NCBI RefSeq assembly: GCF_014695915.1
Contig: NZ_JACJPF010000087.1
Coordinates: 1-64,000, forward strand
Reading direction: 5' to 3'
Length of the DNA stretch: 64,000 bases
From: Trichocoleus sp. FACHB-40
GTDB taxonomy: Bacteria; Cyanobacteriota; Cyanobacteriia; Cyanobacteriales; FACHB-T130
Below, piece by piece: positions 1 through 64,000 of this stretch (within the stretch, counting starts at the first letter, position 1; each line of letters begins with the position of its first letter). Position numbers and translations under genes: made by a program. Below the pieces are notes generated by a model. It made no database searches. It worked only from the letters and a program-made list of their open reading frames with translations, and was not told where the DNA came from.

Positions 1-99
1 CGTCGTCAAGGTCGCTCGGTAATTCATTTTTTTGAGCAAGCTCTTCAGAGCCAACTTCATTCCTCTCAAGTTGCTCCTTCTTTGATTCCACATTCTTAG
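1..99 (+). CDS. C-terminal fragment of an unidentified protein, possibly a transposase
   Basis: An open frame enters from the left edge and stops at a TAG (97-99), leaving 32 residues that begin RRQGRSVIHFFEQAL. The Arg-Gln-Gly-Arg-Ser stretch followed by a hydrophobic helix resembles my memory of the C-terminus of IS66-type transposases, but the fragment is too short to be sure. It ends only 18 bases before the NtcA-like palindrome ahead of the next gene. If it is a transposase, the island's left border would be next to a mobile element. Confidence 0.4.
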   Translation, partial: RRQGRSVIHFFEQALQSQLHSSQVAPSLIPHS

Positions 100-116
100 A
101 CCTGAATCCTTACTTT

Positions 117-130
117 GTAGCTAATCATAC
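117..130 (+). promoter_or_regulatory. NtcA-type palindrome upstream of the URC genes
   Basis: The sequence GTAGCTAATCATAC fits the NtcA consensus GTA-N8-TAC exactly and is preceded by T as in the extended consensus. It lies about 150 bases before the start of the GTP-cyclohydrolase-like gene. The nearest good -10 hexamer (TATAAT, 193-198) is about 62 bases downstream, which is farther than the usual activator spacing of 20-23, so the arrangement would be atypical. Perfect matches in the same class occur before two other transcription units of this island. Confidence 0.5.
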
Positions 131-192
131 TGAATTAATGTACAGCAGCTCAAAAAGGGATTTTGCTGGAAAAAATATTTTTTGAGCGAAAA

Positions 193-198
193 TATAAT
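193..198 (+). promoter_or_regulatory. Candidate -10 element for the URC genes
   Basis: A perfect TATAAT hexamer lies about 80 bases before the ATG at 277. No good -35 hexamer is found at the normal spacing; the best, TTGCTG at 163-168, is too far away. Weak -35 promoters are typical of activator-dependent transcription. Confidence 0.35.
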
Positions 199-276
199 TG
201 GTATGATCGAAGTTTATTTGCGATCGCAGTTAAATATCACTTCTAGGGCTGCATCTTTAGCCAGTTTGAGAACCTT

Positions 277-1542
277 ATGGAAACGCCGAAAGCAGTATCT
301 AAGCACAAGCATATTGTTTTGACATCTCATCCGGGTAAATCTGGTCAAAAACCTATTCCCATTAATTGGGGAGAAAGCGATCCAATTAAACGGGGGCCAA
401 TAATTGGGACAGTAAGAAACGCAAATCACCGGAATGTAATTGGTACGCATTCTGGATCTTATGCTGTGTATCGGGCGTTAGCGATCGCATCTGGCGCACT
501 CCAGGCAAATCACCGCGCTGATTTGACAAATACCTCGCCAGTTGTCCACATCGGGCCGCATCCCAGTTGGTCTGATGCTAACAAAATTGTTTGTCTCGAT
601 CCATTTGGTGCCTTGGTGGGAGGAAGTTACACCACACTTTACGAACAAGGACACGATATTTTCCCTACCATTGCCATTACCAAAGCGCATATTAATATGC
701 CAGAATTGCAAGACTCAATAATTAAAGGGCGCTTGCGAGTTGATGGTAAAATCCTGAAAAATAATGGCAGTTTAGTAGTAACTAAAGTAGCAATAGATCC
801 AGTTTGGTATCTGCCAGGAATTGCCCAGCGACTCAAGATTAATGAAAGCGATTTACGGCGGATTCTTTTCCAACAAACGGGTGGAATGTTTCCCGAACTG
901 GTGACGCGCCCAGATTTGCACGTCTTCCTACCACCAATTGGCGGAACAACAGTTTATTTAATTGGAGAAGTAGAAGCAATTACAAATCCCAGCAAACTTC
1001 TCGCCGTGCGCGTACACGATGAATGCAATGGTTCCGATGTATTTGGTTCCGATATTTGCACCTGTCGCCCTTACCTAGTACACGGCATAGAAGTTTGTAT
1101 TCAGACAGCACAAGAAGGCGGTGCGGGTGTAATTGTCTACTTCCGAAAAGAAGGACGCGCCTTGGGAGAAGTAACTAAGTTTCTAGTTTATAATGCCCGC
1201 AAGCGTCAGGAAGGAGGCGATAGCGCCGAGGCATATTTTACGCGCACAGAATGCGTAGCCGGATTGCAAGATATGCGGTTTCAAGAATTAATGCCAGATG
1301 TCTTGCATTGGTTAGGAATTACTCGAATTGACCGTTTAGTTTCGATGAGTGATATGAAGTATAACGCAATTACTTCTTCAGGCATTGAGGTGATTGAACG
1401 CATAGCCATTCCTGATGATTGGATTCCGGAAGATGCACGAGTGGAAATTGCGGCGAAGCAAGCAGCAGGTTACTATACGCCGGGAGAAGTGCCAGATGCG
1501 GTAACTCTTGCGGAAATTAAAGGAAGGGGTTTAGGAGATTAA
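277..1542 (+). CDS. GTP cyclohydrolase II-like protein (URC1 type)
   Basis: This 421-residue protein belongs to the GTP cyclohydrolase II superfamily. The core segment (about residues 245-310) carries a cysteine cluster with CTC after DVFGSD, equivalent to the zinc-binding cysteines of RibA, followed by YFRKEGRALGEVTK, the counterpart of the RibA nucleotide-binding loop YLRQEGRGIG. It is about twice the length of RibA and has a long extra N-terminal region, as in the URC1 proteins of the URC uracil-catabolic pathway. The following gene is DUF1688 (URC4) and the next uracil phosphoribosyltransferase (URC6), the diagnostic trio of that pathway. In the yeast URC pathway uracil is converted to UMP and later to urea; the exact reaction of URC1 is not visible from sequence. 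A riboflavin role is less likely because of length and context. The start ATG has only a weak GAG-type ribosome site. Confidence 0.85.
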   Translation: METPKAVSKHKHIVLTSHPGKSGQKPIPINWGESDPIKRGPIIGTVRNANHRNVIGTHSGSYAVYRALAIASGALQANHRADLTNTSPVVHIGPHPSWSDANKIVCLDPFGALVGGSYTTLYEQGHDIFPTIAITKAHINMPELQDSIIKGRLRVDGKILKNNGSLVVTKVAIDPVWYLPGIAQRLKINESDLRRILFQQTGGMFPELVTRPDLHVFLPPIGGTTVYLIGEVEAITNPSKLLAVRVHDECNGSDVFGSDICTCRPYLVHGIEVCIQTAQEGGAGVIVYFRKEGRALGEVTKFLVYNARKRQEGGDSAEAYFTRTECVAGLQDMRFQELMPDVLHWLGITRIDRLVSMSDMKYNAITSSGIEVIERIAIPDDWIPEDARVEIAAKQAAGYYTPGEVPDAVTLAEIKGRGLGD

Positions 1543-1560
1543 ACCCAAAGGTACGCGCCA

Positions 1561-1603
1561 AGGAAAGCGCAAAGGCTAACTGCCCGTTCATCTGCGCTTT
1601 CCT
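1561..1603. repeat. Inverted repeat between the first two URC genes
   Basis: An 11-base arm AGGAAAGCGCA (1561-1571) is repeated in inverse as TGCGCTTTCCT (1593-1603) around a 21-base loop. It lies in the 89-base gap between the cyclohydrolase-like and DUF1688 genes. There is no U-tract, so it is more likely an RNA-processing or mRNA-stabilising hairpin, or a small dispersed repeat, than a terminator. Confidence 0.5.
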
Positions 1604-1631
1604 GGGAGTTACGGAAGCGTTTAAAATTATT

Positions 1632-2840
1632 ATGAGCGAACTGATTGCGTATTTGAAAAGTCCCGCGGCGATTCGAGAAAGATGCGATCGCATTTTTCAA
1701 TTATGCTGTGAAGGCAAATGTCACTTTCGAGTAGATTTAACTCAACTCGATAAAGTTGCTGATTATGTCATTGAGGTGATGCGCGATGACTATCCGGATT
1801 TCGATATTCCTTTTCACAGTCGCTGGCGACATTTCGAGGTAGGGAATGTATCGCGCATCGCTGAACTCGATGATGCTTTGGCGGAACTAAGCCCAGTTGA
1901 AAAAGCCCAAGTTAAGTTTGATTTGGCAATTACCAGCGTGTTGCTGGATGCGGGCGCGGGTGCAGATTGGCAATATTGCGAACGGGAAACGGGGCAAGTG
2001 TTTCGGCGTTCGGAAGGGTTAGCTGTGGCAAGTTTCCGGATGTTTTGCAAAGGCGCTTTTTCTAGTAATTTGAAATTGCCATTACAAGCTGATGCTGATG
2101 GATTGCAAAATTTAACAAAACAAACATTAGCAGAGGGATTTCAGGTGAGTCTTGAAAATCCGCTGGTAGGTGTGGAAGGACGGGTTAATCTGCTACAAAA
2201 GTTAGGACAGGTACTGTGTCAACATCCTCAGTTTTTTGGCAACAATAACCCGCGCCCCGGCAATTTGGTGAGTTATCTTTTAAGTCAATCGTTTGATGGT
2301 AAACTGAAAGCCAGCACTGTTTTAAAAACTATTTTGACGGGACTAGGTGATATCTGGCCGGGACGAATAGTGTTAGCAGGAGAAAACTTAGGCGATGTTT
2401 GGGTTCATCCAGCTTTGCCAAAAGATGATCAATACATTCCGTTTCATAAACTTTCCCAGTGGTTAACGTATTCTCTTTTAGAACCCCTTCAGGAACTCGG
2501 TTTAGAAATTATTGGGTTAGAAGAACTCACGGGACTGCCAGAGTATCGCAATGGTGGTTTATGTTTAGACCTGGGTTTGTTACAAGCGCATTCAGATGTT
2601 TTTCAGAAATGTCATGCTGTTGATTCTCAGGTAATTGTAGAATGGCGGGCGTTAACTGTTTGTTTGTTAGATAAAATTGCGGAGATTATCAGACAAAAAT
2701 TGAATTTGAGTGCCGCTGAATTACCACTGGTGAAAGTTTTGCAAGGAGGAACCTGGAGTGCGGGGCGCAAAATTGCCGCAGAATTGCGAGAAGGCGGCGT
2801 TCCTCCAATTCAGATAGAAAGCGATGGAACAGTGTTTTAA
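1632..2840 (+). CDS. DUF1688 family protein (URC4 type)
   Basis: The 402-residue protein matches the DUF1688/URC4 family: it opens with MSELIAYLKSPAAIRERC and has the conserved PFHSRWRHFEVG stretch near residue 65, and its length is typical. The family is required for uracil degradation in the URC pathway of Lachancea yeasts and is conserved beside URC1 and uracil phosphoribosyltransferase in bacteria. Its catalytic chemistry is not obvious from the sequence; I see no P-loop, no metal-binding cluster and no signal peptide, so it should be cytoplasmic. It lies 89 bases downstream of the cyclohydrolase-like gene on the same strand, consistent with an operon. The annotation rests on both family resemblance and neighbourhood. 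Confidence 0.85.
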   Translation: MSELIAYLKSPAAIRERCDRIFQLCCEGKCHFRVDLTQLDKVADYVIEVMRDDYPDFDIPFHSRWRHFEVGNVSRIAELDDALAELSPVEKAQVKFDLAITSVLLDAGAGADWQYCERETGQVFRRSEGLAVASFRMFCKGAFSSNLKLPLQADADGLQNLTKQTLAEGFQVSLENPLVGVEGRVNLLQKLGQVLCQHPQFFGNNNPRPGNLVSYLLSQSFDGKLKASTVLKTILTGLGDIWPGRIVLAGENLGDVWVHPALPKDDQYIPFHKLSQWLTYSLLEPLQELGLEIIGLEELTGLPEYRNGGLCLDLGLLQAHSDVFQKCHAVDSQVIVEWRALTVCLLDKIAEIIRQKLNLSAAELPLVKVLQGGTWSAGRKIAAELREGGVPPIQIESDGTVF

Positions 2841-3008
2841 TTAAGTATTCATGTTAAAACAGGTTGTAGCTTTGAAAAGTGAAGTTTAATTCAAGGCTCT
2901 TAAATAAGTGGTATTTAACTTTTTGTTTGTTCTTTCCTGCGTAAGCACACTTTGTTTGTATAGCCCCATAATGAGAGTCTGTGGGCATATTTGGAGATGA
3001 ATTTATTA

Positions 3009-3644
3009 ATGAATGCTAAAGTTACTGTAATCGACCATCCCTTGATACAGCATAAGCTGACGCTGATGCGCCAAACAGAAACCAGCACGGCAAAATTTCG
3101 TAACCTCCTCAAAGAAATTGGGATGTTATTAGCCTACGAGGTGACGCGAGATTTGCCGCTGAAATATGAACAAATTAAAACCCCAGTTGCGCCAATGTTG
3201 GCACCGATGCTGGCTGCTGATAAAAAGATAGTAATTGTCTCAATTATGCGGGCAGGACAGGGGATTTTGGATGGTATTTTAGAACTAATTCCTTCCGCTA
3301 GAGTGGGACATATTGGTTTATACCGCGATCCGCTTACTCATGTTGCTGTTGAATATTATTTCAAGGTTCCTAGTGATATTGAACAGCGGGATGTTTTGAT
3401 TGTTGATCCGATGTTGGCAACTGGAAACTCAGCCGTGGCTGCTATTGATCGAATTAAGGAAGTAAGTCCGATATCTATCAAGTTTTTGTGCTTATTAGCA
3501 GCACCAGAAGGAATTTCACACTTTCAACTTGAACATCCGGATGTTCCTATTTACACGGCTGCTATTGACGAAAAGTTAGACGAACACGGTTATATTATAC
3601 CGGGTCTGGGGGATGCAGGCGATCGCTTGTACGGGACACAGTAG
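3009..3644 (+). CDS. upp: Uracil phosphoribosyltransferase
   Basis: This enzyme converts uracil and PRPP to UMP. The protein of about 211 residues shows the PRPP-binding loop [15 protein letters not shown] near residue 135 and the C-terminal uracil-binding stretch [12 protein letters not shown]. The start is placed at the ATG at 3009 because the product then begins [17 protein letters not shown], aligning with the N-terminus of known Upp proteins. A GGAG lies about 12 bases upstream; an ATG at 2997 and a TTG at 2991 are alternatives. It is the third member of the URC trio (URC6 role) and would supply UMP for the pathway besides acting in salvage. It converges with the HAD phosphatase gene with no gap between stop codons. 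Confidence 0.93.
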
Positions 3645-4307
3645 TTATTCTTTCTGGATAATTGAAATCAGTTCCGAAATATCGTTAACTACAAAAATTG
3701 GATTGAGTGCCAAACATTTTGCGCGATCGCCATAGCCATAAGCAGCCCAACAAACATCTAATCCAGCGTTTTTAGCAAACCGCAAGTCTACGTGACTATC
3801 GCCAACAACTAGAACTTCATTACTTTGGATGTCTGGATAAATCGGCTGTATAGCTGAATAAAATACGCTGGCATCGGGTTTTATTGCCGTTTGTCCGTCA
3901 TCTCCAATAACCAGATCGAAGTAACTATTAATTTTTAGTTCTTTTAAGGCTAAATTAAGAAATTTAGTGTGTTTGACGCTAACAATTACTAAGTTCAAAC
4001 CCTCAGAAGATGCCGCATGGATGACTTGGTTCACCCCAGAAAATAGGTTTATTTTTAATAAGCCTTCTGTCTGATAAAATAATCTGTAAGTTTCAATCCA
4101 TTGAGGAATTTCTTCGGTAGCGATCGCTGGATGAAAAATAGTGAAAGCTTCGGCAAGCGGGACACCTATTACTGACTGAATCTGTTCTTCAGTTGGTGGC
4201 TTGATATTAAATGTCTGGAAGGTCTTTATAGCGCACGATATAATCGCTGGATGCGTAACTGCTAAAGTGCCATCAAAGTCAAAAATAATTAATTGATATC
4301 TACTCAT
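3645..4307 (-). CDS. HAD-family phosphatase
   Basis: A 220-residue haloacid-dehalogenase-type hydrolase. Motif I is DFDGTL near the N-terminus (residues 10-15), motif II is a Ser in VIVSVKHTK, the lysine lies in AIKPDAS, and motif IV is VVGDSHVDLRFAKNAG. The cap is helical, as in phosphoglycolate phosphatase and nucleotidases of the Gph/PpaX group. The start codon overlaps the stop of the upstream permease gene by four bases (ATGA), so it is the last gene of importer cassette A and translationally coupled. The context suggests dephosphorylation of a nucleotide or sugar phosphate derived from imported nucleosides, but the substrate is inferred. Confidence 0.85.
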   Translation of the reverse strand: MSRYQLIIFDFDGTLAVTHPAIISCAIKTFQTFNIKPPTEEQIQSVIGVPLAEAFTIFHPAIATEEIPQWIETYRLFYQTEGLLKINLFSGVNQVIHAASSEGLNLVIVSVKHTKFLNLALKELKINSYFDLVIGDDGQTAIKPDASVFYSAIQPIYPDIQSNEVLVVGDSHVDLRFAKNAGLDVCWAAYGYGDRAKCLALNPIFVVNDISELISIIQKE

Positions 4308-5236
4308 TGTTCGCGACTTTCAGGAATATAAGGAATACCGACGGCGGCGGGAGGTGTGGACTTGCCAGCTAATCCTACTAAAGCTAATAAAGCAATAATA
4401 TAAGGCAACATCACTAAAAATTGATAGGGAATATTCAGATTAAAAGCTTGAATTCTTAGTTGCAAAGCTTCGGTTGCACCGAATAATAAACAAGCCAAAA
4501 CTGTGCTGACGGGATGCCATCTGCCAAAAATCAAAGCTGCAAGGGCGATAAATCCTTTGCCAGCACTCATATCTTCTACAAAGAATTTTACGTGAACTAA
4601 GGCAAGATAAGCTCCTCCTAAACTCGCCAGACAACCGCTGAGGGCGACAGCAATATAACGTACTAAAGTGACAGAAACTCCAGCTGTATCAGCAGCACGG
4701 GGATATTCTCCGACAGCGCGTAGAGATAAGCCTAAACTTGTGCGGAATAGTATATAACTTATGAGTGGAACTAACAGAAATAACAAGTAGATTAGCGGGT
4801 CTTGGTTAAAGAGTAAAGTACCCAAAATGGGGATATTGTGTAGTCCGGGAATGGCAATTGTTTGAATACCTGGTAATTGTTGCGTCTGCCCACTATTAAA
4901 TAAAACTCGCGCCCAAAATGAAGTCAACCCAGCTGCGGTTAGATTGATGGCGAGTCCCGATACTAACTGATCTACTCGGAGGGTAACGCACAGATAAGCA
5001 TGGAGCAATCCAACAATACCTCCGATTATTATTGCTAACAGTATGCCTAACCAAACATTACCTGTAAAAAAGGCTCCGGCTGCGCCAGAAAATGCTCCTG
5101 TTAGTAACATTCCTTCTAAAGCAATATTTAGCACTCCCGATCGTTCTGAGAAAAGTCCACCAAGGGCGGCAAATGCTAACGGTGTTGAGAGGCGTAGGCT
5201 GGCAACTAGGTAGTCGGTGAAAAAGTTGATGTCCAT
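4304..5236 (-). CDS. BMP-family nucleoside ABC importer, permease 2 (cassette A)
   Basis: A 310-residue integral membrane protein of the BPD_transp_2 permease family with eight to nine hydrophobic segments. It carries the typical RSGVLNIALEGMLLTGAF motif after the first segment and the cytoplasmic coupling motif RAVGEYPRAADTAGVSV near residue 205. These are the hallmarks of the second permease of Bmp/NupABCD-type nucleoside importers. It pairs with the permease at 5390-6460, the ATPase at 6649-8160 and the lipoprotein at 8320-9384. The two permease genes are separated by 153 bases occupied by a MITE-like element. The specificity (purine, pyrimidine or other) cannot be told from sequence. Confidence 0.9.
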   Translation of the reverse strand: MDINFFTDYLVASLRLSTPLAFAALGGLFSERSGVLNIALEGMLLTGAFSGAAGAFFTGNVWLGILLAIIIGGIVGLLHAYLCVTLRVDQLVSGLAINLTAAGLTSFWARVLFNSGQTQQLPGIQTIAIPGLHNIPILGTLLFNQDPLIYLLFLLVPLISYILFRTSLGLSLRAVGEYPRAADTAGVSVTLVRYIAVALSGCLASLGGAYLALVHVKFFVEDMSAGKGFIALAALIFGRWHPVSTVLACLLFGATEALQLRIQAFNLNIPYQFLVMLPYIIALLALVGLAGKSTPPAAVGIPYIPESREQ

Positions 5237-5265
5237 TAGTGGATTAAAGATTTGGGCAACCTTGG

Positions 5266-5375
5266 CGAATAGAATTCGCGGCTATACAAACGAAGTCCGG
5301 ATGGTGCGCGGACTGAAAAAATTAAAACCTGCGTAGGCAGATTAAGTCTCGTGTAGCCGCGATTTCTAATCGCCC
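5266..5375. repeat. MITE-like element with about 24-base terminal inverted repeats
   Basis: The left end GGCGAATAGAATTCGCGG and the right end, read in inverse, GGCGATTAGAAATCGCGG are near-identical, followed by CTATAC/CTACAC. The interior contains two short hairpins around AGTCCG and CCTGCG. It fills the spacer between the two permease genes of cassette A. A second, truncated copy lies at 48032-48105. No coding capacity is seen, so any movement would depend on a transposase elsewhere. Confidence 0.8.
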
Positions 5376-5389
5376 GGAAAAGGTAAATT

Positions 5390-6460
5390 TTAATTTTTAA
5401 TTTTAATTTGACGTTCAATTGCAAAACTGATGGCAATGAACAAAACAGTTAAACCTTGAATGGCATAAACTACGGTCACGGGAACGTTGGCGCTGCGCTG
5501 CATGACATTTGCGCCGCTGCGGAGGATTCCGAAAAATAGGGAGGTGAGAACGATACCAACTAAGTTACCACGACACAGGAGAGCGATCGCGATCGCATCA
5601 AATCCATAGCCGGGTGAAAATCTGTCAAATAGTCGGTATTTTAGCCCCATGACTTCACCAGCGCCCGCTAATCCCGCCAATCCTCCCGCTAAAGCCATCA
5701 CGAGCATAATGGTGCGTTTTACCGACATTCCCGCGTAACGGGCGGCTGTCGGATTTTGTCCTACCGCTTCGATTTGGTATCCTAGAGGCGATCGCGCAAA
5801 CAATACCCACAACAATCCGGTAGCAAATAACCCGATAAAAATCCCGGCGTGTGCCTGTGTTTGTGGCAAAATCAGGGGTAATCGGGCTGATTCGGCAATT
5901 AGCGCGGAATAGGCACTCGGCGCACCCGGCTGCTTCAGGGGATTGTTTACCAGGTATCCCACAAAGTTCAGCGCCACGTAGTTGAGTAGCAGGGTGGTAA
6001 TCACCTCATTCACACCCCGCACCGCTTTAAGATATCCGGGAATCCATCCCCAAACGGCACCTAAGAGGAATCCTCCCAGCAGCGCTAGAGGTACATGAAT
6101 CAAGGCGGGTAATCCTTGCAGATATAGCCCCACCAAGACGCTACCGAGTCCCCCCATATAAATTTGCCCTTCAGCACCAATGTTGAACAAACCCGCTTTC
6201 AACGCCACCAGCACCCCTAGACTGGCCAATAGCAAGGGTGCAGTTTTGGTGATGGTATTGCCAAAGCCATAGTAGTTGGCTAAAGATTCTTGAAACAGAA
6301 TACCGTAGGCGGTGATCGGGTTGGCGTTGGAGAGAGAGATGAGGATAGCGCCGACAATCAGGGCGGATGCGATCGCAATGATGGGAGATAGAATTGGTAG
6401 CAAAACGGGTTGAATGCGATTAGTTTTCGTCATGCTACAATTTGCCAGATGTAATTGCAT
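5390..6460 (-). CDS. BMP-family nucleoside ABC importer, permease 1 (cassette A)
   Basis: A 356-residue BPD_transp_2 membrane protein, the longer permease of the pair. It shows the GLFNIGAEGQIYMGGLGS motif near residue 90, RGVNEVITTLLLNYVA near residue 150 and the ATPase-coupling EAVGQNPTAARYAGMSV loop near residue 232, all conserved in NupB-type permeases. About nine hydrophobic segments are visible. The start at 6460 is kept because AGAGGA lies upstream; an internal ATG at 6433 would shorten it by nine residues. It is transcribed after the ATPase and before permease 2. Confidence 0.9.
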   Translation of the reverse strand: MQLHLANCSMTKTNRIQPVLLPILSPIIAIASALIVGAILISLSNANPITAYGILFQESLANYYGFGNTITKTAPLLLASLGVLVALKAGLFNIGAEGQIYMGGLGSVLVGLYLQGLPALIHVPLALLGGFLLGAVWGWIPGYLKAVRGVNEVITTLLLNYVALNFVGYLVNNPLKQPGAPSAYSALIAESARLPLILPQTQAHAGIFIGLFATGLLWVLFARSPLGYQIEAVGQNPTAARYAGMSVKRTIMLVMALAGGLAGLAGAGEVMGLKYRLFDRFSPGYGFDAIAIALLCRGNLVGIVLTSLFFGILRSGANVMQRSANVPVTVVYAIQGLTVLFIAISFAIERQIKIKN

Positions 6461-6648
6461 TCTCTGTATGTTCCTCTAGCATAAATCTCCATATTGCGTC
6501 TTAATATTATTTGAGAGTTCAATATAATACTTCTGTATGTATCCAACCGAGAAACCCCGCCTAAAAATATTCGGCACTCGGCAAAGGCAGATGAGGATCG
6601 TAAGATAGAAAGCTCATAACTTGCATATCCAGCAATCTATTTAAAATT

Positions 6649-8160
6649 TTACCTGGAGATACCTTTGAAATTACCACCAGTCATTAAGTAACCAACTTGT
6701 TCAATCGTGGCAGTAGCAGCATCTAAGATATCAACAAATTGACCTTCATACATAATAGCAATGCGATCGCTCATCGCCATAATTTCTTCTAACTCTGTGG
6801 AAATATAGAGAATTGCCGCACCTCGTTCTCTTTCAGCTAACAAGCGTTGCTGCACATATTCAGTCGCACCCACATCCAACCCGCGTGTAGGTTGCATCGC
6901 CACAATCAAACTTGGTTGACCAGAAAGTTCTCGTGCCAAAACTACTTTTTGTTGATTTCCTCCTGACAATTGACTAACTTTAATAGAGTAATTTTCGCCC
7001 CGGATATCAAAATCTTGCATCGCCTCCATAGCACGATGATTAATCGCTTCATACTGAAGAAACCAGCGACGACAAAACGGCAGGAATTTAAAAGCCTTAA
7101 GAATGAGATTTTTGGCAATACTAAATCCCATCACCAAGCCCATTTTCTGCCTATCCTCTGGAATATAAGCCGTAATTCTTTCTTTCCGTCTGTCCTTTAC
7201 GTTCTTTGCGTCTAAAGAGTGGTTCGTTATTCTACCCGAAGTAATACCACGCAACCCTGAAATCGCATCCGCCAACTCCCTCTGTCCATTCCCATCAACG
7301 CCAGCAATTCCCAAAATTTCGCCTGCCCGAAGTTGAAAACATACATCTTTCACAACCGGAAAATTCCGCTCATCCTGCACCTGTAAATTTTCAACTTCTA
7401 ACACCACTTCGCCAGAATCACGCGCAGATTTATTAACTTTAAATAAGACCTCTCTCCCAACCATCAATCGTGCTAATTCCTGACTGTTGATATCTGAGGT
7501 TGTTGTTGTCGCTACCACCGCACCCCGCCGCAATACGGTGACAGTATCGCAAAGATTCATCACCTCTTCTAATTTGTGACTGATAAAAATAATCGTGCGT
7601 CCATCAGCTGCCAACTGACGCAAAATAGCAGCTAAAACTTTCACCTCCGGCGGCGTTAGTACCGCTGTTGGTTCATCTAAAATCAGCAGTTTTGCTTGGC
7701 GGTAAAGTGCTTTAATAATTTCAACCCGTTGCTGAACTCCTACAGGTAAATCTCTGACTTTGGCTAAGGGATTTACATCAAGATTGTAAAAGCGAGACAT
7801 TTGCGCGATCGCTTGACTTTTCTCCTCTAAATCCAACCGCCAATCAAACTTGGTTCCCAGTATAATATTTTCTGTTACTGTCAACTGCGGCACCAACATA
7901 AAATGCTGGTGAATCATCCCAATACCGTGCGCGATCGCAGCGCTTGCAGAGTCAATCTTTACTAACTTATCTTGCAGGTAAATATCCCCGGAATCAGGCT
8001 GATAAAGTCCGCAAAGGATATTCATCAAAGTAGTCTTACCTGCGCCGTTTTCCCCCAGTAACGCATGAATAGAACCGCGATTAACACCCACGCTAATGTT
8101 ATCATTAGCAATAAAATTGCCAAAACGTTTTGTAATGCCATCAAGGCGTAAATAAGTCAT
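6649..8160 (-). CDS. BMP-family nucleoside ABC importer, double ATPase (cassette A)
   Basis: A 503-residue protein with two tandem ABC domains, as in sugar and nucleoside importers. The first has Walker A GENGAGKTTL (about residues 35-45), a degenerate signature VGVQQRVEI and Walker B LLILDEPTAVL. The second has a degenerate P-loop (GVDGNGQREL), an intact signature LSGGNQQKV and AMQPTRGLD in place of Walker B. This asymmetry is normal for the family. The ATG is preceded by GAGGA at good distance. It energises the two permeases downstream. Residues on the second site suggest it does not hydrolyse ATP efficiently (inference). Confidence 0.93.
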   Translation of the reverse strand: MTYLRLDGITKRFGNFIANDNISVGVNRGSIHALLGENGAGKTTLMNILCGLYQPDSGDIYLQDKLVKIDSASAAIAHGIGMIHQHFMLVPQLTVTENIILGTKFDWRLDLEEKSQAIAQMSRFYNLDVNPLAKVRDLPVGVQQRVEIIKALYRQAKLLILDEPTAVLTPPEVKVLAAILRQLAADGRTIIFISHKLEEVMNLCDTVTVLRRGAVVATTTTSDINSQELARLMVGREVLFKVNKSARDSGEVVLEVENLQVQDERNFPVVKDVCFQLRAGEILGIAGVDGNGQRELADAISGLRGITSGRITNHSLDAKNVKDRRKERITAYIPEDRQKMGLVMGFSIAKNLILKAFKFLPFCRRWFLQYEAINHRAMEAMQDFDIRGENYSIKVSQLSGGNQQKVVLARELSGQPSLIVAMQPTRGLDVGATEYVQQRLLAERERGAAILYISTELEEIMAMSDRIAIMYEGQFVDILDAATATIEQVGYLMTGGNFKGISR

Positions 8161-8250
8161 TTTTTCCTCGTCACTGGGCTGCCGCCTAGTAATGCTTTCA
8201 GCAGACTCTAGCCTTCAGTATAGAACGAAAGGCAGAGCCTCTTATATATG

Positions 8251-8276
8251 CGTTCCCAGTCCGCAGCCTGGGAACG
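8251..8276. repeat. Hairpin of a dispersed repeat
   Basis: CGTTCCCAG at 8251-8259 and CTGGGAACG at 8268-8276 form a 9-base stem. It lies in the 159-base gap between the BMP lipoprotein and ATPase genes of cassette A. A related sequence (TCGTTCCCAAGCTGGGA) occurs near 34400. It may serve as an attenuating hairpin that lowers downstream expression relative to the binding protein, but there is no U-tract. Confidence 0.6.
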
Positions 8277-8319
8277 AGAAAATGTTTAGCCGCGAGTTAT
8301 ATTCGCCCTGACATCTATA

Positions 8320-9384
8320 TTACGCTTGTTTCAGGCACCGAGTATCTTTCCCACCATTTTTGCAAGCTTCAAACGTAACTTTTTTAGTTAAAATTGCATC
8401 TTTTGTTTGGGCTACTTTCTGCTGCAAATCTGTTGATACTGCCTCATTGTATTTCCCAATATAAAGAATATCCGGTTTTTCCAAACCAAGAGTGTAAATT
8501 TCCCCTTTGAGATTACCTTTTACAGCGAGATCGGCTAAGTATGCGATCGCTAAATCAATTCGCTTCACCGCACTGGTTAATACCGACTTCGGTGCAACCT
8601 CCAACTGATCCGCTGTATTGCCAAAGGTGTAAACTCCTTTATCAGCAGCAGTTTGCAACACCGCTGGCGAAGCATTATCCAACCACTGATAAATTACATC
8701 CACCCCAGAAGAAATTAACGCCAATGTTGCTTCCTTCGCCTTAGCAGCATCGTTCCAGTCACCCGTATAACTTGGAGCTACTTTAATATCAGGCTTAATC
8801 GACTTTGCACCCAACTCAAATCCCCGCAATTCTTCATCAGTTGCTTGAAAAGATTGGGCAGCAAGATAAGCCATTTTATTTGATTTTGACATCGAAGCTC
8901 CCAGGATGCCGCACAAATAACTTGCTTGCAGGTGATCTATCCGCAAAGATGCCATATTTGCCCCAGTCACCGCACCATTGACACCCACAAAAAACGTCTT
9001 GGGAAATTGTGGTGCTACCTGTTGAATTGCCGCATCAAATTGTCCGCCGTGAGCATATACTAAGTTGTAGCCGCGTCGCGCAAAATCTGATAAAGCTTCT
9101 GCCTGATCTGCTTGTTCTACTTTCTCAACATAAGCGGTTTCAACTCCTAATTTCTCCTTAGCAGTTGTCACACCTTGATAACCTGTTTGGTTCCAAGCTT
9201 TATCAGTAATAATTCCTGGTAGCACAATAGCTGTCTTGAAACTTTTAGCATCACTGACGGCAGAATTTTCTGCTGTCGGTGTTGTGGAATTTTGATTAGC
9301 ACTACAAGCTTTCAGCAGTAAACTGCTGCCAAAAGCAGCTGAACCATAAATGATAAAGTCACGCCGATTATACCTGAAAGCCAT
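8320..9384 (-). CDS. BMP-family substrate-binding lipoprotein (cassette A)
   Basis: A 354-residue periplasmic binding protein of the Bmp (PnrA) family, which binds nucleosides in characterised cases. The N-terminus MAFRYNRRDFIIYGS contains a twin-arginine motif followed by a lipobox ending in LLKAC, so it is predicted to be Tat-exported and lipid-anchored. Typical BMP landmarks follow: IITDKAWNQTGYQG near residue 60, NLVYAHGGQFDAA, and the GDWNDAAKAKEAT stretch near residue 210. The ATG is preceded by AGGAGGA. It is first in the cassette A operon and diverges from the NCS1 permease gene across a 284-base region with an NtcA-type site. Confidence 0.92.
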   Translation of the reverse strand: MAFRYNRRDFIIYGSAAFGSSLLLKACSANQNSTTPTAENSAVSDAKSFKTAIVLPGIITDKAWNQTGYQGVTTAKEKLGVETAYVEKVEQADQAEALSDFARRGYNLVYAHGGQFDAAIQQVAPQFPKTFFVGVNGAVTGANMASLRIDHLQASYLCGILGASMSKSNKMAYLAAQSFQATDEELRGFELGAKSIKPDIKVAPSYTGDWNDAAKAKEATLALISSGVDVIYQWLDNASPAVLQTAADKGVYTFGNTADQLEVAPKSVLTSAVKRIDLAIAYLADLAVKGNLKGEIYTLGLEKPDILYIGKYNEAVSTDLQQKVAQTKDAILTKKVTFEACKNGGKDTRCLKQA

Positions 9385-9513
9385 GTTTATTCCTCCTACT
9401 GAGCTGGTAGCGATCGCGTCTAAGATTTAGCAATTTGAGTATTGCACTAAAACAAAATCGTGTATGTCACCATTATTTGACTGAGTTAAGACAAAATAAG
9501 CATTGATGTAGTT

Positions 9514-9519
9514 AAATTA
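9514..9519 (-). promoter_or_regulatory. Candidate -10 for cassette A
   Basis: Read on the minus strand the hexamer is TAATTT, which fits the TAN3T form of NtcA-activated promoters. It begins 21 bases beyond the end of the GTA-N8-TAC palindrome, the spacing expected for a class II NtcA promoter. Transcription from here would reach the BMP lipoprotein gene after a leader of about 120 bases. Confidence 0.4.
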
Positions 9520-9540
9520 ATACTTCTGTAGTTACAGATG

Positions 9541-9554
9541 GTATTCTGATATAC
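9541..9554. promoter_or_regulatory. NtcA-type palindrome between importer A and NCS1 permease
   Basis: GTATTCTGATATAC matches GTA-N8-TAC exactly and is followed by A. It sits between two divergent transport genes, 115 bases before the NCS1 permease and 157 bases before the BMP lipoprotein. On the minus strand a TAN3T -10 follows at 21 bases, the textbook spacing. On the plus strand the nearest TAN3T (TAGGAT, 9587-9592) is 32 bases away, so activation of cassette A is the better supported reading. Confidence 0.6.
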
Positions 9555-9668
9555 ATTTAACCGTGTCAGAGACTGCTGAAGTTAACTAGGATACGGATCG
9601 GCTGCGCGATCGCCTTCAAAATGACTTAATTGCCTTTAGTCCTTGATTAAGCATTACCTATTAGTTGT

Positions 9669-10958
9669 ATGAGTACCACCTCAGAACCAGAGTTAGTACA
9701 ATCGCAAGCCAATGAAGATTATCCCCTAAGCGCCGTTCCCCTGGAGGCGCGTAAATCTTTCTGGTCGTTGGCTCCCCTGCTGATGGGTTTTACGCTATAT
9801 TCGGGGACATTATTCGCCGGGGGTTTAGTTGGCCCCGCCTACCGCTTTTTTCCCGATTTAGTAGGCTTGATTATCATCGGTAACTTAATTCTTGGTGTCT
9901 ACGCCGCCGCACTCAGTTACATTGCTGCCAATACAGGACTTTCTACAGTTCTGATGGCACGGTTTAGTTTTGGTAGCATTGGTTCCCGTTGGGTAGATTT
10001 TATCCTGGGATTTACGCAAATTGGCTGGTATGCGTGGGGTTCGGCCTTGATGGCTGAATTAGCAAATAAGCTGTTAGGAATTCCTACAGGATGGAACTGG
10101 TTAATTATCCTATTCTTTACCTATTTTTTCTGTTCCACTGCTTATATTGGTTATCGGGCGATGGATTGGCTTTCGCGCATAGCCGTTCCTGCGATGCTGA
10201 TTTTGATGTTTTGGAGTTTAGCGATCGCACTCGGTAAAGTCGGCGGTTATAATGGTTTGCAAGCTATCGTGCCATCAAAACAGCTAGGAATTGGCGAAGC
10301 TTTGACAATTATTGTTGGCACCTTTGTCTCCGGCGGAACTCAAGCAACTAACTGGAGTCGCTTCGCTAAAAATGGTAAAACAGCCGCAATTAGCACTCTA
10401 GCAGCTTTCTTCTTTGGCAATGGCTTTTTAATCTTTTGTGGTGCCTTCGGCGCATTGGTTTACGGCAACGAAGATATTGTGCAAGTAATGGCACTGCAAG
10501 GATTATTATTTTGGGGTTTGGTGCTGTTGTTTTTGAATATGTGGACAACGCAAGATAATACTATTTATGCTTTTTCAGTAGCAGGCGCTCATATGTTTCG
10601 CACCAACAAGCGGACTGCTTTCGTGTTGGGTGGGGCGACGGTGGCTCTAGTTTTGGCTTGGGGTGGTATTTATAATATGCTAATTCCTTACCTAATCCTA
10701 CTCGGAACCTTCATTCCTCCCATTGGTGGTGTGGTGATGGCAGATTATTGGTTGCGTCGTCGGGGTGAGTTTCCATCTTTAGAAGAACGGCAACCCGCGT
10801 TTAATTGGGCTGGAATTATTGCTTATGTGTTAGCGAGCGCGATCGCATACATTGCACCTGGAGTTAAGCCGGTTAACGGCATTATTGCGGCGGTAATTCT
10901 CTACTTTGTTCTGAGCAAGGTTATTACGCAATCTTCGTCAAAAAAGGCAATTTATTGA
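9669..10958 (+). CDS. NCS1-family nucleobase permease (cytosine/uracil/purine type)
   Basis: A 429-residue, roughly twelve-segment transporter resembling CodB and other NCS1 cytosine/uracil/allantoin permeases. Family landmarks are the N-terminal PLEARKSFWSLAPLLMGF, the LMARFSFGSIGSRW stretch after the third segment and WTTQDNTIYAFSVAGA near residue 295. It would take up a free nucleobase with a cation. Its position beside the URC genes and an uracil phosphoribosyltransferase fits uracil, thymine or cytosine uptake; the exact substrate is inferred. It diverges from importer A and is followed by the 2-oxoglutarate oxygenase gene on the same strand 109 bases later. Confidence 0.88.
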   Translation: MSTTSEPELVQSQANEDYPLSAVPLEARKSFWSLAPLLMGFTLYSGTLFAGGLVGPAYRFFPDLVGLIIIGNLILGVYAAALSYIAANTGLSTVLMARFSFGSIGSRWVDFILGFTQIGWYAWGSALMAELANKLLGIPTGWNWLIILFFTYFFCSTAYIGYRAMDWLSRIAVPAMLILMFWSLAIALGKVGGYNGLQAIVPSKQLGIGEALTIIVGTFVSGGTQATNWSRFAKNGKTAAISTLAAFFFGNGFLIFCGAFGALVYGNEDIVQVMALQGLLFWGLVLLFLNMWTTQDNTIYAFSVAGAHMFRTNKRTAFVLGGATVALVLAWGGIYNMLIPYLILLGTFIPPIGGVVMADYWLRRRGEFPSLEERQPAFNWAGIIAYVLASAIAYIAPGVKPVNGIIAAVILYFVLSKVITQSSSKKAIY

Positions 10959-11067
10959 TTCTTAAAGTTAGAGCTTTTGCAACAATTATTGCGATTGGAC
11001 GCGGCTGTATAATTTATCATTCGCCTACGATACACGTATAACATCATATCTGCAAGAAAATAAAACG

Positions 11068-12027
11068 ATGACTAAAACATTGGTTAATATTCCTATCATT
11101 GATTTTGAACCTTTTCTCAGCGGTGATGCCGAAGCGCGGCAAGCTGTTGCTAGACAAATTTATCATGCTTGCCATGAAATCGGATTTATGTACCTAAATC
11201 CGGGAATACCAGCAACGTTAATAGACAATTTATTTGCTCAAACTAAGTTATTTTTTGAGCTACCATTTGACGTAAAAAATCAACTAGCGTGGGTTGATAA
11301 ATTCAGCAATCGCGGTTATGTTGGTGTAGAGCGAGAACGCCTCAATCCGGATAATCCAGGAGATTTGAAAGAAGCATTTAATGTAGGGAAAGAAGTTATT
11401 CCTGACCAAATCTCAACGCAGGATAAGTCTTCTTTAATTATTAATCAGTGGCCTGTTGGAGAAGACAAGTTTCGCCAAACGGTTTTGGAATTTTATCAAG
11501 CTTGTGCTGAAGCTGCTGATAAAATATGCCAAGCATTTGCGATCGCTCTCGAATTACCAGAGTCCTTCTTCGCTGACAAGCACGAAGAGCAAAATTATAC
11601 TCTAAGGCTACTTCATTATCCCCCACTGGAGCAAGCCGTCAAACCCGGACAAGTGCGTGCTGGCGAACATTCCGACTATGGCAGTTTCACCTTACTATTT
11701 CAAGATGAAGTCGGCGGTTTAGAAGTTCGCACTGCTGATGGCGAGTGGATCGCTGCACCCTACATTCCGGGTACTGTTGTCGTGAATACAGGGGATTTGA
11801 TGCAACAGTGGACGAATCACGAATTCTGCTCCACCAAGCATCGGGTAATGGTTCCCAGCGATGATAGAGTCAAGCGATCGCGTTATTCCGTTGCTTTTTT
11901 CTGCCATCCCAATAACGACGCGGAAATTGCCTGTATTGAGAGTTGTCAAGGAGAAAATCGTCCCCCACTTTATCCACCCATTTCAGCGGGAGACTATCTC
12001 CTGAGTAGATTACAAGCAACCTACTAA
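11068..12027 (+). CDS. 2-oxoglutarate/Fe(II)-dependent oxygenase, isopenicillin N synthase-like family
   Basis: A 319-residue cytosolic dioxygenase. An N-terminal DIOX_N-type region begins with VNIPIIDFEPFLSG, and the C-terminal double-stranded beta-helix carries the iron triad: His and Asp in GEHSDYGSF (about residues 200 and 202) and His in STKHRVMVP (about 257). The co-substrate-binding Arg and Ser are in RYSVAFF (about 272). The same family includes fungal thymine-7-hydroxylase, plant hormone oxidases and bacterial tool enzymes for small ring compounds. Placed just after a nucleobase permease and near URC genes, a thymine- or other pyrimidine/purine-oxidising role is plausible but not proven. 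The ATG follows an AT-rich leader without a strong ribosome site. Confidence 0.85.
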   Translation: MTKTLVNIPIIDFEPFLSGDAEARQAVARQIYHACHEIGFMYLNPGIPATLIDNLFAQTKLFFELPFDVKNQLAWVDKFSNRGYVGVERERLNPDNPGDLKEAFNVGKEVIPDQISTQDKSSLIINQWPVGEDKFRQTVLEFYQACAEAADKICQAFAIALELPESFFADKHEEQNYTLRLLHYPPLEQAVKPGQVRAGEHSDYGSFTLLFQDEVGGLEVRTADGEWIAAPYIPGTVVVNTGDLMQQWTNHEFCSTKHRVMVPSDDRVKRSRYSVAFFCHPNNDAEIACIESCQGENRPPLYPPISAGDYLLSRLQATY

Positions 12028-12062
12028 AGAAAGTGAAAAGTTGGTTGTAGAAACGCGATATT

Positions 12063-12126
12063 TAGCAGTCCTAAATGATTCGTGAAGGCGAGATACCCGA
12101 CTTCTTTAAGAAGCCGGGTATCTGAA
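12063..12126 (+). repeat. 64-base dispersed repeat with 33-base palindrome, copy 1
   Basis: The unit starts TAGCAGTCCTAAATGATTCG, continues GTGAAGGC, and ends in a palindrome at 12091-12123 built from AGATACCCGACTTCTT and its inverse. The first 27 bases are identical to copy 2 (19324-19350) in inverse orientation. The palindrome lies just after the oxygenase gene and could end its transcript, although no U-tract follows. Confidence 0.85.
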
Positions 12127-12211
12127 GGGTTAGCACCTGCATTGCTATTTCTCTATAGATGTATTGCACCCAACCCTTGAATTGCTATAGATCCTAGCAA
12201 TCGCAATTTTT

Positions 12212-12225
12212 GTAACCTGGCATAC
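12212..12225 (+). promoter_or_regulatory. NtcA-type palindrome upstream of importer B
   Basis: GTAACCTGGCATAC is an exact GTA-N8-TAC with the flanking T and A of the extended consensus. It lies 66-78 bases before the two likely start codons of the BMP lipoprotein gene. No perfect TAN3T is found 20-23 bases downstream; TAAAAC at 12253-12258 is the closest, about 27 bases away. Confidence 0.5.
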
Positions 12226-12302
12226 AATTATAACTGCTGCACTTTGCCAAGCTAAAACCAGTGGATTTGGGCAGTACAATCGGGCAATCAATGATACCCT
12301 TA

Positions 12303-13346
12303 ATGCAACTAAAACAAATTAGACAAATTCTTGGCAGTTTATCTTTAATAATTCCCCTGACGCTGATAGCTAGTTGTACTCAACAGCAAACCTCTCAATC
12401 CCCAGCACCCACAACAGAAACACAGGCAAGTCCTACCGCCGACAGCACAAAGCCTCGGTTAGCAATTGTTTTGGGTGGCCCCGCTAACGATGATTCTTGG
12501 AATGAAGCAGCCTACAATGCAGCTGAAAAACTCAAAGCTCAAGGCTATGATGTTACTATCTCTGAGTCTGTTGCTGATGCTGATATAGCGAGAGTTTTGC
12601 GCCAGTACGCTGAAAAAGGCTACAACGTGATTATCGGGCATTCCTATAATCACGGAGATGCAGTATTTCAAGTAGCCAAAGAATTTCCTAAAACTAATTT
12701 CGCATGGGCAGGCGCTGTAGGCAAAACATCGGAAAATGTCGCCGACTACGACCAACCTTTTTATCAAGGTGCTTATATGGTTGGTTTAGTAGCAGGAAAA
12801 CTCAGTAAAAGCGGTAAATTAGGAGCGCTTTACGGCTTTGATATTCCAGCTTGTCATGCAATGGGACAAGCGATGTTAGCAGGTGCCAAAACAGTCCGTC
12901 CCGATGCTACGCTGACAGCTACGGCTGTGGGAGACTGGTACGATATTGCTAAGGCGAAAGAGGCAGGAACCGCACAAGCAGAAACGGGAGTAGATTACTG
13001 GATTGGTTGCGGTCAAGCGCCAACTTTGGGAACAATTGAAGCCGCCAAAGCAAAGGGAGGCTATGCTACAGGTTATGTGGGAGATATGACTGCCTTGGGT
13101 GAAAATGTGGTTGCGGCTAATGTGCTGTGGAATATGGAACCTATCTTTAAGCAGATGTTAGATGACACAACATCTGGACAATTTGCTAACAAGTATTATC
13201 GCCTTTCCGTTGCCGAAGATGTGGTTCAGGTGAATACTAATTCCACAGTTAAAGATAAGTTGGGGGACGAAACTTTGAAAAAAATAGAAGAGACGCGACA
13301 GGAAATTTCCTCTGGTAAACTCAAAGTTCCGTTTGTGCCGAAATAG
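12303..13346 (+). CDS. BMP-family substrate-binding lipoprotein (cassette B)
   Basis: A periplasmic binding protein of the Bmp/PnrA family, about 347 residues. The signal peptide ends in the lipobox LIASC, giving a lipoprotein. BMP landmarks include GPANDDSWNEAAYNA near residue 45, NVIIGHSYNHGDAVFQVA and GDWYDIAKAKEAG near residue 215. I chose the ATG at 12303 because MQLKQIRQILGSLSL then makes a normal signal peptide; an ATG at 12291 and a GTG at 12261 are in frame upstream. It starts importer B, with the ATPase 102 bases later. It differs from the cassette A protein in using an ordinary rather than a Tat signal, suggesting independent origins. Confidence 0.9.
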   Translation: MQLKQIRQILGSLSLIIPLTLIASCTQQQTSQSPAPTTETQASPTADSTKPRLAIVLGGPANDDSWNEAAYNAAEKLKAQGYDVTISESVADADIARVLRQYAEKGYNVIIGHSYNHGDAVFQVAKEFPKTNFAWAGAVGKTSENVADYDQPFYQGAYMVGLVAGKLSKSGKLGALYGFDIPACHAMGQAMLAGAKTVRPDATLTATAVGDWYDIAKAKEAGTAQAETGVDYWIGCGQAPTLGTIEAAKAKGGYATGYVGDMTALGENVVAANVLWNMEPIFKQMLDDTTSGQFANKYYRLSVAEDVVQVNTNSTVKDKLGDETLKKIEETRQEISSGKLKVPFVPK

Positions 13347-13448
13347 CGATATGCACCCGCTTTCCTCTGCGCCTGTCCGCACCTGGAGTGGTTAATTGCC
13401 TTAACAAAGTTCACGGAGCAAATAGAACTGCTATAACCATTAGCAATT

Positions 13449-14960
13449 ATGCAAACTCCTGTAGTAGAAATGCGGGGCATTACTAAAAGATTCCCTGGAA
13501 TCGTTGCCAATGATAGCGTAAAGTTTGAGTTGCAATTAGGGGAAATTCATGCTCTTTTAGGAGAGAATGGGGCGGGGAAAACCACGCTGATGAATATTCT
13601 CTGCGGCTTGTATGAACCAGATGAAGGTGAGATTTTGCTGGAGGGAAAATCGGTGCAATTTCGCTTTCCGGGGGAAGCGATCGCATCGGGTATCGGCATG
13701 GTACATCAACACTTTATGCTGGTAGAAAGTCTCACGGTTGCAGACAACTTAGTTTTGGGACAATCAGGACAACCGCTAATCCGAGAAAACCCAAAAAAAC
13801 TCCATCAGCGTCTGCGAAGTTTAGCAGAACAGTATGGATTACAAATCGACCCAGCAGCAGAAGTTTGGCAGCTATCGCTGGGAGAACAGCAACGGGTGGA
13901 AATTCTCAAAGCCATCTATCGAGGCGCGAAAGTATTAATATTAGATGAACCTACCGCAGTTTTGGCTCCCCAGGAAGTAGAGGGATTTTTACAGACATTA
14001 AGAAATTTGGCTGCTGGGGGTACATCAATCATTTTTATTAGTCATAAATTAAATGAAGTCTTGGCAATATGCGATCGCGTAACTGTACTGCGAGATGGAC
14101 GCACAATTACCACAGTGTTAACATCTGCATCAGATGAGCGGGAATTAGCTCAAATGATGGTAGGACGTGAAGTTAATAAAGTTATCAGAATTGAGAGACA
14201 GTCCCAATCCCCAATCCCCAGTCCCCAGTCCCCAGTCCCCAGTTCCCAATCCCCAGTCCCCAATTCCCCATTAATTATTCGTGATTTGTGGGTAGAAAAT
14301 GACCGAGGATTGCCAGCATTAAAGGGAATAAATCTCGCAGTTAATGCTGGAGAAATTGTGGGAATTGCTGGAGTCGATGGTAACGGACAGCGAGAATTAG
14401 AGGAAGCGATCGCATCTTTACGTCCAATACGCGGCGAAATAAATCTAAATGGCACCCTCGCCCACATTCCCTCAGACCGCTACACAATGGGGTTAATCCC
14501 AGATTTCAGCGTTGCTGATAACTTAGTGTTGCGGGATATTCAAAAGCCACCATTCAACAAAAAAGGCTTATTGCGTCCAACTGCAATTGTCCGCCACTGC
14601 ACCCAGCTAGTAGAACGCTACCTGATTCGCACCCCCAGCCCCCACACCCACGTCGGTAAACTCTCCGGTGGAAACGGGCAGAAAGTAGCGATCGCTAGAG
14701 AACTTTCGCGCAGTCCTCAAATTGTCTTAGCCGCCCAACCAACACGGGGATTAGATATTAGCGCCATTGAGTATGTACATCAACAACTAATTGCCCAAAG
14801 AGATGCAGGTGCAGCAGTGTTGCTGATTTCCACAGAACTCGAAGAGATATTAAATTTAAGCGATCGCATCGCTGTACTTTACGAAGGCGCGATCGCGGGT
14901 ATCGTTGATGCTAATGCTGATGTGCGCCACTTAGGATTAATGATGGCAGGAAAACATTAA
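13449..14960 (+). CDS. BMP-family nucleoside ABC importer, double ATPase (cassette B)
   Basis: A 503-residue double ABC protein. The first domain has GENGAGKTTL, a signature LSLGEQQRVEI and Walker B LILDEPTAVL; the second has GVDGNGQREL, LSGGNGQKVAI and AAQPTRGLD. Between the two domains (residues about 251-274) lies a proline/serine/glutamine-rich segment encoded by CCCCAGT/CCCAATC heptamer repeats, which is not present in the cassette A and C homologues at this place. The frame is intact, so the repeat is tolerated as a linker extension. It lies between the lipoprotein gene and the first permease gene of cassette B. Confidence 0.92.
   Translation: MQTPVVEMRGITKRFPGIVANDSVKFELQLGEIHALLGENGAGKTTLMNILCGLYEPDEGEILLEGKSVQFRFPGEAIASGIGMVHQHFMLVESLTVADNLVLGQSGQPLIRENPKKLHQRLRSLAEQYGLQIDPAAEVWQLSLGEQQRVEILKAIYRGAKVLILDEPTAVLAPQEVEGFLQTLRNLAAGGTSIIFISHKLNEVLAICDRVTVLRDGRTITTVLTSASDERELAQMMVGREVNKVIRIERQSQSPIPSPQSPVPSSQSPVPNSPLIIRDLWVENDRGLPALKGINLAVNAGEIVGIAGVDGNGQRELEEAIASLRPIRGEINLNGTLAHIPSDRYTMGLIPDFSVADNLVLRDIQKPPFNKKGLLRPTAIVRHCTQLVERYLIRTPSPHTHVGKLSGGNGQKVAIARELSRSPQIVLAAQPTRGLDISAIEYVHQQLIAQRDAGAAVLLISTELEEILNLSDRIAVLYEGAIAGIVDANADVRHLGLMMAGKH
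14201..14270. repeat. Heptanucleotide repeat inside the cassette B ATPase gene
   Basis: About ten imperfect copies of CCCCAGT/CCCCAATT occur in tandem. This is the short tandemly repeated repetitive sequence type common in filamentous cyanobacteria. It is in frame and encodes a Pro-Ser-Gln-rich linker. Confidence 0.9.
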
Positions 14961-14979
14961 AAATTAAACAGGAGGGAGA

Positions 14980-16056
14980 GTGGTAATTGAAAAATTAAAA
15001 GAAAACACTAAAAAGAAACACAAACAAAAACCATCTTCTTTTTTGCCTCTTGCTGGTTGGGGAAATCGCATGAAGCCTTTCTTCGGCGCAATTCTCGCCC
15101 TCGCCTTGGGAGGAATATTAATTGCCCTAGCTGGAGTTAATCCCTTAAAAGCCTATCAGGTAATGGTGTTTGAGGCATTTGGGGGAACTCGCCAACTTAC
15201 AGAAACAATTCTCAAAGCTACACCCTTATTAATTATTGGCTTAGGGTTAACAGTTGCCTTCCGCAGCAAAGTTTGGAATATCGGCGCAGAAGGACAGTAT
15301 TATATCGGCGCATTATGTGGCAGCATTGTCGCCCTGACGCTGCCCAACTTATCTCCTTGGTTACTAATTCCCCTAATGCTAATTGCAGGCGGAATTGGCG
15401 GAATGCTGTGGAGTGGAATAGCCGGATTGCTGCACATCAAGCGGGGCATGAATGTGATCATCTGCACCCTGATGTTGAATTATATTGCCATCTTGCTAGT
15501 TCAGTATGTCGCCCGCAGTCCCTTAAGAGATCCGAATGGTTTTTTGCCAGAGTCAACGCAATTTAGTGCAGCAGCACAAATTCCAACCTTGTTTGGCGGA
15601 CGGCTGCACCTGGGCGTAGTGCTGGCGCTGGTACTGGTACTCGTAATATATATTTTGCTTTGGCGCACACCTCTGGGATTTAAGTTGCGGGCAGTTGGTT
15701 CTCGCGCCAGCGTCGCCCGCACAGCTGGAATGAACGTCACGGGGAGTATTCTCACCGCCTTGATGCTGAGTGGCGCACTAGCTGGCATTGCTGGGATTAT
15801 CGAGGTAAGTTACACCTACACGCGCCTGAAGGGTAACATTTCTGGAGGTTATGGGTTTAGTGGGATTCTGGTAGCCTTACTGGGACAGTTGCATCCAGTG
15901 GGCGTGTTAATTGCATCTGTTTTGTTTTCTGCCTTGACAATTGGGGCAGAAGGGTTGCAAGTTTCCTTGCAAGTGCCAGCTGCGGTTTCCCAAGTAATAC
16001 AAGCGCTAGTGGTGCTATTTGTAATTGTCGGGGATGCGATCGCTCGCAACAAGTAA
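14980..16056 (+). CDS. BMP-family nucleoside ABC importer, permease 1 (cassette B)
   Basis: A 358-residue BPD_transp_2 membrane protein. A GTG start is supported by GGAGGG immediately upstream (14971-14976). A short basic N-terminus (KLKENTKKKHKQKPSS) precedes the first membrane segment. Family motifs are VWNIGAEGQYYIGALCGS near residue 100, RGMNVIICTLMLNYIA near 158 and RAVGSRASVARTAGMNV near 238. It begins 19 bases after the ATPase stop and is followed by permease 2 after 41 bases, so the cassette is a compact operon. Confidence 0.9.
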   Translation: MVIEKLKENTKKKHKQKPSSFLPLAGWGNRMKPFFGAILALALGGILIALAGVNPLKAYQVMVFEAFGGTRQLTETILKATPLLIIGLGLTVAFRSKVWNIGAEGQYYIGALCGSIVALTLPNLSPWLLIPLMLIAGGIGGMLWSGIAGLLHIKRGMNVIICTLMLNYIAILLVQYVARSPLRDPNGFLPESTQFSAAAQIPTLFGGRLHLGVVLALVLVLVIYILLWRTPLGFKLRAVGSRASVARTAGMNVTGSILTALMLSGALAGIAGIIEVSYTYTRLKGNISGGYGFSGILVALLGQLHPVGVLIASVLFSALTIGAEGLQVSLQVPAAVSQVIQALVVLFVIVGDAIARNK

Positions 16057-16097
16057 AAAGGCCCAAGAAACAGAGAATTCTTTTATTTTTTACCTTT

Positions 16098-17066
16098 ATG
16101 CCTTGGGAACAAATTCTCACCTGGAGTTTCCTAATTGCCTTAATAGCAGCAGGTATTCGCCTCGCTGTCCCCATATTACTCGCCGTATTGGGAGAAATTA
16201 TTACCGAACGTGCCGGAGTGTTAAACCTGGGACTGGAAGGCGTGATGCTAGTCGGAGGACTGGCAGGCTTTACAGTTGCCTACGGACTGGAGAACACTGC
16301 AAAACTACCACTTATCGGCGCTTGGGCGGGTTTGGGTGCGGGACTGCTAGCAGGAATGTTGATGGGGTTGCTAATGGCAGTAATGACGGTGACATTCAAA
16401 GCCGACCAAGTAGTAGCAGGAGTCACAATGGTACTGTTTGGTCAGGGATTAACAACCTATCTCTACCGACAGCAGTTTGGTTCCTTGACGGCGCGAGTTA
16501 CAGGTTTAGTAGATTTGCCGTTGCCAGTTTTATCGCAGATTCCGATCATCGGGGAGTTGCTGTTTACCCACAATGTCATGGTTTATATCAGTGTGGCATT
16601 GGTTTTCTGTTGCTGGTTTCTCCTATTTCGGACTCGCTGGGGCTTACAAATTCGCGCCGTAGGGGAAAATCCTGCCGCCGCCGACACCTCCGGAATTAAT
16701 GTGGAACGCACCCGCTATGCAAGCTTACTGCTGGGTTCAGCGCTGACAGGTTTGGGTGGCGCAGTCCTGACAGTCGCCCAACTGCACATATTCCGGGAGG
16801 GAATTACCGCCGGACGCGGTTGGATAGCTGTTGCTTTAGTATTCTTTGCCCGTTGGCGACCTGCGCGGGCGCTTTGGGGGGCGTTGCTATTTGGCATTGC
16901 CGATGCCTTACAGTTTCGCATACAAGCATTAGGTTCAAAGGAGTTGCCTTATGAGTTTTTGCTGATGCTGCCTTATGTTCTTACATTAGTGGTGTTGTTG
17001 CAACGTACCCCTCGCAGTGATGTTCCTGCTGCTTTGGGTGTGCCGTATTTTAAGGGGAAACGTTGA
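16098..17066 (+). CDS. BMP-family nucleoside ABC importer, permease 2 (cassette B)
   Basis: A 322-residue BPD_transp_2 membrane protein with about nine hydrophobic segments. It has the ERAGVLNLGLEGVMLVGG motif near residue 38 and the coupling loop RAVGENPAAADTSGINV near residue 195. It is the last gene of cassette B and ends 15 bases before a perfect 28-base palindrome. Together with permease 1 it would form the membrane channel of the importer. Substrate specificity cannot be read from sequence. Confidence 0.9.
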   Translation: MPWEQILTWSFLIALIAAGIRLAVPILLAVLGEIITERAGVLNLGLEGVMLVGGLAGFTVAYGLENTAKLPLIGAWAGLGAGLLAGMLMGLLMAVMTVTFKADQVVAGVTMVLFGQGLTTYLYRQQFGSLTARVTGLVDLPLPVLSQIPIIGELLFTHNVMVYISVALVFCCWFLLFRTRWGLQIRAVGENPAAADTSGINVERTRYASLLLGSALTGLGGAVLTVAQLHIFREGITAGRGWIAVALVFFARWRPARALWGALLFGIADALQFRIQALGSKELPYEFLLMLPYVLTLVVLLQRTPRSDVPAALGVPYFKGKR

Positions 17067-17081
17067 GACTAGAAAAATTGT

Positions 17082-17109
17082 AAGTTGGGTTTCGCGCGAA
17101 ACCCAACTT
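17082..17109. terminator. Perfect 28-base palindrome between convergent genes
   Basis: AAGTTGGGTTTCGC and its exact complement form a stem of up to 14 pairs between the importer B permease and the convergent porin gene. The position suits a bidirectional terminator. No long U-tract follows on either side. The TTGGGTTTCG core also occurs in dispersed repeats near 48130 and 56600, so it may be a repeat serving this role. Confidence 0.55.
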
Positions 17110-17158
17110 GCTTGCGGGGTGGGGTGCTTTTGTCAAAGGGAACAAGGAGTAAACAAAA

Positions 17159-19153
17159 CTAGAAGCTAAATTGTGTTCGCAAGTTACCCACATAGATATT
17201 GGGGTTGTCGCTGAAGTTGTTCGGGTTGCCAATGAAATAAAAGGCAGGAACAATCGCTATATTCTGAGTTATGGGGAAGAAATATGCGGCTTCAACCTCA
17301 TACTGAACGCCACCATCACCGCCACCAGCAGCCAAGAATCTACGACCATCCAATACGGAGAACGGTATCAGGTAAGATATTGTTGCCAACGCACCTCTTC
17401 TACCTAAATCGGGGAAAGCAAGCCCTAATTGCAAAGACTGGGCGTTAATATCTCCACCGCCACGACCTGGGGTTTTGGGGTCAATGTTGGTACTCCCGTA
17501 GCTATAGCGTCCAAAGACACCAATACCACGGGTAATTAACCAATCAAAGTTTAGTCCAAAGGTGTGCGCGATCGCATTATTAATCGAACCGCCAAAACCA
17601 TCATCAGCTACCCCATAAATTGGTTCTCCCGGCGCACCGCCAATTCCAAACCCTGTGATATTGCCGTTTTGGTCGAAAATCGGGAAAGACGGGTCGATAT
17701 TGGAATAGTTGTAAATCAATCTGAGATTAATTCTGTCAGTAGGCGAGAAAGTTAACTCAGCAGTAGCGGTGTTAGTGGGACTAAATACACCTTTGCGCGG
17801 GTCGGATGCGGTGTTAAATATCCCACTGGGTAAAAATTCATTGCTCTCACCTAAATAAGCAACGCGCAGCTTGAACTGCCGATTAATATCCCACAAAACA
17901 GCTGCACCTGCACCCCGGTCAATGGTATTTAATAAAGTGCTGCCATTAGAGTTAAAGCTAGTTGCACCCGTCAAGAAAAAGCTGAAAGCATTGTTGTCAA
18001 AGTAGCGATACCAGTTAATCCGAGGCCCTACGACTACCTGAATATTTTCCCGGAGAGGGAAGCTGTAAAACAATTCCCGCACAATGACATCATTGTTGTC
18101 TCCTTGAACACCCGCAGTTTGGTCAAGAAACGGTGTTCCAAATGTGTTGTAAAGTCCCGCAGAAGCAAAGGCGTTAGCTGGTGAATCTCCATTACCCGCA
18201 GCTAACTGAGTGACCAAGCTATCTCTACCAGTAAAAGACGTTTCCAGCGTTAGCCACACCAAATTGCTAAGAGTGATATTAGGATCGTCTTTGATTTTTT
18301 GCTGAATCGGTCTGAAATTCGCATCTCGTCCGGGACTTCTGAGTACCAGTGGCGTCAGCGAACCTGCGGCTTCAACTGTAATATCATCACTAGCAGAGGC
18401 TCCAGTAACATTAAACCAGGCAAGACCGCTGAGTTTAGTAGTAGTAGAAAACTGATTTTCTTCTAAGAATTTGGTGCGACCTTCCAAATTATCCACGCGA
18501 GTGCGTAGCGTTGCTAATTCTGTACCAAATTCACTAATTAATCGTTGCAGTGTCGCTAAATCTTCTTTGGTGACAAAATTAGCCGTACTAACGGCAATTA
18601 ATTTCTCAATTTGCTGCAAACAAGCATTTACACCAGCAGCAAATTCATAGCGACTTAAAGCCCTATTGCCGCGAAAGCTACCATCAGGATATCCTGCTAT
18701 ACAACCGTAACGTTCTACAAGACTTCGCAATGCTTCATACGCCCAATCTGTCGGTTGCACATCTCGCAATTGCGAAACATTGGTAACTTGTTCCATCGCT
18801 GCATCGATGTTTTCCTCCTCCGACTCTAAATTAAAATCGGTAGCGGAATTTACATCATCAATTGGCAATGGTTGGGCTACATTACCAGCAGGAGTAACCT
18901 CTTCTAATGCGGACTGCGATATTAAACTGTCTGAAATATCTGTATCAATTTTTACTTCATTTATCGTAACCTCGGCAACCGGGGTAACTTCATCAGTTGT
19001 TGATGCTTCCGGTGACGCGCCAGCCTGTTGAACTTCACTTGCGATCGCTAGCGATGGCACGAAAGGCATTACAGCGCTAGAAAGTAACAAACCCAACCAA
19101 AAATTACTTGCAAGCGATCGCAGGTAGTCGCAGGTATTTGCAGCCTTAACCAT
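17159..19153 (-). CDS. SLH-domain OprB-type outer-membrane porin
   Basis: A 664-residue secreted protein. A signal peptide precedes a low-complexity acidic region, then an SLH domain (about residues 130-185, with DWAYEALRSLVERYG and GYPDGSFRGNRALSRYEFA), a short coiled coil (TLRTRVDNLEGRTKFLEE near 240) and a long C-terminal beta-barrel of OprB type ending in the aromatic TQFSF. The SLH domain anchors such porins to the peptidoglycan-linked polymer, and the barrel lets small solutes or iron pass. Being embedded between importers B and C suggests it delivers substrates to the periplasmic binding proteins, but this family is abundant in cyanobacteria and has general roles. A GTA-N8-AAC site lies about 60 bases upstream. 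Confidence 0.92.
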   Translation of the reverse strand: MVKAANTCDYLRSLASNFWLGLLLSSAVMPFVPSLAIASEVQQAGASPEASTTDEVTPVAEVTINEVKIDTDISDSLISQSALEEVTPAGNVAQPLPIDDVNSATDFNLESEEENIDAAMEQVTNVSQLRDVQPTDWAYEALRSLVERYGCIAGYPDGSFRGNRALSRYEFAAGVNACLQQIEKLIAVSTANFVTKEDLATLQRLISEFGTELATLRTRVDNLEGRTKFLEENQFSTTTKLSGLAWFNVTGASASDDITVEAAGSLTPLVLRSPGRDANFRPIQQKIKDDPNITLSNLVWLTLETSFTGRDSLVTQLAAGNGDSPANAFASAGLYNTFGTPFLDQTAGVQGDNNDVIVRELFYSFPLRENIQVVVGPRINWYRYFDNNAFSFFLTGATSFNSNGSTLLNTIDRGAGAAVLWDINRQFKLRVAYLGESNEFLPSGIFNTASDPRKGVFSPTNTATAELTFSPTDRINLRLIYNYSNIDPSFPIFDQNGNITGFGIGGAPGEPIYGVADDGFGGSINNAIAHTFGLNFDWLITRGIGVFGRYSYGSTNIDPKTPGRGGGDINAQSLQLGLAFPDLGRRGALATISYLIPFSVLDGRRFLAAGGGDGGVQYEVEAAYFFPITQNIAIVPAFYFIGNPNNFSDNPNIYVGNLRTQFSF

Positions 19154-19211
19154 AGTTCCTCACACCAATTTAACCTCTATATATCGTTATCAATTTTACA
19201 AGGTTAATTAT

Positions 19212-19225
19212 GTAATCTAAGTAAC
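19212..19225 (-). promoter_or_regulatory. Imperfect NtcA-like site upstream of the porin
   Basis: On the plus strand it reads GTAATCTAAGTAAC (GTA-N8-AAC), with the minimal GT-N10-AC core but not the full palindrome. A 17-base stretch including it is repeated with one mismatch upstream of importer C (27139 onward), so a shared regulator is possible. Confidence 0.3.
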
Positions 19226-19286
19226 AATGCGTAAAAGTAATAAGCGATCGCATATAGTTCAGAGAATATTGCAATCCTCGCTAGAG

Positions 19287-19350
19287 TTCAGATACCCGAC
19301 TTCTTAAAGAAATCGGGTATCTTGCCTTCACGAATCATTTAGGACTGCTA
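19287..19350 (-). repeat. 64-base dispersed repeat with 33-base palindrome, copy 2
   Basis: Inverse copy of the unit at 12063-12126. The palindrome is at 19290-19322 (AGATACCCGACTTCTT and inverse), and the flanking 27 bases match exactly. The two copies face each other around cassette B and the porin. Confidence 0.85.
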
Positions 19351-19422
19351 TAGCAAAGTTAGGAATTATTAATTCATAACTCCTAATTTTTGACAAATTT
19401 CAAATCATTGTAAATAAATACG

Positions 19423-20124
19423 CTAACTCCTGATGCCTAACTTCTCACGCGGTTTCCACTTTTCCAAAGCTGGGAAAATATTCGCAGCAGGTGCAGTCCA
19501 ACCAACAATTCCACCTTGAGCGCGAATCATTTCCAAAGTGGATTGTTGAAAATCAGGAAAGTAGCTTTCCGTCGCATCTTCTACCAGCAAACACTCATAA
19601 CCTCGGTCATTCGCCTCGCGCATCGTCGTCTGAACGCAAACTTCAGTAGTTACCCCAGTCACCAACAGATGAGTAATCTTCTTTTCCCGCAGCAACGACT
19701 CCAAATTAGTATGATAAAAAGCACCCTTCCCTGGTTTTGGAATCACCGTTTCACCAGGTAAAGGCGACAATTCTGGAATAATTTCATTTCCCGGTTCTCC
19801 CAAAATTAAAATGCGACCCATAGAAGCAACATCGCCAATTTTTAACTTACCTTGGCCTCGATGCAACTTCGATGGCGGACAATCAGATAAATCAGGTTTA
19901 TGACCTTCAACCGTGTAAAAAATCGGCAGGTTTCGCGCCCGAAACGCGGACAATAATTCTCTTAAAATCGGGACAATTGCCTGTAAACGGCTGACATCAT
20001 TTCCCAAAGCATCCCCAAAGCCCCCTGGTTCCAAAAAATCTCGCTGCATATCAATAATTAACAACGCCAAACCATCGGAGGTAGGCAATTCATAATCGTA
20101 AGGTAAAGCGGAAATTAATACCAT
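19423..20124 (-). CDS. Isochorismatase-family amidohydrolase
   Basis: A cysteine hydrolase of about 233 residues. The catalytic triad is visible: Asp25 in IIDMQRDF, Lys130 in PKPGKGAF and Cys163 in [15 protein letters not shown]. It resembles the biuret-hydrolase-like protein encoded at 22228-22938 over most of its length ([28 protein letters not shown]), so the two are paralogues. Candidate substrates are biuret, triuret, ureidoacrylate or another carbamoyl compound released in pyrimidine or urea-type catabolism. I chose the ATG at 20124 because [13 protein letters not shown] begins the conserved part; an upstream ATG at 20184 would add 20 unrelated-looking residues and overlap the cupin gene by eight bases. 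It is the last gene of the cassette C operon. Confidence 0.88.
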
Positions 20125-20176
20125 AATTGAAGGATTGCTAATTGAATGATTGCTAATAGGTAGTAGAAAAATCCCA

Positions 20177-20536
20177 TTACCCATTAGCTACTAAAGAGAC
20201 AGGCTTCTCCCAAATTGCCAAAACAATGCAACCAGACACGCTAATAACACTGTGATTACTGCTAGGTGGATTAATCACCAGAGTTCCCGCCTGATATTCG
20301 CCATTTTGGTCAGTTTGCGAACCAGATAAGACGAAGATGTGTTCAAACCCCGTGTGATCGTGTTTTGGAACACTTGCTCCCGGCTGATATCGCAGCAAAG
20401 CAGCAGCAGCACCTTTACCATCTCCATAAAGTCGGTAAATATCAACGCCAGGGTGGAAGGGTTCCCAAAGCAAATCATTCTGTCGCGTGGCGATATTGAG
20501 TAAATCCTTGAGGAGCAATTGGTTGTCATTGGTCAT
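20177..20536 (-). CDS. Small cupin-domain protein (ChrR-cupin-like)
   Basis: A 119-residue single-domain cupin. The two cupin motifs are visible: [20 protein letters not shown] (metal-binding histidines and glutamate, about residues 53-72) and [15 protein letters not shown] near residue 83. The architecture matches anti-sigma ChrR-type cupins and small cupins found beside amidohydrolases. It lies in the importer C operon between the ATPase and the last amidohydrolase. It could be a metal-dependent isomerase/hydrolase step or a small-molecule sensor; nothing in the sequence decides this. Confidence 0.82.
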
Positions 20537-20607
20537 TGGAAATCGGGGATTAGGGATTGTTCAAAAGCTATTAGCCATCCAGACCTTAGCCAAAAATTAA
20601 TAACTAT

Positions 20608-22176
20608 TCAATGTCCTGCCATCCGCTTACCTAGTTCGCTAAAATTAGCATCTTTTGTCTCACTTTCATAAACAAATTTTCCTTCACTGACTACCACAAT
20701 TCGGTCGGTTAATTTCAGCAATTCATCCAAATCTTCGCTCACCAACAACACCGCTACGCCGCGATTTCTCGCCTCAATAATTTGACCGTGAATGAACTCC
20801 ACAGCCGCAAAATCCAGTCCAAAGCAGGGATTAGCAGCAATTAGCAACTTAATATGTTCAGCAGAAAGTTCCCTTGCTAAAACAGTGCGCTGCACGTTTC
20901 CCCCCGAAAGATTGCCAACAGGCGTTTCTGGCGAGGGTGTTTTCACTGAAAATTGACTAATTAAACCCTTAGCCGCATCTCGAATAGCGTTAAGGACAAG
21001 CAACACACCCCCTTTAGCTTGCGGCGCACGGTCAAACGTCCGCAGAGCCATATTTTCTGCTACGCTCATGTGAGGCACGCAGGCATTGCGTAATGGTTCT
21101 TCCGGTAACGCAAAAACTCGATGACGATACATTTGCGATCGCGTTGCGGTATAAACTTCCCCATTCACCAAAACTTTTCCTCCGGTAGCCTCCCGCTGTC
21201 CCGCCAGCACCTCCACCAGTTCCCGCTGACCATTACCAGAAATACCAGCAATACCCACAATTTCCCCACTGTGGACTGTCAGATTTACCCCTGCAACTGC
21301 CTCCAGTCCATTATCTTTATTAGCATGGATATCTTTAATTTCCAGAACTGGAGTTATAGAGGGGAATGCTGTCTTTTCAACCTGTTGCGGTTCCCGCTTT
21401 TCACCCATCATCATCTCAGACATCTCTGAGACAGTTAAATCCTTCACTCCTCCAGAACCCACAAGTTTACCTTTACGCAGTACACTTATTTCATCCGCAA
21501 AAGCCATCACCTCGCGGAATTTGTGGCTGATCATCAATACGCTTAACCGTTTCGCCGTCACTTCCTCCCGCAATAACCCCAAAACTTCATCAGCTTCTTG
21601 CGGAGTTAGCACAGAAGTAGGTTCGTCTAAAATCAAGATGCGACTCTGAAGATAAATTTGTTTGAGTATTTCTAATTTCTGTTTCTGTCCGGCGGCTAAT
21701 TGAGTAATGGGGATGTCTAAAGGAACCTGAAAAGGAGCTTTTTGCATAAACGCATTTAAGCGATCGCGTTCTTGTTTCCACTTAATTAGATTGGAATTAT
21801 CGAAGCGAGATAAAACTAAATTTTCAGCTACAGTCATAGCAGGTACAGAGGTAAAGTGTTGGTAGACCATACCTATGCCATATTTGTGAGCATCGCGAGG
21901 ACTGTCGATGGTGCGAGTTTTTTTATCAATCAACACCTCGCCAGAAGTAGGAGTGTAGAAACCCATGATGCACTTAACTAGGGTACTTTTCCCCGCCCCA
22001 TTTTCCCCCAGCAAGGCATGAAAAGTTCCCGGTTTTAGGTGCAGCGAGACGTTATCTAAAGCGGTAAAAGTACCAAATTGTTTGGTCATACTCACCACTT
22101 CTAGTTCGGGTGGCGGCTCAGAATATTGAAGTTTAGATTTTGAATTTTGGATTAAAGACTCTGTTGCTTCTGTCAT
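20608..22176 (-). CDS. BMP-family nucleoside ABC importer, double ATPase (cassette C)
   Basis: A 522-residue double ABC protein. Domain 1 has GENGAGKSTLVK, a degenerate signature LAAGQKQKLEI and LILDEPTSVL; domain 2 has GISGNGQREL, LSGGNVQRTVL and AANPCFGLD. It is more diverged from the A and B ATPases than those are from each other, notably CFGLD for TRGLD. Unlike in cassettes A and B it is not adjacent to its permeases: a biuret-hydrolase-like gene and the allophanate-hydrolase C-domain gene stand between them, which ties those enzymes to the imported substrate. The start lacks a clear ribosome site. Confidence 0.92.
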   Translation of the reverse strand: MTEATESLIQNSKSKLQYSEPPPELEVVSMTKQFGTFTALDNVSLHLKPGTFHALLGENGAGKSTLVKCIMGFYTPTSGEVLIDKKTRTIDSPRDAHKYGIGMVYQHFTSVPAMTVAENLVLSRFDNSNLIKWKQERDRLNAFMQKAPFQVPLDIPITQLAAGQKQKLEILKQIYLQSRILILDEPTSVLTPQEADEVLGLLREEVTAKRLSVLMISHKFREVMAFADEISVLRKGKLVGSGGVKDLTVSEMSEMMMGEKREPQQVEKTAFPSITPVLEIKDIHANKDNGLEAVAGVNLTVHSGEIVGIAGISGNGQRELVEVLAGQREATGGKVLVNGEVYTATRSQMYRHRVFALPEEPLRNACVPHMSVAENMALRTFDRAPQAKGGVLLVLNAIRDAAKGLISQFSVKTPSPETPVGNLSGGNVQRTVLARELSAEHIKLLIAANPCFGLDFAAVEFIHGQIIEARNRGVAVLLVSEDLDELLKLTDRIVVVSEGKFVYESETKDANFSELGKRMAGH

Positions 22177-22227
22177 TGCGGGTACGCCTTATAGTTGGTT
22201 TTCGACTTGTTAATTAATAACTAATAA

Positions 22228-22938
22228 CTATTCCTCGATTGCCTCGATAAATGCCCATGAATCTGCAACTGCTCCAAAAACGCCGCCTTGCATTTTAATC
22301 ATTTTCAGTGCTGCTAGATGGTTGCCGTAGTCGGTGGCACCTGTACAATCAGATAACATGAGGCATTCATAACCTCGGTCGTTAGCGTCGCGCATCGTAG
22401 TATGAACGCAAACATCTGTGGTAATTCCTGCTAAGACAATATTTTGGATGTTTCGGCGTTTTAGTAGTAGGTCTAAATCTGTGGCATAAAATGACCCTTT
22501 TCCCGGTTTATCGATTACAGCTTCTCCGGGAATTGGCGCGAGTTCAGGAATAATTTCCCAACCTGGTTCACCTCTTACTAAAATTTTTCCACAGGGGCCG
22601 GGGTCGCCAATTCCGGCTCCAATTTGGCGACTGCGCCACTGTTTATTTTCGGGCAAATCTGACAAGTCGGGTCGATGTCCCTCGCGGGTGTGCATTACGT
22701 GAAAACCTTTTGCACGCACCGTTTTTAAGACTCGTTTTATCGGCTCAATTGGTGCGCGAGTCAGGGATAAATCGTAGCCCATCTTGTCTACATAGCCGCC
22801 ATGTCCACAGAAATCACTCTGCATATCGATGATTAGCAGAACGGTGTTTTCTGGGCGCAATTCGCCGTTGTAGGGATAGGGATAGGGGTCTGCTTCAACA
22901 AATTTGCCCATAATAGTATAAGAAGGAATAAACTGCAT
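22228..22938 (-). CDS. biuH: Biuret-hydrolase-like isochorismatase-fold amidohydrolase
   Basis: A 236-residue cysteine hydrolase. The triad is Asp38 (IIDMQSDF), Lys144 (DKPGKGSF) and Cys177 ([15 protein letters not shown]). The sequence is very close to what I remember of Rhizobium biuret hydrolase: [48 protein letters not shown] and [19 protein letters not shown]. That enzyme splits biuret to allophanate and ammonia. The next gene upstream in the operon is an allophanate-hydrolase C-domain, which supports the assignment. The start at 22938 is preceded by GAGAG; an ATG at 22911 ([11 protein letters not shown]) is the alternative. A close relative, triuret hydrolase, cannot be excluded. Confidence 0.82.
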
Positions 22939-23073
22939 TAGCTCTCGCCATGCGCGTTAGCGATAGCGCTTAGAAAAGAGGAAGAAGAAAAACGAACCGC
23001 ACAGATGCTCCCGGATGCAGAGAGAAGACAAGTTTTGACAGAAGCCGGATAAGCAATTTAATGTTTTTGCTTT

Positions 23074-23454
23074 TTACGTTTTTTTGTATTCCCGCCAACC
23101 GCCCCATTTAGTAATTTCTTGTCTGTTTTCGCATAGGTAAGGTTCTGCTAAGACTCCGAGAACTATTTCACCATCGCAAAGGTGGATTTTACCGATGCAC
23201 AATCCGGGAGGTTCTTGTAATAAGATTGTGGACAGGCTAGGGATAGGAACTTCCCAAATTTCGAGCGCGATCGCGTTCCCTCCAGTCGTCACTCGCAGCA
23301 TTGCTGGATAGCGGTCATCAATTGACCAAAGCCTATATGCTGGTTCTGTGCTCGACTCTCTCACAAATGTTGCTCCAACTGCTAGGAGATTTCCGTTTAG
23401 CTCTAATCCCCTCATTAATGTTCCATTCACTGCCAAAGGTATAGCTTGTTGCAT
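23074..23454 (-). CDS. Stand-alone allophanate hydrolase C-terminal domain
   Basis: The 126-residue protein corresponds to the C-terminal domain of AtzF-type allophanate hydrolases: VNGTLMRGLELNGNLLAVGA, AYRLWSIDDRYPAMLRV, ALEIWEVP and LLQEPPGLCIGKIHL are recognisable. In the full enzyme the N-terminal amidase domain makes N-carboxycarbamate and the C-domain acts on that product. Here the amidase domain is missing and no amidase-signature gene lies in this window. It sits between the biuret-hydrolase-like gene and permease 2. It may act alone on a carbamate-type intermediate, or the amidase half may be encoded elsewhere. Confidence 0.82.
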   Translation of the reverse strand: MQQAIPLAVNGTLMRGLELNGNLLAVGATFVRESSTEPAYRLWSIDDRYPAMLRVTTGGNAIALEIWEVPIPSLSTILLQEPPGLCIGKIHLCDGEIVLGVLAEPYLCENRQEITKWGGWREYKKT

Positions 23455-23517
23455 CGTAATTTCCTAACTGCTAATTGCTAACTCTTGATTATTCTATTAG
23501 CCATCAGCCCTTACAAT

Positions 23518-24438
23518 TTATTGTCCTAATGCCCCTGGCGCACCCGTTAAACTTCGTTTTGGCGAACAGGTTATGATCATAATTAGCAGCGTCAGAATGT
23601 AGGGAGAAGCATTGAATAAGTAGTAGTAAGAATTTATCCCAACTGATTGCAAAGCCGGGCCAATCGCTTGCGCTCCTCCAAACAATAAAGAAGCATACAA
23701 ACATTGAACTGGGTTCCAACGGGCAAAGATTACCAGTGCTACGGCCATTAAACCTTGACCGCTAGAAATACGCTCGTTCCAACTACCAGGGTAGTAAAGT
23801 GATAGGTAAGCGCCACCAATTCCTGCTAAACAACTCCCGGCAATAATGCAGATCATTCGCACTTTGTTGATAGAAATTCCCATCGCTTTAGCCGCATCAG
23901 GGCTATCGCCAACTGCGCGGATGAATAAACCCCAACGAGTTGATTTAAAAAACCATTGCATCAAAGGCGCGATCGCTACCCCAATCAAAAACAAAGGACT
24001 GATTTTTAAAGCTGATTGTATCGCTGAAATACTGCTCCAAGTTCCTAAATCCATACTCGGTAATTGTGGTGCTGAAGGTTGAATAAACGATTTACCGAAG
24101 AAAAAGGCAATACCACTACCAAAAATAATCATCGCAATGCCAACAGCAACATCATTTACCCTTGGCTGTAGAGAAAGCCAAGCATGAATAAAACCGAGTA
24201 CCATTCCCGCTAATCCTGCTACTAAAACCCCTAACCAAGGCGAACCAGTCAGATAAGAAATAGCATAAGCACTCATCGCACCTGTAAGTAGCGTTCCCTC
24301 AAGCCCCAAATTAATTTTCCCGCTTTTTTCCGTCAAACATTCGCCCAAAGATACAAACAGAAACGGAGCGCTACCCCGCAAAGTTCCCGCTGCGATCGCT
24401 AACGGTACACCCCACCAGCCTAATGCTTCTGTAGTCAT
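23518..24438 (-). CDS. BMP-family nucleoside ABC importer, permease 2 (cassette C)
   Basis: A 306-residue BPD_transp_2 membrane protein. It shows EKSGKINLGLEGTLLTGAM near residue 38 and RAVGDSPDAAKAMGISI near residue 190. The replacement of the usual RAGVLN by KSGKIN separates it from the permeases of cassettes A and B. The ATG is preceded by AGGAGGA. It lies 57 bases after permease 1 and is followed by the allophanate-hydrolase C-domain gene. Confidence 0.9.
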   Translation of the reverse strand: MTTEALGWWGVPLAIAAGTLRGSAPFLFVSLGECLTEKSGKINLGLEGTLLTGAMSAYAISYLTGSPWLGVLVAGLAGMVLGFIHAWLSLQPRVNDVAVGIAMIIFGSGIAFFFGKSFIQPSAPQLPSMDLGTWSSISAIQSALKISPLFLIGVAIAPLMQWFFKSTRWGLFIRAVGDSPDAAKAMGISINKVRMICIIAGSCLAGIGGAYLSLYYPGSWNERISSGQGLMAVALVIFARWNPVQCLYASLLFGGAQAIGPALQSVGINSYYYLFNASPYILTLLIMIITCSPKRSLTGAPGALGQ

Positions 24439-24495
24439 TTCTAGATTCCTCCTACCTACTAAATCTTTGCGTTACGAGAGCGTTCAAAAATCTCT

Positions 24496-25605
24496 TTAAC
24501 TAGGAATCGGTGCTTGCGGATTCGGAATTGGAGGTAAAGAATCTGTTCCTTTCCCAGGTTCCCTTTCTTTGAAAATTGGCAACCGTCCATAAAGCGATTC
24601 GCTATACAGAACCACCAAAAAAACTAACCCTTGAAAAACTAAAACAGTTGCATCTGGTAAATTATGCGCTCGTTGCAAAATGCCGCCACTGGCAAGAATA
24701 CCGCCGAGTAAAATTGCCACTAAACTTGCAGCTAACGGGTTATGTCGAGCAATAAATGCTACCAAAATCCCACCGTAACCATAGTTGGCATTTAGGGATT
24801 CGTTAGCTCTACCATGCACAGCAGCTACTTCCACCATCCCAGCTAACCCAGCACACGAACCAGCCAAAAAACAAATTGCCATAGTCAGCTTACCTACCGG
24901 AAGTCCAGCAATTCTAGCGGCGCGGATATTACCTCCGGCGGTGCGAGCGGCAAAACCGAAAGTGGTACGCTGAATCAGGAAATATGCGATCGCACACGCA
25001 ATCAACCCATAAATCAAACCGTAGTGAACTCGCGTTCCAGGGATACTCCCAATCATGTTGATGTCAGCAATCGGGTAGCTGGAAGGCTTATTTAACGAAC
25101 TAGGATCGCGCATCGGGCCGCCGACTAGATGATTGAGGAGAGCGATCGCTATATAATTCAACAGCAAACTACTAATCGTTTCATTCACAGCTCGGTAGTG
25201 GCGTAACGCTCCCACCGCCCCAATCCACAAACCACCGCAAATTATCCCAGCCAGCGCCATCGCAATTTGCACAATTGTTGGCGGTGCAGTAGACAAGGCT
25301 AAACCAGCAGCTACAGCCCCCAGTCCCCCAACTACCAACGCCCCCTCATTACCAATAATTACCAGTCCCAAACGAGCCGGAAGCGCCGTACAAAGGGAAC
25401 TTAGCATCAAAGGAGCCGCCCGTAGCAGAGAATTCTGAAAAGAACGCCAACTGCCAAAAGCTGCTTTGTAAATTGAAGCATAGACGGCGAAGGGATTAGC
25501 CCCCGCCAATGCACAAAAAATTCCAAACAGTAACAATGAGAAAAATAAGGCGGCGATCGGAATGCAAATTGCTTCTATCCCACGCCAATTGCGACGGTTA
25601 ATCAT
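24496..25605 (-). CDS. BMP-family nucleoside ABC importer, permease 1 (cassette C)
   Basis: A 369-residue BPD_transp_2 membrane protein with about nine segments. Motifs are LVIIGNEGALVVGGLGAV near residue 85, RAVNETISSLLLNYIA near residue 137 and ARTAGGNIRAARIAGLPV near residue 220. The hydrophilic C-terminal tail ends in PPIPNPQAPIPS, encoded by a remnant of the heptanucleotide repeat, so the original stop may have been lost to repeat insertion. AAGGAG precedes the ATG. It is second in the operon after the BMP lipoprotein. Confidence 0.9.
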   Translation of the reverse strand: MINRRNWRGIEAICIPIAALFFSLLLFGIFCALAGANPFAVYASIYKAAFGSWRSFQNSLLRAAPLMLSSLCTALPARLGLVIIGNEGALVVGGLGAVAAGLALSTAPPTIVQIAMALAGIICGGLWIGAVGALRHYRAVNETISSLLLNYIAIALLNHLVGGPMRDPSSLNKPSSYPIADINMIGSIPGTRVHYGLIYGLIACAIAYFLIQRTTFGFAARTAGGNIRAARIAGLPVGKLTMAICFLAGSCAGLAGMVEVAAVHGRANESLNANYGYGGILVAFIARHNPLAASLVAILLGGILASGGILQRAHNLPDATVLVFQGLVFLVVLYSESLYGRLPIFKEREPGKGTDSLPPIPNPQAPIPS

Positions 25606-25772
25606 AAACTCCTTCGCTAATTGCTAATTGCTAATTGCTGCTTACACCAATTCACTTTTTTACTGCTACGCTTTAGCTGTTTATTTCCCCCTTAAACAGA
25701 GGTTAGGGGGATTTCATCCGTACACTCACAAATAGGAAATGCTATTACAATTAACCATCTTGACCTAACCAG

Positions 25773-26957
25773 TTAACTGCTGACACTACCGAGAACTCCT
25801 TCCGCCAACCAATTCATCTTTTCTAGTTCCCCGTCCTGCTGTTTTAAATCCTTACCTGCGGGAATGACAACTTTGCCTGTATTGTCTTTAATTCCGCCCT
25901 TGTAAACCACCATGCTGCCCTCCATAAACTTCTCTTTAGCCGCATCAGCATCCTTTTTTGCATCCGCAGAGACGACAGAACCGTAAGGCGACAATTTTAA
26001 AAAGCCTTCCTTCAAACCACCGCGCACTAAATGCGGAATTCCCCCATTCATCAAAGTTTTGCCAGCCTTGATCATTTGGGCATAATCTGAATAAAGTTTC
26101 GCCCAGTCCCACTCCGCACCTGTCAAATATCGTTTAGGTGCTAACGTGGCTTGATTCGCGTGGTAGCCAGTACAGAAAATACTGCGTTTTTCAGCCGTTT
26201 CCATGACGACTTTCGGGCTATCTACGTGACAGGTGAGTACATCAATACCCTGGTCTGCCATACTATTAGCAGCTTCCGCTTCTTTAACGGGAACCGCCCA
26301 ATCTCCGGTGAAAAGTACCTGGGTCGTAATCTTCGGATTGACGCTGCGTGCGCCTAATGCAAAGCTATTAATATTGCGGAGTACCTGGGGAATTGGCTTA
26401 GCAGCAATAAAGCCTAATTTGCCAGATTTGGAAGTATGAGCAGCCACGATACCTGCTACATATTCAGCTTCATCAATGTAGCCATAATAGCTGCCAACGT
26501 TCTTGGGATGTTTCCCTTCTTCATAACGTCCGCCGCAGTGGAAAAATTGAACTTCTGGATACTCTTTGGCAAGTTTCAAGATATGCGGATCGTAGTAGCC
26601 AAAAGATGTTGGAAACAGCACCGTTGCGCCATCCTGTTCAATCATGTTCCGCATCGTTTCTTCTACTGATGTAGTTTCCGGAACGCTGGCTTCTTCAACG
26701 GTTTTTACCCAATTTAATTTAGCAACACCTGTTCTCCCTTCAGCATGAGCTTGGTTGTAGCCATAGTCATCTTTTGGCCCCACATAAATAAATCCCATGA
26801 CTATTGGCTTGGCTTCTCCACTTGAGGTGGCTTGAGTTTCCGGTGCAGAAGAACTGCATCCAGTCCCAAATTTCGCTGTGATACCAAATGCTGTGGTGGC
26901 TAATATTCCGCGAATGACTTGACGGCGGGGTAGGTGGAAAGACTTTTTAGCGTTCAC
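25773..26957 (-). CDS. BMP-family substrate-binding lipoprotein (cassette C)
   Basis: A 394-residue periplasmic binding protein. A twin-arginine signal (HLPRRQVIRGILATTAFG) leads to a cysteine in GTGCSSS, indicating a Tat-exported protein that is probably lipid-anchored. BMP landmarks are VGPKDDYGYNQAHAEG near residue 58, TSFGYYDPHILKLAKEYP and FTGDWAVPVKEAEAANS near residue 215. A GTG start is supported by AGGAGAG at proper distance. It is longer than the A and B proteins and closer to the BMP subgroup found with amidohydrolases. It heads an eight-gene minus-strand operon that includes amide-hydrolysing enzymes. Confidence 0.92.
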   Translation of the reverse strand: MNAKKSFHLPRRQVIRGILATTAFGITAKFGTGCSSSAPETQATSSGEAKPIVMGFIYVGPKDDYGYNQAHAEGRTGVAKLNWVKTVEEASVPETTSVEETMRNMIEQDGATVLFPTSFGYYDPHILKLAKEYPEVQFFHCGGRYEEGKHPKNVGSYYGYIDEAEYVAGIVAAHTSKSGKLGFIAAKPIPQVLRNINSFALGARSVNPKITTQVLFTGDWAVPVKEAEAANSMADQGIDVLTCHVDSPKVVMETAEKRSIFCTGYHANQATLAPKRYLTGAEWDWAKLYSDYAQMIKAGKTLMNGGIPHLVRGGLKEGFLKLSPYGSVVSADAKKDADAAKEKFMEGSMVVYKGGIKDNTGKVVIPAGKDLKQQDGELEKMNWLAEGVLGSVSS

Positions 26958-27356
26958 TGTTCTCTCCTGCGCGAATGTCTGTTGTCAGTTGTCCGTTGTT
27001 GCTTGCGTCGCTTACCAATGGCTGCTGACTAATAGGTTATTTTTGTTTAGTCTTGCTTTAAAAAAGAGTTTAGCAGTGTTCGTCAATTTTAAAGGTTCGG
27101 AAAAAGTTCGTTAAAGGTTCCATCTATCTGCGAAAAATGTAATCAAAGTAACAAAGGGCAGGTTAAGAAAACTCTAATATCTGCATCTAAGCAAAAAAAC
27201 AAAGCATTTCCAGGGATAGTGCTAAATAATCAAGCAGGCTGCGGACAGATAAGGAAAATATTGAGGTGCCTCAATTTAAGACAGGTGCAAGATATAAATT
27301 CACCTTTGTGAAATAAAAACTGAATCAAAAATTACTTTTTTGCTTTTTTAAATTTT
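26958..27356. other. Intergenic region between importer C and the NB-ARC/WD40 gene
   Basis: A 399-base divergent spacer. Near its left end is a degenerate TGTCTGTTGTCAGTTGTCCGT tandem, another heptamer-type repeat. At 27139-27152 is GTAATCAAAGTAAC (GTA-N8-AAC), nearly identical to a site before the porin. The right end is very T-rich up to the ATG at 27357. No RNA gene was recognised. Confidence 0.6.
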
Positions 27357-30300
27357 ATGAATACTGAAGAAGCACTGCTATTTGTTGAAAAAGCCTTAAG
27401 CGAAGAACGTTTAAGCAAGCTGCAAGTAACGGTATTTCGGTATGCCTGGGAAGAACAATCATATCAGGACATTTCGAGGAAACTTGGCTATGAGGTTGGT
27501 TATCTCAAGCAGACGGGTTCCCAGTTATGGCAATTGCTTTCTAAGGCGTTTGGGGAAAAGGTGACTAAAAGTAATGTGCAGTTAGTTCTGAAGCGGAAGG
27601 CGAGAGTGGGAGAGAAAGAGAAAACCAATTCCCAATTGCCAATCCCCAAAACTGACTGGGGTGATGCGACGGATGTATCAGTTTTGAGCGATCGCACTCA
27701 GGAACTGGCGACGCTGGAACGCTGGATTTTAAGCGAAAGCGTCCGCTTTATTGGTTTGTTTGGTATGGGTGGAATTGGCAAAACCTCTTTATCGGTGAAG
27801 TTAGCCAAACAAATTCAGCACCAGTTTGAGTATGTTATCTGGCGCAGTCTCCGTAATGCGCCACCAATTTTAGATTTGTTAGCAGATTTGATCCAGTTTC
27901 TTTCAAATCATCAGGAAACTGATTTGCCAGAAACTCTGGATGGTCGCATCTTGCGTCTTTTAGATTACTTACGCTTAAGTCGTTGTCTTCTCGTCTTGGA
28001 TAACGGTGAGACGATTATGCAACCAGGCGATCGCAATAGTGGCTACCAAACTGGGTATGAAGGTTACGGTCAGCTGTTGCGATGCGTTGGGGAAACCAAC
28101 CATCAAAGCGTTCTGGTGTTGACGAGTCGGGAAGAACCTAGAGGAATCGCTGCAAAAGTTGGGGAAATAAGCCAGATGCGATCGCTACGATTAACTGGTT
28201 TATCGACTTCTGCTGCACAAAATATATTTAATGTCAAGGGTAATTTTTCAGGTTCAGAGTCCCAATGGAAAATCTTAATCGAACACTATGCAGGCAACCC
28301 TTTAGCTTTAAAAATGGTAGCACCCGTCATCAAAGATTTCTTTGATGGCAGTATTGGCGATTTTCTCGAAGTTCTGGGCCAGGGAAGCTCAGTTTTTGGT
28401 GATATTCGGGATTTGTTAGCACGTCAGATCGAACGCCTGTCAGAATTAGAGCAACAGGTGATGTATTGGCTGGCAATTGACCGGGAACCAGTTACTTTAT
28501 CAGAATTACGGGCGAATTTCGTCCCCCAAGTATCGCTGGGTAACTTGCTGGAGGCGCTAACATCTCTGGAAAGGCGATCGCTTATTGAAAAATACCGCAC
28601 CCAGTTTACCCTGCAACCAGTGGTAATGGAGTACATGAGCGATCGCTTAATCGAACAAATTTGCCAAGAAATCGGGGGTGGGGACTGGGGACTGGGGACT
28701 GGAGACAAGGAGGACTGGGGACTGGGGAAGGGAGACAAGGGAGAGTTCCCAATTCCTAATTCCCAATTCCCAATTCCCAATCCCCAATCCCCAATCCCCA
28801 ATCCTCAATCCCCAATTCCCAATTCCCAATTACCCCTTAGCCTTTTCAAAAGCCATGCTTTAATCAAAGCTACGGCAAAAGACTATATTCGGGAAACTCA
28901 AATTCGCCTAATTCTCAAGCCAGTTGTAGCTAAGCTGCTAAATGTCAACAACACTGGAAACTTGGAAGACAAATTTAGACAACTTTTATCTAACTTACGC
29001 GGCAAATCTCCCAAAGAAACAGGTTATGTCAGCGGGAATATCCTAAACCTACTTTGCCAAATTTCCTCAGACTTGAAAGATTGGGATTTTTCTCATCTGA
29101 CAGTTTGGCAGGCATATCTATGTCACGTCAATCTGCATCAAGTTAACTTTGCTGGTGCGGATGTGTCTAAATCAGTTTTCACAGAAACCTTCAGCCAAAT
29201 CTTATCTGTAGCTTTCAGTCCAGATGGCAAGTTATTAGCGACTGGCGATGTCAATCATGAAATTCACGTTTGGCAAGTAGAGAACAGCAAACAATTGCTA
29301 ACCTGTAAAGTAGATTCTGGCTGGATTTGGTGCGTTGCATTTAGTCCCAACGGTCGTCTTTTGGCAAGCAGCGCCAATCGAATTGTCCAGCTGTGGGATG
29401 TGAAAACCGGGGAATGTCTATATACACTAGAAGGATATACCGACCGGGTGTTTTCTTTGGCATTCAGCCCCGATGGTCGTCTTCTCGCCAGTGGCAGCGA
29501 AGACCACTTAGTGCGAGTATGGGATGTGAAAAAGGGTGAACTCGTCAGCACTTTGTCAGGACACGCCGATGAAGTTCGTTCTGTTGCCTTTTCTCCACAA
29601 GCATACTCAAATACTCCCGCTTCAACTCAAAACTCAAGAGGAGATACATCGCGTCTCTACAATTCAAAACTCTTACTTGCCAGTGGAAGTTACGATTGTA
29701 CCGTGCGATTGTGGGATGTGAGTACAGGTGAGTGTGTGAGAATTTTGCAGGGACACACTCAAAGAGTTTGGTCAGTTGCTTTCAGTCCCGATGGTTGTGT
29801 GTTAGCGAGTGGAAGTAGCGATCGCGCTATCAAACTTTGGAATGTCAGCAACGGAAACCTTCTAAAATCCTTAGTAGGACACTCCAAACAAATCCGAACC
29901 GTAGCTTTTAGTGCTGATGGACAATTTCTCGCTAGTGGTAGCGATGACCAATCTGTACGACTATGGAATCAGCGTACAGGTGAAGTCTTGCGAGTTCTCA
30001 AAGGCCACACTAGCTGGATTTCATCTGTCGCCTTCAGTCCCGATGGCGGTCTTTTGGCGAGTGGCAGCGAAGATCGGTCTGTGCGATTGTGGGATAGTCG
30101 CACCAATCTCTGTCTCAAGACTTTGCAGGGACATAGCAATGGAATTTGGTCTGTAGCTTTCAATCCTAACTCTCCTTACCAAGGGGAGTTAGGGGGGATT
30201 ATTGCCAGCGGTAGCCAGGATCGGGGGATTCGGTTTTGGGACGTTAAAACTGGTAAATGTAGAGACGTTACAAGTAACATCTCTACACAAAGACACACCA

Positions 30301-31220
30301 GCTGGATCTGGTCTTTAGCTTTCAACCCTCAAGGTTCAATTCTCGCCAGTGGTAGTGAAGACCGGACAATTAAACTCTGGGACACCCGGACAGGAGAACA
30401 TCTGCGAACTCTCAAAGAACATACAGATGCAGTATTTTCCGTCATCTTTAGTCCCGATGGGCAAACCCTTTTGAGTGGTAGTCTCGACGGAACCATCAAA
30501 ATCTGGGATATCCCCCAAGGTTTCTGTCGCCAAACATTGCAGGGACACAATGGCGGCGTTTGGTCAATTTCCCTAAGTTTAGATGGGCAAATCCTCGTTA
30601 GTGGCAGTCAAGATCAAACCCTCAGACTTTGGGATGTCCGCACAAGTCGCTGCATCAGCACTTTGTCGGGACATAATAGTTGGATTCGTTCTTGTGCCAT
30701 CAGTCCGGATGGGCAAACCATCGTCAGCGGTAGTGCTGATGGAATTGTCAAACTTTGGCACGTCAATACAGCGAAATGTCGCCAAATTTCAGCACACACT
30801 GGCCCAGTTTTGTCAGTTGCTTTCGATCCTAATGGGAAAACCTTCGCCAGTACTGGTGCTGATGCAGTAGTGAAACTCTGGGATGTTTCGACTTTGCAGT
30901 GCTGCCATCTCCAAGGACATACTAAATGGGTTCGGTTTCTCGCCTATAATCCTGATGGGCAAATCCTCGCCAGCTGTAGCCAAGATGAAACAATTAAACT
31001 TTGGGATGTTAGCGATCGCTGGTCAAAAACAATTAACAACGGACAACGGACAACTAACAGTAAGTGCATTCAAACCCTACAAGTTCCTAGACCCTACGAG
31101 GCATTGAACATAACTGGCGTTACTGGTTTAACAGAAGCGCAGAGATCTACACTTAAAATGTTAGGGGCTATTGATGAAAGCCTTTTTGTTGATATTCCAC
31201 AGCTTGCCATACTTAGCTAA
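27357..31220 (+). CDS. NB-ARC STAND ATPase with 14 WD40 repeats
   Basis: A 1287-residue protein. The N-terminus (residues 1-80) is the helix-turn-helix-like vMAP-type domain common in cyanobacterial NB-ARC proteins. The NTPase follows with P-loop GMGGIGKTS near residue 135 and Walker B LLVLDNGE near 211, then a winged-helix segment to about 435. A repeat-derived linker (about 440-493) leads to a region with a few pentapeptide-like residues and then 14 WD40 blades (about 620-1225), enough for two seven-bladed propellers. The plan resembles Apaf-1-like receptors in which the propellers sense a ligand and the ATPase oligomerises. No catalytic effector domain is seen; the short HTH part may recruit a partner. 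At least five short repeats are embedded in frame. It is divergent from importer C. Confidence 0.92.
28674..28835. repeat. Opposed heptanucleotide repeat arrays inside the WD40 gene
   Basis: A G-rich array of GGGGACT units (about 28674-28745) is directly followed by a C-rich array of CCCAATT/CCCAATC units (about 28747-28832). The two are roughly inverse, so the transcript could fold back. The frame is kept, and the array encodes about 54 Gly/Asp/Trp- and Pro/Asn-rich residues between the winged helix and the WD40 part. Confidence 0.9.
29600..29672. repeat. Short repeat insertion inside a WD40 blade
   Basis: Twenty-four extra residues split the third-to-fourth blade junction between VAFSP and LLASGS. 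The DNA holds ACTCAAAACTC repeats and the imperfect palindrome GAGATACATCGCGTCTC. The other blades have no such loop. Confidence 0.75.
30258..30287. repeat. 30-base palindromic repeat inside the WD40 gene
   Basis: TGTAGAGACGTTAC and its inverse, with one mismatch, surround AA. It encodes a small extra loop at the end of blade 8. Relatives of this GTAGAGACG palindrome appear in both NRPS genes (near 53700 and 60320). Confidence 0.85.
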
Positions 31221-31290
31221 CTTTAAAAGCAGTGTAGATAGTTGCCCTCTGTGTCGTTACTTATTAATAAATTAGACAGCAACATACTGC

Positions 31291-31475
31291 TTAGGGTTGC
31301 TCCTGCGCTGATTGTCTCACCGTTTCAACATCTAGCTCTAAAATCTCTGGTACTTGCTCCATACTTAATCCTTTTTGTAGTAGCCGGAGCATCATTTCTA
31401 ACTTAGCTTGTAGCTGACCTTGCTCAAAACCCTCCTGGCGACCCTCTTCTAAGGTTCTTGATAAACTCTGGTTAT
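31291..31475 (-). pseudogene. C-terminal remnant of an Rpn/PD-(D/E)XK-type protein
   Basis: On the minus strand an open segment of about 60 codons encodes SRTLEEGRQEGFEQGQLQAK, then LEMMLRLLQKGLSMEQVPEI and a stop (31291-31293). The EEGRQEG repeat followed by QLQAKLEMMLRLLQKGLS is characteristic of the C-terminus of the Rpn-type putative transposase/nuclease family (DUF4351-like tails) in cyanobacteria. The catalytic N-terminal part is absent; upstream the frame runs into the end of the murein peptidase gene. It is a truncated remnant. Confidence 0.7.
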
Positions 31476-33193
31476 TTATTAGATGGTTTAGGCGACTTTC
31501 CAGTTAATACCCACGATAATTGTCCTTTGTTGGGAGAGATTTTCTTACCCGTCTTCAAGTCGCGCACCTGGAAATGTAGATGCGGGCCAGTGCTGCGCCC
31601 TGAGTTACCAGTACCGCCGATAATTGACCCAGCATCGATTTTAATCTTGGGGCCGTTGGTAATAGATTTGCACCAAGATAGATGGAGAGCATCAAACTTC
31701 AAAGACGGAAAAGATGGAGAGGTCATCGTTGCCACCAGCCCCCCACCATTAGCATCTATCCAACACCACAAACCTGTTTTTGTTCCAGGTCTACCAATGG
31801 CATAGATCGGTGTATTCATGGGAGTTCCCAAGTCCACTCCGCCATGAAAATGTACTTTTCCAGTGACCGGGTGAACCCGTCTGCCATAAGAAGATGTTAC
31901 TCCATAACCTGCAAAATAATCGCCTCTTTTGGGTGTCTTTTTAAGGTTTGGTGTCCACTGCTCAATGTTGGAAAAAGTTGTATAATCTGTAACTTTTTGG
32001 GCGTTCGATTGTTGGGTGGGCGAGATGGGAACTTGTTCTACGAAAGGGTCAAATAGAAGTACAGGCGAGTTATTTGCTCCATTTTGCTCTGTGACGTTTA
32101 AATCTATCTGGTTTTCATCGATAGCGATCGCATCTTCACTAGATACCATCGTCGATGCAATGGGAACCGCTTCCACAGCAGGTTCAAAGCTTAACGCTAC
32201 AGAATTTGGATCGCTAGGCTGTTGTAAAGAAGGCGGGTTTACTGAAGATATCTTTTGGCGGCTGATATTATCGGAAGAATTCGCCGCTACACCACTTTCC
32301 TGTCTTTCTTCACTTTTGCCTTTTACCGCCTCCCTTTTTAAAGGAGGTTGGGGCGATCGTAGTGTAGCCTTCTGAATATTCTGTTTTAAAGCTTTGCTAA
32401 CTATTTTGACTCGCCGTTCTTGATCCAGAGCAATGCAATTCCATCGCCAAGATTCTGAGTAGGGAGGATAGCCGATAAGTCGGCTTCGATAGTAAGGTTC
32501 TCTAGTGCAAATACCAAATAGTCCACTAGCATCAAGAAGTCCATTTCGCCTGCGGAATGCTTCAACTCGTGCATATGTATAGGCACGCCTTCCCTTGAGT
32601 CCTTTCTTCAAAGCTTTCTGGTATGCTGAAGCAAACTTGGGGCCAGCAGAGTTAGATTGGTTCCACAAATCAGTTCCATTTACCAAAGCTTCAGTGTGGG
32701 CTGATGCGTCAATTGAGAGTGCTTTGAGTCTTCTTTCTGTGGATGCTCCTTGACGTTGCAGCGCCTTAAGACAACGCCGATTTGCCTCTTGCAAAGTTAG
32801 ATTTTTGGCGCGATTCCAGCTGCAAAATCCCCTATTGACAACATGGTTGCCCGGATCTGTATGACCAAAATACAAGGATGTGGTTTCGCCAGTCAGAGTG
32901 AAGTTGCCCTCTGCGGCTCCTATAGCGATGCTACCAGGAGATTTTTTAGTAGCAAATAGCTTTGATGCAGTTTTGGAAGCGATCGCATTTAATTTCTCTG
33001 CATCATCACTCGTCGTATCAGTCTTAGCTGTAGGTTCAGTAGCCTCAACCCCAAAATCTAGGGTGACAGGCGTTGGGTTAAAAGCAACACTTTCTGACAT
33101 CTCCTCAGATAGCACCTTTAAACCTACAGCAGCTTGACTTCCCAGCAGCAACATTAAGAAACTGCCGATCAATTTAGCAAAATGAAATTTCAT
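31472..33193 (-). CDS. M23-family murein peptidase
   Basis: A 573-residue secreted protein. A signal peptide (MKFHFAKLIGSFLMLLLG) is followed by an unfamiliar region (about 75-270, with two clusters of cysteines) and a Ser/Pro-rich linker. The C-terminal LytM/M23 domain (about 435-560) has the zinc ligands HGGVD and HLHF. Such enzymes cut peptide cross-links in peptidoglycan. The linker includes LRSPQPPLKREAVKGK, derived from a dispersed AAGGAGG-type repeat (DNA near 32325-32355), in frame. The gene lies downstream of two other minus-strand genes of unknown function that may form an envelope-related operon. Confidence 0.88.
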   Translation of the reverse strand: MKFHFAKLIGSFLMLLLGSQAAVGLKVLSEEMSESVAFNPTPVTLDFGVEATEPTAKTDTTSDDAEKLNAIASKTASKLFATKKSPGSIAIGAAEGNFTLTGETTSLYFGHTDPGNHVVNRGFCSWNRAKNLTLQEANRRCLKALQRQGASTERRLKALSIDASAHTEALVNGTDLWNQSNSAGPKFASAYQKALKKGLKGRRAYTYARVEAFRRRNGLLDASGLFGICTREPYYRSRLIGYPPYSESWRWNCIALDQERRVKIVSKALKQNIQKATLRSPQPPLKREAVKGKSEERQESGVAANSSDNISRQKISSVNPPSLQQPSDPNSVALSFEPAVEAVPIASTMVSSEDAIAIDENQIDLNVTEQNGANNSPVLLFDPFVEQVPISPTQQSNAQKVTDYTTFSNIEQWTPNLKKTPKRGDYFAGYGVTSSYGRRVHPVTGKVHFHGGVDLGTPMNTPIYAIGRPGTKTGLWCWIDANGGGLVATMTSPSFPSLKFDALHLSWCKSITNGPKIKIDAGSIIGGTGNSGRSTGPHLHFQVRDLKTGKKISPNKGQLSWVLTGKSPKPSNK

Positions 33194-33292
33194 AGCCCTG
33201 TGTAATTAATTAGCGAAATTAGTCAATATGCAACTTGAACAAAGCCCCCAATTTATGGGGAGTTCGGGGAATCAAACGTTACTGACATTGAC

Positions 33293-33730
33293 TTACCGCA
33301 ACAACATTTGCTCGATAATCTTCTTAGAAGGCTCAACCAAAGCCCAGCGACCATCCGGTTGCCGTGTTAGCACCGCAATCTGTAACTCTTTACCACTACC
33401 GATAGTGTCACCTGCACTGAGGAAACCAAAATTAAGCGATCGCAACCCACACAAGCGAAACAAATAAACTGGAATTTCCTCACTGGAAAAAATCACGCAA
33501 CTTGAGTTATGGGGTTGCACCCGACCATCAAACGGCGCATACACCGCATCCCCCTTCAAAGCGATGGATAAATCACCCAAACCGCTAACCACCGCATGGC
33601 CCCCCACAACTTGACCCGGTTGCAGTTCCCAGTTTTGGTAAAGCTTGATCTCCCTAGGCGCTTCCGTAGGAGTTTTTTTCGTGCAACCGACAATCAAAAG
33701 TAATATTGATGCGTAGCGAAGCGACTGCAT
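33293..33730 (-). CDS. Putative lipoprotein of unknown function
   Basis: With the start at the ATG at 33730 the product is 145 residues, begins MQSLRYASILLLIVGC and has a lipobox-type cysteine. A longer frame starting at 33901 exists, but its first 57 residues are encoded by an inverted AAAAAGGG repeat and look non-native. The mature part contains YAPFDGRVQPHNSSC and SAGDTIGSGKELQIAVLTR, weakly reminiscent of a degenerate M23/biotinyl-lipoyl-type beta fold. Function is not recognised. It lies just upstream of the murein peptidase gene and may cooperate with it. Confidence 0.65.
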   Translation of the reverse strand: MQSLRYASILLLIVGCTKKTPTEAPREIKLYQNWELQPGQVVGGHAVVSGLGDLSIALKGDAVYAPFDGRVQPHNSSCVIFSSEEIPVYLFRLCGLRSLNFGFLSAGDTIGSGKELQIAVLTRQPDGRWALVEPSKKIIEQMLLR

Positions 33731-33770
33731 TAGCAGTATCGCTACCCAACACCTCTGTGTTAAAGCTTTA

Positions 33771-33836
33771 TCTCCCCTGACCCCCCTTAAAAAGGGACGC
33801 TTTTCTCCCCCCTTTTTAAGGGGGGTTGGGGGGATC
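33771..33836. repeat. Inverted CCCCCTTTTTAAGGGGGG-type dispersed repeat
   Basis: Two opposed copies of a CCCCCCTTAAAAAGGG motif are separated by about 10 bases. It lies directly upstream of the lipoprotein start and extends the reading frame artificially. Related sequence is found inside the murein peptidase gene near 32335. Confidence 0.8.
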
Positions 33837-33881
33837 TCCTGAGACTCAACATTACTAGCCCAGAAGTATCGAATCGCCACC

Positions 33882-34334
33882 CTAAAAACGTTTAAATCCA
33901 TAGCCTACGTAAGTTTGTCCCTCATAGAGAACAAGTAGCGATGTCTGCGGGTCAAACGACAACGGATAAAGCTCCCGTTCAGTCGTCGCCCCCACACGAA
34001 TACTCAAACCCGGCAACCTGCAATAAGGCTGCTTGACAATCTCCTGCACCTTGCTGCGTTGACTGCGTTCAGGCACAGTCATCAATTGCGCCAACTGCTC
34101 CCGCGACAGCACCGCCTTCGGCTGTACAATCTCAGAACATAAGAGGCTGCGCTCCTTAGTGCTAGGTTTTGGCACAGAAGACGGTAAACTGAACGGCAAA
34201 CCGAAAGTAGCTAACAGATAACCACCGGCCAGCAGACCACCACCAACCACCACATATATTGGTTTGAATGATGGCGCTTGAAGCGGCTGGCGACCCGACG
34301 CGCCTTGAAGTGGCATATTAGGGAAGGTTTTCAT
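33882..34334 (-). CDS. Hypothetical protein with one N-terminal membrane segment
   Basis: Starting at the ATG at 34334 the protein has about 150 residues (MKTFPNMPLQGASGRQ) with a hydrophobic segment at about 28-50 (YVVVGGGLLAGGYLLATFGL). A conserved-looking C-terminal part contains three cysteines or aromatic clusters and ends LVLYEGQTYVGYGFKRF. An upstream ATG at 34370 would add 12 residues. I do not recognise the family. It is the first gene of a three-gene minus-strand group ending in the M23 peptidase, so an envelope role is a guess. Confidence 0.6.
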   Translation of the reverse strand: MKTFPNMPLQGASGRQPLQAPSFKPIYVVVGGGLLAGGYLLATFGLPFSLPSSVPKPSTKERSLLCSEIVQPKAVLSREQLAQLMTVPERSQRSKVQEIVKQPYCRLPGLSIRVGATTERELYPLSFDPQTSLLVLYEGQTYVGYGFKRF

Positions 34335-34896
34335 TCCAAAAACGCGAAAATCACGCCCAAAACACAGCAAACTAAGCTTTTAAAGACCAACCATTTATCC
34401 TCGTTCCCAAGCTGGGACTGGGAATCAAAGCTGAGAGGAGCCTCCCATTCTTCCCAATGCTGCAAAATATAAAACTTACGCACCTCCTGTTTCGGGAACC
34501 AAACCCCTTCCAATCCCCTTAAACGTAGAGGTTGGCTTTCCCAACGGCACCCCTTCAATCTCGTTAGACTGTTTAATAGTTCCCCCTTGCAGAGTGTTGC
34601 TTTCGGCATTCCGAACCCAACCATACCTACAAGACGCTTTCATGATACAGAAGAAAAAAACCATCGTTTCCTTTATGAAACTATCGTGGAGTTGATAACT
34701 CTATTCATAAACAAAATCCGGGAAAATTACCTTAGTTCATTACTTCATTTTGGCGACGCATTAAAGCAATCATTGAAGCAATCAAAGGCATTAATAAAGC
34801 ATAATCTTCAAAACCTGAAGCATTACGTGAAGCATTAGCATAAAAATTTTGAATTTAAGCCATTTACAATAGTTTAAGTGAATCCGCTCAAAGCTT

Positions 34897-36267
34897 ATGC
34901 CCACCCCGAAAGCCATAAAACCCTTAACTGTTGAAGAAGAAGAATATTGGAAAATTTTGGAAAATGAATTAATAGATGGTAAAGGAAGCGCCTATCTAAG
35001 TCAAAATGACTTTGCCCAACTTTGTCAAAAAAATGCCCTTAATTGTTCCACTGCCACAGCTCGAAGAAAACTCCTAAGACTTCAGGAAGTCGGGCGCATT
35101 TCTATGGAGCGTCAAGGTAAAGGTAACAATCCCTATAAAATTACTTGGTTAGAATACAGTCATTACAAAAAAGTTGATGAAACAAAGCAAATTGCTCCCC
35201 TGACAGGAATTGTCCCTCTTGATTCCCCACTATATTTGAAACGAGAAGCAGATGAAATTTGTATCCAAAATTTGAAACTCGGTGCAAGTAGAGAAGGCTC
35301 TAGACCTTTTATCAGAATTAGAGCGCCTAAGCAGATGGGAAAATCCTCTCTACTGCGGCGAATCCAATACTTTTTAGAAAAGCAACAAAATCATATAGTT
35401 GGCTTTGTAGATTTAGGAGGAGACGAATATTTTTATACAGATGTATTCAACGACCTAGATACACTCTTGTATCAGTTCACAAGTGCGCTCATCAAAACCT
35501 TTAGCGATGCACTGCAAAGACGCGGACTCAATGATTTAAAAAAATTGCCCGATTTAAAAGAGCATTGGAACGCAAATTTAACCCCCCAACTAAACTGTGC
35601 CAACTATTTGCACGACCATATTTTTACACCCATAAAACAGCCGAAAACTTTACTAATAGATGGCATAGATGAAGTTTTAGGCAAACCTACTCAAGACCCA
35701 TTCCTAAAATTTCTGCGTTCTTGGAATGAAAAAAGGATGAAAGTCGTAAGTCAAGCCCCAATTATTTGGCCTAGTATTGTGATTGCCTACTCTACAGAAC
35801 CATACTCTATCCTGGGAATCAGAGGCTCAGTTCTTCAAAATGTAGGCACAGTAGTAGAGTTAAAAGAATTTAGCCAAGAGCAAATAGTAGACCTTTCTAC
35901 AAAATACAACTTATCAACGCCTTTAACAAAACCGGAAGTTGAGTTCCTGATGAAGCTGACGGGAGGACATCCGGCTTTAATCAATCAAGCACTTTATCAA
36001 ATTAGTCAAGGAATGACTTTTGCACAACTAGAAAACAAAGCAACTCAAACAGATGGCCCTTTTTGGGATTACTTATCTAGAGCATCAGAACTTTTGGAAA
36101 ATAATAAAAACCTCTTCCATTGCTTTCAAAAGATTCTCAAGGGCGATAACTGTAATGACGACCTCGCTAAATATCAATTAACCAAAGCAGGATTGCTTAA
36201 AATTGATGAGGATGCTGTAAAGGTTATTGAACTATATCAAAAATACTTTAATAATGGACATATTTGA
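34897..36267 (+). CDS. AAA-like (AAA_35) ATPase with N-terminal winged-helix region
   Basis: A 456-residue protein. Residues 1-95 look like a winged-helix DNA- or protein-binding region (STATARRKLLRLQEVGRISM). From about 105 it follows the AAA_35 family: IVPLDSPLYLKREADE, a P-loop RAPKQMGKSSLL near residue 145, Walker B TLLIDGIDEVL near 252 and a sensor-like GGHPALINQALYQIS near 355. The C-terminal part is helical. No enzymatic effector domain is seen. The next gene begins inside its last codons and encodes a second AAA_35 ATPase, so the two are translationally coupled partners. The family is frequent in cyanobacterial signalling and presumed conflict systems, but function is unknown. Confidence 0.85.
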   Translation: MPTPKAIKPLTVEEEEYWKILENELIDGKGSAYLSQNDFAQLCQKNALNCSTATARRKLLRLQEVGRISMERQGKGNNPYKITWLEYSHYKKVDETKQIAPLTGIVPLDSPLYLKREADEICIQNLKLGASREGSRPFIRIRAPKQMGKSSLLRRIQYFLEKQQNHIVGFVDLGGDEYFYTDVFNDLDTLLYQFTSALIKTFSDALQRRGLNDLKKLPDLKEHWNANLTPQLNCANYLHDHIFTPIKQPKTLLIDGIDEVLGKPTQDPFLKFLRSWNEKRMKVVSQAPIIWPSIVIAYSTEPYSILGIRGSVLQNVGTVVELKEFSQEQIVDLSTKYNLSTPLTKPEVEFLMKLTGGHPALINQALYQISQGMTFAQLENKATQTDGPFWDYLSRASELLENNKNLFHCFQKILKGDNCNDDLAKYQLTKAGLLKIDEDAVKVIELYQKYFNNGHI

Positions 36268-38176
36268 AACTTTACCAACAATCTTTAGGTGGCTAATGGG
36301 CATTAATGGAATAGACAGCTTTTATCGGATTGAGGCAGGTGGTATCCCGCTAACAGAACAGACTTATGTGGAGAGAGATGCAGATGAGAAACTGCGTCAA
36401 TTTACCCAACTAAATCGCGTAAGCAGTCGAATGTGTTTTATTCTAGCTCCCCGCCAAACCGGGAAGACTAGCTTGATGGTAAAGACAATTGGACAGTTGC
36501 CTGATGAGGAATTTATCTGTATTCAACTTGACTTTCAAGAGTTCAGTAGTAGTGCTGAATCTGACGAAACGCTTTATTACAGCCTTCTTAATCAAATCTG
36601 CCGCCAAATATCTGATATAGACGCAGATAACTATTGGGTTAAATTACTCAATGCTACTTGGAATGAAACCCCAGACCTCGATCCAAAACTAAGATTTAAA
36701 AATTTTCTAATTGAACATATCCTCAAAAAGAAAGATGACAAAAAGCTAATTATTTTTATTGACGAAATTCAAAACATAATTGGTTACAAACAGCAGAACA
36801 GTTTTATCGGGTTTATTAAGTCTCTTTCCCAAAGCGATCGCCCAGTTGCTCTCCGGAGACTGGCGTTTGTTCTGCTTGGCGTTGCCAGACCTACAGACCT
36901 GGTAACTGATTATAAGGTTGCTTTGAATTTGGGAGAGCGCATTGAACTAGGAGGACTACAAGAAAGCAATTGTAACCCGCTTTGGCAAGGACTCGAAGAC
37001 GTTACCGACGACCCGCAAACAGTTCTCTCCTACATCTTAGATTGGACGGGAGGGCAACCATTTCTTACTCAGGCTCTTTGTCACTTGGTTGCCGTGGGAC
37101 GTAAAATACAAGACAGCACTGATATAGAAGAGTACATTGAAAAGCTAGTAATAAGTAATGTTATCAAAGATTGGAGGCGGCAAGACAGACTCTATAGATT
37201 ATCGCACCTAGAAGAAATTGAAAATTGGTTTATCCGAGTTGATTCTAGCCAGAAGCTAGAAAAGCTAGCAGCTTTGAGTCTTTATAGAAAAATTCTAAAC
37301 AAAGACAAAATTAGGTTTGAACAAAACGATCCTAAGCATTGGGATTTGCTAATATCAGGATTAGTGGCTAGAAATAATGATGATTTTCTGAAAGTTAATA
37401 ATCGGATTTACGAGCAAGTATTTACTTTAAATTGGGTTAACGAAAAAGAAGAAGCTTTACAGGAGGGCATGATGGCAGATCCACTAAGTCGAATTTATAA
37501 CAGAGATGTATTCATGTTAATTGACCAGAGTGCATCGACTCTCAAAAAAGATGGAGGTGAAAAGACACGTTGGAAGCTTTTGGAAGAGTTGATTACAGGC
37601 CATGTGGCAACGATTTTAGAAAGAGATGATGGCAGCGACGCGCAGGTTAAAATTTGCGAACAAGTTTATGCAACTACGTTTAATCTGAATAAATATAGAG
37701 GCAATTTCTATATGATTTCAGATGTAGACAATGTGGAAGATATATTCTTGGAAAATCGCCCGGATGCTAATAGTTTTGTAGTGCCTACTCTCCGGCACTG
37801 TTTTGATATGTGGCTCAATGGACGGGAGAAAGTTACCCTTAAAGACATTAAAGACGGGAATGAAAAAGGAGCTTTCTTTATCATCTACACCGATGGACAA
37901 TTTGACGATCCTCTTGCTTTTGAGCAGTTTATAACAGAAGCCACGCTGAAAGTTGAGGATCACCGCATTATAAAAATCCTAATTATTGGGTTAGGTAAAG
38001 GTGTTAATGTCAAATATTTTGATAATCTCGATACACGGAGATATAAAGATGCTAAAGGCGATGATTGTAATATTGTTGTTTTCGATTTAGCTGAAGATTT
38101 AGATGAAGGCATCATTGAATTGATGCAACGGCAACTTAGAGATTCTGCCAAAATGAGAAAGGGTTTTAGTCTGTAA
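36254..38176 (+). CDS. AAA-like (AAA_35) ATPase fused to a von Willebrand A domain
   Basis: A 640-residue protein. The AAA_35 part has YVERDADEKLRQF near residue 35, Walker A APRQTGKTSLM near 67 and Walker B LIIFIDEIQNI near 168. A helical middle precedes a vWA domain from about 405, with the metal-ion-dependent adhesion site LIDQSAST (DxSxS) near 422 and YTDGQFDD near 545. The chosen ATG at 36254 overlaps the previous gene by 14 bases; a TTG at 36227 is in frame upstream. vWA domains bind partners through Mg2+ and often go with MoxR-type ATPases; here the ATPase is in the same chain. The pair might form a sensor-effector complex (inference). Confidence 0.87.
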   Translation: MDIFETLPTIFRWLMGINGIDSFYRIEAGGIPLTEQTYVERDADEKLRQFTQLNRVSSRMCFILAPRQTGKTSLMVKTIGQLPDEEFICIQLDFQEFSSSAESDETLYYSLLNQICRQISDIDADNYWVKLLNATWNETPDLDPKLRFKNFLIEHILKKKDDKKLIIFIDEIQNIIGYKQQNSFIGFIKSLSQSDRPVALRRLAFVLLGVARPTDLVTDYKVALNLGERIELGGLQESNCNPLWQGLEDVTDDPQTVLSYILDWTGGQPFLTQALCHLVAVGRKIQDSTDIEEYIEKLVISNVIKDWRRQDRLYRLSHLEEIENWFIRVDSSQKLEKLAALSLYRKILNKDKIRFEQNDPKHWDLLISGLVARNNDDFLKVNNRIYEQVFTLNWVNEKEEALQEGMMADPLSRIYNRDVFMLIDQSASTLKKDGGEKTRWKLLEELITGHVATILERDDGSDAQVKICEQVYATTFNLNKYRGNFYMISDVDNVEDIFLENRPDANSFVVPTLRHCFDMWLNGREKVTLKDIKDGNEKGAFFIIYTDGQFDDPLAFEQFITEATLKVEDHRIIKILIIGLGKGVNVKYFDNLDTRRYKDAKGDDCNIVVFDLAEDLDEGIIELMQRQLRDSAKMRKGFSL

Positions 38177-38339
38177 TTCGGTCGGGTGTTGTAGCTTCTT
38201 TAAGCAAGATAAAATTGAACTGACTAAACAAGCGATCGCTAGTCTTGCTGTATTAGCATTGCTGGCAGTACAAGCATTCAAAAAGAAGAAACAAATTAGT
38301 AGTTTTCAACCCCTACCCCAATGTGAGGAATTCATTTTA

Positions 38340-41300
38340 TTAAAGGCAGTTTTGTCGAATAGGAACGATAATGATAAACTCTGTTCCTCTCCCTGGTGTG
38401 GACAGACACTCTATTTGACCGCCATGCTTGTCCACCACAATTTGATAACTGATAGACAAGCCTAGTCCTGTACCTTTCCCTACAGGTTTAGTCGTAAAGA
38501 AGGGGTCAAATATTCGCTGCTGTACTTCCGGCGGAATTCCTAACCCATTGTCGGCAATACGGATCGCTATTTGGTCGCCTTCTAAAACTTCGGTACAAAT
38601 CCGAATCTCCCGATTTTGAATTTCGGCTCGATTTTGGGGGAAATTAATTCTTCCCAAAACATCACCTGATTTTGAAGCAATTTTAGGGGAGATTGATGAG
38701 GGATTTGGGGGATGACTGGTTCTTCCTCCAACCTCCGGTTTTTCCCAAAACATCGCCTGATTTTGGATTGGAAATTCCCCATTGCTCATTTTCCAGTCCT
38801 CACCCACCATTTCCAAAGCATCAATCGCATTAGTAAGCAGATTCATAAATACCTGGTTTAATTGTCCAGCGTAGCAATACACAAGGGGCAAATCACCATA
38901 CTCTTTGATAATTTGAATCTCAGGCTGTCCGGGTTTTTCTTTCAGGCGACTTTGCAAAATAACCAAACTACTATCAATCCCAGAATGAATATCAACTGCC
39001 TTCATTTCGGCTTGATCTAGCCTGGAGAAATTTCGCAAAGATAGCACAATCTGATTAATGCGCTCGGCTCCCATCTCCATCGAGTTGATAATTTTTGGCA
39101 AATCTTCTTTCAGATATTCCAGCTCAATCTCCTCCACCTCGGAAACAATTTCAGGCACGGGATTGGGATAATGTTGCTGATACAATCCCAAGAGTTTGAG
39201 CAAGTCTTGAGCATAGCTATTTGCATGGCTGAGATTTCCGTAAATGAAGTTTACAGGATTGTTAATTTCGTGAGCTACTCCTGCTACCAGTTGCCCAAGA
39301 GCAGACATTTTTTCTGCTTGAATCAGTTGAGATTGAGTGCGTTGTAATTCCCGTAACGTAAGTTCCAACTGTTCCGCTTTCTCCCGTTCTCTCTCTTCAG
39401 ATTGTTGCAGTGCCTCCAAATTAGCCAGTTGAAGATGAATGTTAATTCGCGCCAATAGTTCATTTTTTGAAATAGGTTTAGTTAAATAATCATTAGCCCC
39501 TGAGTTGAATCCTTCTACTAAATCTGATACTTGATTTTTAGCGGTCAACATTAATATAGGCAGTTCTGATGGTGAAAACTGTTCGCGGATTTTTTGACAA
39601 ACTTCATAGCCTGTCATTCGCGGCATCATTACATCTAGTAATATCATGTCGGGCCTTAAGCCGTTCTCAATTATTGATAATGCTTCAATGCCGTTTGAGG
39701 CTTGGCTAATTGTGTAGTTTTGCTCGGAAAGGTAGTTAACTAAAACTTGTATATTGATTGGCTCATCATCTACTATTAATATTTTAAAGTTGCCTTCATT
39801 AGCCTTGATTTCTGTTAAATCTTGCTGGGGGGTATTGTCTTGAATATTAAGTTTTGAATTGGAGATTTCCGGTAACTCTTTAAATTTTGTGAGGGAGGGA
39901 GTTTTATGTAAGGATGTTGTTGGTATCTCTACATTTCGTGAAAGTGGCAGAGTAAAGCTAAAGCGGGAGCCTTTACCAACGGTGGACTCAACGCAAATTT
40001 TACTGCCGTGCAATTCTACCAGTTGTTTAGTGATGGCAAGACCAAGGCCAGTTCCTCCGTAAACTCTGGCGGTTGTGCCATCAGCTTGTTCAAAAGATTC
40101 AAAAATTCTGTCTAATGAATCTGCGGGGATACCAATGCCAGTATCAGACACTGAAATCTCTAAGCAAGGGGTAAGAGATTTTTGAGCTGAAAAGTTTAGA
40201 TTTAACTCTTCACTTTCTATGCTAGATTCTATTAACTTAGCCGACACTTCGACTACACCAGTATCTGTAAATTTAATCGCATTTCCAACCAAGTTGGAGA
40301 GTATCTGTTGCAAGCGATCTTCATCAGCATCAACGGGGGGAGTTAAGGAATCGATTGAGTTTCGCAGTTGCAAAGGTTTTGTGCCGATGAGAGGTTGGCT
40401 GAGGCTTAGCACGACGTTAGCGATCGCGTGCATTGCTACTGGCTTGATTTGCAGCGCTAAATTCCCGTGTTTCAGTTTGGCAAAATCGAGGATGTCGTTG
40501 ACTAAATTAGACAATCTTCTCCCACTCGATACCACCATTGCTAGATTGGAAATGGTTTTTTCAGGTAGTTTTCCAGTTGCACCATCAATCAAAGACTCGG
40601 CAATACCAATAATGCCATTAAGTGGGGTGCGGAGTTCATGAGAAGTGTTAGCTAAAAATTCGTCTTTAAGCTCTTCCATCCGCTTGCGATCGTTAATGTC
40701 AAAGAACGCACTGAGCATCGCTCGTTCGCCATTAAATGTAATTGGCTGAATAGATAGATTAATCCAAAACAGCGTTCCGTCTAGCTTCTTTGCCAGTAAT
40801 TCGTAGTTGTGAACGTAGCCATTCTGAGCAAGTATTTTTACAATTTTTTGTCGCTCGGTGGGGTAGTATTGAAAGTCGGGAGCCTTGCGACCAATTAACT
40901 CTTTAGTTGATACACCCAAACTGGAACTACAAACATCGTTTGCATAAAGAACTAAACCATCGGTTATGCGGGTGATGATTAACGGGATTGGAGTTGTTTC
41001 GGCAATAATCCGAAACCGTTCTTCGCTATCGCTTAACTGCGCTTCTGCTTGCTTGCGTTCGCTGATTTCTTGCTTGAGATCCGCATTTAATGCAGTCATC
41101 TCATCATATAATTTAGCATTTTCCAGAGAAATCGCGATTTGAGAAGACAAAATTTCTAAAACTTCCAGCCTTTTTGGAGTGAAGGCATTTGTCGTTAAAT
41201 TGTTTTCTAGATAAAGCAGACCGAGCAGTTGCGTTTGTTTAATAATCGGAGTACATAATATAGATTTAGGTTGATGTTGTAATACATAAATATCTGACTT

Positions 41301-44300
41301 AAATAAACCTTCGTTAACGGCATCGTTTAAAACCAAATTTTCTTTGGTTCTCTTGACATAATTAGCAATCGCGGTTGAAACTTTTTGGCTAGATTGTATG
41401 GGAGTATATTGCAGAACACTTATCTCACTTTGATCAACTGCTCCTTCAGCAGCAATAACTAAATTGCCAGATTCTTCTAAAATGAGAAAGCCTTTCTGCG
41501 CTCCTGCATTTTCTATGACAATTTTCATTAATTTTTCTAGCAACTTGCTCAGAACAATCTCACCAGCCAAGGCTTGAGAAGCTTTAACAATCGTTGTTAA
41601 ATCTAACGCTCCCGCTTCCCCGCTAGTAGAGGCTACACTGCTAGTTTTAGCTTCTTTGGTGTTTGTTATAGAAGTGGCAGAATAGAACTGGGAATATTTT
41701 TCTTCTAAAGCTTTTGCTTTAGCGCTCGCGCCCCATTTTAGATATCCATAACGTGTTTCTGTAAAGTAGGCTTTGGCAATCAAATCAAATCCTTTCGCCA
41801 AATAGAACTTCGCCGCTAATTCATTAGCAATAGCTTCATTTTGAATGTAGTCATTTTCTTGTGCTGATTTGATTGCCCTTTCATATAAATTCATAGCCTC
41901 TTGAGGTTTGTCAGTAATTCGAGCCAACTCAGCTGACATCAGTAAGTATTTATGAAGAAAATTTTGCGGACACGACTCAGCCCACTTTCTCATCGTTTCT
42001 GTATTAGCCAACATATTTTCCATTGCTGGCTCTTTCTCCGTATCCGACAAAGCCGGATAGAGATTTGCTTGAATTAAAGTGTAGTAAAAATAATGTTCTG
42101 GCACTAAAATTGATGCAAATACAGTTGGCACCAATTTTTCAGCTTCTCTTGCCATTACCACGGCATCGGCATAATTTTCAGATAGATAAAGTCTCTGGGA
42201 CTCAAAAATACAATAAGTAATCTGAATTCCGGCAAGCTTTTTTATTTCGTTTATATGCTTCTCGCGTTCAAAACTCTCATCCTCTATCGTCTCACCCTGT
42301 AATATACATATAATTTCTTGTGTCAACTTCAAAAAATCATAAAAAGCTCCAGATTTCTGCTTTAAGAATTCATTATATTTTTGATATTCTTGATATAAAC
42401 TATCTAAAGCGTCTCCTTTCATGAAAAGCTTTACTACTAAGTAAAAAACCAGATAAGTAGCCCATTGAAAATCGCCTACTTCAATTGCAGTCTCAAACCC
42501 ATACTTCAGATATTTATAATCAGTTTTTAAATGATTTTTCCAATGATTAATATAGTTACTAAATACTGAATAAAGCCGTGGCTTCAAAGCTAAGTTATTA
42601 AACTTATCGTTAAGCTTTAAAGCTAGAGAGCCAAATTCATAAGCAGTTTCAAATTCATCAATCCCTGCCAGTGCTAATCCATAAGACATATAGGCAAAAG
42701 ATGTTACATTTGAATTGCCATAGGTTAAAGATATATTTACGGTTTTTAAGATTACTGCATACGCTAAATCTTTATTTACAAAACGAGCAGGCATAATCGT
42801 GTTTGTGAGCAATTTTGTTAAAATGATTTGCTCTGGTTCAGTCATCTCCGGGGCGTTAATTAATTCTGTAATTTTTTTGTTTTCAATATTTAGTTTTAAA
42901 ATTTGGTTTTCCCGATCTATTAAACTTTTTAATTCTGTTTCATCATCGGGAATGTCAATGCCAAATAGTCTCAAACCTTCTTTGCTAATTTTAACAGCTT
43001 CTTGCGGCTTTACCAGCGCAGTTTTAATAATAACTTTACTAATATATACGTTAGCTTTTTCTATTTTTGACGTTGCTTTATTTAGAATTACTTCAAAAAA
43101 CTTCTCAGAATCTTCAATATTTCCATTCAGATATTCACAGTCGGCACGCTCCATGTGGAGAGATAGAGCCAGCTCATATTGGGTTTCCCAGCTATGTTCT
43201 ACTAGCAGCTCCATACCAGCAGTAATGTATTTCAAAGCTGGTTCAAATGCACTAGATAATTTTGCTTTAGTACCAGCAGTGAGATTTAATTTAGCTAAAA
43301 AATATTTTTCTTCTTGAGAAGCAATTAAGTTCTTACCCAGATTTAATTGATTAACAATATCAAAAATTTTGTCGTCTAACTCTGAAGCACTAGCATTTAT
43401 AATAATCAACTGTCCAACTTTGAGATGAACCTGTTGTTTATCTGCTTCTGGTATTAAAGAATAAACGGCTTGCTGTACACGATCGTGTAAAAATCTGTAG
43501 GAAACTACTATCTCCTGATTAGTATTAGTACCATCAGCATCATCTACATAAGATTGAATATATTTATAAGCATCACCTATTGGTAAAATTAGTCCTTCTT
43601 TTACCGCTTCTTCGAGAGTATCGGAGGTTTCTATCTGTGGCTTTTCATTGACAATAGAAAGTATTTTTAAATTAAACTCATTACCGATACAAGCTGCCAG
43701 CTTCATCACATTTTGTGTATTCGGGTCAAGTTTTTGAATTTTCTTAACCATTAATTCGACCACATTATCTGTGATCTGCATTGTCTGAATCTGCTCTAGA
43801 TTCCACTGCCAACAACTACTCTCTGAGCTAAAAGTTACTAAGTTTTCTTCATAGAGCGACTTTAAAAACTGGGTTAAGAAAAAGGGATTACCGTGAGTTT
43901 TATGAAATATTAATTCTGCTAAAAGTGGTGTTTTTTCTATTGGGCAATGAAGAGTATCAGCAACTAATTGATTGACATATTTTATAATTAAAGGTTCAAG
44001 GGCAATATTATTTATAACAGTTCCGTAAGCCTTGATTTCATTCAAAGCCAGCATCAAAGGATGAGTTGCATTGACTTCATTATCTCGATAAGCACCAATC
44101 ATTAATAGATATTGGCTATTCGGAGTAGTCATCAGTAGCTGAAGCAATTTCAAAGAAGCAGAATCAGTCCATTGTAAATCATCCAGAAATAGAACTAGCG
44201 GATGTTCTTTAGTGGTAAAGACACTAATAAATTTTTGAAAAACTAAGTTAAATCGATTCCGTGATTCTGCGGGTTCTAGTTCGGGAACAGGAGGCTGTTT

Positions 44301-45554
44301 GCCAATAATAAGTTCCACTTCGGGAATGACTTCAATGATTACCTGTCCGTTGGAGCTGAGAGCTGTTAAAAGTTTCCTTTTCCAGACAAATATCTGTTCC
44401 TCAGTTTCTGTTAAGAGCTGCCTCATTAATTTCTGGAAAGCTTGAATTAAAGAATCATAAGGAACGTTTCGCTTAAACTGGTCAAATTTGCCACTAATAA
44501 AGTAACCTCTTTGTCGCACGATTGGTTTATGAATTTCATTCACCAAAGCGGATTTACCAATACCAGAAAAACCGGAAACTAGCACAATTTCAGTTGTGCC
44601 TAAACTAACTCTTTCAAAAGCATTCATTAGCACCGCAATTTCAGCTTCCCGTCCGTAGAGTTTTTGGGAAACTTGAAATTTATCTGAAATATCATATTTA
44701 CTTAGTGAAAAATTTTCAATTCTTCCACTATTATTTAGCTGATTTAGACAACATTCCAGGTCAGCTTTGATTCCAAAAGCACTTTGATAGCGGTCTTCAG
44801 CAGTTTTAGATAATAGCTTCATTACCAGCGCTGATAGTGCTTGCGGAATGTCTTGATTCAGAGCATGGGGTATTTCTGGTTGTTTAGCAATGTGGCAGTG
44901 GATCAATTCCATCGGGTCGCTAGATTGGAAAGGTAACTGACCCGTCAGCATTTCATAAAAGGTGACACCTAAAGAATAAAAGTCTGTGCGGTAATCAATT
45001 GAGCGATTCATTCTCCCAGTTTGCTCTGGTGACATATAGGCAAGAGTGCCTTCGAGCAAATTGGGATTACTAATTGTTTGGTTCTCGACAGACAATAGGG
45101 ATGAAATGCTAAAGTCAGTAATTTTTACTAGACCAGTTTCAGGGTTAATGATAATATTTTGAGGTTTAATATCTTTGTGGATAATTTTATGTTTATGGAT
45201 TTGGCCAATCGTTTCTGAGAGTTGAATAGCTATTTGCAGGAAATCCAGTAATTCTATCCTCTGAGATGTAATATTATCTTTTAGGCTTTCTCCGCCAAAA
45301 TCTTGAAATATTAAAACCAAAAAATTTTTGTGCTTTTGTAATTTTATTGGTTTAACTATTCCTGGTAAATTCAGATTTTTTGTGATTTCATATTGATGTG
45401 TGAATTTGGCAACATCCGTTAAATCGGGATACTCTTTCCGAAGAAATTTAGCGATAATCGGTTGTCGATCGTGATCGCTATATCCCCGGTATACAACTGT
45501 TTTTAAACTTTCGTGAATTTTGATTAAATCTTTGTAGCCAGGAATGGTAAGCAT
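38340..45554 (-). CDS. Giant hybrid Ser/Thr kinase - AAA - GAF - PAS - histidine kinase - receiver - histidine kinase
   Basis: About 2404 residues. Domains in order: Ser/Thr protein kinase (1-280) with HKDIKPQN near 135 and DFS in place of DFG; AAA_16 ATPase with [10 protein letters not shown] near 335; a long helical TPR-like region (about 700-1250); GAF (about 1330-1470); PAS (about 1500-1620); HisKA with [11 protein letters not shown] near 1640 and its ATPase; receiver with VDDEP near 1925 and [11 protein letters not shown]; then a second histidine kinase with [10 protein letters not shown] near 2095. This order is typical of cyanobacterial multi-sensor multi-kinases. In the last ATPase domain, just after the N box, about 45 residues come from a repeat (38650-38790) that contains two copies of CCAAAACATC. 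The start is placed at [10 protein letters not shown]; an ATG at 45587 adds 11 residues. Confidence 0.92.
38650..38790. repeat. Repeat-derived insertion inside the giant kinase gene
   Basis: Two near-copies of CCAAAACATCGCCTGATTTT occur about 100 bases apart, with the stretch between them low in complexity. The insertion lies between the N and G1 boxes of the second histidine kinase. The frame is intact. Confidence 0.75.
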
Positions 45555-45627
45555 AATCTTAAATTTATAGAAACTTAAATTAATCAATATTTAGGTTAGA
45601 TGCAACCCCGTAGCTTTATCAAAGCAC

Positions 45628-46905
45628 TCAACATAACCAATCCTTACGAGTAAGAGGCAGATTCCATTCTTTATCAGCCTGCCGTCGCAGTAACATTTGA
45701 TAGACTGCCAGATAGTTCTGTTCAAAGGATTGGGCAAAACCAGTCAGATAAAGCCGCCATAATCGCGCTTTCGGTTCTCCGATTAAAGCGATCGCTTGCT
45801 CCATCGCTACCTCTAGGTTAGCAGCCCAACATCTGAAAGTTTTGCCGTAGTGCGATCGCCAAGTTTCAACATCGACGATTTCCCATCCCGTCTCCTCTGC
45901 GGCACCTAAATTGGTAGACAGATTGGACAATTTTCCATCCGGAAAAATGTAACGCGCAATAAAACGATCGTTAAGACTAGAACCGTCCGATTGTTCCATC
46001 GCAGTCATGCCGTGGTTGAGAAACAAACCTCCAGGCTTCAAAGCAGATAAAGTATTCTGAAAATATATTGGATAGTTATTAACTCCTACGTGTTCAACCA
46101 TACCAATAGAAACAATTTTGTCGAAAGTTGGCTGCTTGGGTAAGTCTCGATAGTCTAAAAGCTCAACTTGCATCTGTTCGCCTAAACCTTCTTTTTGAAT
46201 TATTTTCTGATTAAAGTCCAGTTGTTCTTTGCTCAAAGTAATGCCATAACCTTTCACTCCGTAATGGCTTATAGCCCAGCGTAGCAAAGCACCCCAGCCA
46301 CAGCCAATGTCTAGTAAATACTCTCCTGATTTCAGCCGCAGCTTACGACAAATTCTATCAAGTTTAGCTTCCTGAGCTTCTTTGAGGCTCATCTGTTCGC
46401 TTTCAAAATAAGCACATGAGTAAATAAGCAAAGGATCGAGCCAAAGGCGGTAAAAATCATTGCCAACATCATAGTGATGTTGAATAACTGCTTGGTCACG
46501 TTCCTTAGTGCCAAATTTAAGTTTTTGCCAAGGTGAATTTTCTTGAAGCGATACAGATAACTGGGGTAAAGTCAGGGCTTCAGTCCAAGACTTGATTAAT
46601 TTGCTGCGTTTGATGTGGGAGTAGGAAATATTCCCTAATCGTAGTAGGTCGTTGATGTCACCTGAAAAGTCCACAAAGCCCTGAAGATAGGCTTCACCTA
46701 ACACCAAAATATCTTGAGTGAGAATGAGAATCCTGATTACTCCGGGATGATGAATCTGCAATGTGAATTTAGAAAGATGGTTATTAGTGCTTGTGGATGA
46801 TAGTTGCTCTGTACCCCAGCAATCAATGCACAATTGCAGAGGTAGTGTAGACAACACTTCAAGCAAGATTTCGCGGATACTGGAAGGAAGAGTAGGGTAA
46901 GGCAT
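45628..46905 (-). CDS. Cyclopropane-fatty-acid-synthase-family methyltransferase
   Basis: A 425-residue SAM-dependent enzyme of the CFA synthase family. The C-terminal methyltransferase domain shows the SAM site LDIGCGWGALLRWA near residue 200, YGITLSKEQLDFNQ, and VEHVGVNNYPIYF near 268, the last a family hallmark. It would methylate a double bond of membrane phospholipid acyl chains or a related lipid. The gene lies just upstream of the giant kinase gene on the same strand with a 73-base gap. Other members of the family act on polyketides or sterols, so the precise substrate is open. Confidence 0.88.
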   Translation of the reverse strand: MPYPTLPSSIREILLEVLSTLPLQLCIDCWGTEQLSSTSTNNHLSKFTLQIHHPGVIRILILTQDILVLGEAYLQGFVDFSGDINDLLRLGNISYSHIKRSKLIKSWTEALTLPQLSVSLQENSPWQKLKFGTKERDQAVIQHHYDVGNDFYRLWLDPLLIYSCAYFESEQMSLKEAQEAKLDRICRKLRLKSGEYLLDIGCGWGALLRWAISHYGVKGYGITLSKEQLDFNQKIIQKEGLGEQMQVELLDYRDLPKQPTFDKIVSIGMVEHVGVNNYPIYFQNTLSALKPGGLFLNHGMTAMEQSDGSSLNDRFIARYIFPDGKLSNLSTNLGAAEETGWEIVDVETWRSHYGKTFRCWAANLEVAMEQAIALIGEPKARLWRLYLTGFAQSFEQNYLAVYQMLLRRQADKEWNLPLTRKDWLC

Positions 46906-47493
46906 TGATATTGAGTAATTCGTAATTATATTGCAGCTATTGAGCGATTATAGCCATGATTTAGGAATGGTATTACTTACAATGCACACTTGTATATAAT
47001 TTATCGGGCGCGGATACCCTGTGTCTTCCAGATCCAGGTTACGAGAGCAAGGTGTTATTGGTTAAGTGAGCTTGTCAAAGCGATCGCATAACGTGGTGTC
47101 CGCTGTTCAGCTTGCTTTAACCGTTTTCATAACCCCAACTTTTTAGAGATTCTGGCGCAGGTGATACAAATCGAAAATTTTCCTAGCACGCTTTAGCCTA
47201 CCCGAAGGGATGTTTAGAGCCTCAAACGCTGAAAGTCACTGCCACCAAGCATTTAACAAATTCATTTGCAAATATTTTTCTAAAATAGGTTGGGTAGAGC
47301 GTAAGCGAAAGCCAACGAACTGCACCAGTGCTGGGTTTTGTAAACTTAAACGCCACGCACCCCAGCCTACACATCCGAGATTTGTCAGTCAATCAGCTAG
47401 TAAACCTCAACCCCAGCACAAAAGCGTCTACTTCGATTCTTTGAAGCCTTACTCAATTGCGTTTGAGAAGTTCAAAGAAATCAACGCAGGTAG
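46906..47493. other. Gene-poor region with repeat fragments
   Basis: I see no convincing gene in these 588 bases. There is a HIP1 octamer near 47080, and a TTGGGTAGAGCGTAAGCGAA stretch at about 47289 related to the repeat at 56578-56646. The start of the following thioesterase remnant has been lost here. Confidence 0.6.
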
Positions 47494-48015
47494 AAAATCA
47501 GCACCTTCGCTTTTTTCGGTCACAGTATGGGTGCGCTGATCGGGTTTGAACTGGCTCGTAAACTCCGCGCCCAGCAAGCACCAACCCCAAATCATCTCTT
47601 CATTTCGGGTCGCCGTGCGCCTCAGATACCCGATCGAAATCCTTTAATTCATACGCTACCAGAGCCTGAATTTTTGTCAGAGCTACGTCAATTGAATGGT
47701 ACACCCAAACAGGTGCTAGAACATTATGAATTGATGCAACTGTTAATGCCCATCTTGCGAGCAGATTTTTCAATCTGTGGAACATATACTTACCTAACTG
47801 AACCTCCCCTTGATTGTTCTATCTCTGCCTTTGGTGGAATAGAAGATTCAGGAGAGACACCAGAAATGATTGAAAGCTGAAGTGTGCAAACAAGTTCTTT
47901 ATTTTCCCTAGAAATGCTTCCCGGCGACCACTTTTTTATTAACAGTAGTCAGCAACCGCTTCTAGAAATGCTTTCTAAAAAAATAGACCAACTTAGGGTA
48001 CTAGGGTTTGTGTAA
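47494..48015 (+). pseudogene. Type II thioesterase remnant (5' truncated, internal stop)
   Basis: The frame encodes the nucleophile region FAFFGHSMGALIGFELARKL, then HLFISGRRAPQIPDR, LPEPEFLSELRQLNGTP and PPLDCSISAFGGIED, all typical of the GrsT/TycF type II thioesterases that edit NRPS and PKS carriers. At 47878-47880 a TGA interrupts the frame exactly where relatives have Trp in an A-W-x-x-Q-T-S context; reading through gives SVQTSSLFSLEMLPGDHFF, the conserved C-terminus with the catalytic His. The N-terminal third is missing and a TAG stands at the left border. It is a decayed gene that probably once served the NRPS cluster 5 kb downstream. Confidence 0.85.
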
Positions 48016-48031
48016 AATAGCAAATATACCT

Positions 48032-48105
48032 GGCGATTAGAAATCGCGGCTACACAAACAAAGTCCGCCTATGCGGACTTTTGAACCCGCAAGGCGGGTT
48101 TAGAA
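48032..48105 (+). repeat. Truncated copy of the MITE-like element
   Basis: It begins GGCGATTAGAAATCGCGGCT like the ends of the element at 5266-5375. Two hairpins follow: AGTCCGCC/GCGGACT (48062-48079) and AACCCGC/GCGGGTT (48083-48100). The opposite terminal repeat is missing. It lies right after the thioesterase remnant. Confidence 0.8.
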
Positions 48106-48190
48106 ACCAAAAAAATTAATATTAGCGTTGGGTTTCGTTACCTCAACCCAACCTAAAATTTTTCTTTATGAATGAATTAATTATGTGTAC

Positions 48191-49003
48191 CTAGTTATTT
48201 GGATAACCTATTGCACCAGAAAAATCTGTGTTTAAAAGTCTGGCACCATCAAATTTAGCATTTGTTAAGTCAGCACCTCTGAAAGATGTCTCTGAAGCAC
48301 TTTTAATTTTTTTAATAGCTAAAGTTAGGGAATTCATTACTAACAAAATCGAAATTAGTGATAGAAGGCTCCAAATGACTCCCAAAATAGGATTATGTGT
48401 ACTTAAAAACGCGATCGCATTTGTTCCAACTAAGAATGCAAACCCATATCCTGCAACTGCTTCGGCAATTGTAACCGCGATCGCTACTAATGAACTTCTA
48501 ATTTTGAAACTAGCATAAGCCATCGCTACGCCTCCTATCACTGCACCGAAAATCGCTATTTGCGGATTATTGCCTGTGGTAGTTCCGGCATAGAAGAAAC
48601 CCAGCAAAGCTCCTGACGCTGTTGCTGAGATTGTCGTTGCGATGCGTCCTGCGATCGCTCTCGTTCCTGAAGCAGCGGTAGGAATACCTAAGCTAGTATA
48701 TAAAGCTAATATATAAGCCCAACCAGGTTCTTGTGCAGTCCGGCCGAGAACGCCAAATATCATTCGAGCGATCGCATCCGTCACACAGGTCGCTACTACT
48801 ACTGCAAATATAATTAAAATGATTAATTTTTTAGGAGATTGACCAGCTATAACTCGCTCAAAATTGGCTCCCTGTAATAGAGCATTGCTAAAATCACAAC
48901 CGCGAATATCGCAACCGCTGAAGTCTGCATTGTAGAGATTTTGTCCTTTGAAAGAGCGGTTTTGTAAATTTTTATTGGTATTAGCAGGGTTTTGATTGGT
49001 CAT
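48191..49003 (-). CDS. Membrane protein with pentapeptide repeats at both ends
   Basis: A 270-residue protein. Residues 16-50 (NLYNADFSGCDIRGCDFSNA) are pentapeptide repeats, followed by about five hydrophobic segments (residues 58-225) rich in Ala/Gly/Ile, and a second pentapeptide set near 245-265 (FRGADLTNAKFDGARLLN). The order cytosolic repeat - membrane - repeat is common in cyanobacterial hypothetical proteins. I cannot assign a function. It is monocistronic between repeat-rich flanks. Confidence 0.8.
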   Translation of the reverse strand: MTNQNPANTNKNLQNRSFKGQNLYNADFSGCDIRGCDFSNALLQGANFERVIAGQSPKKLIILIIFAVVVATCVTDAIARMIFGVLGRTAQEPGWAYILALYTSLGIPTAASGTRAIAGRIATTISATASGALLGFFYAGTTTGNNPQIAIFGAVIGGVAMAYASFKIRSSLVAIAVTIAEAVAGYGFAFLVGTNAIAFLSTHNPILGVIWSLLSLISILLVMNSLTLAIKKIKSASETSFRGADLTNAKFDGARLLNTDFSGAIGYPNN

Positions 49004-49248
49004 ACTCAGTATATAAAAACGTTTGGAATAAATATGGAATTCTTCAATATAAGATTATATATTAATACTATTTATATTTAGAAAGGCTTATGAACCCCGA
49101 AGGCGCAAAGGGCGGGAAGGAAGAGTAAAAAGGAAAACTTTGTTTACTTAAAAATTGGTATATTAATGATTTTTAAGCACAATTTTTAAGAGTGAAAACT
49201 AATTAGCTTGCTATAATAAGGTTTTTATTATCGTTTCTGGATAAAGGG

Positions 49249-50160
49249 ATGCCTGCTCAACGCCAGATTTATCTAAATCGATTTTTGCTATTTGCTGGAA
49301 CTGGGTTATTGATATTACCATTGATACTCTACGGTAGGCTGCATTTTTTACGCCCGCCCCAGATGAATAAAGGGCAAGCATTGTTTCAAGGTATATTTTA
49401 CAGGCGCGATGTCCGTTCAACACCAAGGCCGCTGATGATCCATATTGTCACTGTTGACTTGACAACACCAGGAGTCAAAGTGTTAGTTACTCCGGGAATG
49501 CTAACACCAGATGATACAGAAATTAATGCGCGGACTACATCAGAATTTCTCAATGAATTTAAACTGCAATTGGCGATCAATGGTAGCTTCTTCTATCTTT
49601 TTCGCGAACAAACTCCTTGGGATTATTATCCCCACAGTGGAGATCGCGTTAACGTAGTGGGACAAGCGATCGCAAATGGACGTATTTATTCTAAATTTGA
49701 GTCAAAATGGCCTGTGGTGTGCTTTTTGTCAAGCAATATGTCCCAAATTTTTGACAGTGGATCTTGCCCTAAAGATACGTTTGCTGCGGTTGGGGGGAAT
49801 GAGGTTCTGGTTGCAGGGGGTAATCGTGTAAGCAAAAATTTTAATGGCAATAATAATAAGCCATACCCGCGTGTTGTAGTGGCTACGAATAAAAAAGGTG
49901 ACAAACTCTGGCTAATTGCTGTAGATGGCAAGCAGCCGCTTTATAGCGAAGGGGTGACAATAGCTGAACTGACAAAGATTGTTATGGAGTTAGGGGCATA
50001 TGCTGCACTTAACCTTGATGGTGGCGGTTCAACAACTCTGGTGATGGCAACTCCTTCGGGAGCAAGTTTATTAAATGCTCCGATTCATACTAAACTACCT
50101 ATGCGCGAGCGTCCTATTGCTAATCACTTAGGATTTTATGCTTTACCCTTGCAGAGGTAG
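49249..50160 (+). CDS. Phosphodiester glycosidase (NAGPA)-domain protein
   Basis: A 303-residue protein with an N-terminal membrane anchor (residues 12-30, LLFAGTGLLILPLILYG) and a phosphodiester glycosidase domain. Family marks are LQLAINGSFFYLF near residue 105, VVVATNKKGDKLWLIAVDG near 210 and ALNLDGGGSTTLVM near 260. In the family the domain cleaves sugar-phosphodiester links or binds cell-wall glycans; in bacteria it is often extracytoplasmic. The substrate is not known. The start ATG follows an AT-rich region without a clear ribosome site. Confidence 0.85.
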   Translation: MPAQRQIYLNRFLLFAGTGLLILPLILYGRLHFLRPPQMNKGQALFQGIFYRRDVRSTPRPLMIHIVTVDLTTPGVKVLVTPGMLTPDDTEINARTTSEFLNEFKLQLAINGSFFYLFREQTPWDYYPHSGDRVNVVGQAIANGRIYSKFESKWPVVCFLSSNMSQIFDSGSCPKDTFAAVGGNEVLVAGGNRVSKNFNGNNNKPYPRVVVATNKKGDKLWLIAVDGKQPLYSEGVTIAELTKIVMELGAYAALNLDGGGSTTLVMATPSGASLLNAPIHTKLPMRERPIANHLGFYALPLQR

Positions 50161-50247
50161 AGGGTAGTGCAGTGATGCAATGAGATATATATGCTTAATC
50201 TAAGCGATCGCGTCCTTTAAAGGGGAAAATTAGAATTAGTTTTTATA

Positions 50248-51759
50248 GTGTCGCTTACTAAAATTTCTATGGAATCCGCCGCGATCGCACCCAATCCCTT
50301 ACCCAACTATATTAATGGGGAGTGGTGTGCTTCCCACGCCACCGAATTTTTGAATGTGGTGAACCCTGCTACCGCCGAAGTGCTGACGAAGGTTCCTTTG
50401 TCGCCCCAGAGTGATGTAAACGCAGCAGCAACAGCAGCAGCAACGGCTTATCATAGTTGGCGGCGCACTCCACCCACCGAAAGAGTGCAATACTTATTCA
50501 AACTCAAATTCTTATTAGAAGAACACCTTGACGAGTTAGCCCGGACAATTACTTTGGAATGCGGGAAAACCTTAGCAGAGTCACGCGGGGAAATGCAACG
50601 GGCGATAGAAAATGTAGAAGTTGCCTGTGGAATTCCCATGCTAATCCAGGGTTACAATTTGGAAGATATTGCCCGTGGAATTGATGAAATAATGATTCGT
50701 CAACCTGTGGGAGTTGTAGCGATAATTGCACCTTTTAATTTTCCGGGGATGATTCCTTTTTGGTTTCTGCCTTACGCGATCGCTTGCGGCAATACTTGCA
50801 TTGTCAAACCCTCAGAAAGGGTGCCGTTAACGATGCAAAAGGTGTTTGAATTGTTAGAAAAGACAGGTTTACCGAAAGGTGTAATTAACCTGGTAAATGG
50901 TGCAAAAGAAGCCGTGGATGCAATTTTGGAACATCGAACTATTCGCGCCATCAGCTTTGTTGGTTCCTCACCAGTAGCACAGTATGTTTACAGTCGTGCT
51001 GCTGCATTTGGTAAGCGGGTGCAATGTCAGGGAGGGGCGAAAAATCCGATTATTGTTTTGCCAGATGCAGACATGGAAATGACTACCCGCATCACCGCAG
51101 ATAGTGCCTTTGGGTGTGCGGGACAACGTTGTTTAGCAGCTTCTTTAGCAGTGACGGTGGGAGAAGCGCGTCACACTTTTACAGAAGCGATCGCTAACTC
51201 TGCACAAACCAGAATGGTAGGCTATGGTTTGGATGAAAAAGTGCAAATGGGGCCAGTAATTACCTCTCAAAGTCGCGACCGAATTGAAGGGTTAATTCAA
51301 CAGGGAGCAAATGAAGGTGCGACTGTATTAGTAGACGGACGCAACCCGAAAATTTCTGGTTATGAACAGGGTAATTTTATTCGGCCAACGATTCTGCAAA
51401 ATGTCAACCCGAATAGTGAACTAGCGCGTACAGAAGTTTTTGGTCCAGTATTAGGGTTGATGCACTTGGATACAATTGAGGATGCGATCGCATTGGTTAA
51501 CAGTGGTCAATGGGGAAATATGGCTTGTTTATTTACCAACAGTGGTGCAGCAGCGCGGAAGTTTCGTTATGAAGCTGAAGCAGGTAATATTGGCATTAAT
51601 ATTGGTGTAGCAGCACCGATGGCATTCTTTCCTTTTAGTGGTTGGAAAGATAGCTTCTACGGTGACTTACACGGTCAAGGTAGACACGCCGTAGAATTTT
51701 TCACGCAAACTAAAGTTGTTGTTGAACGCTGGCCTAAAGATTGGTCACGCCAGTTTTAA
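50248..51759 (+). CDS. mmsA: Methylmalonate/malonate-semialdehyde dehydrogenase (CoA-acylating)
   Basis: A 503-residue aldehyde dehydrogenase of the MmsA/IolA group, which converts malonate or methylmalonate semialdehyde plus CoA to acetyl- or propionyl-CoA. Marks are NYINGEW near the start, [20 protein letters not shown] near residue 150, [20 protein letters not shown] near 232 and the catalytic Cys295 in GCAGQRCLA. The C-terminal TKVVVERWP is typical. The GTG start at 50248 could be replaced by the ATG at 50269. It stands alone between the glycosidase and the MFS gene. It could drain malonate semialdehyde from pyrimidine breakdown or make acyl-CoA for biosynthesis; both are inference. Confidence 0.88.
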
Positions 51760-51819
51760 ATTTCAGCGCTCATTTGTAAAGTTTCCAGTTAATCTATAGC
51801 GTTTCTCAGTTGGGTGGAA

Positions 51820-51900
51820 TATATCGCAGTTCTGACGTTGTTGCTAGGGACATGGCAATGCCATGTCCCTACAGATGTATAGCACCCAACCTTGAATTGC
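51820..51900. repeat. Dispersed repeat with GGGACATGGC palindrome
   Basis: AGGGACATGGC and its inverse GCCATGTCCCT form a hairpin (about 51847-51871). The following AGATGTATAGCACCCAACC and TTGAATTGCTA also occur with few changes at about 12156-12188. It lies between convergent mmsA and MFS genes. Confidence 0.65.
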
Positions 51901-53093
51901 TACACTGTTGATGGCTTCACTCTGGGCGCGTATCTTTTGCGAGTAAATACTGCTAATAAAAATACAAAAAATGTTAGCGTTCCAGCTAAATATAATGGAT
52001 AACCATAGGTAGTTGGATTAGATTGATTAATCACCATTCCAGCAATTACAGGGCCAAAGGCGTTGGAAATGCTTAAATAAGAGGAATTAAGACCCATTGC
52101 CGTTCCTTGCTCCTCTGGCTTAGAATTTAAGGAAATCAAAGTATTAATTATCGGCTGAACTAAAGAATTGAGAATCGAAAAAAGTATAGTTATTGACACA
52201 AAATAAATAATGTTTGGCATGATTGGCATTAAACTAAACGATAAACTGCGAACAAATAAAGCTAAAAATAAGATATTAACTAGCTCAAATCTTCTAGTTA
52301 AAATCGATATCCCCAATGTTTGCATAATGACACTCAGTACCCCAAACAGTAGAAACATCAGCGTCAAAGACTTACTGTTTTGACCCAGTACATTAATGAA
52401 GTAGGGTTGAAAAGCATAGGTAAAAATTGTGAAAGTGGTGCCAATAAAGAAATTGATAATTAAAAGAATCCCGATTTTGGGAGTAGCAAGACCTTTAATT
52501 AAATTTCCTAAGCCTAAGTCAAAAATGTTGTGTCCTCGCTCAGCCTTAGTTTGGATGGTTTCAGGTAGAAAAAAGATAGTAATTAACAAAGCCGCCAACG
52601 CGATCGCGCTCGAAAAAAAAAAAGAAGCTCCTAAAGAAATTTCCTGCGCTAGTAAACTAATCGCTGGCCCCAATATAAAACCTAAACCAAAAGCTGCCCC
52701 CAAAATTCCAAAACCTTTAGCGCGATTTTCTGGGGTAGTTATATCAGAAATAATCGCCTGGGCTACTGAATTATTACCCCCAGTAATTCCATCCAGAAAT
52801 CGAGCTAAAAATAGAACGATTGCTGTTGTAGCGTTTCCCGCGATAAAATTGGCGATTACTGTCCCCGCTAAACTGATAATTAGTAACGGCTTTCGTCCAA
52901 AGCGATCGGAAAGTTTACCAATTACAGGAGTGGCAAAAAATTGCGCTAAAGAGTAAATCGAGAATAAGAAGCTAGTTTGAAAATCGTTTAGTCCAAATTG
53001 TTTGCCATAAAGATAAATTATCGGGAGTAAAATTGTTAAACTGAGGGAATTAATAAAAGCAATTAAAGCAGTAATCCCAAATTTTTGATTCAT
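51900..53093 (-). CDS. MFS transporter (TetA/multidrug-efflux type)
   Basis: A 397-residue, twelve-segment major facilitator. The loop 2-3 signature is GKLSDRFGRKPLLI near residue 60, and ARFLDGITGGNNSVAQAII near 95 is typical of drug:H+ antiporters of the TetA/Bcr class. It diverges from NRPS-1 across 110 bases, suggesting export of the peptide product or self-resistance. No membrane-external domain is fused. The substrate is inferred from position only. Confidence 0.88.
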   Translation of the reverse strand: MNQKFGITALIAFINSLSLTILLPIIYLYGKQFGLNDFQTSFLFSIYSLAQFFATPVIGKLSDRFGRKPLLIISLAGTVIANFIAGNATTAIVLFLARFLDGITGGNNSVAQAIISDITTPENRAKGFGILGAAFGLGFILGPAISLLAQEISLGASFFFSSAIALAALLITIFFLPETIQTKAERGHNIFDLGLGNLIKGLATPKIGILLIINFFIGTTFTIFTYAFQPYFINVLGQNSKSLTLMFLLFGVLSVIMQTLGISILTRRFELVNILFLALFVRSLSFSLMPIMPNIIYFVSITILFSILNSLVQPIINTLISLNSKPEEQGTAMGLNSSYLSISNAFGPVIAGMVINQSNPTTYGYPLYLAGTLTFFVFLLAVFTRKRYAPRVKPSTV

Positions 53094-53203
53094 AAGAGTT
53101 ATATAGTAGTCCTAAACGAGTTGTAAAATGTTTTTCATTTGTAGCGCAGGCATCTCCCTGCGATAGGGTCTCCCGCTTGTCCTACTTACCAGAAAAAATC
53201 GAT

Positions 53204-56200
53204 ATGTCTGAACAAGAAGTCTTCGTCTTTCCTACATCTTTTGCCCAACAGCGGTTGTGGTTCCTTGACCAGTTAATATCTGGCAATGCCATCTATAATG
53301 TACCGACAGTAATACGTTTAACAGGTTCACTGAATTTAGCAGCCTTAGAGCAGACATTTAGCGAAATCGTGCGTCGCCACGAAGCTTTACGCACAACATT
53401 TAAGGTGTTAGACGGGCAACCCGTGCAAGCGATCGCGCCCAACTTAAGCATACCTTTGTCCGTAGTAGACCTGCGACAGTTCCCAGAATGCGATCGCGAA
53501 CTCCAAGCACAGCAGTTGTTAGCAGCAGAATTCGAGCGTCCTTTCGATTTGTCCTCTGGCCCATTGTTGCGAATAATGCTGTTTCAGCTTTCCGAGACAG
53601 AGCATATTTTATTACTAAATATGCACCACATTATTTGTGATGATTGGTCTATCGGCGTACTAATTCGGGAATTGGGGACGCTATACACAGCTTTTACAAA
53701 CGTTACATACGTCTCTACACCCTTGCCAGAACTACCTCTTCAGTACCCCGACTTTGCCGAATGGCAACGCGAATGGTTGCAAGGAGAAGTGTTAGAAACC
53801 CAGTTAGCTTATTGGCGGCAACAATTAAACGGTATTCCTGTGCTAAATTTGCCCGTTGACCGACCGAAACCAGCTTTTGCAACTTATGGCGGAGCAACCC
53901 AAACTTTAGAGTTATCGAAAAAGCTAAGCGATGCTCTCCAGACGCTTTCCCAGCAAGAAGGTGCCACCTTATTTATGACTTTACTGGCAGCATTTCAAAC
54001 GTTGCTCTACCGCTACACTCATCAAGAAGATATTGCAGTGGGTTCGCCAATCGCTAACCGCAACCGCAGCGAAATCGAAAAATTAATTGGCTTTTTTGTC
54101 AATAGTTTAGTGCTACGCACCGATTTATCTGGAAACCCAATTTTTCGAGAAGTTTTAAACAGAGTACGGCAGGTAACGCTAGGCGCATACAGTCACCAAG
54201 ATTTGCCTTTTGAAAAGCTAGTTGAGGAACTGCATCCAGAGCGAAACTTAAATCGTCATCCGCTCTTTCAAGTAGTGTTTGGTTTCGAGAATGCGCCAAT
54301 GTCGGCGCTAGACTTGCCTGGTTTAATACCTAGTTTTATGGATATTGACTTTAAAACAACCCGCTTTGATTTGGAGTTACACCTGTGGAAGTGTTCGGAG
54401 GATTTCCGAAGTTTATGGGGCGGGAAATGGGAGGATTCGGAGGGGATCAGAGGTGTAGTAGTGTACAACACAGATTTATTTGATGAAGCCACCATTACCC
54501 GAATGCTGGGACATTTTAAAATGTTGCTGGAAGGCATTATTTATAATCCAGAAGAACGAATTTCAAATTTGCCGCTATTGAGCCAAGCTGAGCTACATAA
54601 ATTATTAATTGAATGTAATGAAACTGCGGCAGATTATCCTCATAGTAAATGTATATATCAGTTGTTTGAAAATCAAGTAGAGCAGAATCCTGATGCTATA
54701 GCAGTAATCTTTGAAGACACGCAACTCACATACAAAGAGCTAAATATACGCAGCAACCAACTAGCGCACCACTTACAAAAAATGGGGGTGGCTTCGGAAG
54801 TTTTAGTTGGTATCTGTGTAGAGCGTTCTATAGACATGATTGTGGGGTTGCTGGGTATCCTGAAAGCAGGGGGAGCTTATGTACCTTTAGATTCTAATTA
54901 TCCACGCGATCGCTTAAATTTCATGCTTGATGATTCTCAAGTTTCAGTATTGCTGACACAGGAGAAATTAGTTGATAATTTTGGCAACTTCCCCAACCCA
55001 GTTGTATACCTCGATAAGGATTGGCAAACCATTGCCCAAGAAAGCGAAGAAAATCCGCACAGCGACGTAACAAGCGACAGCTTAGCTTATGTAATTTACA
55101 CTTCTGGATCTACAGGTAAACCGAAGGGAGTTGCTGTTACTCATAAAGCTGTAAATCGCTTGGTATGCAACACAAATTATATAAAATTATCACCTAATGA
55201 TAAAATTGCCCAAGCTTCAAATACTTCTTTCGATGCAGCAACATTCGAGATTTGGGGAGCGTTACTTAACGGCGCTCAACTTGTGGGAATTAGTAGAGAT
55301 GTCACCCTTTCTCCCCACGAATTTGCCTTACAATTGAGGCAGAAAGGCATCAGCGTTTTGTTTTTGACTACAGCCTTATTCCAACAGATTGCTAGAGATG
55401 TTCCGCAAGCTTTCTCCTCCTTGCGCTACTTACTATTTGGAGGTGAGGCTGTTGATGCTCGGTGGGTTAAAAAGGTGCTTAAACAAGGAGCGCCTAAGCA
55501 GTTAATTCATGTATATGGGCCAACAGAAGGTACAACATTTTCTTCTTATTACTGTGTGCAGGACGTACCAGAATCAGCCACATCTATTCCCATCGGTCGC
55601 CCGATTGCGAACACACAAATTTATCTATTAGATGCCGATTTACAACCTGTACCTATTGGCATTGTTGGCGAATTATATATTGGTGGTGATGGTCTGGCGC
55701 GAGAATATACTAACCGCCCTGATATAACTGCTGAACGCTTCATTTATAATCCTTTTAATAATAAGTCAGAATCGCGGCTTTATAAAACGGGTGACTTAGC
55801 CCGTTATTTACCAGACTGCAACATTGAGTTTTTAGGTCGTATTGATAATCAGGTAAAAATTCGCGGCTTTCGCATTGAGTTGGGAGAAATTGAAGCCATA
55901 CTAAATCAGCATCCAGCAGTGAGGGAGACAGTAGTAATTATCCGAGAAGAAATACCTGGTGATAAACACTTGATAGCTTATATTGTTCCCGACCAGCAAC
56001 AGACACCAACTAGCATGATGCGGCAATTTCTCAAAGAAAAGTTACCAGAATACATGGTGCCTTCAGCGTATGTTGTACTAGAATCCCTACCACTGACACC
56101 AAATGGCAAAGTGGATCGCCGTGCCTTACCTGCGGTAGATACGCTCAATTTTGAGATGAAAGAAGATTATGTCGCACCACGCGATCGCGTTGAGGAAGTG

Positions 56201-56467
56201 CTAGTAGAAATTTGGGCTAAGGTTTTGGGGAAACAGCAGATAGGTGTTCGGGACAATTTCTTTGAATTGGGCGGTCATTCTCTACTAGCAACACAGTTAA
56301 TTTCCCGCATCCGCGACGCTTTCCAAATAGAGTTGTCTGTACGCAACTTGTTTGAATCTCCAACTGTAGCTAGTTTAGCTAGGCACATTGAAACAATGTG
56401 TTGGGCTGCAAAAGGTTTGGATAACACGAGTTCTACGGGAAATGAGCGAGAAGAGGTTGAATTTTAA
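53204..56467 (+). CDS. NRPS-1: condensation - adenylation - peptidyl carrier
   Basis: About 1087 residues. The condensation domain (about 1-440) starts with FAQQRLWFLDQL and has the active site HHIICDDWS near 141. The adenylation domain (about 480-985) shows YTSGSTGKPKG near 630, FDAATFEIWG, LFGGEAVD, VYGPTEGTTF and NGKVDRRALP. Reading the ten specificity positions by eye gives D-A-F-F-L-G-V-T-F-K, a branched aliphatic type (Ile/Val-like). The carrier domain has NFFELGGHSLLATQL with its pantetheine Ser near 1025. The protein ends in an acidic tail (NEREEVEF) and has no thioesterase. Translation is placed at ATG 53204; a TTG at 53177 extends the frame. A GTAGAGACG-type repeat trace encodes NVTYVS near residue 170. 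Confidence 0.93.
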   Translation: MSEQEVFVFPTSFAQQRLWFLDQLISGNAIYNVPTVIRLTGSLNLAALEQTFSEIVRRHEALRTTFKVLDGQPVQAIAPNLSIPLSVVDLRQFPECDRELQAQQLLAAEFERPFDLSSGPLLRIMLFQLSETEHILLLNMHHIICDDWSIGVLIRELGTLYTAFTNVTYVSTPLPELPLQYPDFAEWQREWLQGEVLETQLAYWRQQLNGIPVLNLPVDRPKPAFATYGGATQTLELSKKLSDALQTLSQQEGATLFMTLLAAFQTLLYRYTHQEDIAVGSPIANRNRSEIEKLIGFFVNSLVLRTDLSGNPIFREVLNRVRQVTLGAYSHQDLPFEKLVEELHPERNLNRHPLFQVVFGFENAPMSALDLPGLIPSFMDIDFKTTRFDLELHLWKCSEDFRSLWGGKWEDSEGIRGVVVYNTDLFDEATITRMLGHFKMLLEGIIYNPEERISNLPLLSQAELHKLLIECNETAADYPHSKCIYQLFENQVEQNPDAIAVIFEDTQLTYKELNIRSNQLAHHLQKMGVASEVLVGICVERSIDMIVGLLGILKAGGAYVPLDSNYPRDRLNFMLDDSQVSVLLTQEKLVDNFGNFPNPVVYLDKDWQTIAQESEENPHSDVTSDSLAYVIYTSGSTGKPKGVAVTHKAVNRLVCNTNYIKLSPNDKIAQASNTSFDAATFEIWGALLNGAQLVGISRDVTLSPHEFALQLRQKGISVLFLTTALFQQIARDVPQAFSSLRYLLFGGEAVDARWVKKVLKQGAPKQLIHVYGPTEGTTFSSYYCVQDVPESATSIPIGRPIANTQIYLLDADLQPVPIGIVGELYIGGDGLAREYTNRPDITAERFIYNPFNNKSESRLYKTGDLARYLPDCNIEFLGRIDNQVKIRGFRIELGEIEAILNQHPAVRETVVIIREEIPGDKHLIAYIVPDQQQTPTSMMRQFLKEKLPEYMVPSAYVVLESLPLTPNGKVDRRALPAVDTLNFEMKEDYVAPRDRVEEVLVEIWAKVLGKQQIGVRDNFFELGGHSLLATQLISRIRDAFQIELSVRNLFESPTVASLARHIETMCWAAKGLDNTSSTGNEREEVEF

Positions 56468-56792
56468 GTAATTCTACAATCTCATCTGCAAATATTCTAG
56501 GGTCAGCAAGTGCAAATAATCTAGCATCCGAATATAAGCTTTTAGTTGCCCATAATCTCCATCTATTGCGAAGCTAGTAGGTTGAGTGTAAGCGAAACCC
56601 AAGCACTGCCTTCCTCTGTTGGGTTTCGTGCCTCAACCCAACCTAATGAGTTAATTTTATAAATTATTTAGGATTGCTATAGTCCAGTTTTTAATAGGAC
56701 TTACGAATTGACAAAATAATTAAAATATGAATAATTGACGAAAGAATAGAGTGCTGGGCAGCATAATAAATAGTTAGCCAGTGGAGCGTCCA
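56468..56792. other. Intergenic region with a palindromic dispersed repeat
   Basis: Between NRPS-1 and the acetyltransferase gene. Besides the repeat listed separately (56578-56646), it holds TTTAGGATTGCTATAG near 56666, a relative of the end of the 64-base repeats at 12063 and 19287. No gene is evident. Confidence 0.6.
56578..56646. repeat. Palindromic TTGGGTTTCG-type dispersed repeat
   Basis: TAGGTTGAGTGTAAGCGAAA and, at the other end in inverse, TAGGTTGGGTTGAGGCACGA flank a short spacer, with CCCAA/TTGGG inside. Partial relatives occur near 47289, 48127 and 17082. Confidence 0.75.
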
Positions 56793-57266
56793 ATGAAAAT
56801 ACGATTGTTTCATGAGCAAGATGCTGTTCAAATAGCGCAGTTGTTCCACGAGACAGTGCGTGAAATTAACATTCGTGACTACTCAATTGATCAAGTCAAG
56901 GCATGGGCGCCAGAGAATATTCATTTTAGGAACTGGGCAAAGGTCTGTTCTAATCGATTCACTTACGTTGCTGATGATGAAGGTACGATCGCAGGTTTCG
57001 GCGAGTTAGATTTTAGCGGACACATAGACTGCTTTTACTGCCATAAAAATTATCAGGGAATGGGTATCGGGCGTAAGATTTATTCTGCAATTGAGGCCAA
57101 AGCTCATGAATTAGGAATTAATCGCTTGTACACCGAAGCAAGTATTACCGCAAAGCCATTTTTCTTGCACATGGGCTTCTCGATAGTTAGGGAACAACAG
57201 GTGGAACGTAGGGGAGAGATTTTTGTTAATTACGCAATGGAGAAGTTTATAAAAAATGCTGTCTAG
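56793..57266 (+). CDS. GNAT-family N-acetyltransferase
   Basis: A 157-residue acetyltransferase. The acetyl-CoA-binding motif A is YQGMGIGRKIYSAIEAKA near residue 92 (Q/RxxGxG/A), and motif B follows with LYTEASITAKPFFLHMGF. ATG 56793 is chosen because GGAG lies 7 bases upstream; a GTG at 56781 is in frame. It resembles YafP/ElaA-type small acetyltransferases whose substrates are amines. The position between two NRPS genes suggests possible tailoring or resistance, but a housekeeping role is equally possible. Confidence 0.85.
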   Translation: MKIRLFHEQDAVQIAQLFHETVREINIRDYSIDQVKAWAPENIHFRNWAKVCSNRFTYVADDEGTIAGFGELDFSGHIDCFYCHKNYQGMGIGRKIYSAIEAKAHELGINRLYTEASITAKPFFLHMGFSIVREQQVERRGEIFVNYAMEKFIKNAV

Positions 57267-57413
57267 CAAGTTGCTCAAGCGTTGCGTCAGGCAATGCTCA
57301 CCACGATGAAACAACATCCAAACCCCATAGGCTGGAAAGCTTTTACTTAATTGGCCAATCAGACTGAGCGTAACACTACATGAGTTACACGCCTGCGGGC
57401 TACCCACCCCAAA

Positions 57414-58196
57414 ATGCAGAAACAACAGCGTTTATTTCATCTGACCCTATTATTATGTCTCGTCGTGGTAGTATCGCTGGCTTTCAACGCTCTCCTGTTC
57501 CGCCAGGCGAGACACTACTACCTGCTACTGAACAAAACTAATCTAGATCCCTTGGGACTACGCGCCTTTAGTGCCGACTCTCTAAAAGATGGTGTTCCTG
57601 CCGCCTCTACAGCAACCGTGGTATTCTTTGGCGACTCGCGAGCCGAAATGTGGCCCGCTCCGGCAACGCTCAAGGGTTTTTCTTTTATCAATCGAGGCAT
57701 CAGCTCTCAGACTTCAGCCCAGATATTGGGACGCTTTGACAATCATGTTGTGCCGTTGCAGCCCAATATTATCATTGTGCAAGTTGGGATTAACGACTTG
57801 AAAACAATCCCGCTATTTCCTGAGCGAAAAGCTGCCATTATCACCAACTGCAAAGCTAATATTCAGCAGATTGTTGCACGTTCGGTAAATAGTGGTGCCA
57901 CCGTTATTTTGACAACCATTTTTCCTATTGGTTCAGTACCTCTGACCCGTCAACCTTTCTGGTCGCCAGATATCACCCAAGCGGTATCGGAAGTAAACGC
58001 TTACCTTTACTCGCTAAAAGCAAAGGATGTCTTGATTTTAGATGCTTACTCGCTCCTAGCAGAGAATGGTCAAGTGCAAAGCAACTACGTTCGTGATACT
58101 TTGCATCTCAATGAGAGGGGGTATAAGGTGCTAAATCAAGAGCTAACTCATGTGCTATCCACCTGGTTGACGGACAAAAGTCTCAAGAGGAACTAA
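57414..58196 (+). CDS. SGNH/GDSL-type hydrolase with N-terminal membrane anchor
   Basis: A 260-residue protein with an N-terminal hydrophobic segment (residues 10-28). The SGNH blocks are FFGDSRAEMW (nucleophile Ser75), NRGISSQT (Gly), VGINDLK (Asn, near 123) and DTLHLNERG (Asp and His, near 230). It is expected to be an extracytoplasmic esterase or lipase-like enzyme acting on acyl or acetyl esters. It follows the acetyltransferase gene by 147 bases. A link to the NRPS product is not shown. Confidence 0.88.
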   Translation: MQKQQRLFHLTLLLCLVVVVSLAFNALLFRQARHYYLLLNKTNLDPLGLRAFSADSLKDGVPAASTATVVFFGDSRAEMWPAPATLKGFSFINRGISSQTSAQILGRFDNHVVPLQPNIIIVQVGINDLKTIPLFPERKAAIITNCKANIQQIVARSVNSGATVILTTIFPIGSVPLTRQPFWSPDITQAVSEVNAYLYSLKAKDVLILDAYSLLAENGQVQSNYVRDTLHLNERGYKVLNQELTHVLSTWLTDKSLKRN

Positions 58197-58328
58197 TAAA
58201 TGTGCCTACAGCAAGTAAGGTTGCGCTCGCAAACCACAGGTAACTAAGCTAGTTGGGGTTGAGCCGAAATAAAACCAAATAAGCCAGTATTTATTGCTAC
58301 TCACACGCCAATTTTAGCGCCTGAGTTA

Positions 58329-59435
58329 TTAACAGTTAGCACAAAATGTACTGACAACTTCGGAAAAGAGCTGATTCTTCTCCATTAATACCATGTGTCC
58401 ACCCGGCTTAATGGTGACGAGTTCAGCTTGAGGCAATTCCGCTTTCATGCGATCGCTTGCAACAGGTTTAGTCGCTATATCGGAAGCGCCGCAAACGACC
58501 AACACTGGAACGTTAATCGTTGCCAGTGTCTTTGTTTCCTCGAAATTGAACATTGCCAGTGTGCCACGAGCAAGAACACCAGGCGAACCAAAGGCTGATA
58601 ATAGAGCTGCAAAATTGAGCTGACCGCGTGTTTCAGTACCCTTAAATCCAGACAGTTCTACGCTGATGTGCAGCAACCCATTAAGAAATGAGAGCCACGT
58701 CATTAGCCATAAGATAGGTGACAGCAGAATCGTGAGGTACAAAAGAGGTTCGAGTAGCGGCTTCTGCAATTTACGTACCAAACCGCTAAAAATACAAGTC
58801 TTTACCGGATTGGTGTAGGTGGTATCCACAAGGATTAAGCCAGCCACCCGCCGCCCCAAATGTTCTGGAAACAGCCGAGAGAATGTTAGGTTAATCATGC
58901 CGCCCATACTGTGACCCAGCAGGATAACAGGTTTATCCCCCGCTATGGCAACAACGGCTTCTAGGTCACGGGCATATTTTTCTATAGAGTAGTCGTTATT
59001 TTTCGGTCTAGTAGATTTTCCTAGTCCCGGTAAATCCCAAACAATGACTCGGAAGCGATCGCTTAATTGTCGCTTGGCATAGTACCATATCGTACTGTTA
59101 GGCCCCCAACCATGTGACAAGATAATCGGTTGACCATCTTCAGGGCCATAAAACTCTACTTGCAGGACGCTACCATCCGGTCGTTGTATGCGCTGCACGG
59201 TTCCAGTACGCATGATTTTAGGTTCCTCAGCACCTTTACGACGTAGCAGTGGCAAACTAATAAAACTACCGCCAAAAGACCATAGAACCAGCGCTATTCC
59301 AGCCACTAAGTAGGGGGTTCCCACAAGTTCCCGTTCGTACCACTCATAAAGAATGTAAATCCCCCCGCCAAGTATCCCAATGGATAACAGTTGTACCAGC
59401 CATAACAAAAGGAAAGTGGGGGGCATGAACACCAT
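58329..59435 (-). CDS. Alpha/beta hydrolase with two N-terminal membrane segments
   Basis: A 368-residue protein. Two hydrophobic segments (about 5-25 and 40-60) precede an alpha/beta-hydrolase domain. Its oxyanion region is ILSHGWGPNSTIWYY near 107, the nucleophile is in LLGHSMGGMINL near 178, the acid is in VVCGASDIATKP near 313 and the catalytic His is in KPGGHMVLMEKN near 345. It points against the NRPS genes and so belongs to its own transcript. Membrane-tethered lipase, esterase or haloperoxidase-like activity is possible. Confidence 0.87.
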   Translation of the reverse strand: MVFMPPTFLLLWLVQLLSIGILGGGIYILYEWYERELVGTPYLVAGIALVLWSFGGSFISLPLLRRKGAEEPKIMRTGTVQRIQRPDGSVLQVEFYGPEDGQPIILSHGWGPNSTIWYYAKRQLSDRFRVIVWDLPGLGKSTRPKNNDYSIEKYARDLEAVVAIAGDKPVILLGHSMGGMINLTFSRLFPEHLGRRVAGLILVDTTYTNPVKTCIFSGLVRKLQKPLLEPLLYLTILLSPILWLMTWLSFLNGLLHISVELSGFKGTETRGQLNFAALLSAFGSPGVLARGTLAMFNFEETKTLATINVPVLVVCGASDIATKPVASDRMKAELPQAELVTIKPGGHMVLMEKNQLFSEVVSTFCANC

Positions 59436-59561
59436 GAGCAGAAACCTTTAGGGTAGGATGTTGAGTGAGTTGTCTTCTAACGTCATACCGAGGTTAGACT
59501 ACAGCCGACTCAATAGCAAGTAAACTCCTCTAGCAGGTAATCTCCTAAAAGGGGTTTAATC

Positions 59562-62500
59562 TTGAAAATAGTTGAATTTTTATCTTATCTTCGTAGCTTA
59601 GATATTCAGGTTTTTGTCGATGAAGAACGCCTGCGCTGTAATGCCCCTGAAGGAAGCCTCACAGCAGAATTGCGTGCAGAGATTGCGGAACGCAAAGCTG
59701 AAATTCTCTCCTTTCTAAGGACAGCTAACGTTACCACAAACGCAACTCCTATAAGTCTTACACCCATTTCACGGGACAGAAATCTCTCCCTATCCTTTGC
59801 ACAACAGCGGCTGTGGTTTCTGGATCAATTAGTACCCAATAATGCTTTCTATAATGTTCCGGCAGCTGTGCGTCTGGTCGGTTCGCTAAATTTAGCGGCG
59901 TTGGAGGAGGCTTTTAACGAAATTGTGCGCCGTCACGAAGCTTTACGCACCACGTTTGTAACCGTGGAAGGGCAACCCGTACAAGCGATCGCATCCACTT
60001 TAACTGTACCTCTACCAGTAATAGATTTGCGTTCGCGAAGCGTCTCTGTTGGCGAAGCCGCCCTGAAAGGGCTAGGAGAATCGCAAAGCCTCTCCAAAGG
60101 AGAATTAGAAACCGAAGCGCGACGCATCACGACCCAAGAAGCTCAACGCCCTTTCGATTTGTCCAAAGACCCTTTTCTACGAGTAACGCTACTGCGGTTG
60201 GATGAGTCAGAATATGTGCTACTGCTGGTGCTGCACCACATTGTCTCCGATGGCTGGTCTATGGGGGTACTAATTCGCGAGTTAGCGGCACTCTACACAG
60301 CCTTTGCTTCTTGTAAAGACGATAAATTTTCCGTCTCTACACCTTTACCAGAACTACCCATCCAGTATGCAGACTTTGCCCACTGGCAACGGGAGTGGCT
60401 GCAAGGAGAAGTATTGGAAACACAACTTGCTTACTGGCGGCAGCAGTTGGACGGCATTTCTATCCTAAATTTGCCTACTGACAGACCTCGACCAGCAGTT
60501 CAAAGCTATCGGGGTGCAACGCAACTTTTGCAACTACCGAAAAGCCTAAGTAAGGCCTTAGAAGCCTTAAGCCAGCAAGAAGGCGTAACTTTATTTATGA
60601 CTTTACTTGCAGCATTTCAAACGTTGCTGTATCGCTACACCCAGCAAGAAGATATTGCCGTAGGTTCGCCAATTGCCAATCGCAACCGTAGTGAAATTGA
60701 AGGATTAATTGGTTTTTTTGTCAACAGTTTGGTGTTGCGTACCAACTTTGATGGAAACCCAACCTTTCGCTCACTTTTGAGTCAAGTGCGAGAAGTATCT
60801 CTGGGAGCGTATGCCCATCAAGATTTGCCTTTTGAAAAGTTGGTGGAGGAACTGCATCCAGAGCGCAACTTGAATCAAAATCCCCTGTTCCAGGTAGTGT
60901 TCGCATTACAGAATGCGCCAATGTCGGCGCTAGAACTACCAGATTTAACACTAAGCCCGTTGCAATTTGTCGATACAGAAACAACTCGGTTTAATTTAGA
61001 ATTCCACCTGTGGGAGCAAAAGGAAAATAATGGGTTAGGGGTAGATAGTTCAGAAGGAATTAGCGGATTTGTCGTATATAGTACCGATTTATTTGATGCA
61101 GTTACGATTAACCGGATGCTGGGGCATTTCCAAATATTGCTAGAGGGCATTGTTGCAAATCCAGAGCAACGAGTTTCCGAATTACCGATATTAAATGAAG
61201 CTGAACTCCACCAACTGTTGGTGGAGTGGAATAATACTCAGGTCAATTATCCCAAAGACTTGTTTATCCATCAGCTATTTGAAGCTCAGGTAGAGCAGAA
61301 CAAAGATGCGGTCGCGCTGGTATTTGAAGACAAACACCTCACCTATGAACAGTTAAATAACCGCAGCAACAAACTTGCGCGTTATCTACAAAAGTTGGGT
61401 GTTGGTGCGGAAATTCTAGTAGGACTTTGCGTAGAGCGATCGCTTGATATGATAATCGGGATGTTAGCCATCCTGAAAGCAGGCGGAGCCTACCTACCTT
61501 TAGATCCCAGCTACCCCTCTGAGCGTTTGAGTTTTATGCTTCAAGATGCTCAAGTACCAGTTATATTAACTCATGAACAGTATATCGAACGCCTTGTAAA
61601 AGATAGCTCACAAATAATATGTTTAGACAAGGATTGGGAAACTATTTCCCAACAAAGCGAAAATAATCCTAGCAGCAACGTTACCTCAGACAACCTTGCT
61701 TATGTCATCTATACCTCTGGCACTACAGGAAAGCCGAAAGGGGTTAAAATTGAACATCGTAACTTATTAAATCTCATCTTTTGGCATCAAAAAGCGTTTG
61801 CAGTTTCCCCGCTTGACCGCGTAACACAGGTTGGAGGAGTTGCTTTTGATGCTTGTGCGTGGGAAGTCTTACCTTATTTGAGTGCAGGATGTAGCATCTA
61901 TTTGATTGATGATGAAATAAGAATAGCGCCTGAAAAACTGAGAGACTTCTTAACATCGAAATCAATAACAATTAGCTTTTTACCTACACCTTTAGCTGAG
62001 AAAATTTTGTTATTAGATTGGTTTAATAACGCATCTTTACGAATATTACTGACAGGGGGAGACAAACTACATCAGTATCCTTTGGCTGAGTACCCTTTTC
62101 AGCTAGTTAATAATTATGGCCCCACAGAGAATACAGTTGTGACAACATCCGGTATTGTTCCTGTCACAGAGAAAGAAGCTCCCACCAACAGACCTTATAA
62201 AGGGGAGCCAGAAGGGATCGCAAATGTAGCAGCATCAGGAAATGCGATCGCGCCTACAATTGGTCGTCCTATTGCCAACACTCAAGTTTATGTTCTAGAT
62301 AGATATTTACAACCTGTACCCATCGGCGTTGCTGGTGAATTGCACATTGGTGGTGATGGACTAGCGCGAGGTTATTTAAACCGTCCCGATTTAACTGCTG
62401 AAAAATTCATTTCTAATCCTTTTAGCAACCAACTAGAAGCACGTCTTTATAAAACAGGCGATTTAGTTCGTTATCAACCAGATGGTAATATCGAATTTTT

Positions 62501-64000
62501 AGGTCGCCTCGACGAACAGGTGAAAATTCGCGGCTTCCGCATAGAGTTGGGAGAAATTGAAGCGGTATTGAGTCAGCATCCAGCAGTGCTGCAAAATGTT
62601 GTAATAACTCGTGAAGATTTACCAGGGGAAAAGCGTTTAGTAGCTTATGTAGCGCTAAATGCTGAATACAGCGAACAGAAGCAGGTGGAAATCCAATTGC
62701 AAAATGAGCAGGTTTCGCAATGGCAGATGCTCTACAACGAAAATTATAATCAACCTGCTGCTGGTTCAGATCCAACATTCAATATTGTCGGTTGGAATAG
62801 CAGTTATACTAATCAACCGATTCCAGCAGAACAGATGCGTGAATGGGTAGATAACCAAGTCGCGCATATTCTGGATTTGCAACCAAGTCGAGTGTTAGAA
62901 ATTGGGTGCGGAACAGGTTTATTGTTGTTTAGAATTGCGCCTCACTGCAATAAATATTGTGGGACAGACTTTTCCTCGGCTTCACTAAACTACATCCAGC
63001 AGCAATTGGCACAATTACCTCAAGTAACATTGCTTCAGAAGTTAGCGACTGACTTTGAGGGAGTGGAGTCAGAAGCCTTTGATATGGTGATTCTGAACTC
63101 GGTTGTGCAATATTTTCCCAGTATTGATTATCTGGTGCGCGTACTGGAGGGTGCAATAAATGCGATCGCTCCCGGTGGCTTCATCTTCATCGGCGATGTG
63201 CGTAGCCTCCCTCTGCTGCAAGCTTTCCACGCCTCAGTACAGCTTTATCAAGGCGAACCTTCTCTCACCCGCGAACAGTTGCAGCAACGGGTAGAAATGC
63301 AAATTTTCCAAGAAACTGAGTTAGTAATTGATCCAGCTTTCTTCACTGCATTAAAACAGCGATTTCCCCAGATTAGCGACGTACAAATTCAACTAATACG
63401 GGGTCGTTCTCACAATGAATTAACGCAGTTTCGTTATAACGCGATTCTGCATATTGGCGCTAAAATACGTTCTGCAAGAACCCCCCTCATTCCCCCCGCT
63501 TCGAGGGGAAGTAAGAATACTTCGGCTCCCTCCCTGTTGCGGGGAGAGCTGGGGAGGGGTTCCTCACTAGACTGGCACGAAAATAACTTAACCGTCTCCG
63601 CTGTACATCAGCTATTAGTTGATAACCAACCAGAACTCTTAAGCATTACCAACGTGCCTAATGCGCGGGTAATAGCAGCAGTTAAAACAGCAGAATGGCT
63701 ATCAGGCACAGCAGAATTTAAGACTGCGGGACAGATGCGCGAAGCATTGCAAAAACTCCAAGATTTAGGAGTTGATCCAGAGGATTTTTATAATTTAAAC
63801 GTCCCTTACAACGTTGAAATTAGCTGGGCAAATCCTGGTACTGACGGACACTACGATGTAGTGTTTGTAAGGAAAGAAATAGGCAAGAAAACTACTTTGC
63901 CACTCAGCGCTAAATTGCGATTGCTACAATCTTATGCGAATAATCCCCTACAAGCAAAAGCAGCCCGCAAGTTAATCCCTCAATTGCAGACTTATCTAAC
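59562..64000 (+). CDS. NRPS-2 (3' truncated): TubC docking - condensation - adenylation with embedded methyltransferase
   Basis: The frame stays open for 1479 codons to the window edge. The start is a TTG at 59562 with AAAGGGG upstream. Residues 1-52 (IVEFLSYLRSLDIQVFVDEE) are a TubC-type N-terminal docking domain. The condensation domain has HHIVSDGWS near 225. The adenylation domain starts about 560, with YTSGTTGKPKG near 716, FDACAWEV, LLTGGDKL and NNYGPTENTVV; the code reads D-A-W-F-L-G-N-V-V, the known leucine code as far as visible. After the A8 region (VKIRGFRIELGEIEA) a SAM methyltransferase is inserted (VLEIGCGTGLLLF near 1112, then VILNSVVQYFPS), as in N-methylating modules. Several dispersed repeats are embedded in frame. 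The carrier domain must lie beyond the window. Confidence 0.92.
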   Translation, partial: MKIVEFLSYLRSLDIQVFVDEERLRCNAPEGSLTAELRAEIAERKAEILSFLRTANVTTNATPISLTPISRDRNLSLSFAQQRLWFLDQLVPNNAFYNVPAAVRLVGSLNLAALEEAFNEIVRRHEALRTTFVTVEGQPVQAIASTLTVPLPVIDLRSRSVSVGEAALKGLGESQSLSKGELETEARRITTQEAQRPFDLSKDPFLRVTLLRLDESEYVLLLVLHHIVSDGWSMGVLIRELAALYTAFASCKDDKFSVSTPLPELPIQYADFAHWQREWLQGEVLETQLAYWRQQLDGISILNLPTDRPRPAVQSYRGATQLLQLPKSLSKALEALSQQEGVTLFMTLLAAFQTLLYRYTQQEDIAVGSPIANRNRSEIEGLIGFFVNSLVLRTNFDGNPTFRSLLSQVREVSLGAYAHQDLPFEKLVEELHPERNLNQNPLFQVVFALQNAPMSALELPDLTLSPLQFVDTETTRFNLEFHLWEQKENNGLGVDSSEGISGFVVYSTDLFDAVTINRMLGHFQILLEGIVANPEQRVSELPILNEAELHQLLVEWNNTQVNYPKDLFIHQLFEAQVEQNKDAVALVFEDKHLTYEQLNNRSNKLARYLQKLGVGAEILVGLCVERSLDMIIGMLAILKAGGAYLPLDPSYPSERLSFMLQDAQVPVILTHEQYIERLVKDSSQIICLDKDWETISQQSENNPSSNVTSDNLAYVIYTSGTTGKPKGVKIEHRNLLNLIFWHQKAFAVSPLDRVTQVGGVAFDACAWEVLPYLSAGCSIYLIDDEIRIAPEKLRDFLTSKSITISFLPTPLAEKILLLDWFNNASLRILLTGGDKLHQYPLAEYPFQLVNNYGPTENTVVTTSGIVPVTEKEAPTNRPYKGEPEGIANVAASGNAIAPTIGRPIANTQVYVLDRYLQPVPIGVAGELHIGGDGLARGYLNRPDLTAEKFISNPFSNQLEARLYKTGDLVRYQPDGNIEFLGRLDEQVKIRGFRIELGEIEAVLSQHPAVLQNVVITREDLPGEKRLVAYVALNAEYSEQKQVEIQLQNEQVSQWQMLYNENYNQPAAGSDPTFNIVGWNSSYTNQPIPAEQMREWVDNQVAHILDLQPSRVLEIGCGTGLLLFRIAPHCNKYCGTDFSSASLNYIQQQLAQLPQVTLLQKLATDFEGVESEAFDMVILNSVVQYFPSIDYLVRVLEGAINAIAPGGFIFIGDVRSLPLLQAFHASVQLYQGEPSLTREQLQQRVEMQIFQETELVIDPAFFTALKQRFPQISDVQIQLIRGRSHNELTQFRYNAILHIGAKIRSARTPLIPPASRGSKNTSAPSLLRGELGRGSSLDWHENNLTVSAVHQLLVDNQPELLSITNVPNARVIAAVKTAEWLSGTAEFKTAGQMREALQKLQDLGVDPEDFYNLNVPYNVEISWANPGTDGHYDVVFVRKEIGKKTTLPLSAKLRLLQSYANNPLQAKAARKLIPQLQTYL
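60028..60110. repeat. Dispersed repeat embedded in the NRPS-2 condensation domain
   Basis: GCGTTCGCGAAGCGTCTCTG opens a stretch encoding RSRSVSVGEAALKGLGES. The homologous place in NRPS-1 has only a short different loop. GTTCGCGAAGC is a known-looking cyanobacterial dispersed repeat core, palindromic in TTCGCGAA. Confidence 0.75.
60309..60342. repeat. GTAGAGACG-type palindromic repeat in NRPS-2
   Basis: GTAAAGACG and CGTCTCTAC surround an AT-rich loop. It encodes the loop between the ALYTAF and TPLPELP segments of the condensation domain, the same place where NRPS-1 has a decayed version (about 53698-53722). Confidence 0.75.
63475..63570. repeat. Dispersed repeat embedded after the NRPS-2 methyltransferase
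   Basis: Blocks such as CCCCCCTCATTCCCCCCGCT and, in inverse tendency, GGGGAGAGCTGGGGAGGGGT give a fold-back stretch of about 90 bases. It encodes RTPLIPPASRGSKN followed by LLRGELGRGSS. The frame continues normally on both sides. Confidence 0.8.

Follow-up and report, generated by a model that had tools for sequence, protein, structure and literature searches.

Docking ends point to a three-protein NRPS assembly line with an unlinked third subunit in Trichocoleus sp. FACHB-40

The two NRPS proteins encoded in the window, i.e. the whole stretch of 64,000 nucleotides analysed here, are probably neighbouring subunits in a single assembly line of three proteins, in which the C-terminal tail of NRPS-1 would dock on NRPS-2 and the tail of NRPS-2 on NRPS-3; on sequence grounds we give this reading a probability of about 0.88, and docking between NRPS-1 and NRPS-2 is very likely. 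Direct transfer between the first two proteins had already been predicted by a sequence-only reading of this DNA, and it is supported since their ends are conserved despite changing spacing and intervening genes, since the covariation of these ends falls at a known contact of the Kj12 system, and since the genome offers no competing tail or docking domain. That prediction was nevertheless incomplete, as the line appears to run on to NRPS-3.

The facing ends of NRPS-1 and NRPS-2

NRPS-1 (53177..56467, + strand; C-A-PCP, 1096 aa, A-domain code DAFFLGVTF) has a TTG start, with an alternative ATG at 53204, and its PCP spans residues 1008-1071, followed up to residue 1096 by a short extension whose last eight residues are the acidic tail NEREEVEF (56441..56464, + strand; stop at 56465-56467). 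NRPS-2 (59562..64000, continuing to contig base 64469, + strand; TubC_N-C-A-NMT-PCP, 1635 aa, code DAWFLGNVV) starts with a TubC_N, or beta-hairpin, docking domain at residues 3-53 (59568..59720, + strand; PF18563, E 7e-20), ahead of the condensation domain at residues 75-553. Both ends are thus as the sequence-only reading had described them. The AlphaFold model of the docking domain shows an alpha-beta-beta-alpha-alpha order (H E E H H, pLDDT 90.6), its best PDB match being the AerJ bHD 8aqq (TM 0.89/0.86, rmsd 0.8). In the domain search, the C domain was the single Condensation-family match of NRPS-2, with no E domain, and a thioesterase was found in neither protein. Adenylation codes are identical or almost identical across all orthologs, and the predicted substrates, named after published codes, are presumably Ile/Val for NRPS-1, N-methyl-leucine for NRPS-2 and a Phe-like residue for NRPS-3.

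All 11 NRPS-1 orthologs, located on 13 stretches, end in the strict tail motif [DE][DE]x[DE][LIVF], and none of the other 163 closed ORFs (120 aa or longer) on the same stretches does; the pairing of this tail with the TubC_N domain of NRPS-2 is, judged by these counts, in excess of chance. A search for competing tails beyond the window, as had been proposed, returned none: the single TubC_N domain of the genome is the one on NRPS-2, and among the 12 proteins into which the 15 PF00550 carrier matches were grouped (matches that also cover PKS carriers), NRPS-1 alone has an acidic docking tail. Together, these genome searches yielded no rival tail or docking domain for the two proteins.

Three genes lie between NRPS-1 and NRPS-2, and coordinates and domains bear out their earlier description, i.e. 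a GNAT acetyltransferase (56781..57266, + strand), a GDSL/SGNH hydrolase (57414..58196, + strand) and, identified by domain search, an opposed alpha/beta hydrolase (58329..59435, - strand). In 10 relatives, the acidic tail and the TubC_N domain are both kept (10/10) and the genes between vary, the spacing ranging from a 4-bp overlap (2/10) up to about 8 kb, with opposed or unrelated genes separating the pair in most. The acetyltransferase adjoins NRPS-1 elsewhere in one of the 10 only (G017), the GDSL hydrolase is at that place in none (0/10), and the alpha/beta hydrolase is found directly 5' of NRPS-2 in G003, G004 and G036 and one gene off in G023. Either hydrolase was considered as releasing enzyme, and neither is favoured, because NRPS-3 carries a thioesterase.

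Tail and docking strand covary

Of 176 TubC sites surveyed, 48 were dropped before the counts as no upstream carrier was recognised, whether because the flanks were short, because other genes intervened or because the pattern missed the carrier; the upstream end is acidic in several of the 48. Tails unlike the acidic pattern with a hydrophobic end (10/124) were excluded from the covariation count, and including them, e.g. KTNG or DAAA, would raise the number of exceptions. In the resulting 114 TubC/tail pairs, the residue at tail position -3 covaries with residue 26 of the docking domain (NDD), in strand beta2: Gly(-3) is present in 27 of 31 pairs with an aromatic residue 26 (the four exceptions being L074, L080, L201 and L218) and in 0 of 83 with a non-aromatic one. 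Glu is found at tail -2 in 37 of 39 domains with R23 (reduced set, n=91). On the docking-domain tree, the covariation comprises 13 pairs when branch support is ignored and one independent pair on well-supported branches alone; this single pair and the 10/124 non-fitting tails were counted against the three-protein line.

The beta2 strand of NRPS-2 includes residues R23 to C26 (RLRC; 59628..59639, + strand, codons computed), and by analogy with R24/Y27 of Kj12C these would lie opposite tail positions -2 and -3. In the solved Kj12B tail/Kj12C NDD complex of a rhabdopeptide synthetase (6EWV), the available text of PMC6195595 describes a Tyr27/Gly contact and a salt bridge between R24 and E(-2). 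Both systems have an alpha-beta-beta-alpha-alpha domain before a C domain, a short tail after the PCP with a hydrophobic last residue, and E(-2) with a beta2 arginine (R24 in Kj12, R23 in NRPS-2). A tyrosine on Gly(-3), which is a feature of the Kj12 pair and not of the whole class, was not found between NRPS-1 and NRPS-2; instead, C26 would face V(-3), a size-swapped combination with Phe in place of Ile as last residue, and this Cys26/Val type is a covarying variant found in most TubC_N pairs collected. Here, in contrast to the Kj12 system, each genome carries a single tail and a single domain. Considering the N-terminal TubC_N domain before a C domain, the short post-carrier tail with its hydrophobic end, and R23 opposite E(-2), the NRPS-1/NRPS-2 pair belongs, as far as these features tell, to the known SLiM/beta-hairpin class, as a member with swapped residues.

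Such interfaces are distinguished, according to the covariation, by tail position -3 against one beta2 residue, and possibly by the last residue. 'Acidic tail', the term of the sequence-only reading for what TubC-type domains recognise, was too coarse a description of what discriminates.

The best sequence and fold matches of the NRPS-2 domain, i.e. TubC, AerJ, EpoB and Bamb_5915 (2JUG, 8AQQ, 5T7Z and 6CGO), share its Pfam domain and fold, whereas they have other partners (AerJ is a halogenase and EpoB a cyclization protein) and the TubC NDD is reported to be dimeric. Cyanobacterial junctions of the SLiM/beta-hairpin class, the micropeptin/cyanopeptolin docking pairs, were predicted earlier in PMC6195595, the available text of which does not name a line of three proteins whose third member is unlinked. 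As far as the available excerpts on related systems go (see also PMC12184294, PMC8251938 and PMC13324335), the docking tail is dispensable in FR-901375 biosynthesis, and the TubC-type tails of rhabdopeptide synthetases bind several partners; this dispensability and promiscuity were likewise counted against the three-protein line.

A second junction towards NRPS-3

NRPS-2 itself ends, after its PCP, with a second conserved tail, SRENRRMKLSSL, of a basic KLSSL type, and since it has this tail and lacks a thioesterase, the assembly line would continue to NRPS-3. The latter (C-A-PCP-TE) starts with the short EEVFVFPASF-type leader EETEVFVFPASF, without a TubC_N domain, and the thioesterase motif is present in 12/12 NRPS-3 proteins and in none of the other two subunits. 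NRPS-3 lies directly 3' of NRPS-2 at four loci (L101, L257, L261 and L266); in the present genome that place holds only a broken remnant, about 310 bp long and interrupted by in-frame stops, as also in the sister genome G040, and the intact gene, with leader and thioesterase, is on another contig (C44).

By regex, a KLSSL-type tail precedes 22 of the 23 EEVFVFPASF-leader proteins with an adjacent carrier, these 22 including close relatives (L284/L286/L292, L289/L290 and L295/L296) as well as four NRPS-2/NRPS-3 orthologs; the remaining one (L032) follows RRVSLSSV, KLSSL-like by eye, and an acidic tail precedes none (0/23). Two SR tails before leaders classed as 'other' (L106 and L110) are followed by AEFVFPASF. 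One apparent SR-KLSSL tail before a TubC_N domain (L104) was rejected as a pattern artefact, the true tail being NNREEIEL. In a leader survey of 20 loci, L287, L294, L297 and L299-L302 had no KLSSL tail directly upstream; at these, the nearest upstream frame is not carrier-like or the leader is missing (L297).

COM domains (helix-hand), described in the available text of PMC9113145 for junctions from E to C domains, resemble the predicted NRPS-2/NRPS-3 pair in having as acceptor a short N-terminal stretch of the C domain. The COM donor, which is helical, is placed after an E domain, whereas the basic KLSSL tail of NRPS-2 follows a PCP. The pair fits none of the NRPS docking classes described in the texts consulted.

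Proposed assembly line and alternatives

From the sequences and from how they are conserved and covary, we infer binding and chain transfer, together with substrates and product, as follows. The NRPS-1 end REEVEF would join the beta-hairpin of NRPS-2 as its third strand, with E(-2) contacting R23, V(-3) resting on C26 and F(-1) entering a pocket at helix 2, and the aminoacyl chain carried by the PCP of NRPS-1 would pass to the condensation domain of NRPS-2. The chain would then be handed to NRPS-3 through the different tail and acceptor of the second junction, and NRPS-3 would release the predicted product.

How the line starts is touched by the N-terminus of NRPS-1, which carries a leader of the NRPS-3 type, SEQEVFVFPTSFAQQRLWF (53204..53275, + strand), kept in 11/11 orthologs, with no carrier gene seen upstream. 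Its C-domain motif is HHIICDD (53624..53644, + strand, codons computed from residue numbers), i.e. HHxxxDD and not HHxxxDG in 11/11 orthologs, and among 271 C motifs compared 19 have DD, of which 18 come with an NRPS-1-like leader. This C domain may be non-condensing; the altered motif was counted against the three-protein line as bearing on its start. An AlphaFold model of the domain failed (pLDDT 41.8).

Because NRPS-1 and NRPS-3 share the EEVFVFP leader, both are potential acceptors for the KLSSL tail of NRPS-2, and a partly iterative line is conceivable, in which NRPS-1 and NRPS-2 cycle and NRPS-3 terminates, giving an (Ile/Val-NMeLeu)n-Phe-like peptide family as in the rhabdopeptides. Such iteration would account for a leader maintained on NRPS-1, agrees with the KLSSL-like tail before every leader protein with an adjacent carrier (23/23, one by eye), and has a precedent in the promiscuous docking of the rhabdopeptide system, as described in the available excerpts. 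We nonetheless regard it as unlikely, given that HHxxxDD may mean that NRPS-1 does not condense, and that NRPS-1 is directly 3' of NRPS-2 in none of the adjacent pairs surveyed.

Still less probable is that the ends are ancestral baggage of an operon broken by three genes, with NRPS-3 gone from its place and the line in decay in this species. The NRPS-3 fragment, in this genome as in G040, and the opposed gene between NRPS-1 and NRPS-2 would suit such decay, but NRPS-1 and NRPS-2 are intact, a complete NRPS-3 is retained on C44, and most relatives have opposed or unrelated genes at the same place. Least probable, to the point of being hardly credible, is that the acidic tail is merely a common end of cyanobacterial NRPS, paired with TubC_N by coincidence or promiscuously: acidic tails do precede TubC_N in 70 of 79 adjacent pairs (regex), and several docking domains can share one tail according to the available excerpts, yet the 37 adjacent pairs without TubC_N comprise two acidic and 24 KLSSL-type tails (regex), the strict tail is absent from the 163 other ORFs, and the genome holds no other partner. 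The three-protein line remains the preferred reading.

Implications

It is tempting to speculate, although we hold this at somewhat less than even odds, that two codes which exclude each other operate side by side in the NRPS lines of cyanobacteria. One would be the acidic tail/TubC_N code, divided into a Gly/aromatic and a branched/Cys sub-code; the other, undescribed, would pair an SR...R.KLSSL tail after the PCP with an EEVFVFPASF leader before the C domain. The two codes would jointly permit assembly despite the relocated third gene, with NRPS-2 perhaps feeding NRPS-3 or NRPS-1. If its predicted binding is true, the NRPS-2/NRPS-3 tail/leader pair would be a further connector class. The order of NRPS subunits is set by their docking ends, and one tail residue changing with one residue of the docking strand would provide a concrete code to predict or re-wire that order. 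The genome of the window would be a natural test of this, because its terminal synthetase is unlinked and the specificity can therefore not be supplied by gene order.

The probable NRPS-1/NRPS-2 junction and its conservation

The sequence-only reading had proposed that an acidic tail of NRPS-1 (NEREEVEF) is recognized by a TubC-type docking domain of NRPS-2 despite three genes between them, and ORF and domain reading bore out every part of this arrangement, i.e. the tail, the domain and the intervening genes. On contig C113, which carries the window and belongs to a genome of 6.38 Mb, NRPS-1 (53177-56467, + strand; 1096 aa, C-A-PCP) ends in ...LDNTSSTGNEREEVEF. NRPS-2 (59562 to contig base 64469, beyond the window end, + strand; 1635 aa) reads as TubC_N-C-A-methyltransferase-PCP, with no thioesterase in the domain reading of the full 1635 aa. 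Between them lie genes for a GNAT acetyltransferase, a GDSL/SGNH hydrolase and an opposed alpha/beta hydrolase. The latter (58329-59435, - strand) is also found directly upstream of NRPS-2 in genomes G003, G004 and G036 and nearby in G023, and may therefore be part of the pathway. A family 1 glycosidase gene (contig 64475-65851, i.e. 9476-10852 of locus L002) begins 5 bp past NRPS-2; its identity is ~97 % in G003 and G004, and 79 % in G002, where it is more distant from NRPS-2. Elsewhere, the window encodes a very large sensor (38340-45587, - strand), a single chain of 2415 aa with Ser/Thr kinase, AAA ATPase, GAF, PAS, histidine kinase and response regulator domains.

No competing tail emerged beyond the window. 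The 15 PF00550 carrier matches in the genome were grouped by us into 12 proteins (NRPS-1, NRPS-2, the NRPS on contig C44, seven proteins of the NRPS cluster on contig C63, a stand-alone ACP on C90 and a protein on C100), among which only NRPS-1 has a tail that is acidic and closes on a hydrophobic residue, and a genome-wide domain search returned a single TubC_N domain. In stretches of this genome, 60 closed ORFs of 120 aa or longer were compared, and NRPS-1 was the only one to match the strict tail pattern.

An NRPS-2 ortholog with an NRPS-1 ortholog upstream was found in 10 other genomes. Relatives known by name in which the pairing occurs include Nostoc sp. 106C, Nostoc sp. NMS8 and Microcoleus sp. 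FACHB-61. The NRPS-1 tails of the 10 genomes read NEREEVEF (four), NEREEIEF (two), AQREEAEF, NTREEVEF, NQREDIEF and NEREDVEF, and the strict pattern matched 11/11 NRPS-1 proteins versus 0/163 other ORFs. The genes separating NRPS-1 and NRPS-2 differ among genomes: there is none in G002 and G006, where the ORFs overlap by 4 bp, a single one in G017, G035 and G024, and several ORFs over ~8 kb in G036; the gap of 3101 nt in the sister genome G040 is close to the window's spacing. Since both ends are kept while the intervening genes vary, this is the pattern expected from direct NRPS-1/NRPS-2 docking.

Covariation of tail and docking domain

The structure model of the NRPS-2 docking domain predicts an H-E-E-H-H fold (pLDDT 90.6), and the solved structures that match it best are AerJ, EpoB, Bamb_5915, TubC and Kj12, all of them beta-hairpin docking domains. 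According to PMC6195595, the final five residues of the Kj12B tail are added as a third strand on beta2, with the last residue buried at helix 2, Glu(-2) forming a salt bridge with R24, and Gly(-3) packed under Tyr27, a larger residue at this Gly weakening the binding. By alignment, Kj12 R24 and Tyr27 correspond to R23 and C26 of NRPS-2. In contrast to Tyr27 on Gly(-3) in Kj12, the window's pair thus combines C26 with Val at -3, i.e. the contact is swapped.

From 176 TubC_N sites, 124 distinct pairs were obtained after dropping 48 without a recognized upstream carrier and merging duplicates, and 114 of these have an acidic tail with a hydrophobic end. In a reduced set of 91 pairs (docking-domain identity <80 %), tail position -3 and residue 26 show the strongest link of all tail/domain position pairs (z 23.8). 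Gly at -3 accompanies 27/31 domains with an aromatic residue 26 versus 0/83 non-aromatic ones across all 114 pairs (24/27 versus 0/64 in the reduced set). The window's pair belongs to the branched/Cys sub-code; Phe at -1 is accompanied by Cys26 in 18/20 cases of the reduced set, and a weaker additional link joins R(-6) with D14 (36/44). Four loci (L103, L112, L115 and L122) carry two TubC junctions each, one per sub-code, and of seven further loci with at least two junctions, six have a single sub-code and L135 has both.

The best docking-domain tree, built without column 26, gives 13 independent pairs that differ at residue 26; the tail follows in 11, changes oppositely in none and does not differ in two. 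Restriction to well-supported branches leaves one independent pair, and shared ancestry may therefore be a partial cause of the covariation.

A second tail/leader pair and NRPS-3

NRPS-2 itself ends in ISRENRRMKLSSLNKENQQP, a tail whose kind is kept in 9/10 relatives, the exception being G029, where the frame ends early. That frame (locus L054) is just 1360 aa long and closes with a proline/glycine-rich stretch; a frameshift or assembly error may be the cause. NRPS-3 and NRPS-1 begin with EEVFVFPASFAQQRLW, where a docking domain would stand. We surveyed 116 adjacent carrier/C-domain gene pairs; as loci were picked by their downstream part, the tail distribution is free of selection. Of the 23 tails upstream of EVFVFP leaders, 22 were SR...KLSSL tails, the remaining one belongs with them by eye, and none was acidic. 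Upstream of TubC_N, 70/79 tails were acidic, with eight other tails and one pattern artefact; among the 14 pairs with other leaders, two tails were acidic, two SR-type and 10 of neither kind. One KLSSL-tail/EVFVFP-leader pair belongs to the C63 cluster of this genome. There, the gene at 100854-102299 (locus L041), downstream of a KLSSL-tailed protein, encodes a protein of 481 aa that carries the leader and is made up almost entirely of a condensation domain. Similar pairs occur in L148 and L150, titled Chloroflexi and Calditrichales.

The basic tail and acidic leader suggest strand pairing, as if a PCP-C linker were split in two. This pair matches none of the NRPS docking types COM, PAX and beta-hairpin, as far as excerpts of the review PMC9113145 describe them, and no published account of it was found in the literature searched, subscription papers lying outside its coverage.

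NRPS-3 (C-A-PCP-TE) lies downstream in seven relatives and immediately after NRPS-2 in four more loci (L101, L257, L261 and L266). A thioesterase motif is present in 12/12 NRPS-3 proteins and in no NRPS-1 or NRPS-2. The nine-residue A-domain codes are DAFFLG[V/L/F]TF for NRPS-1, DAWFLGNV[V/I] for NRPS-2 and DAFTIAA[V/I]W for NRPS-3, which suggest Ile/Val, N-methylated Leu and a Phe-like residue, respectively. On C113, just ~310 bp of the NRPS-3 5' end remain 3' of NRPS-2, near 70219-70528 (about 15220-15529 of L002), with in-frame stops, a degraded fragment shared with the sister genome G040. The intact copy (C44:9771-13910) clusters with the second copy of G002 (on its contig C55; support 100), next to the copies that G003 and G004 have within the cluster. 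NRPS-3 and NRPS-2 likewise lie on different contigs in G023, G029 and G017.

The condensation motif reads HHxxxDD in 11/11 NRPS-1 orthologs (window 53624-53644), and HHxxxDG instead in NRPS-2 (11/11) and NRPS-3 (12/12). The DD variant makes up 19/271 C motifs in the collected loci, with the leader present on 18/19; it is nearly exclusive to the NRPS-1 family in the loci examined. NRPS-1 may begin the line with an altered or idle C domain. Because NRPS-1 carries the leader, NRPS-2 could conceivably also feed back into NRPS-1, closing a loop.

Taken together, direct docking of NRPS-1 to NRPS-2 is predicted and likely (probability about 0.88). As a caution, published work shows that docking of the SLiM/beta-hairpin type can be promiscuous and that its tail is dispensable in one system. 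Its occurrence in cyanobacteria was already predicted in PMC6195595. The NRPS-1/NRPS-2 pair is a swapped-contact addition to this class, and its docking gains interest from the covariation, the second tail/leader pair and the unlinked NRPS-3.
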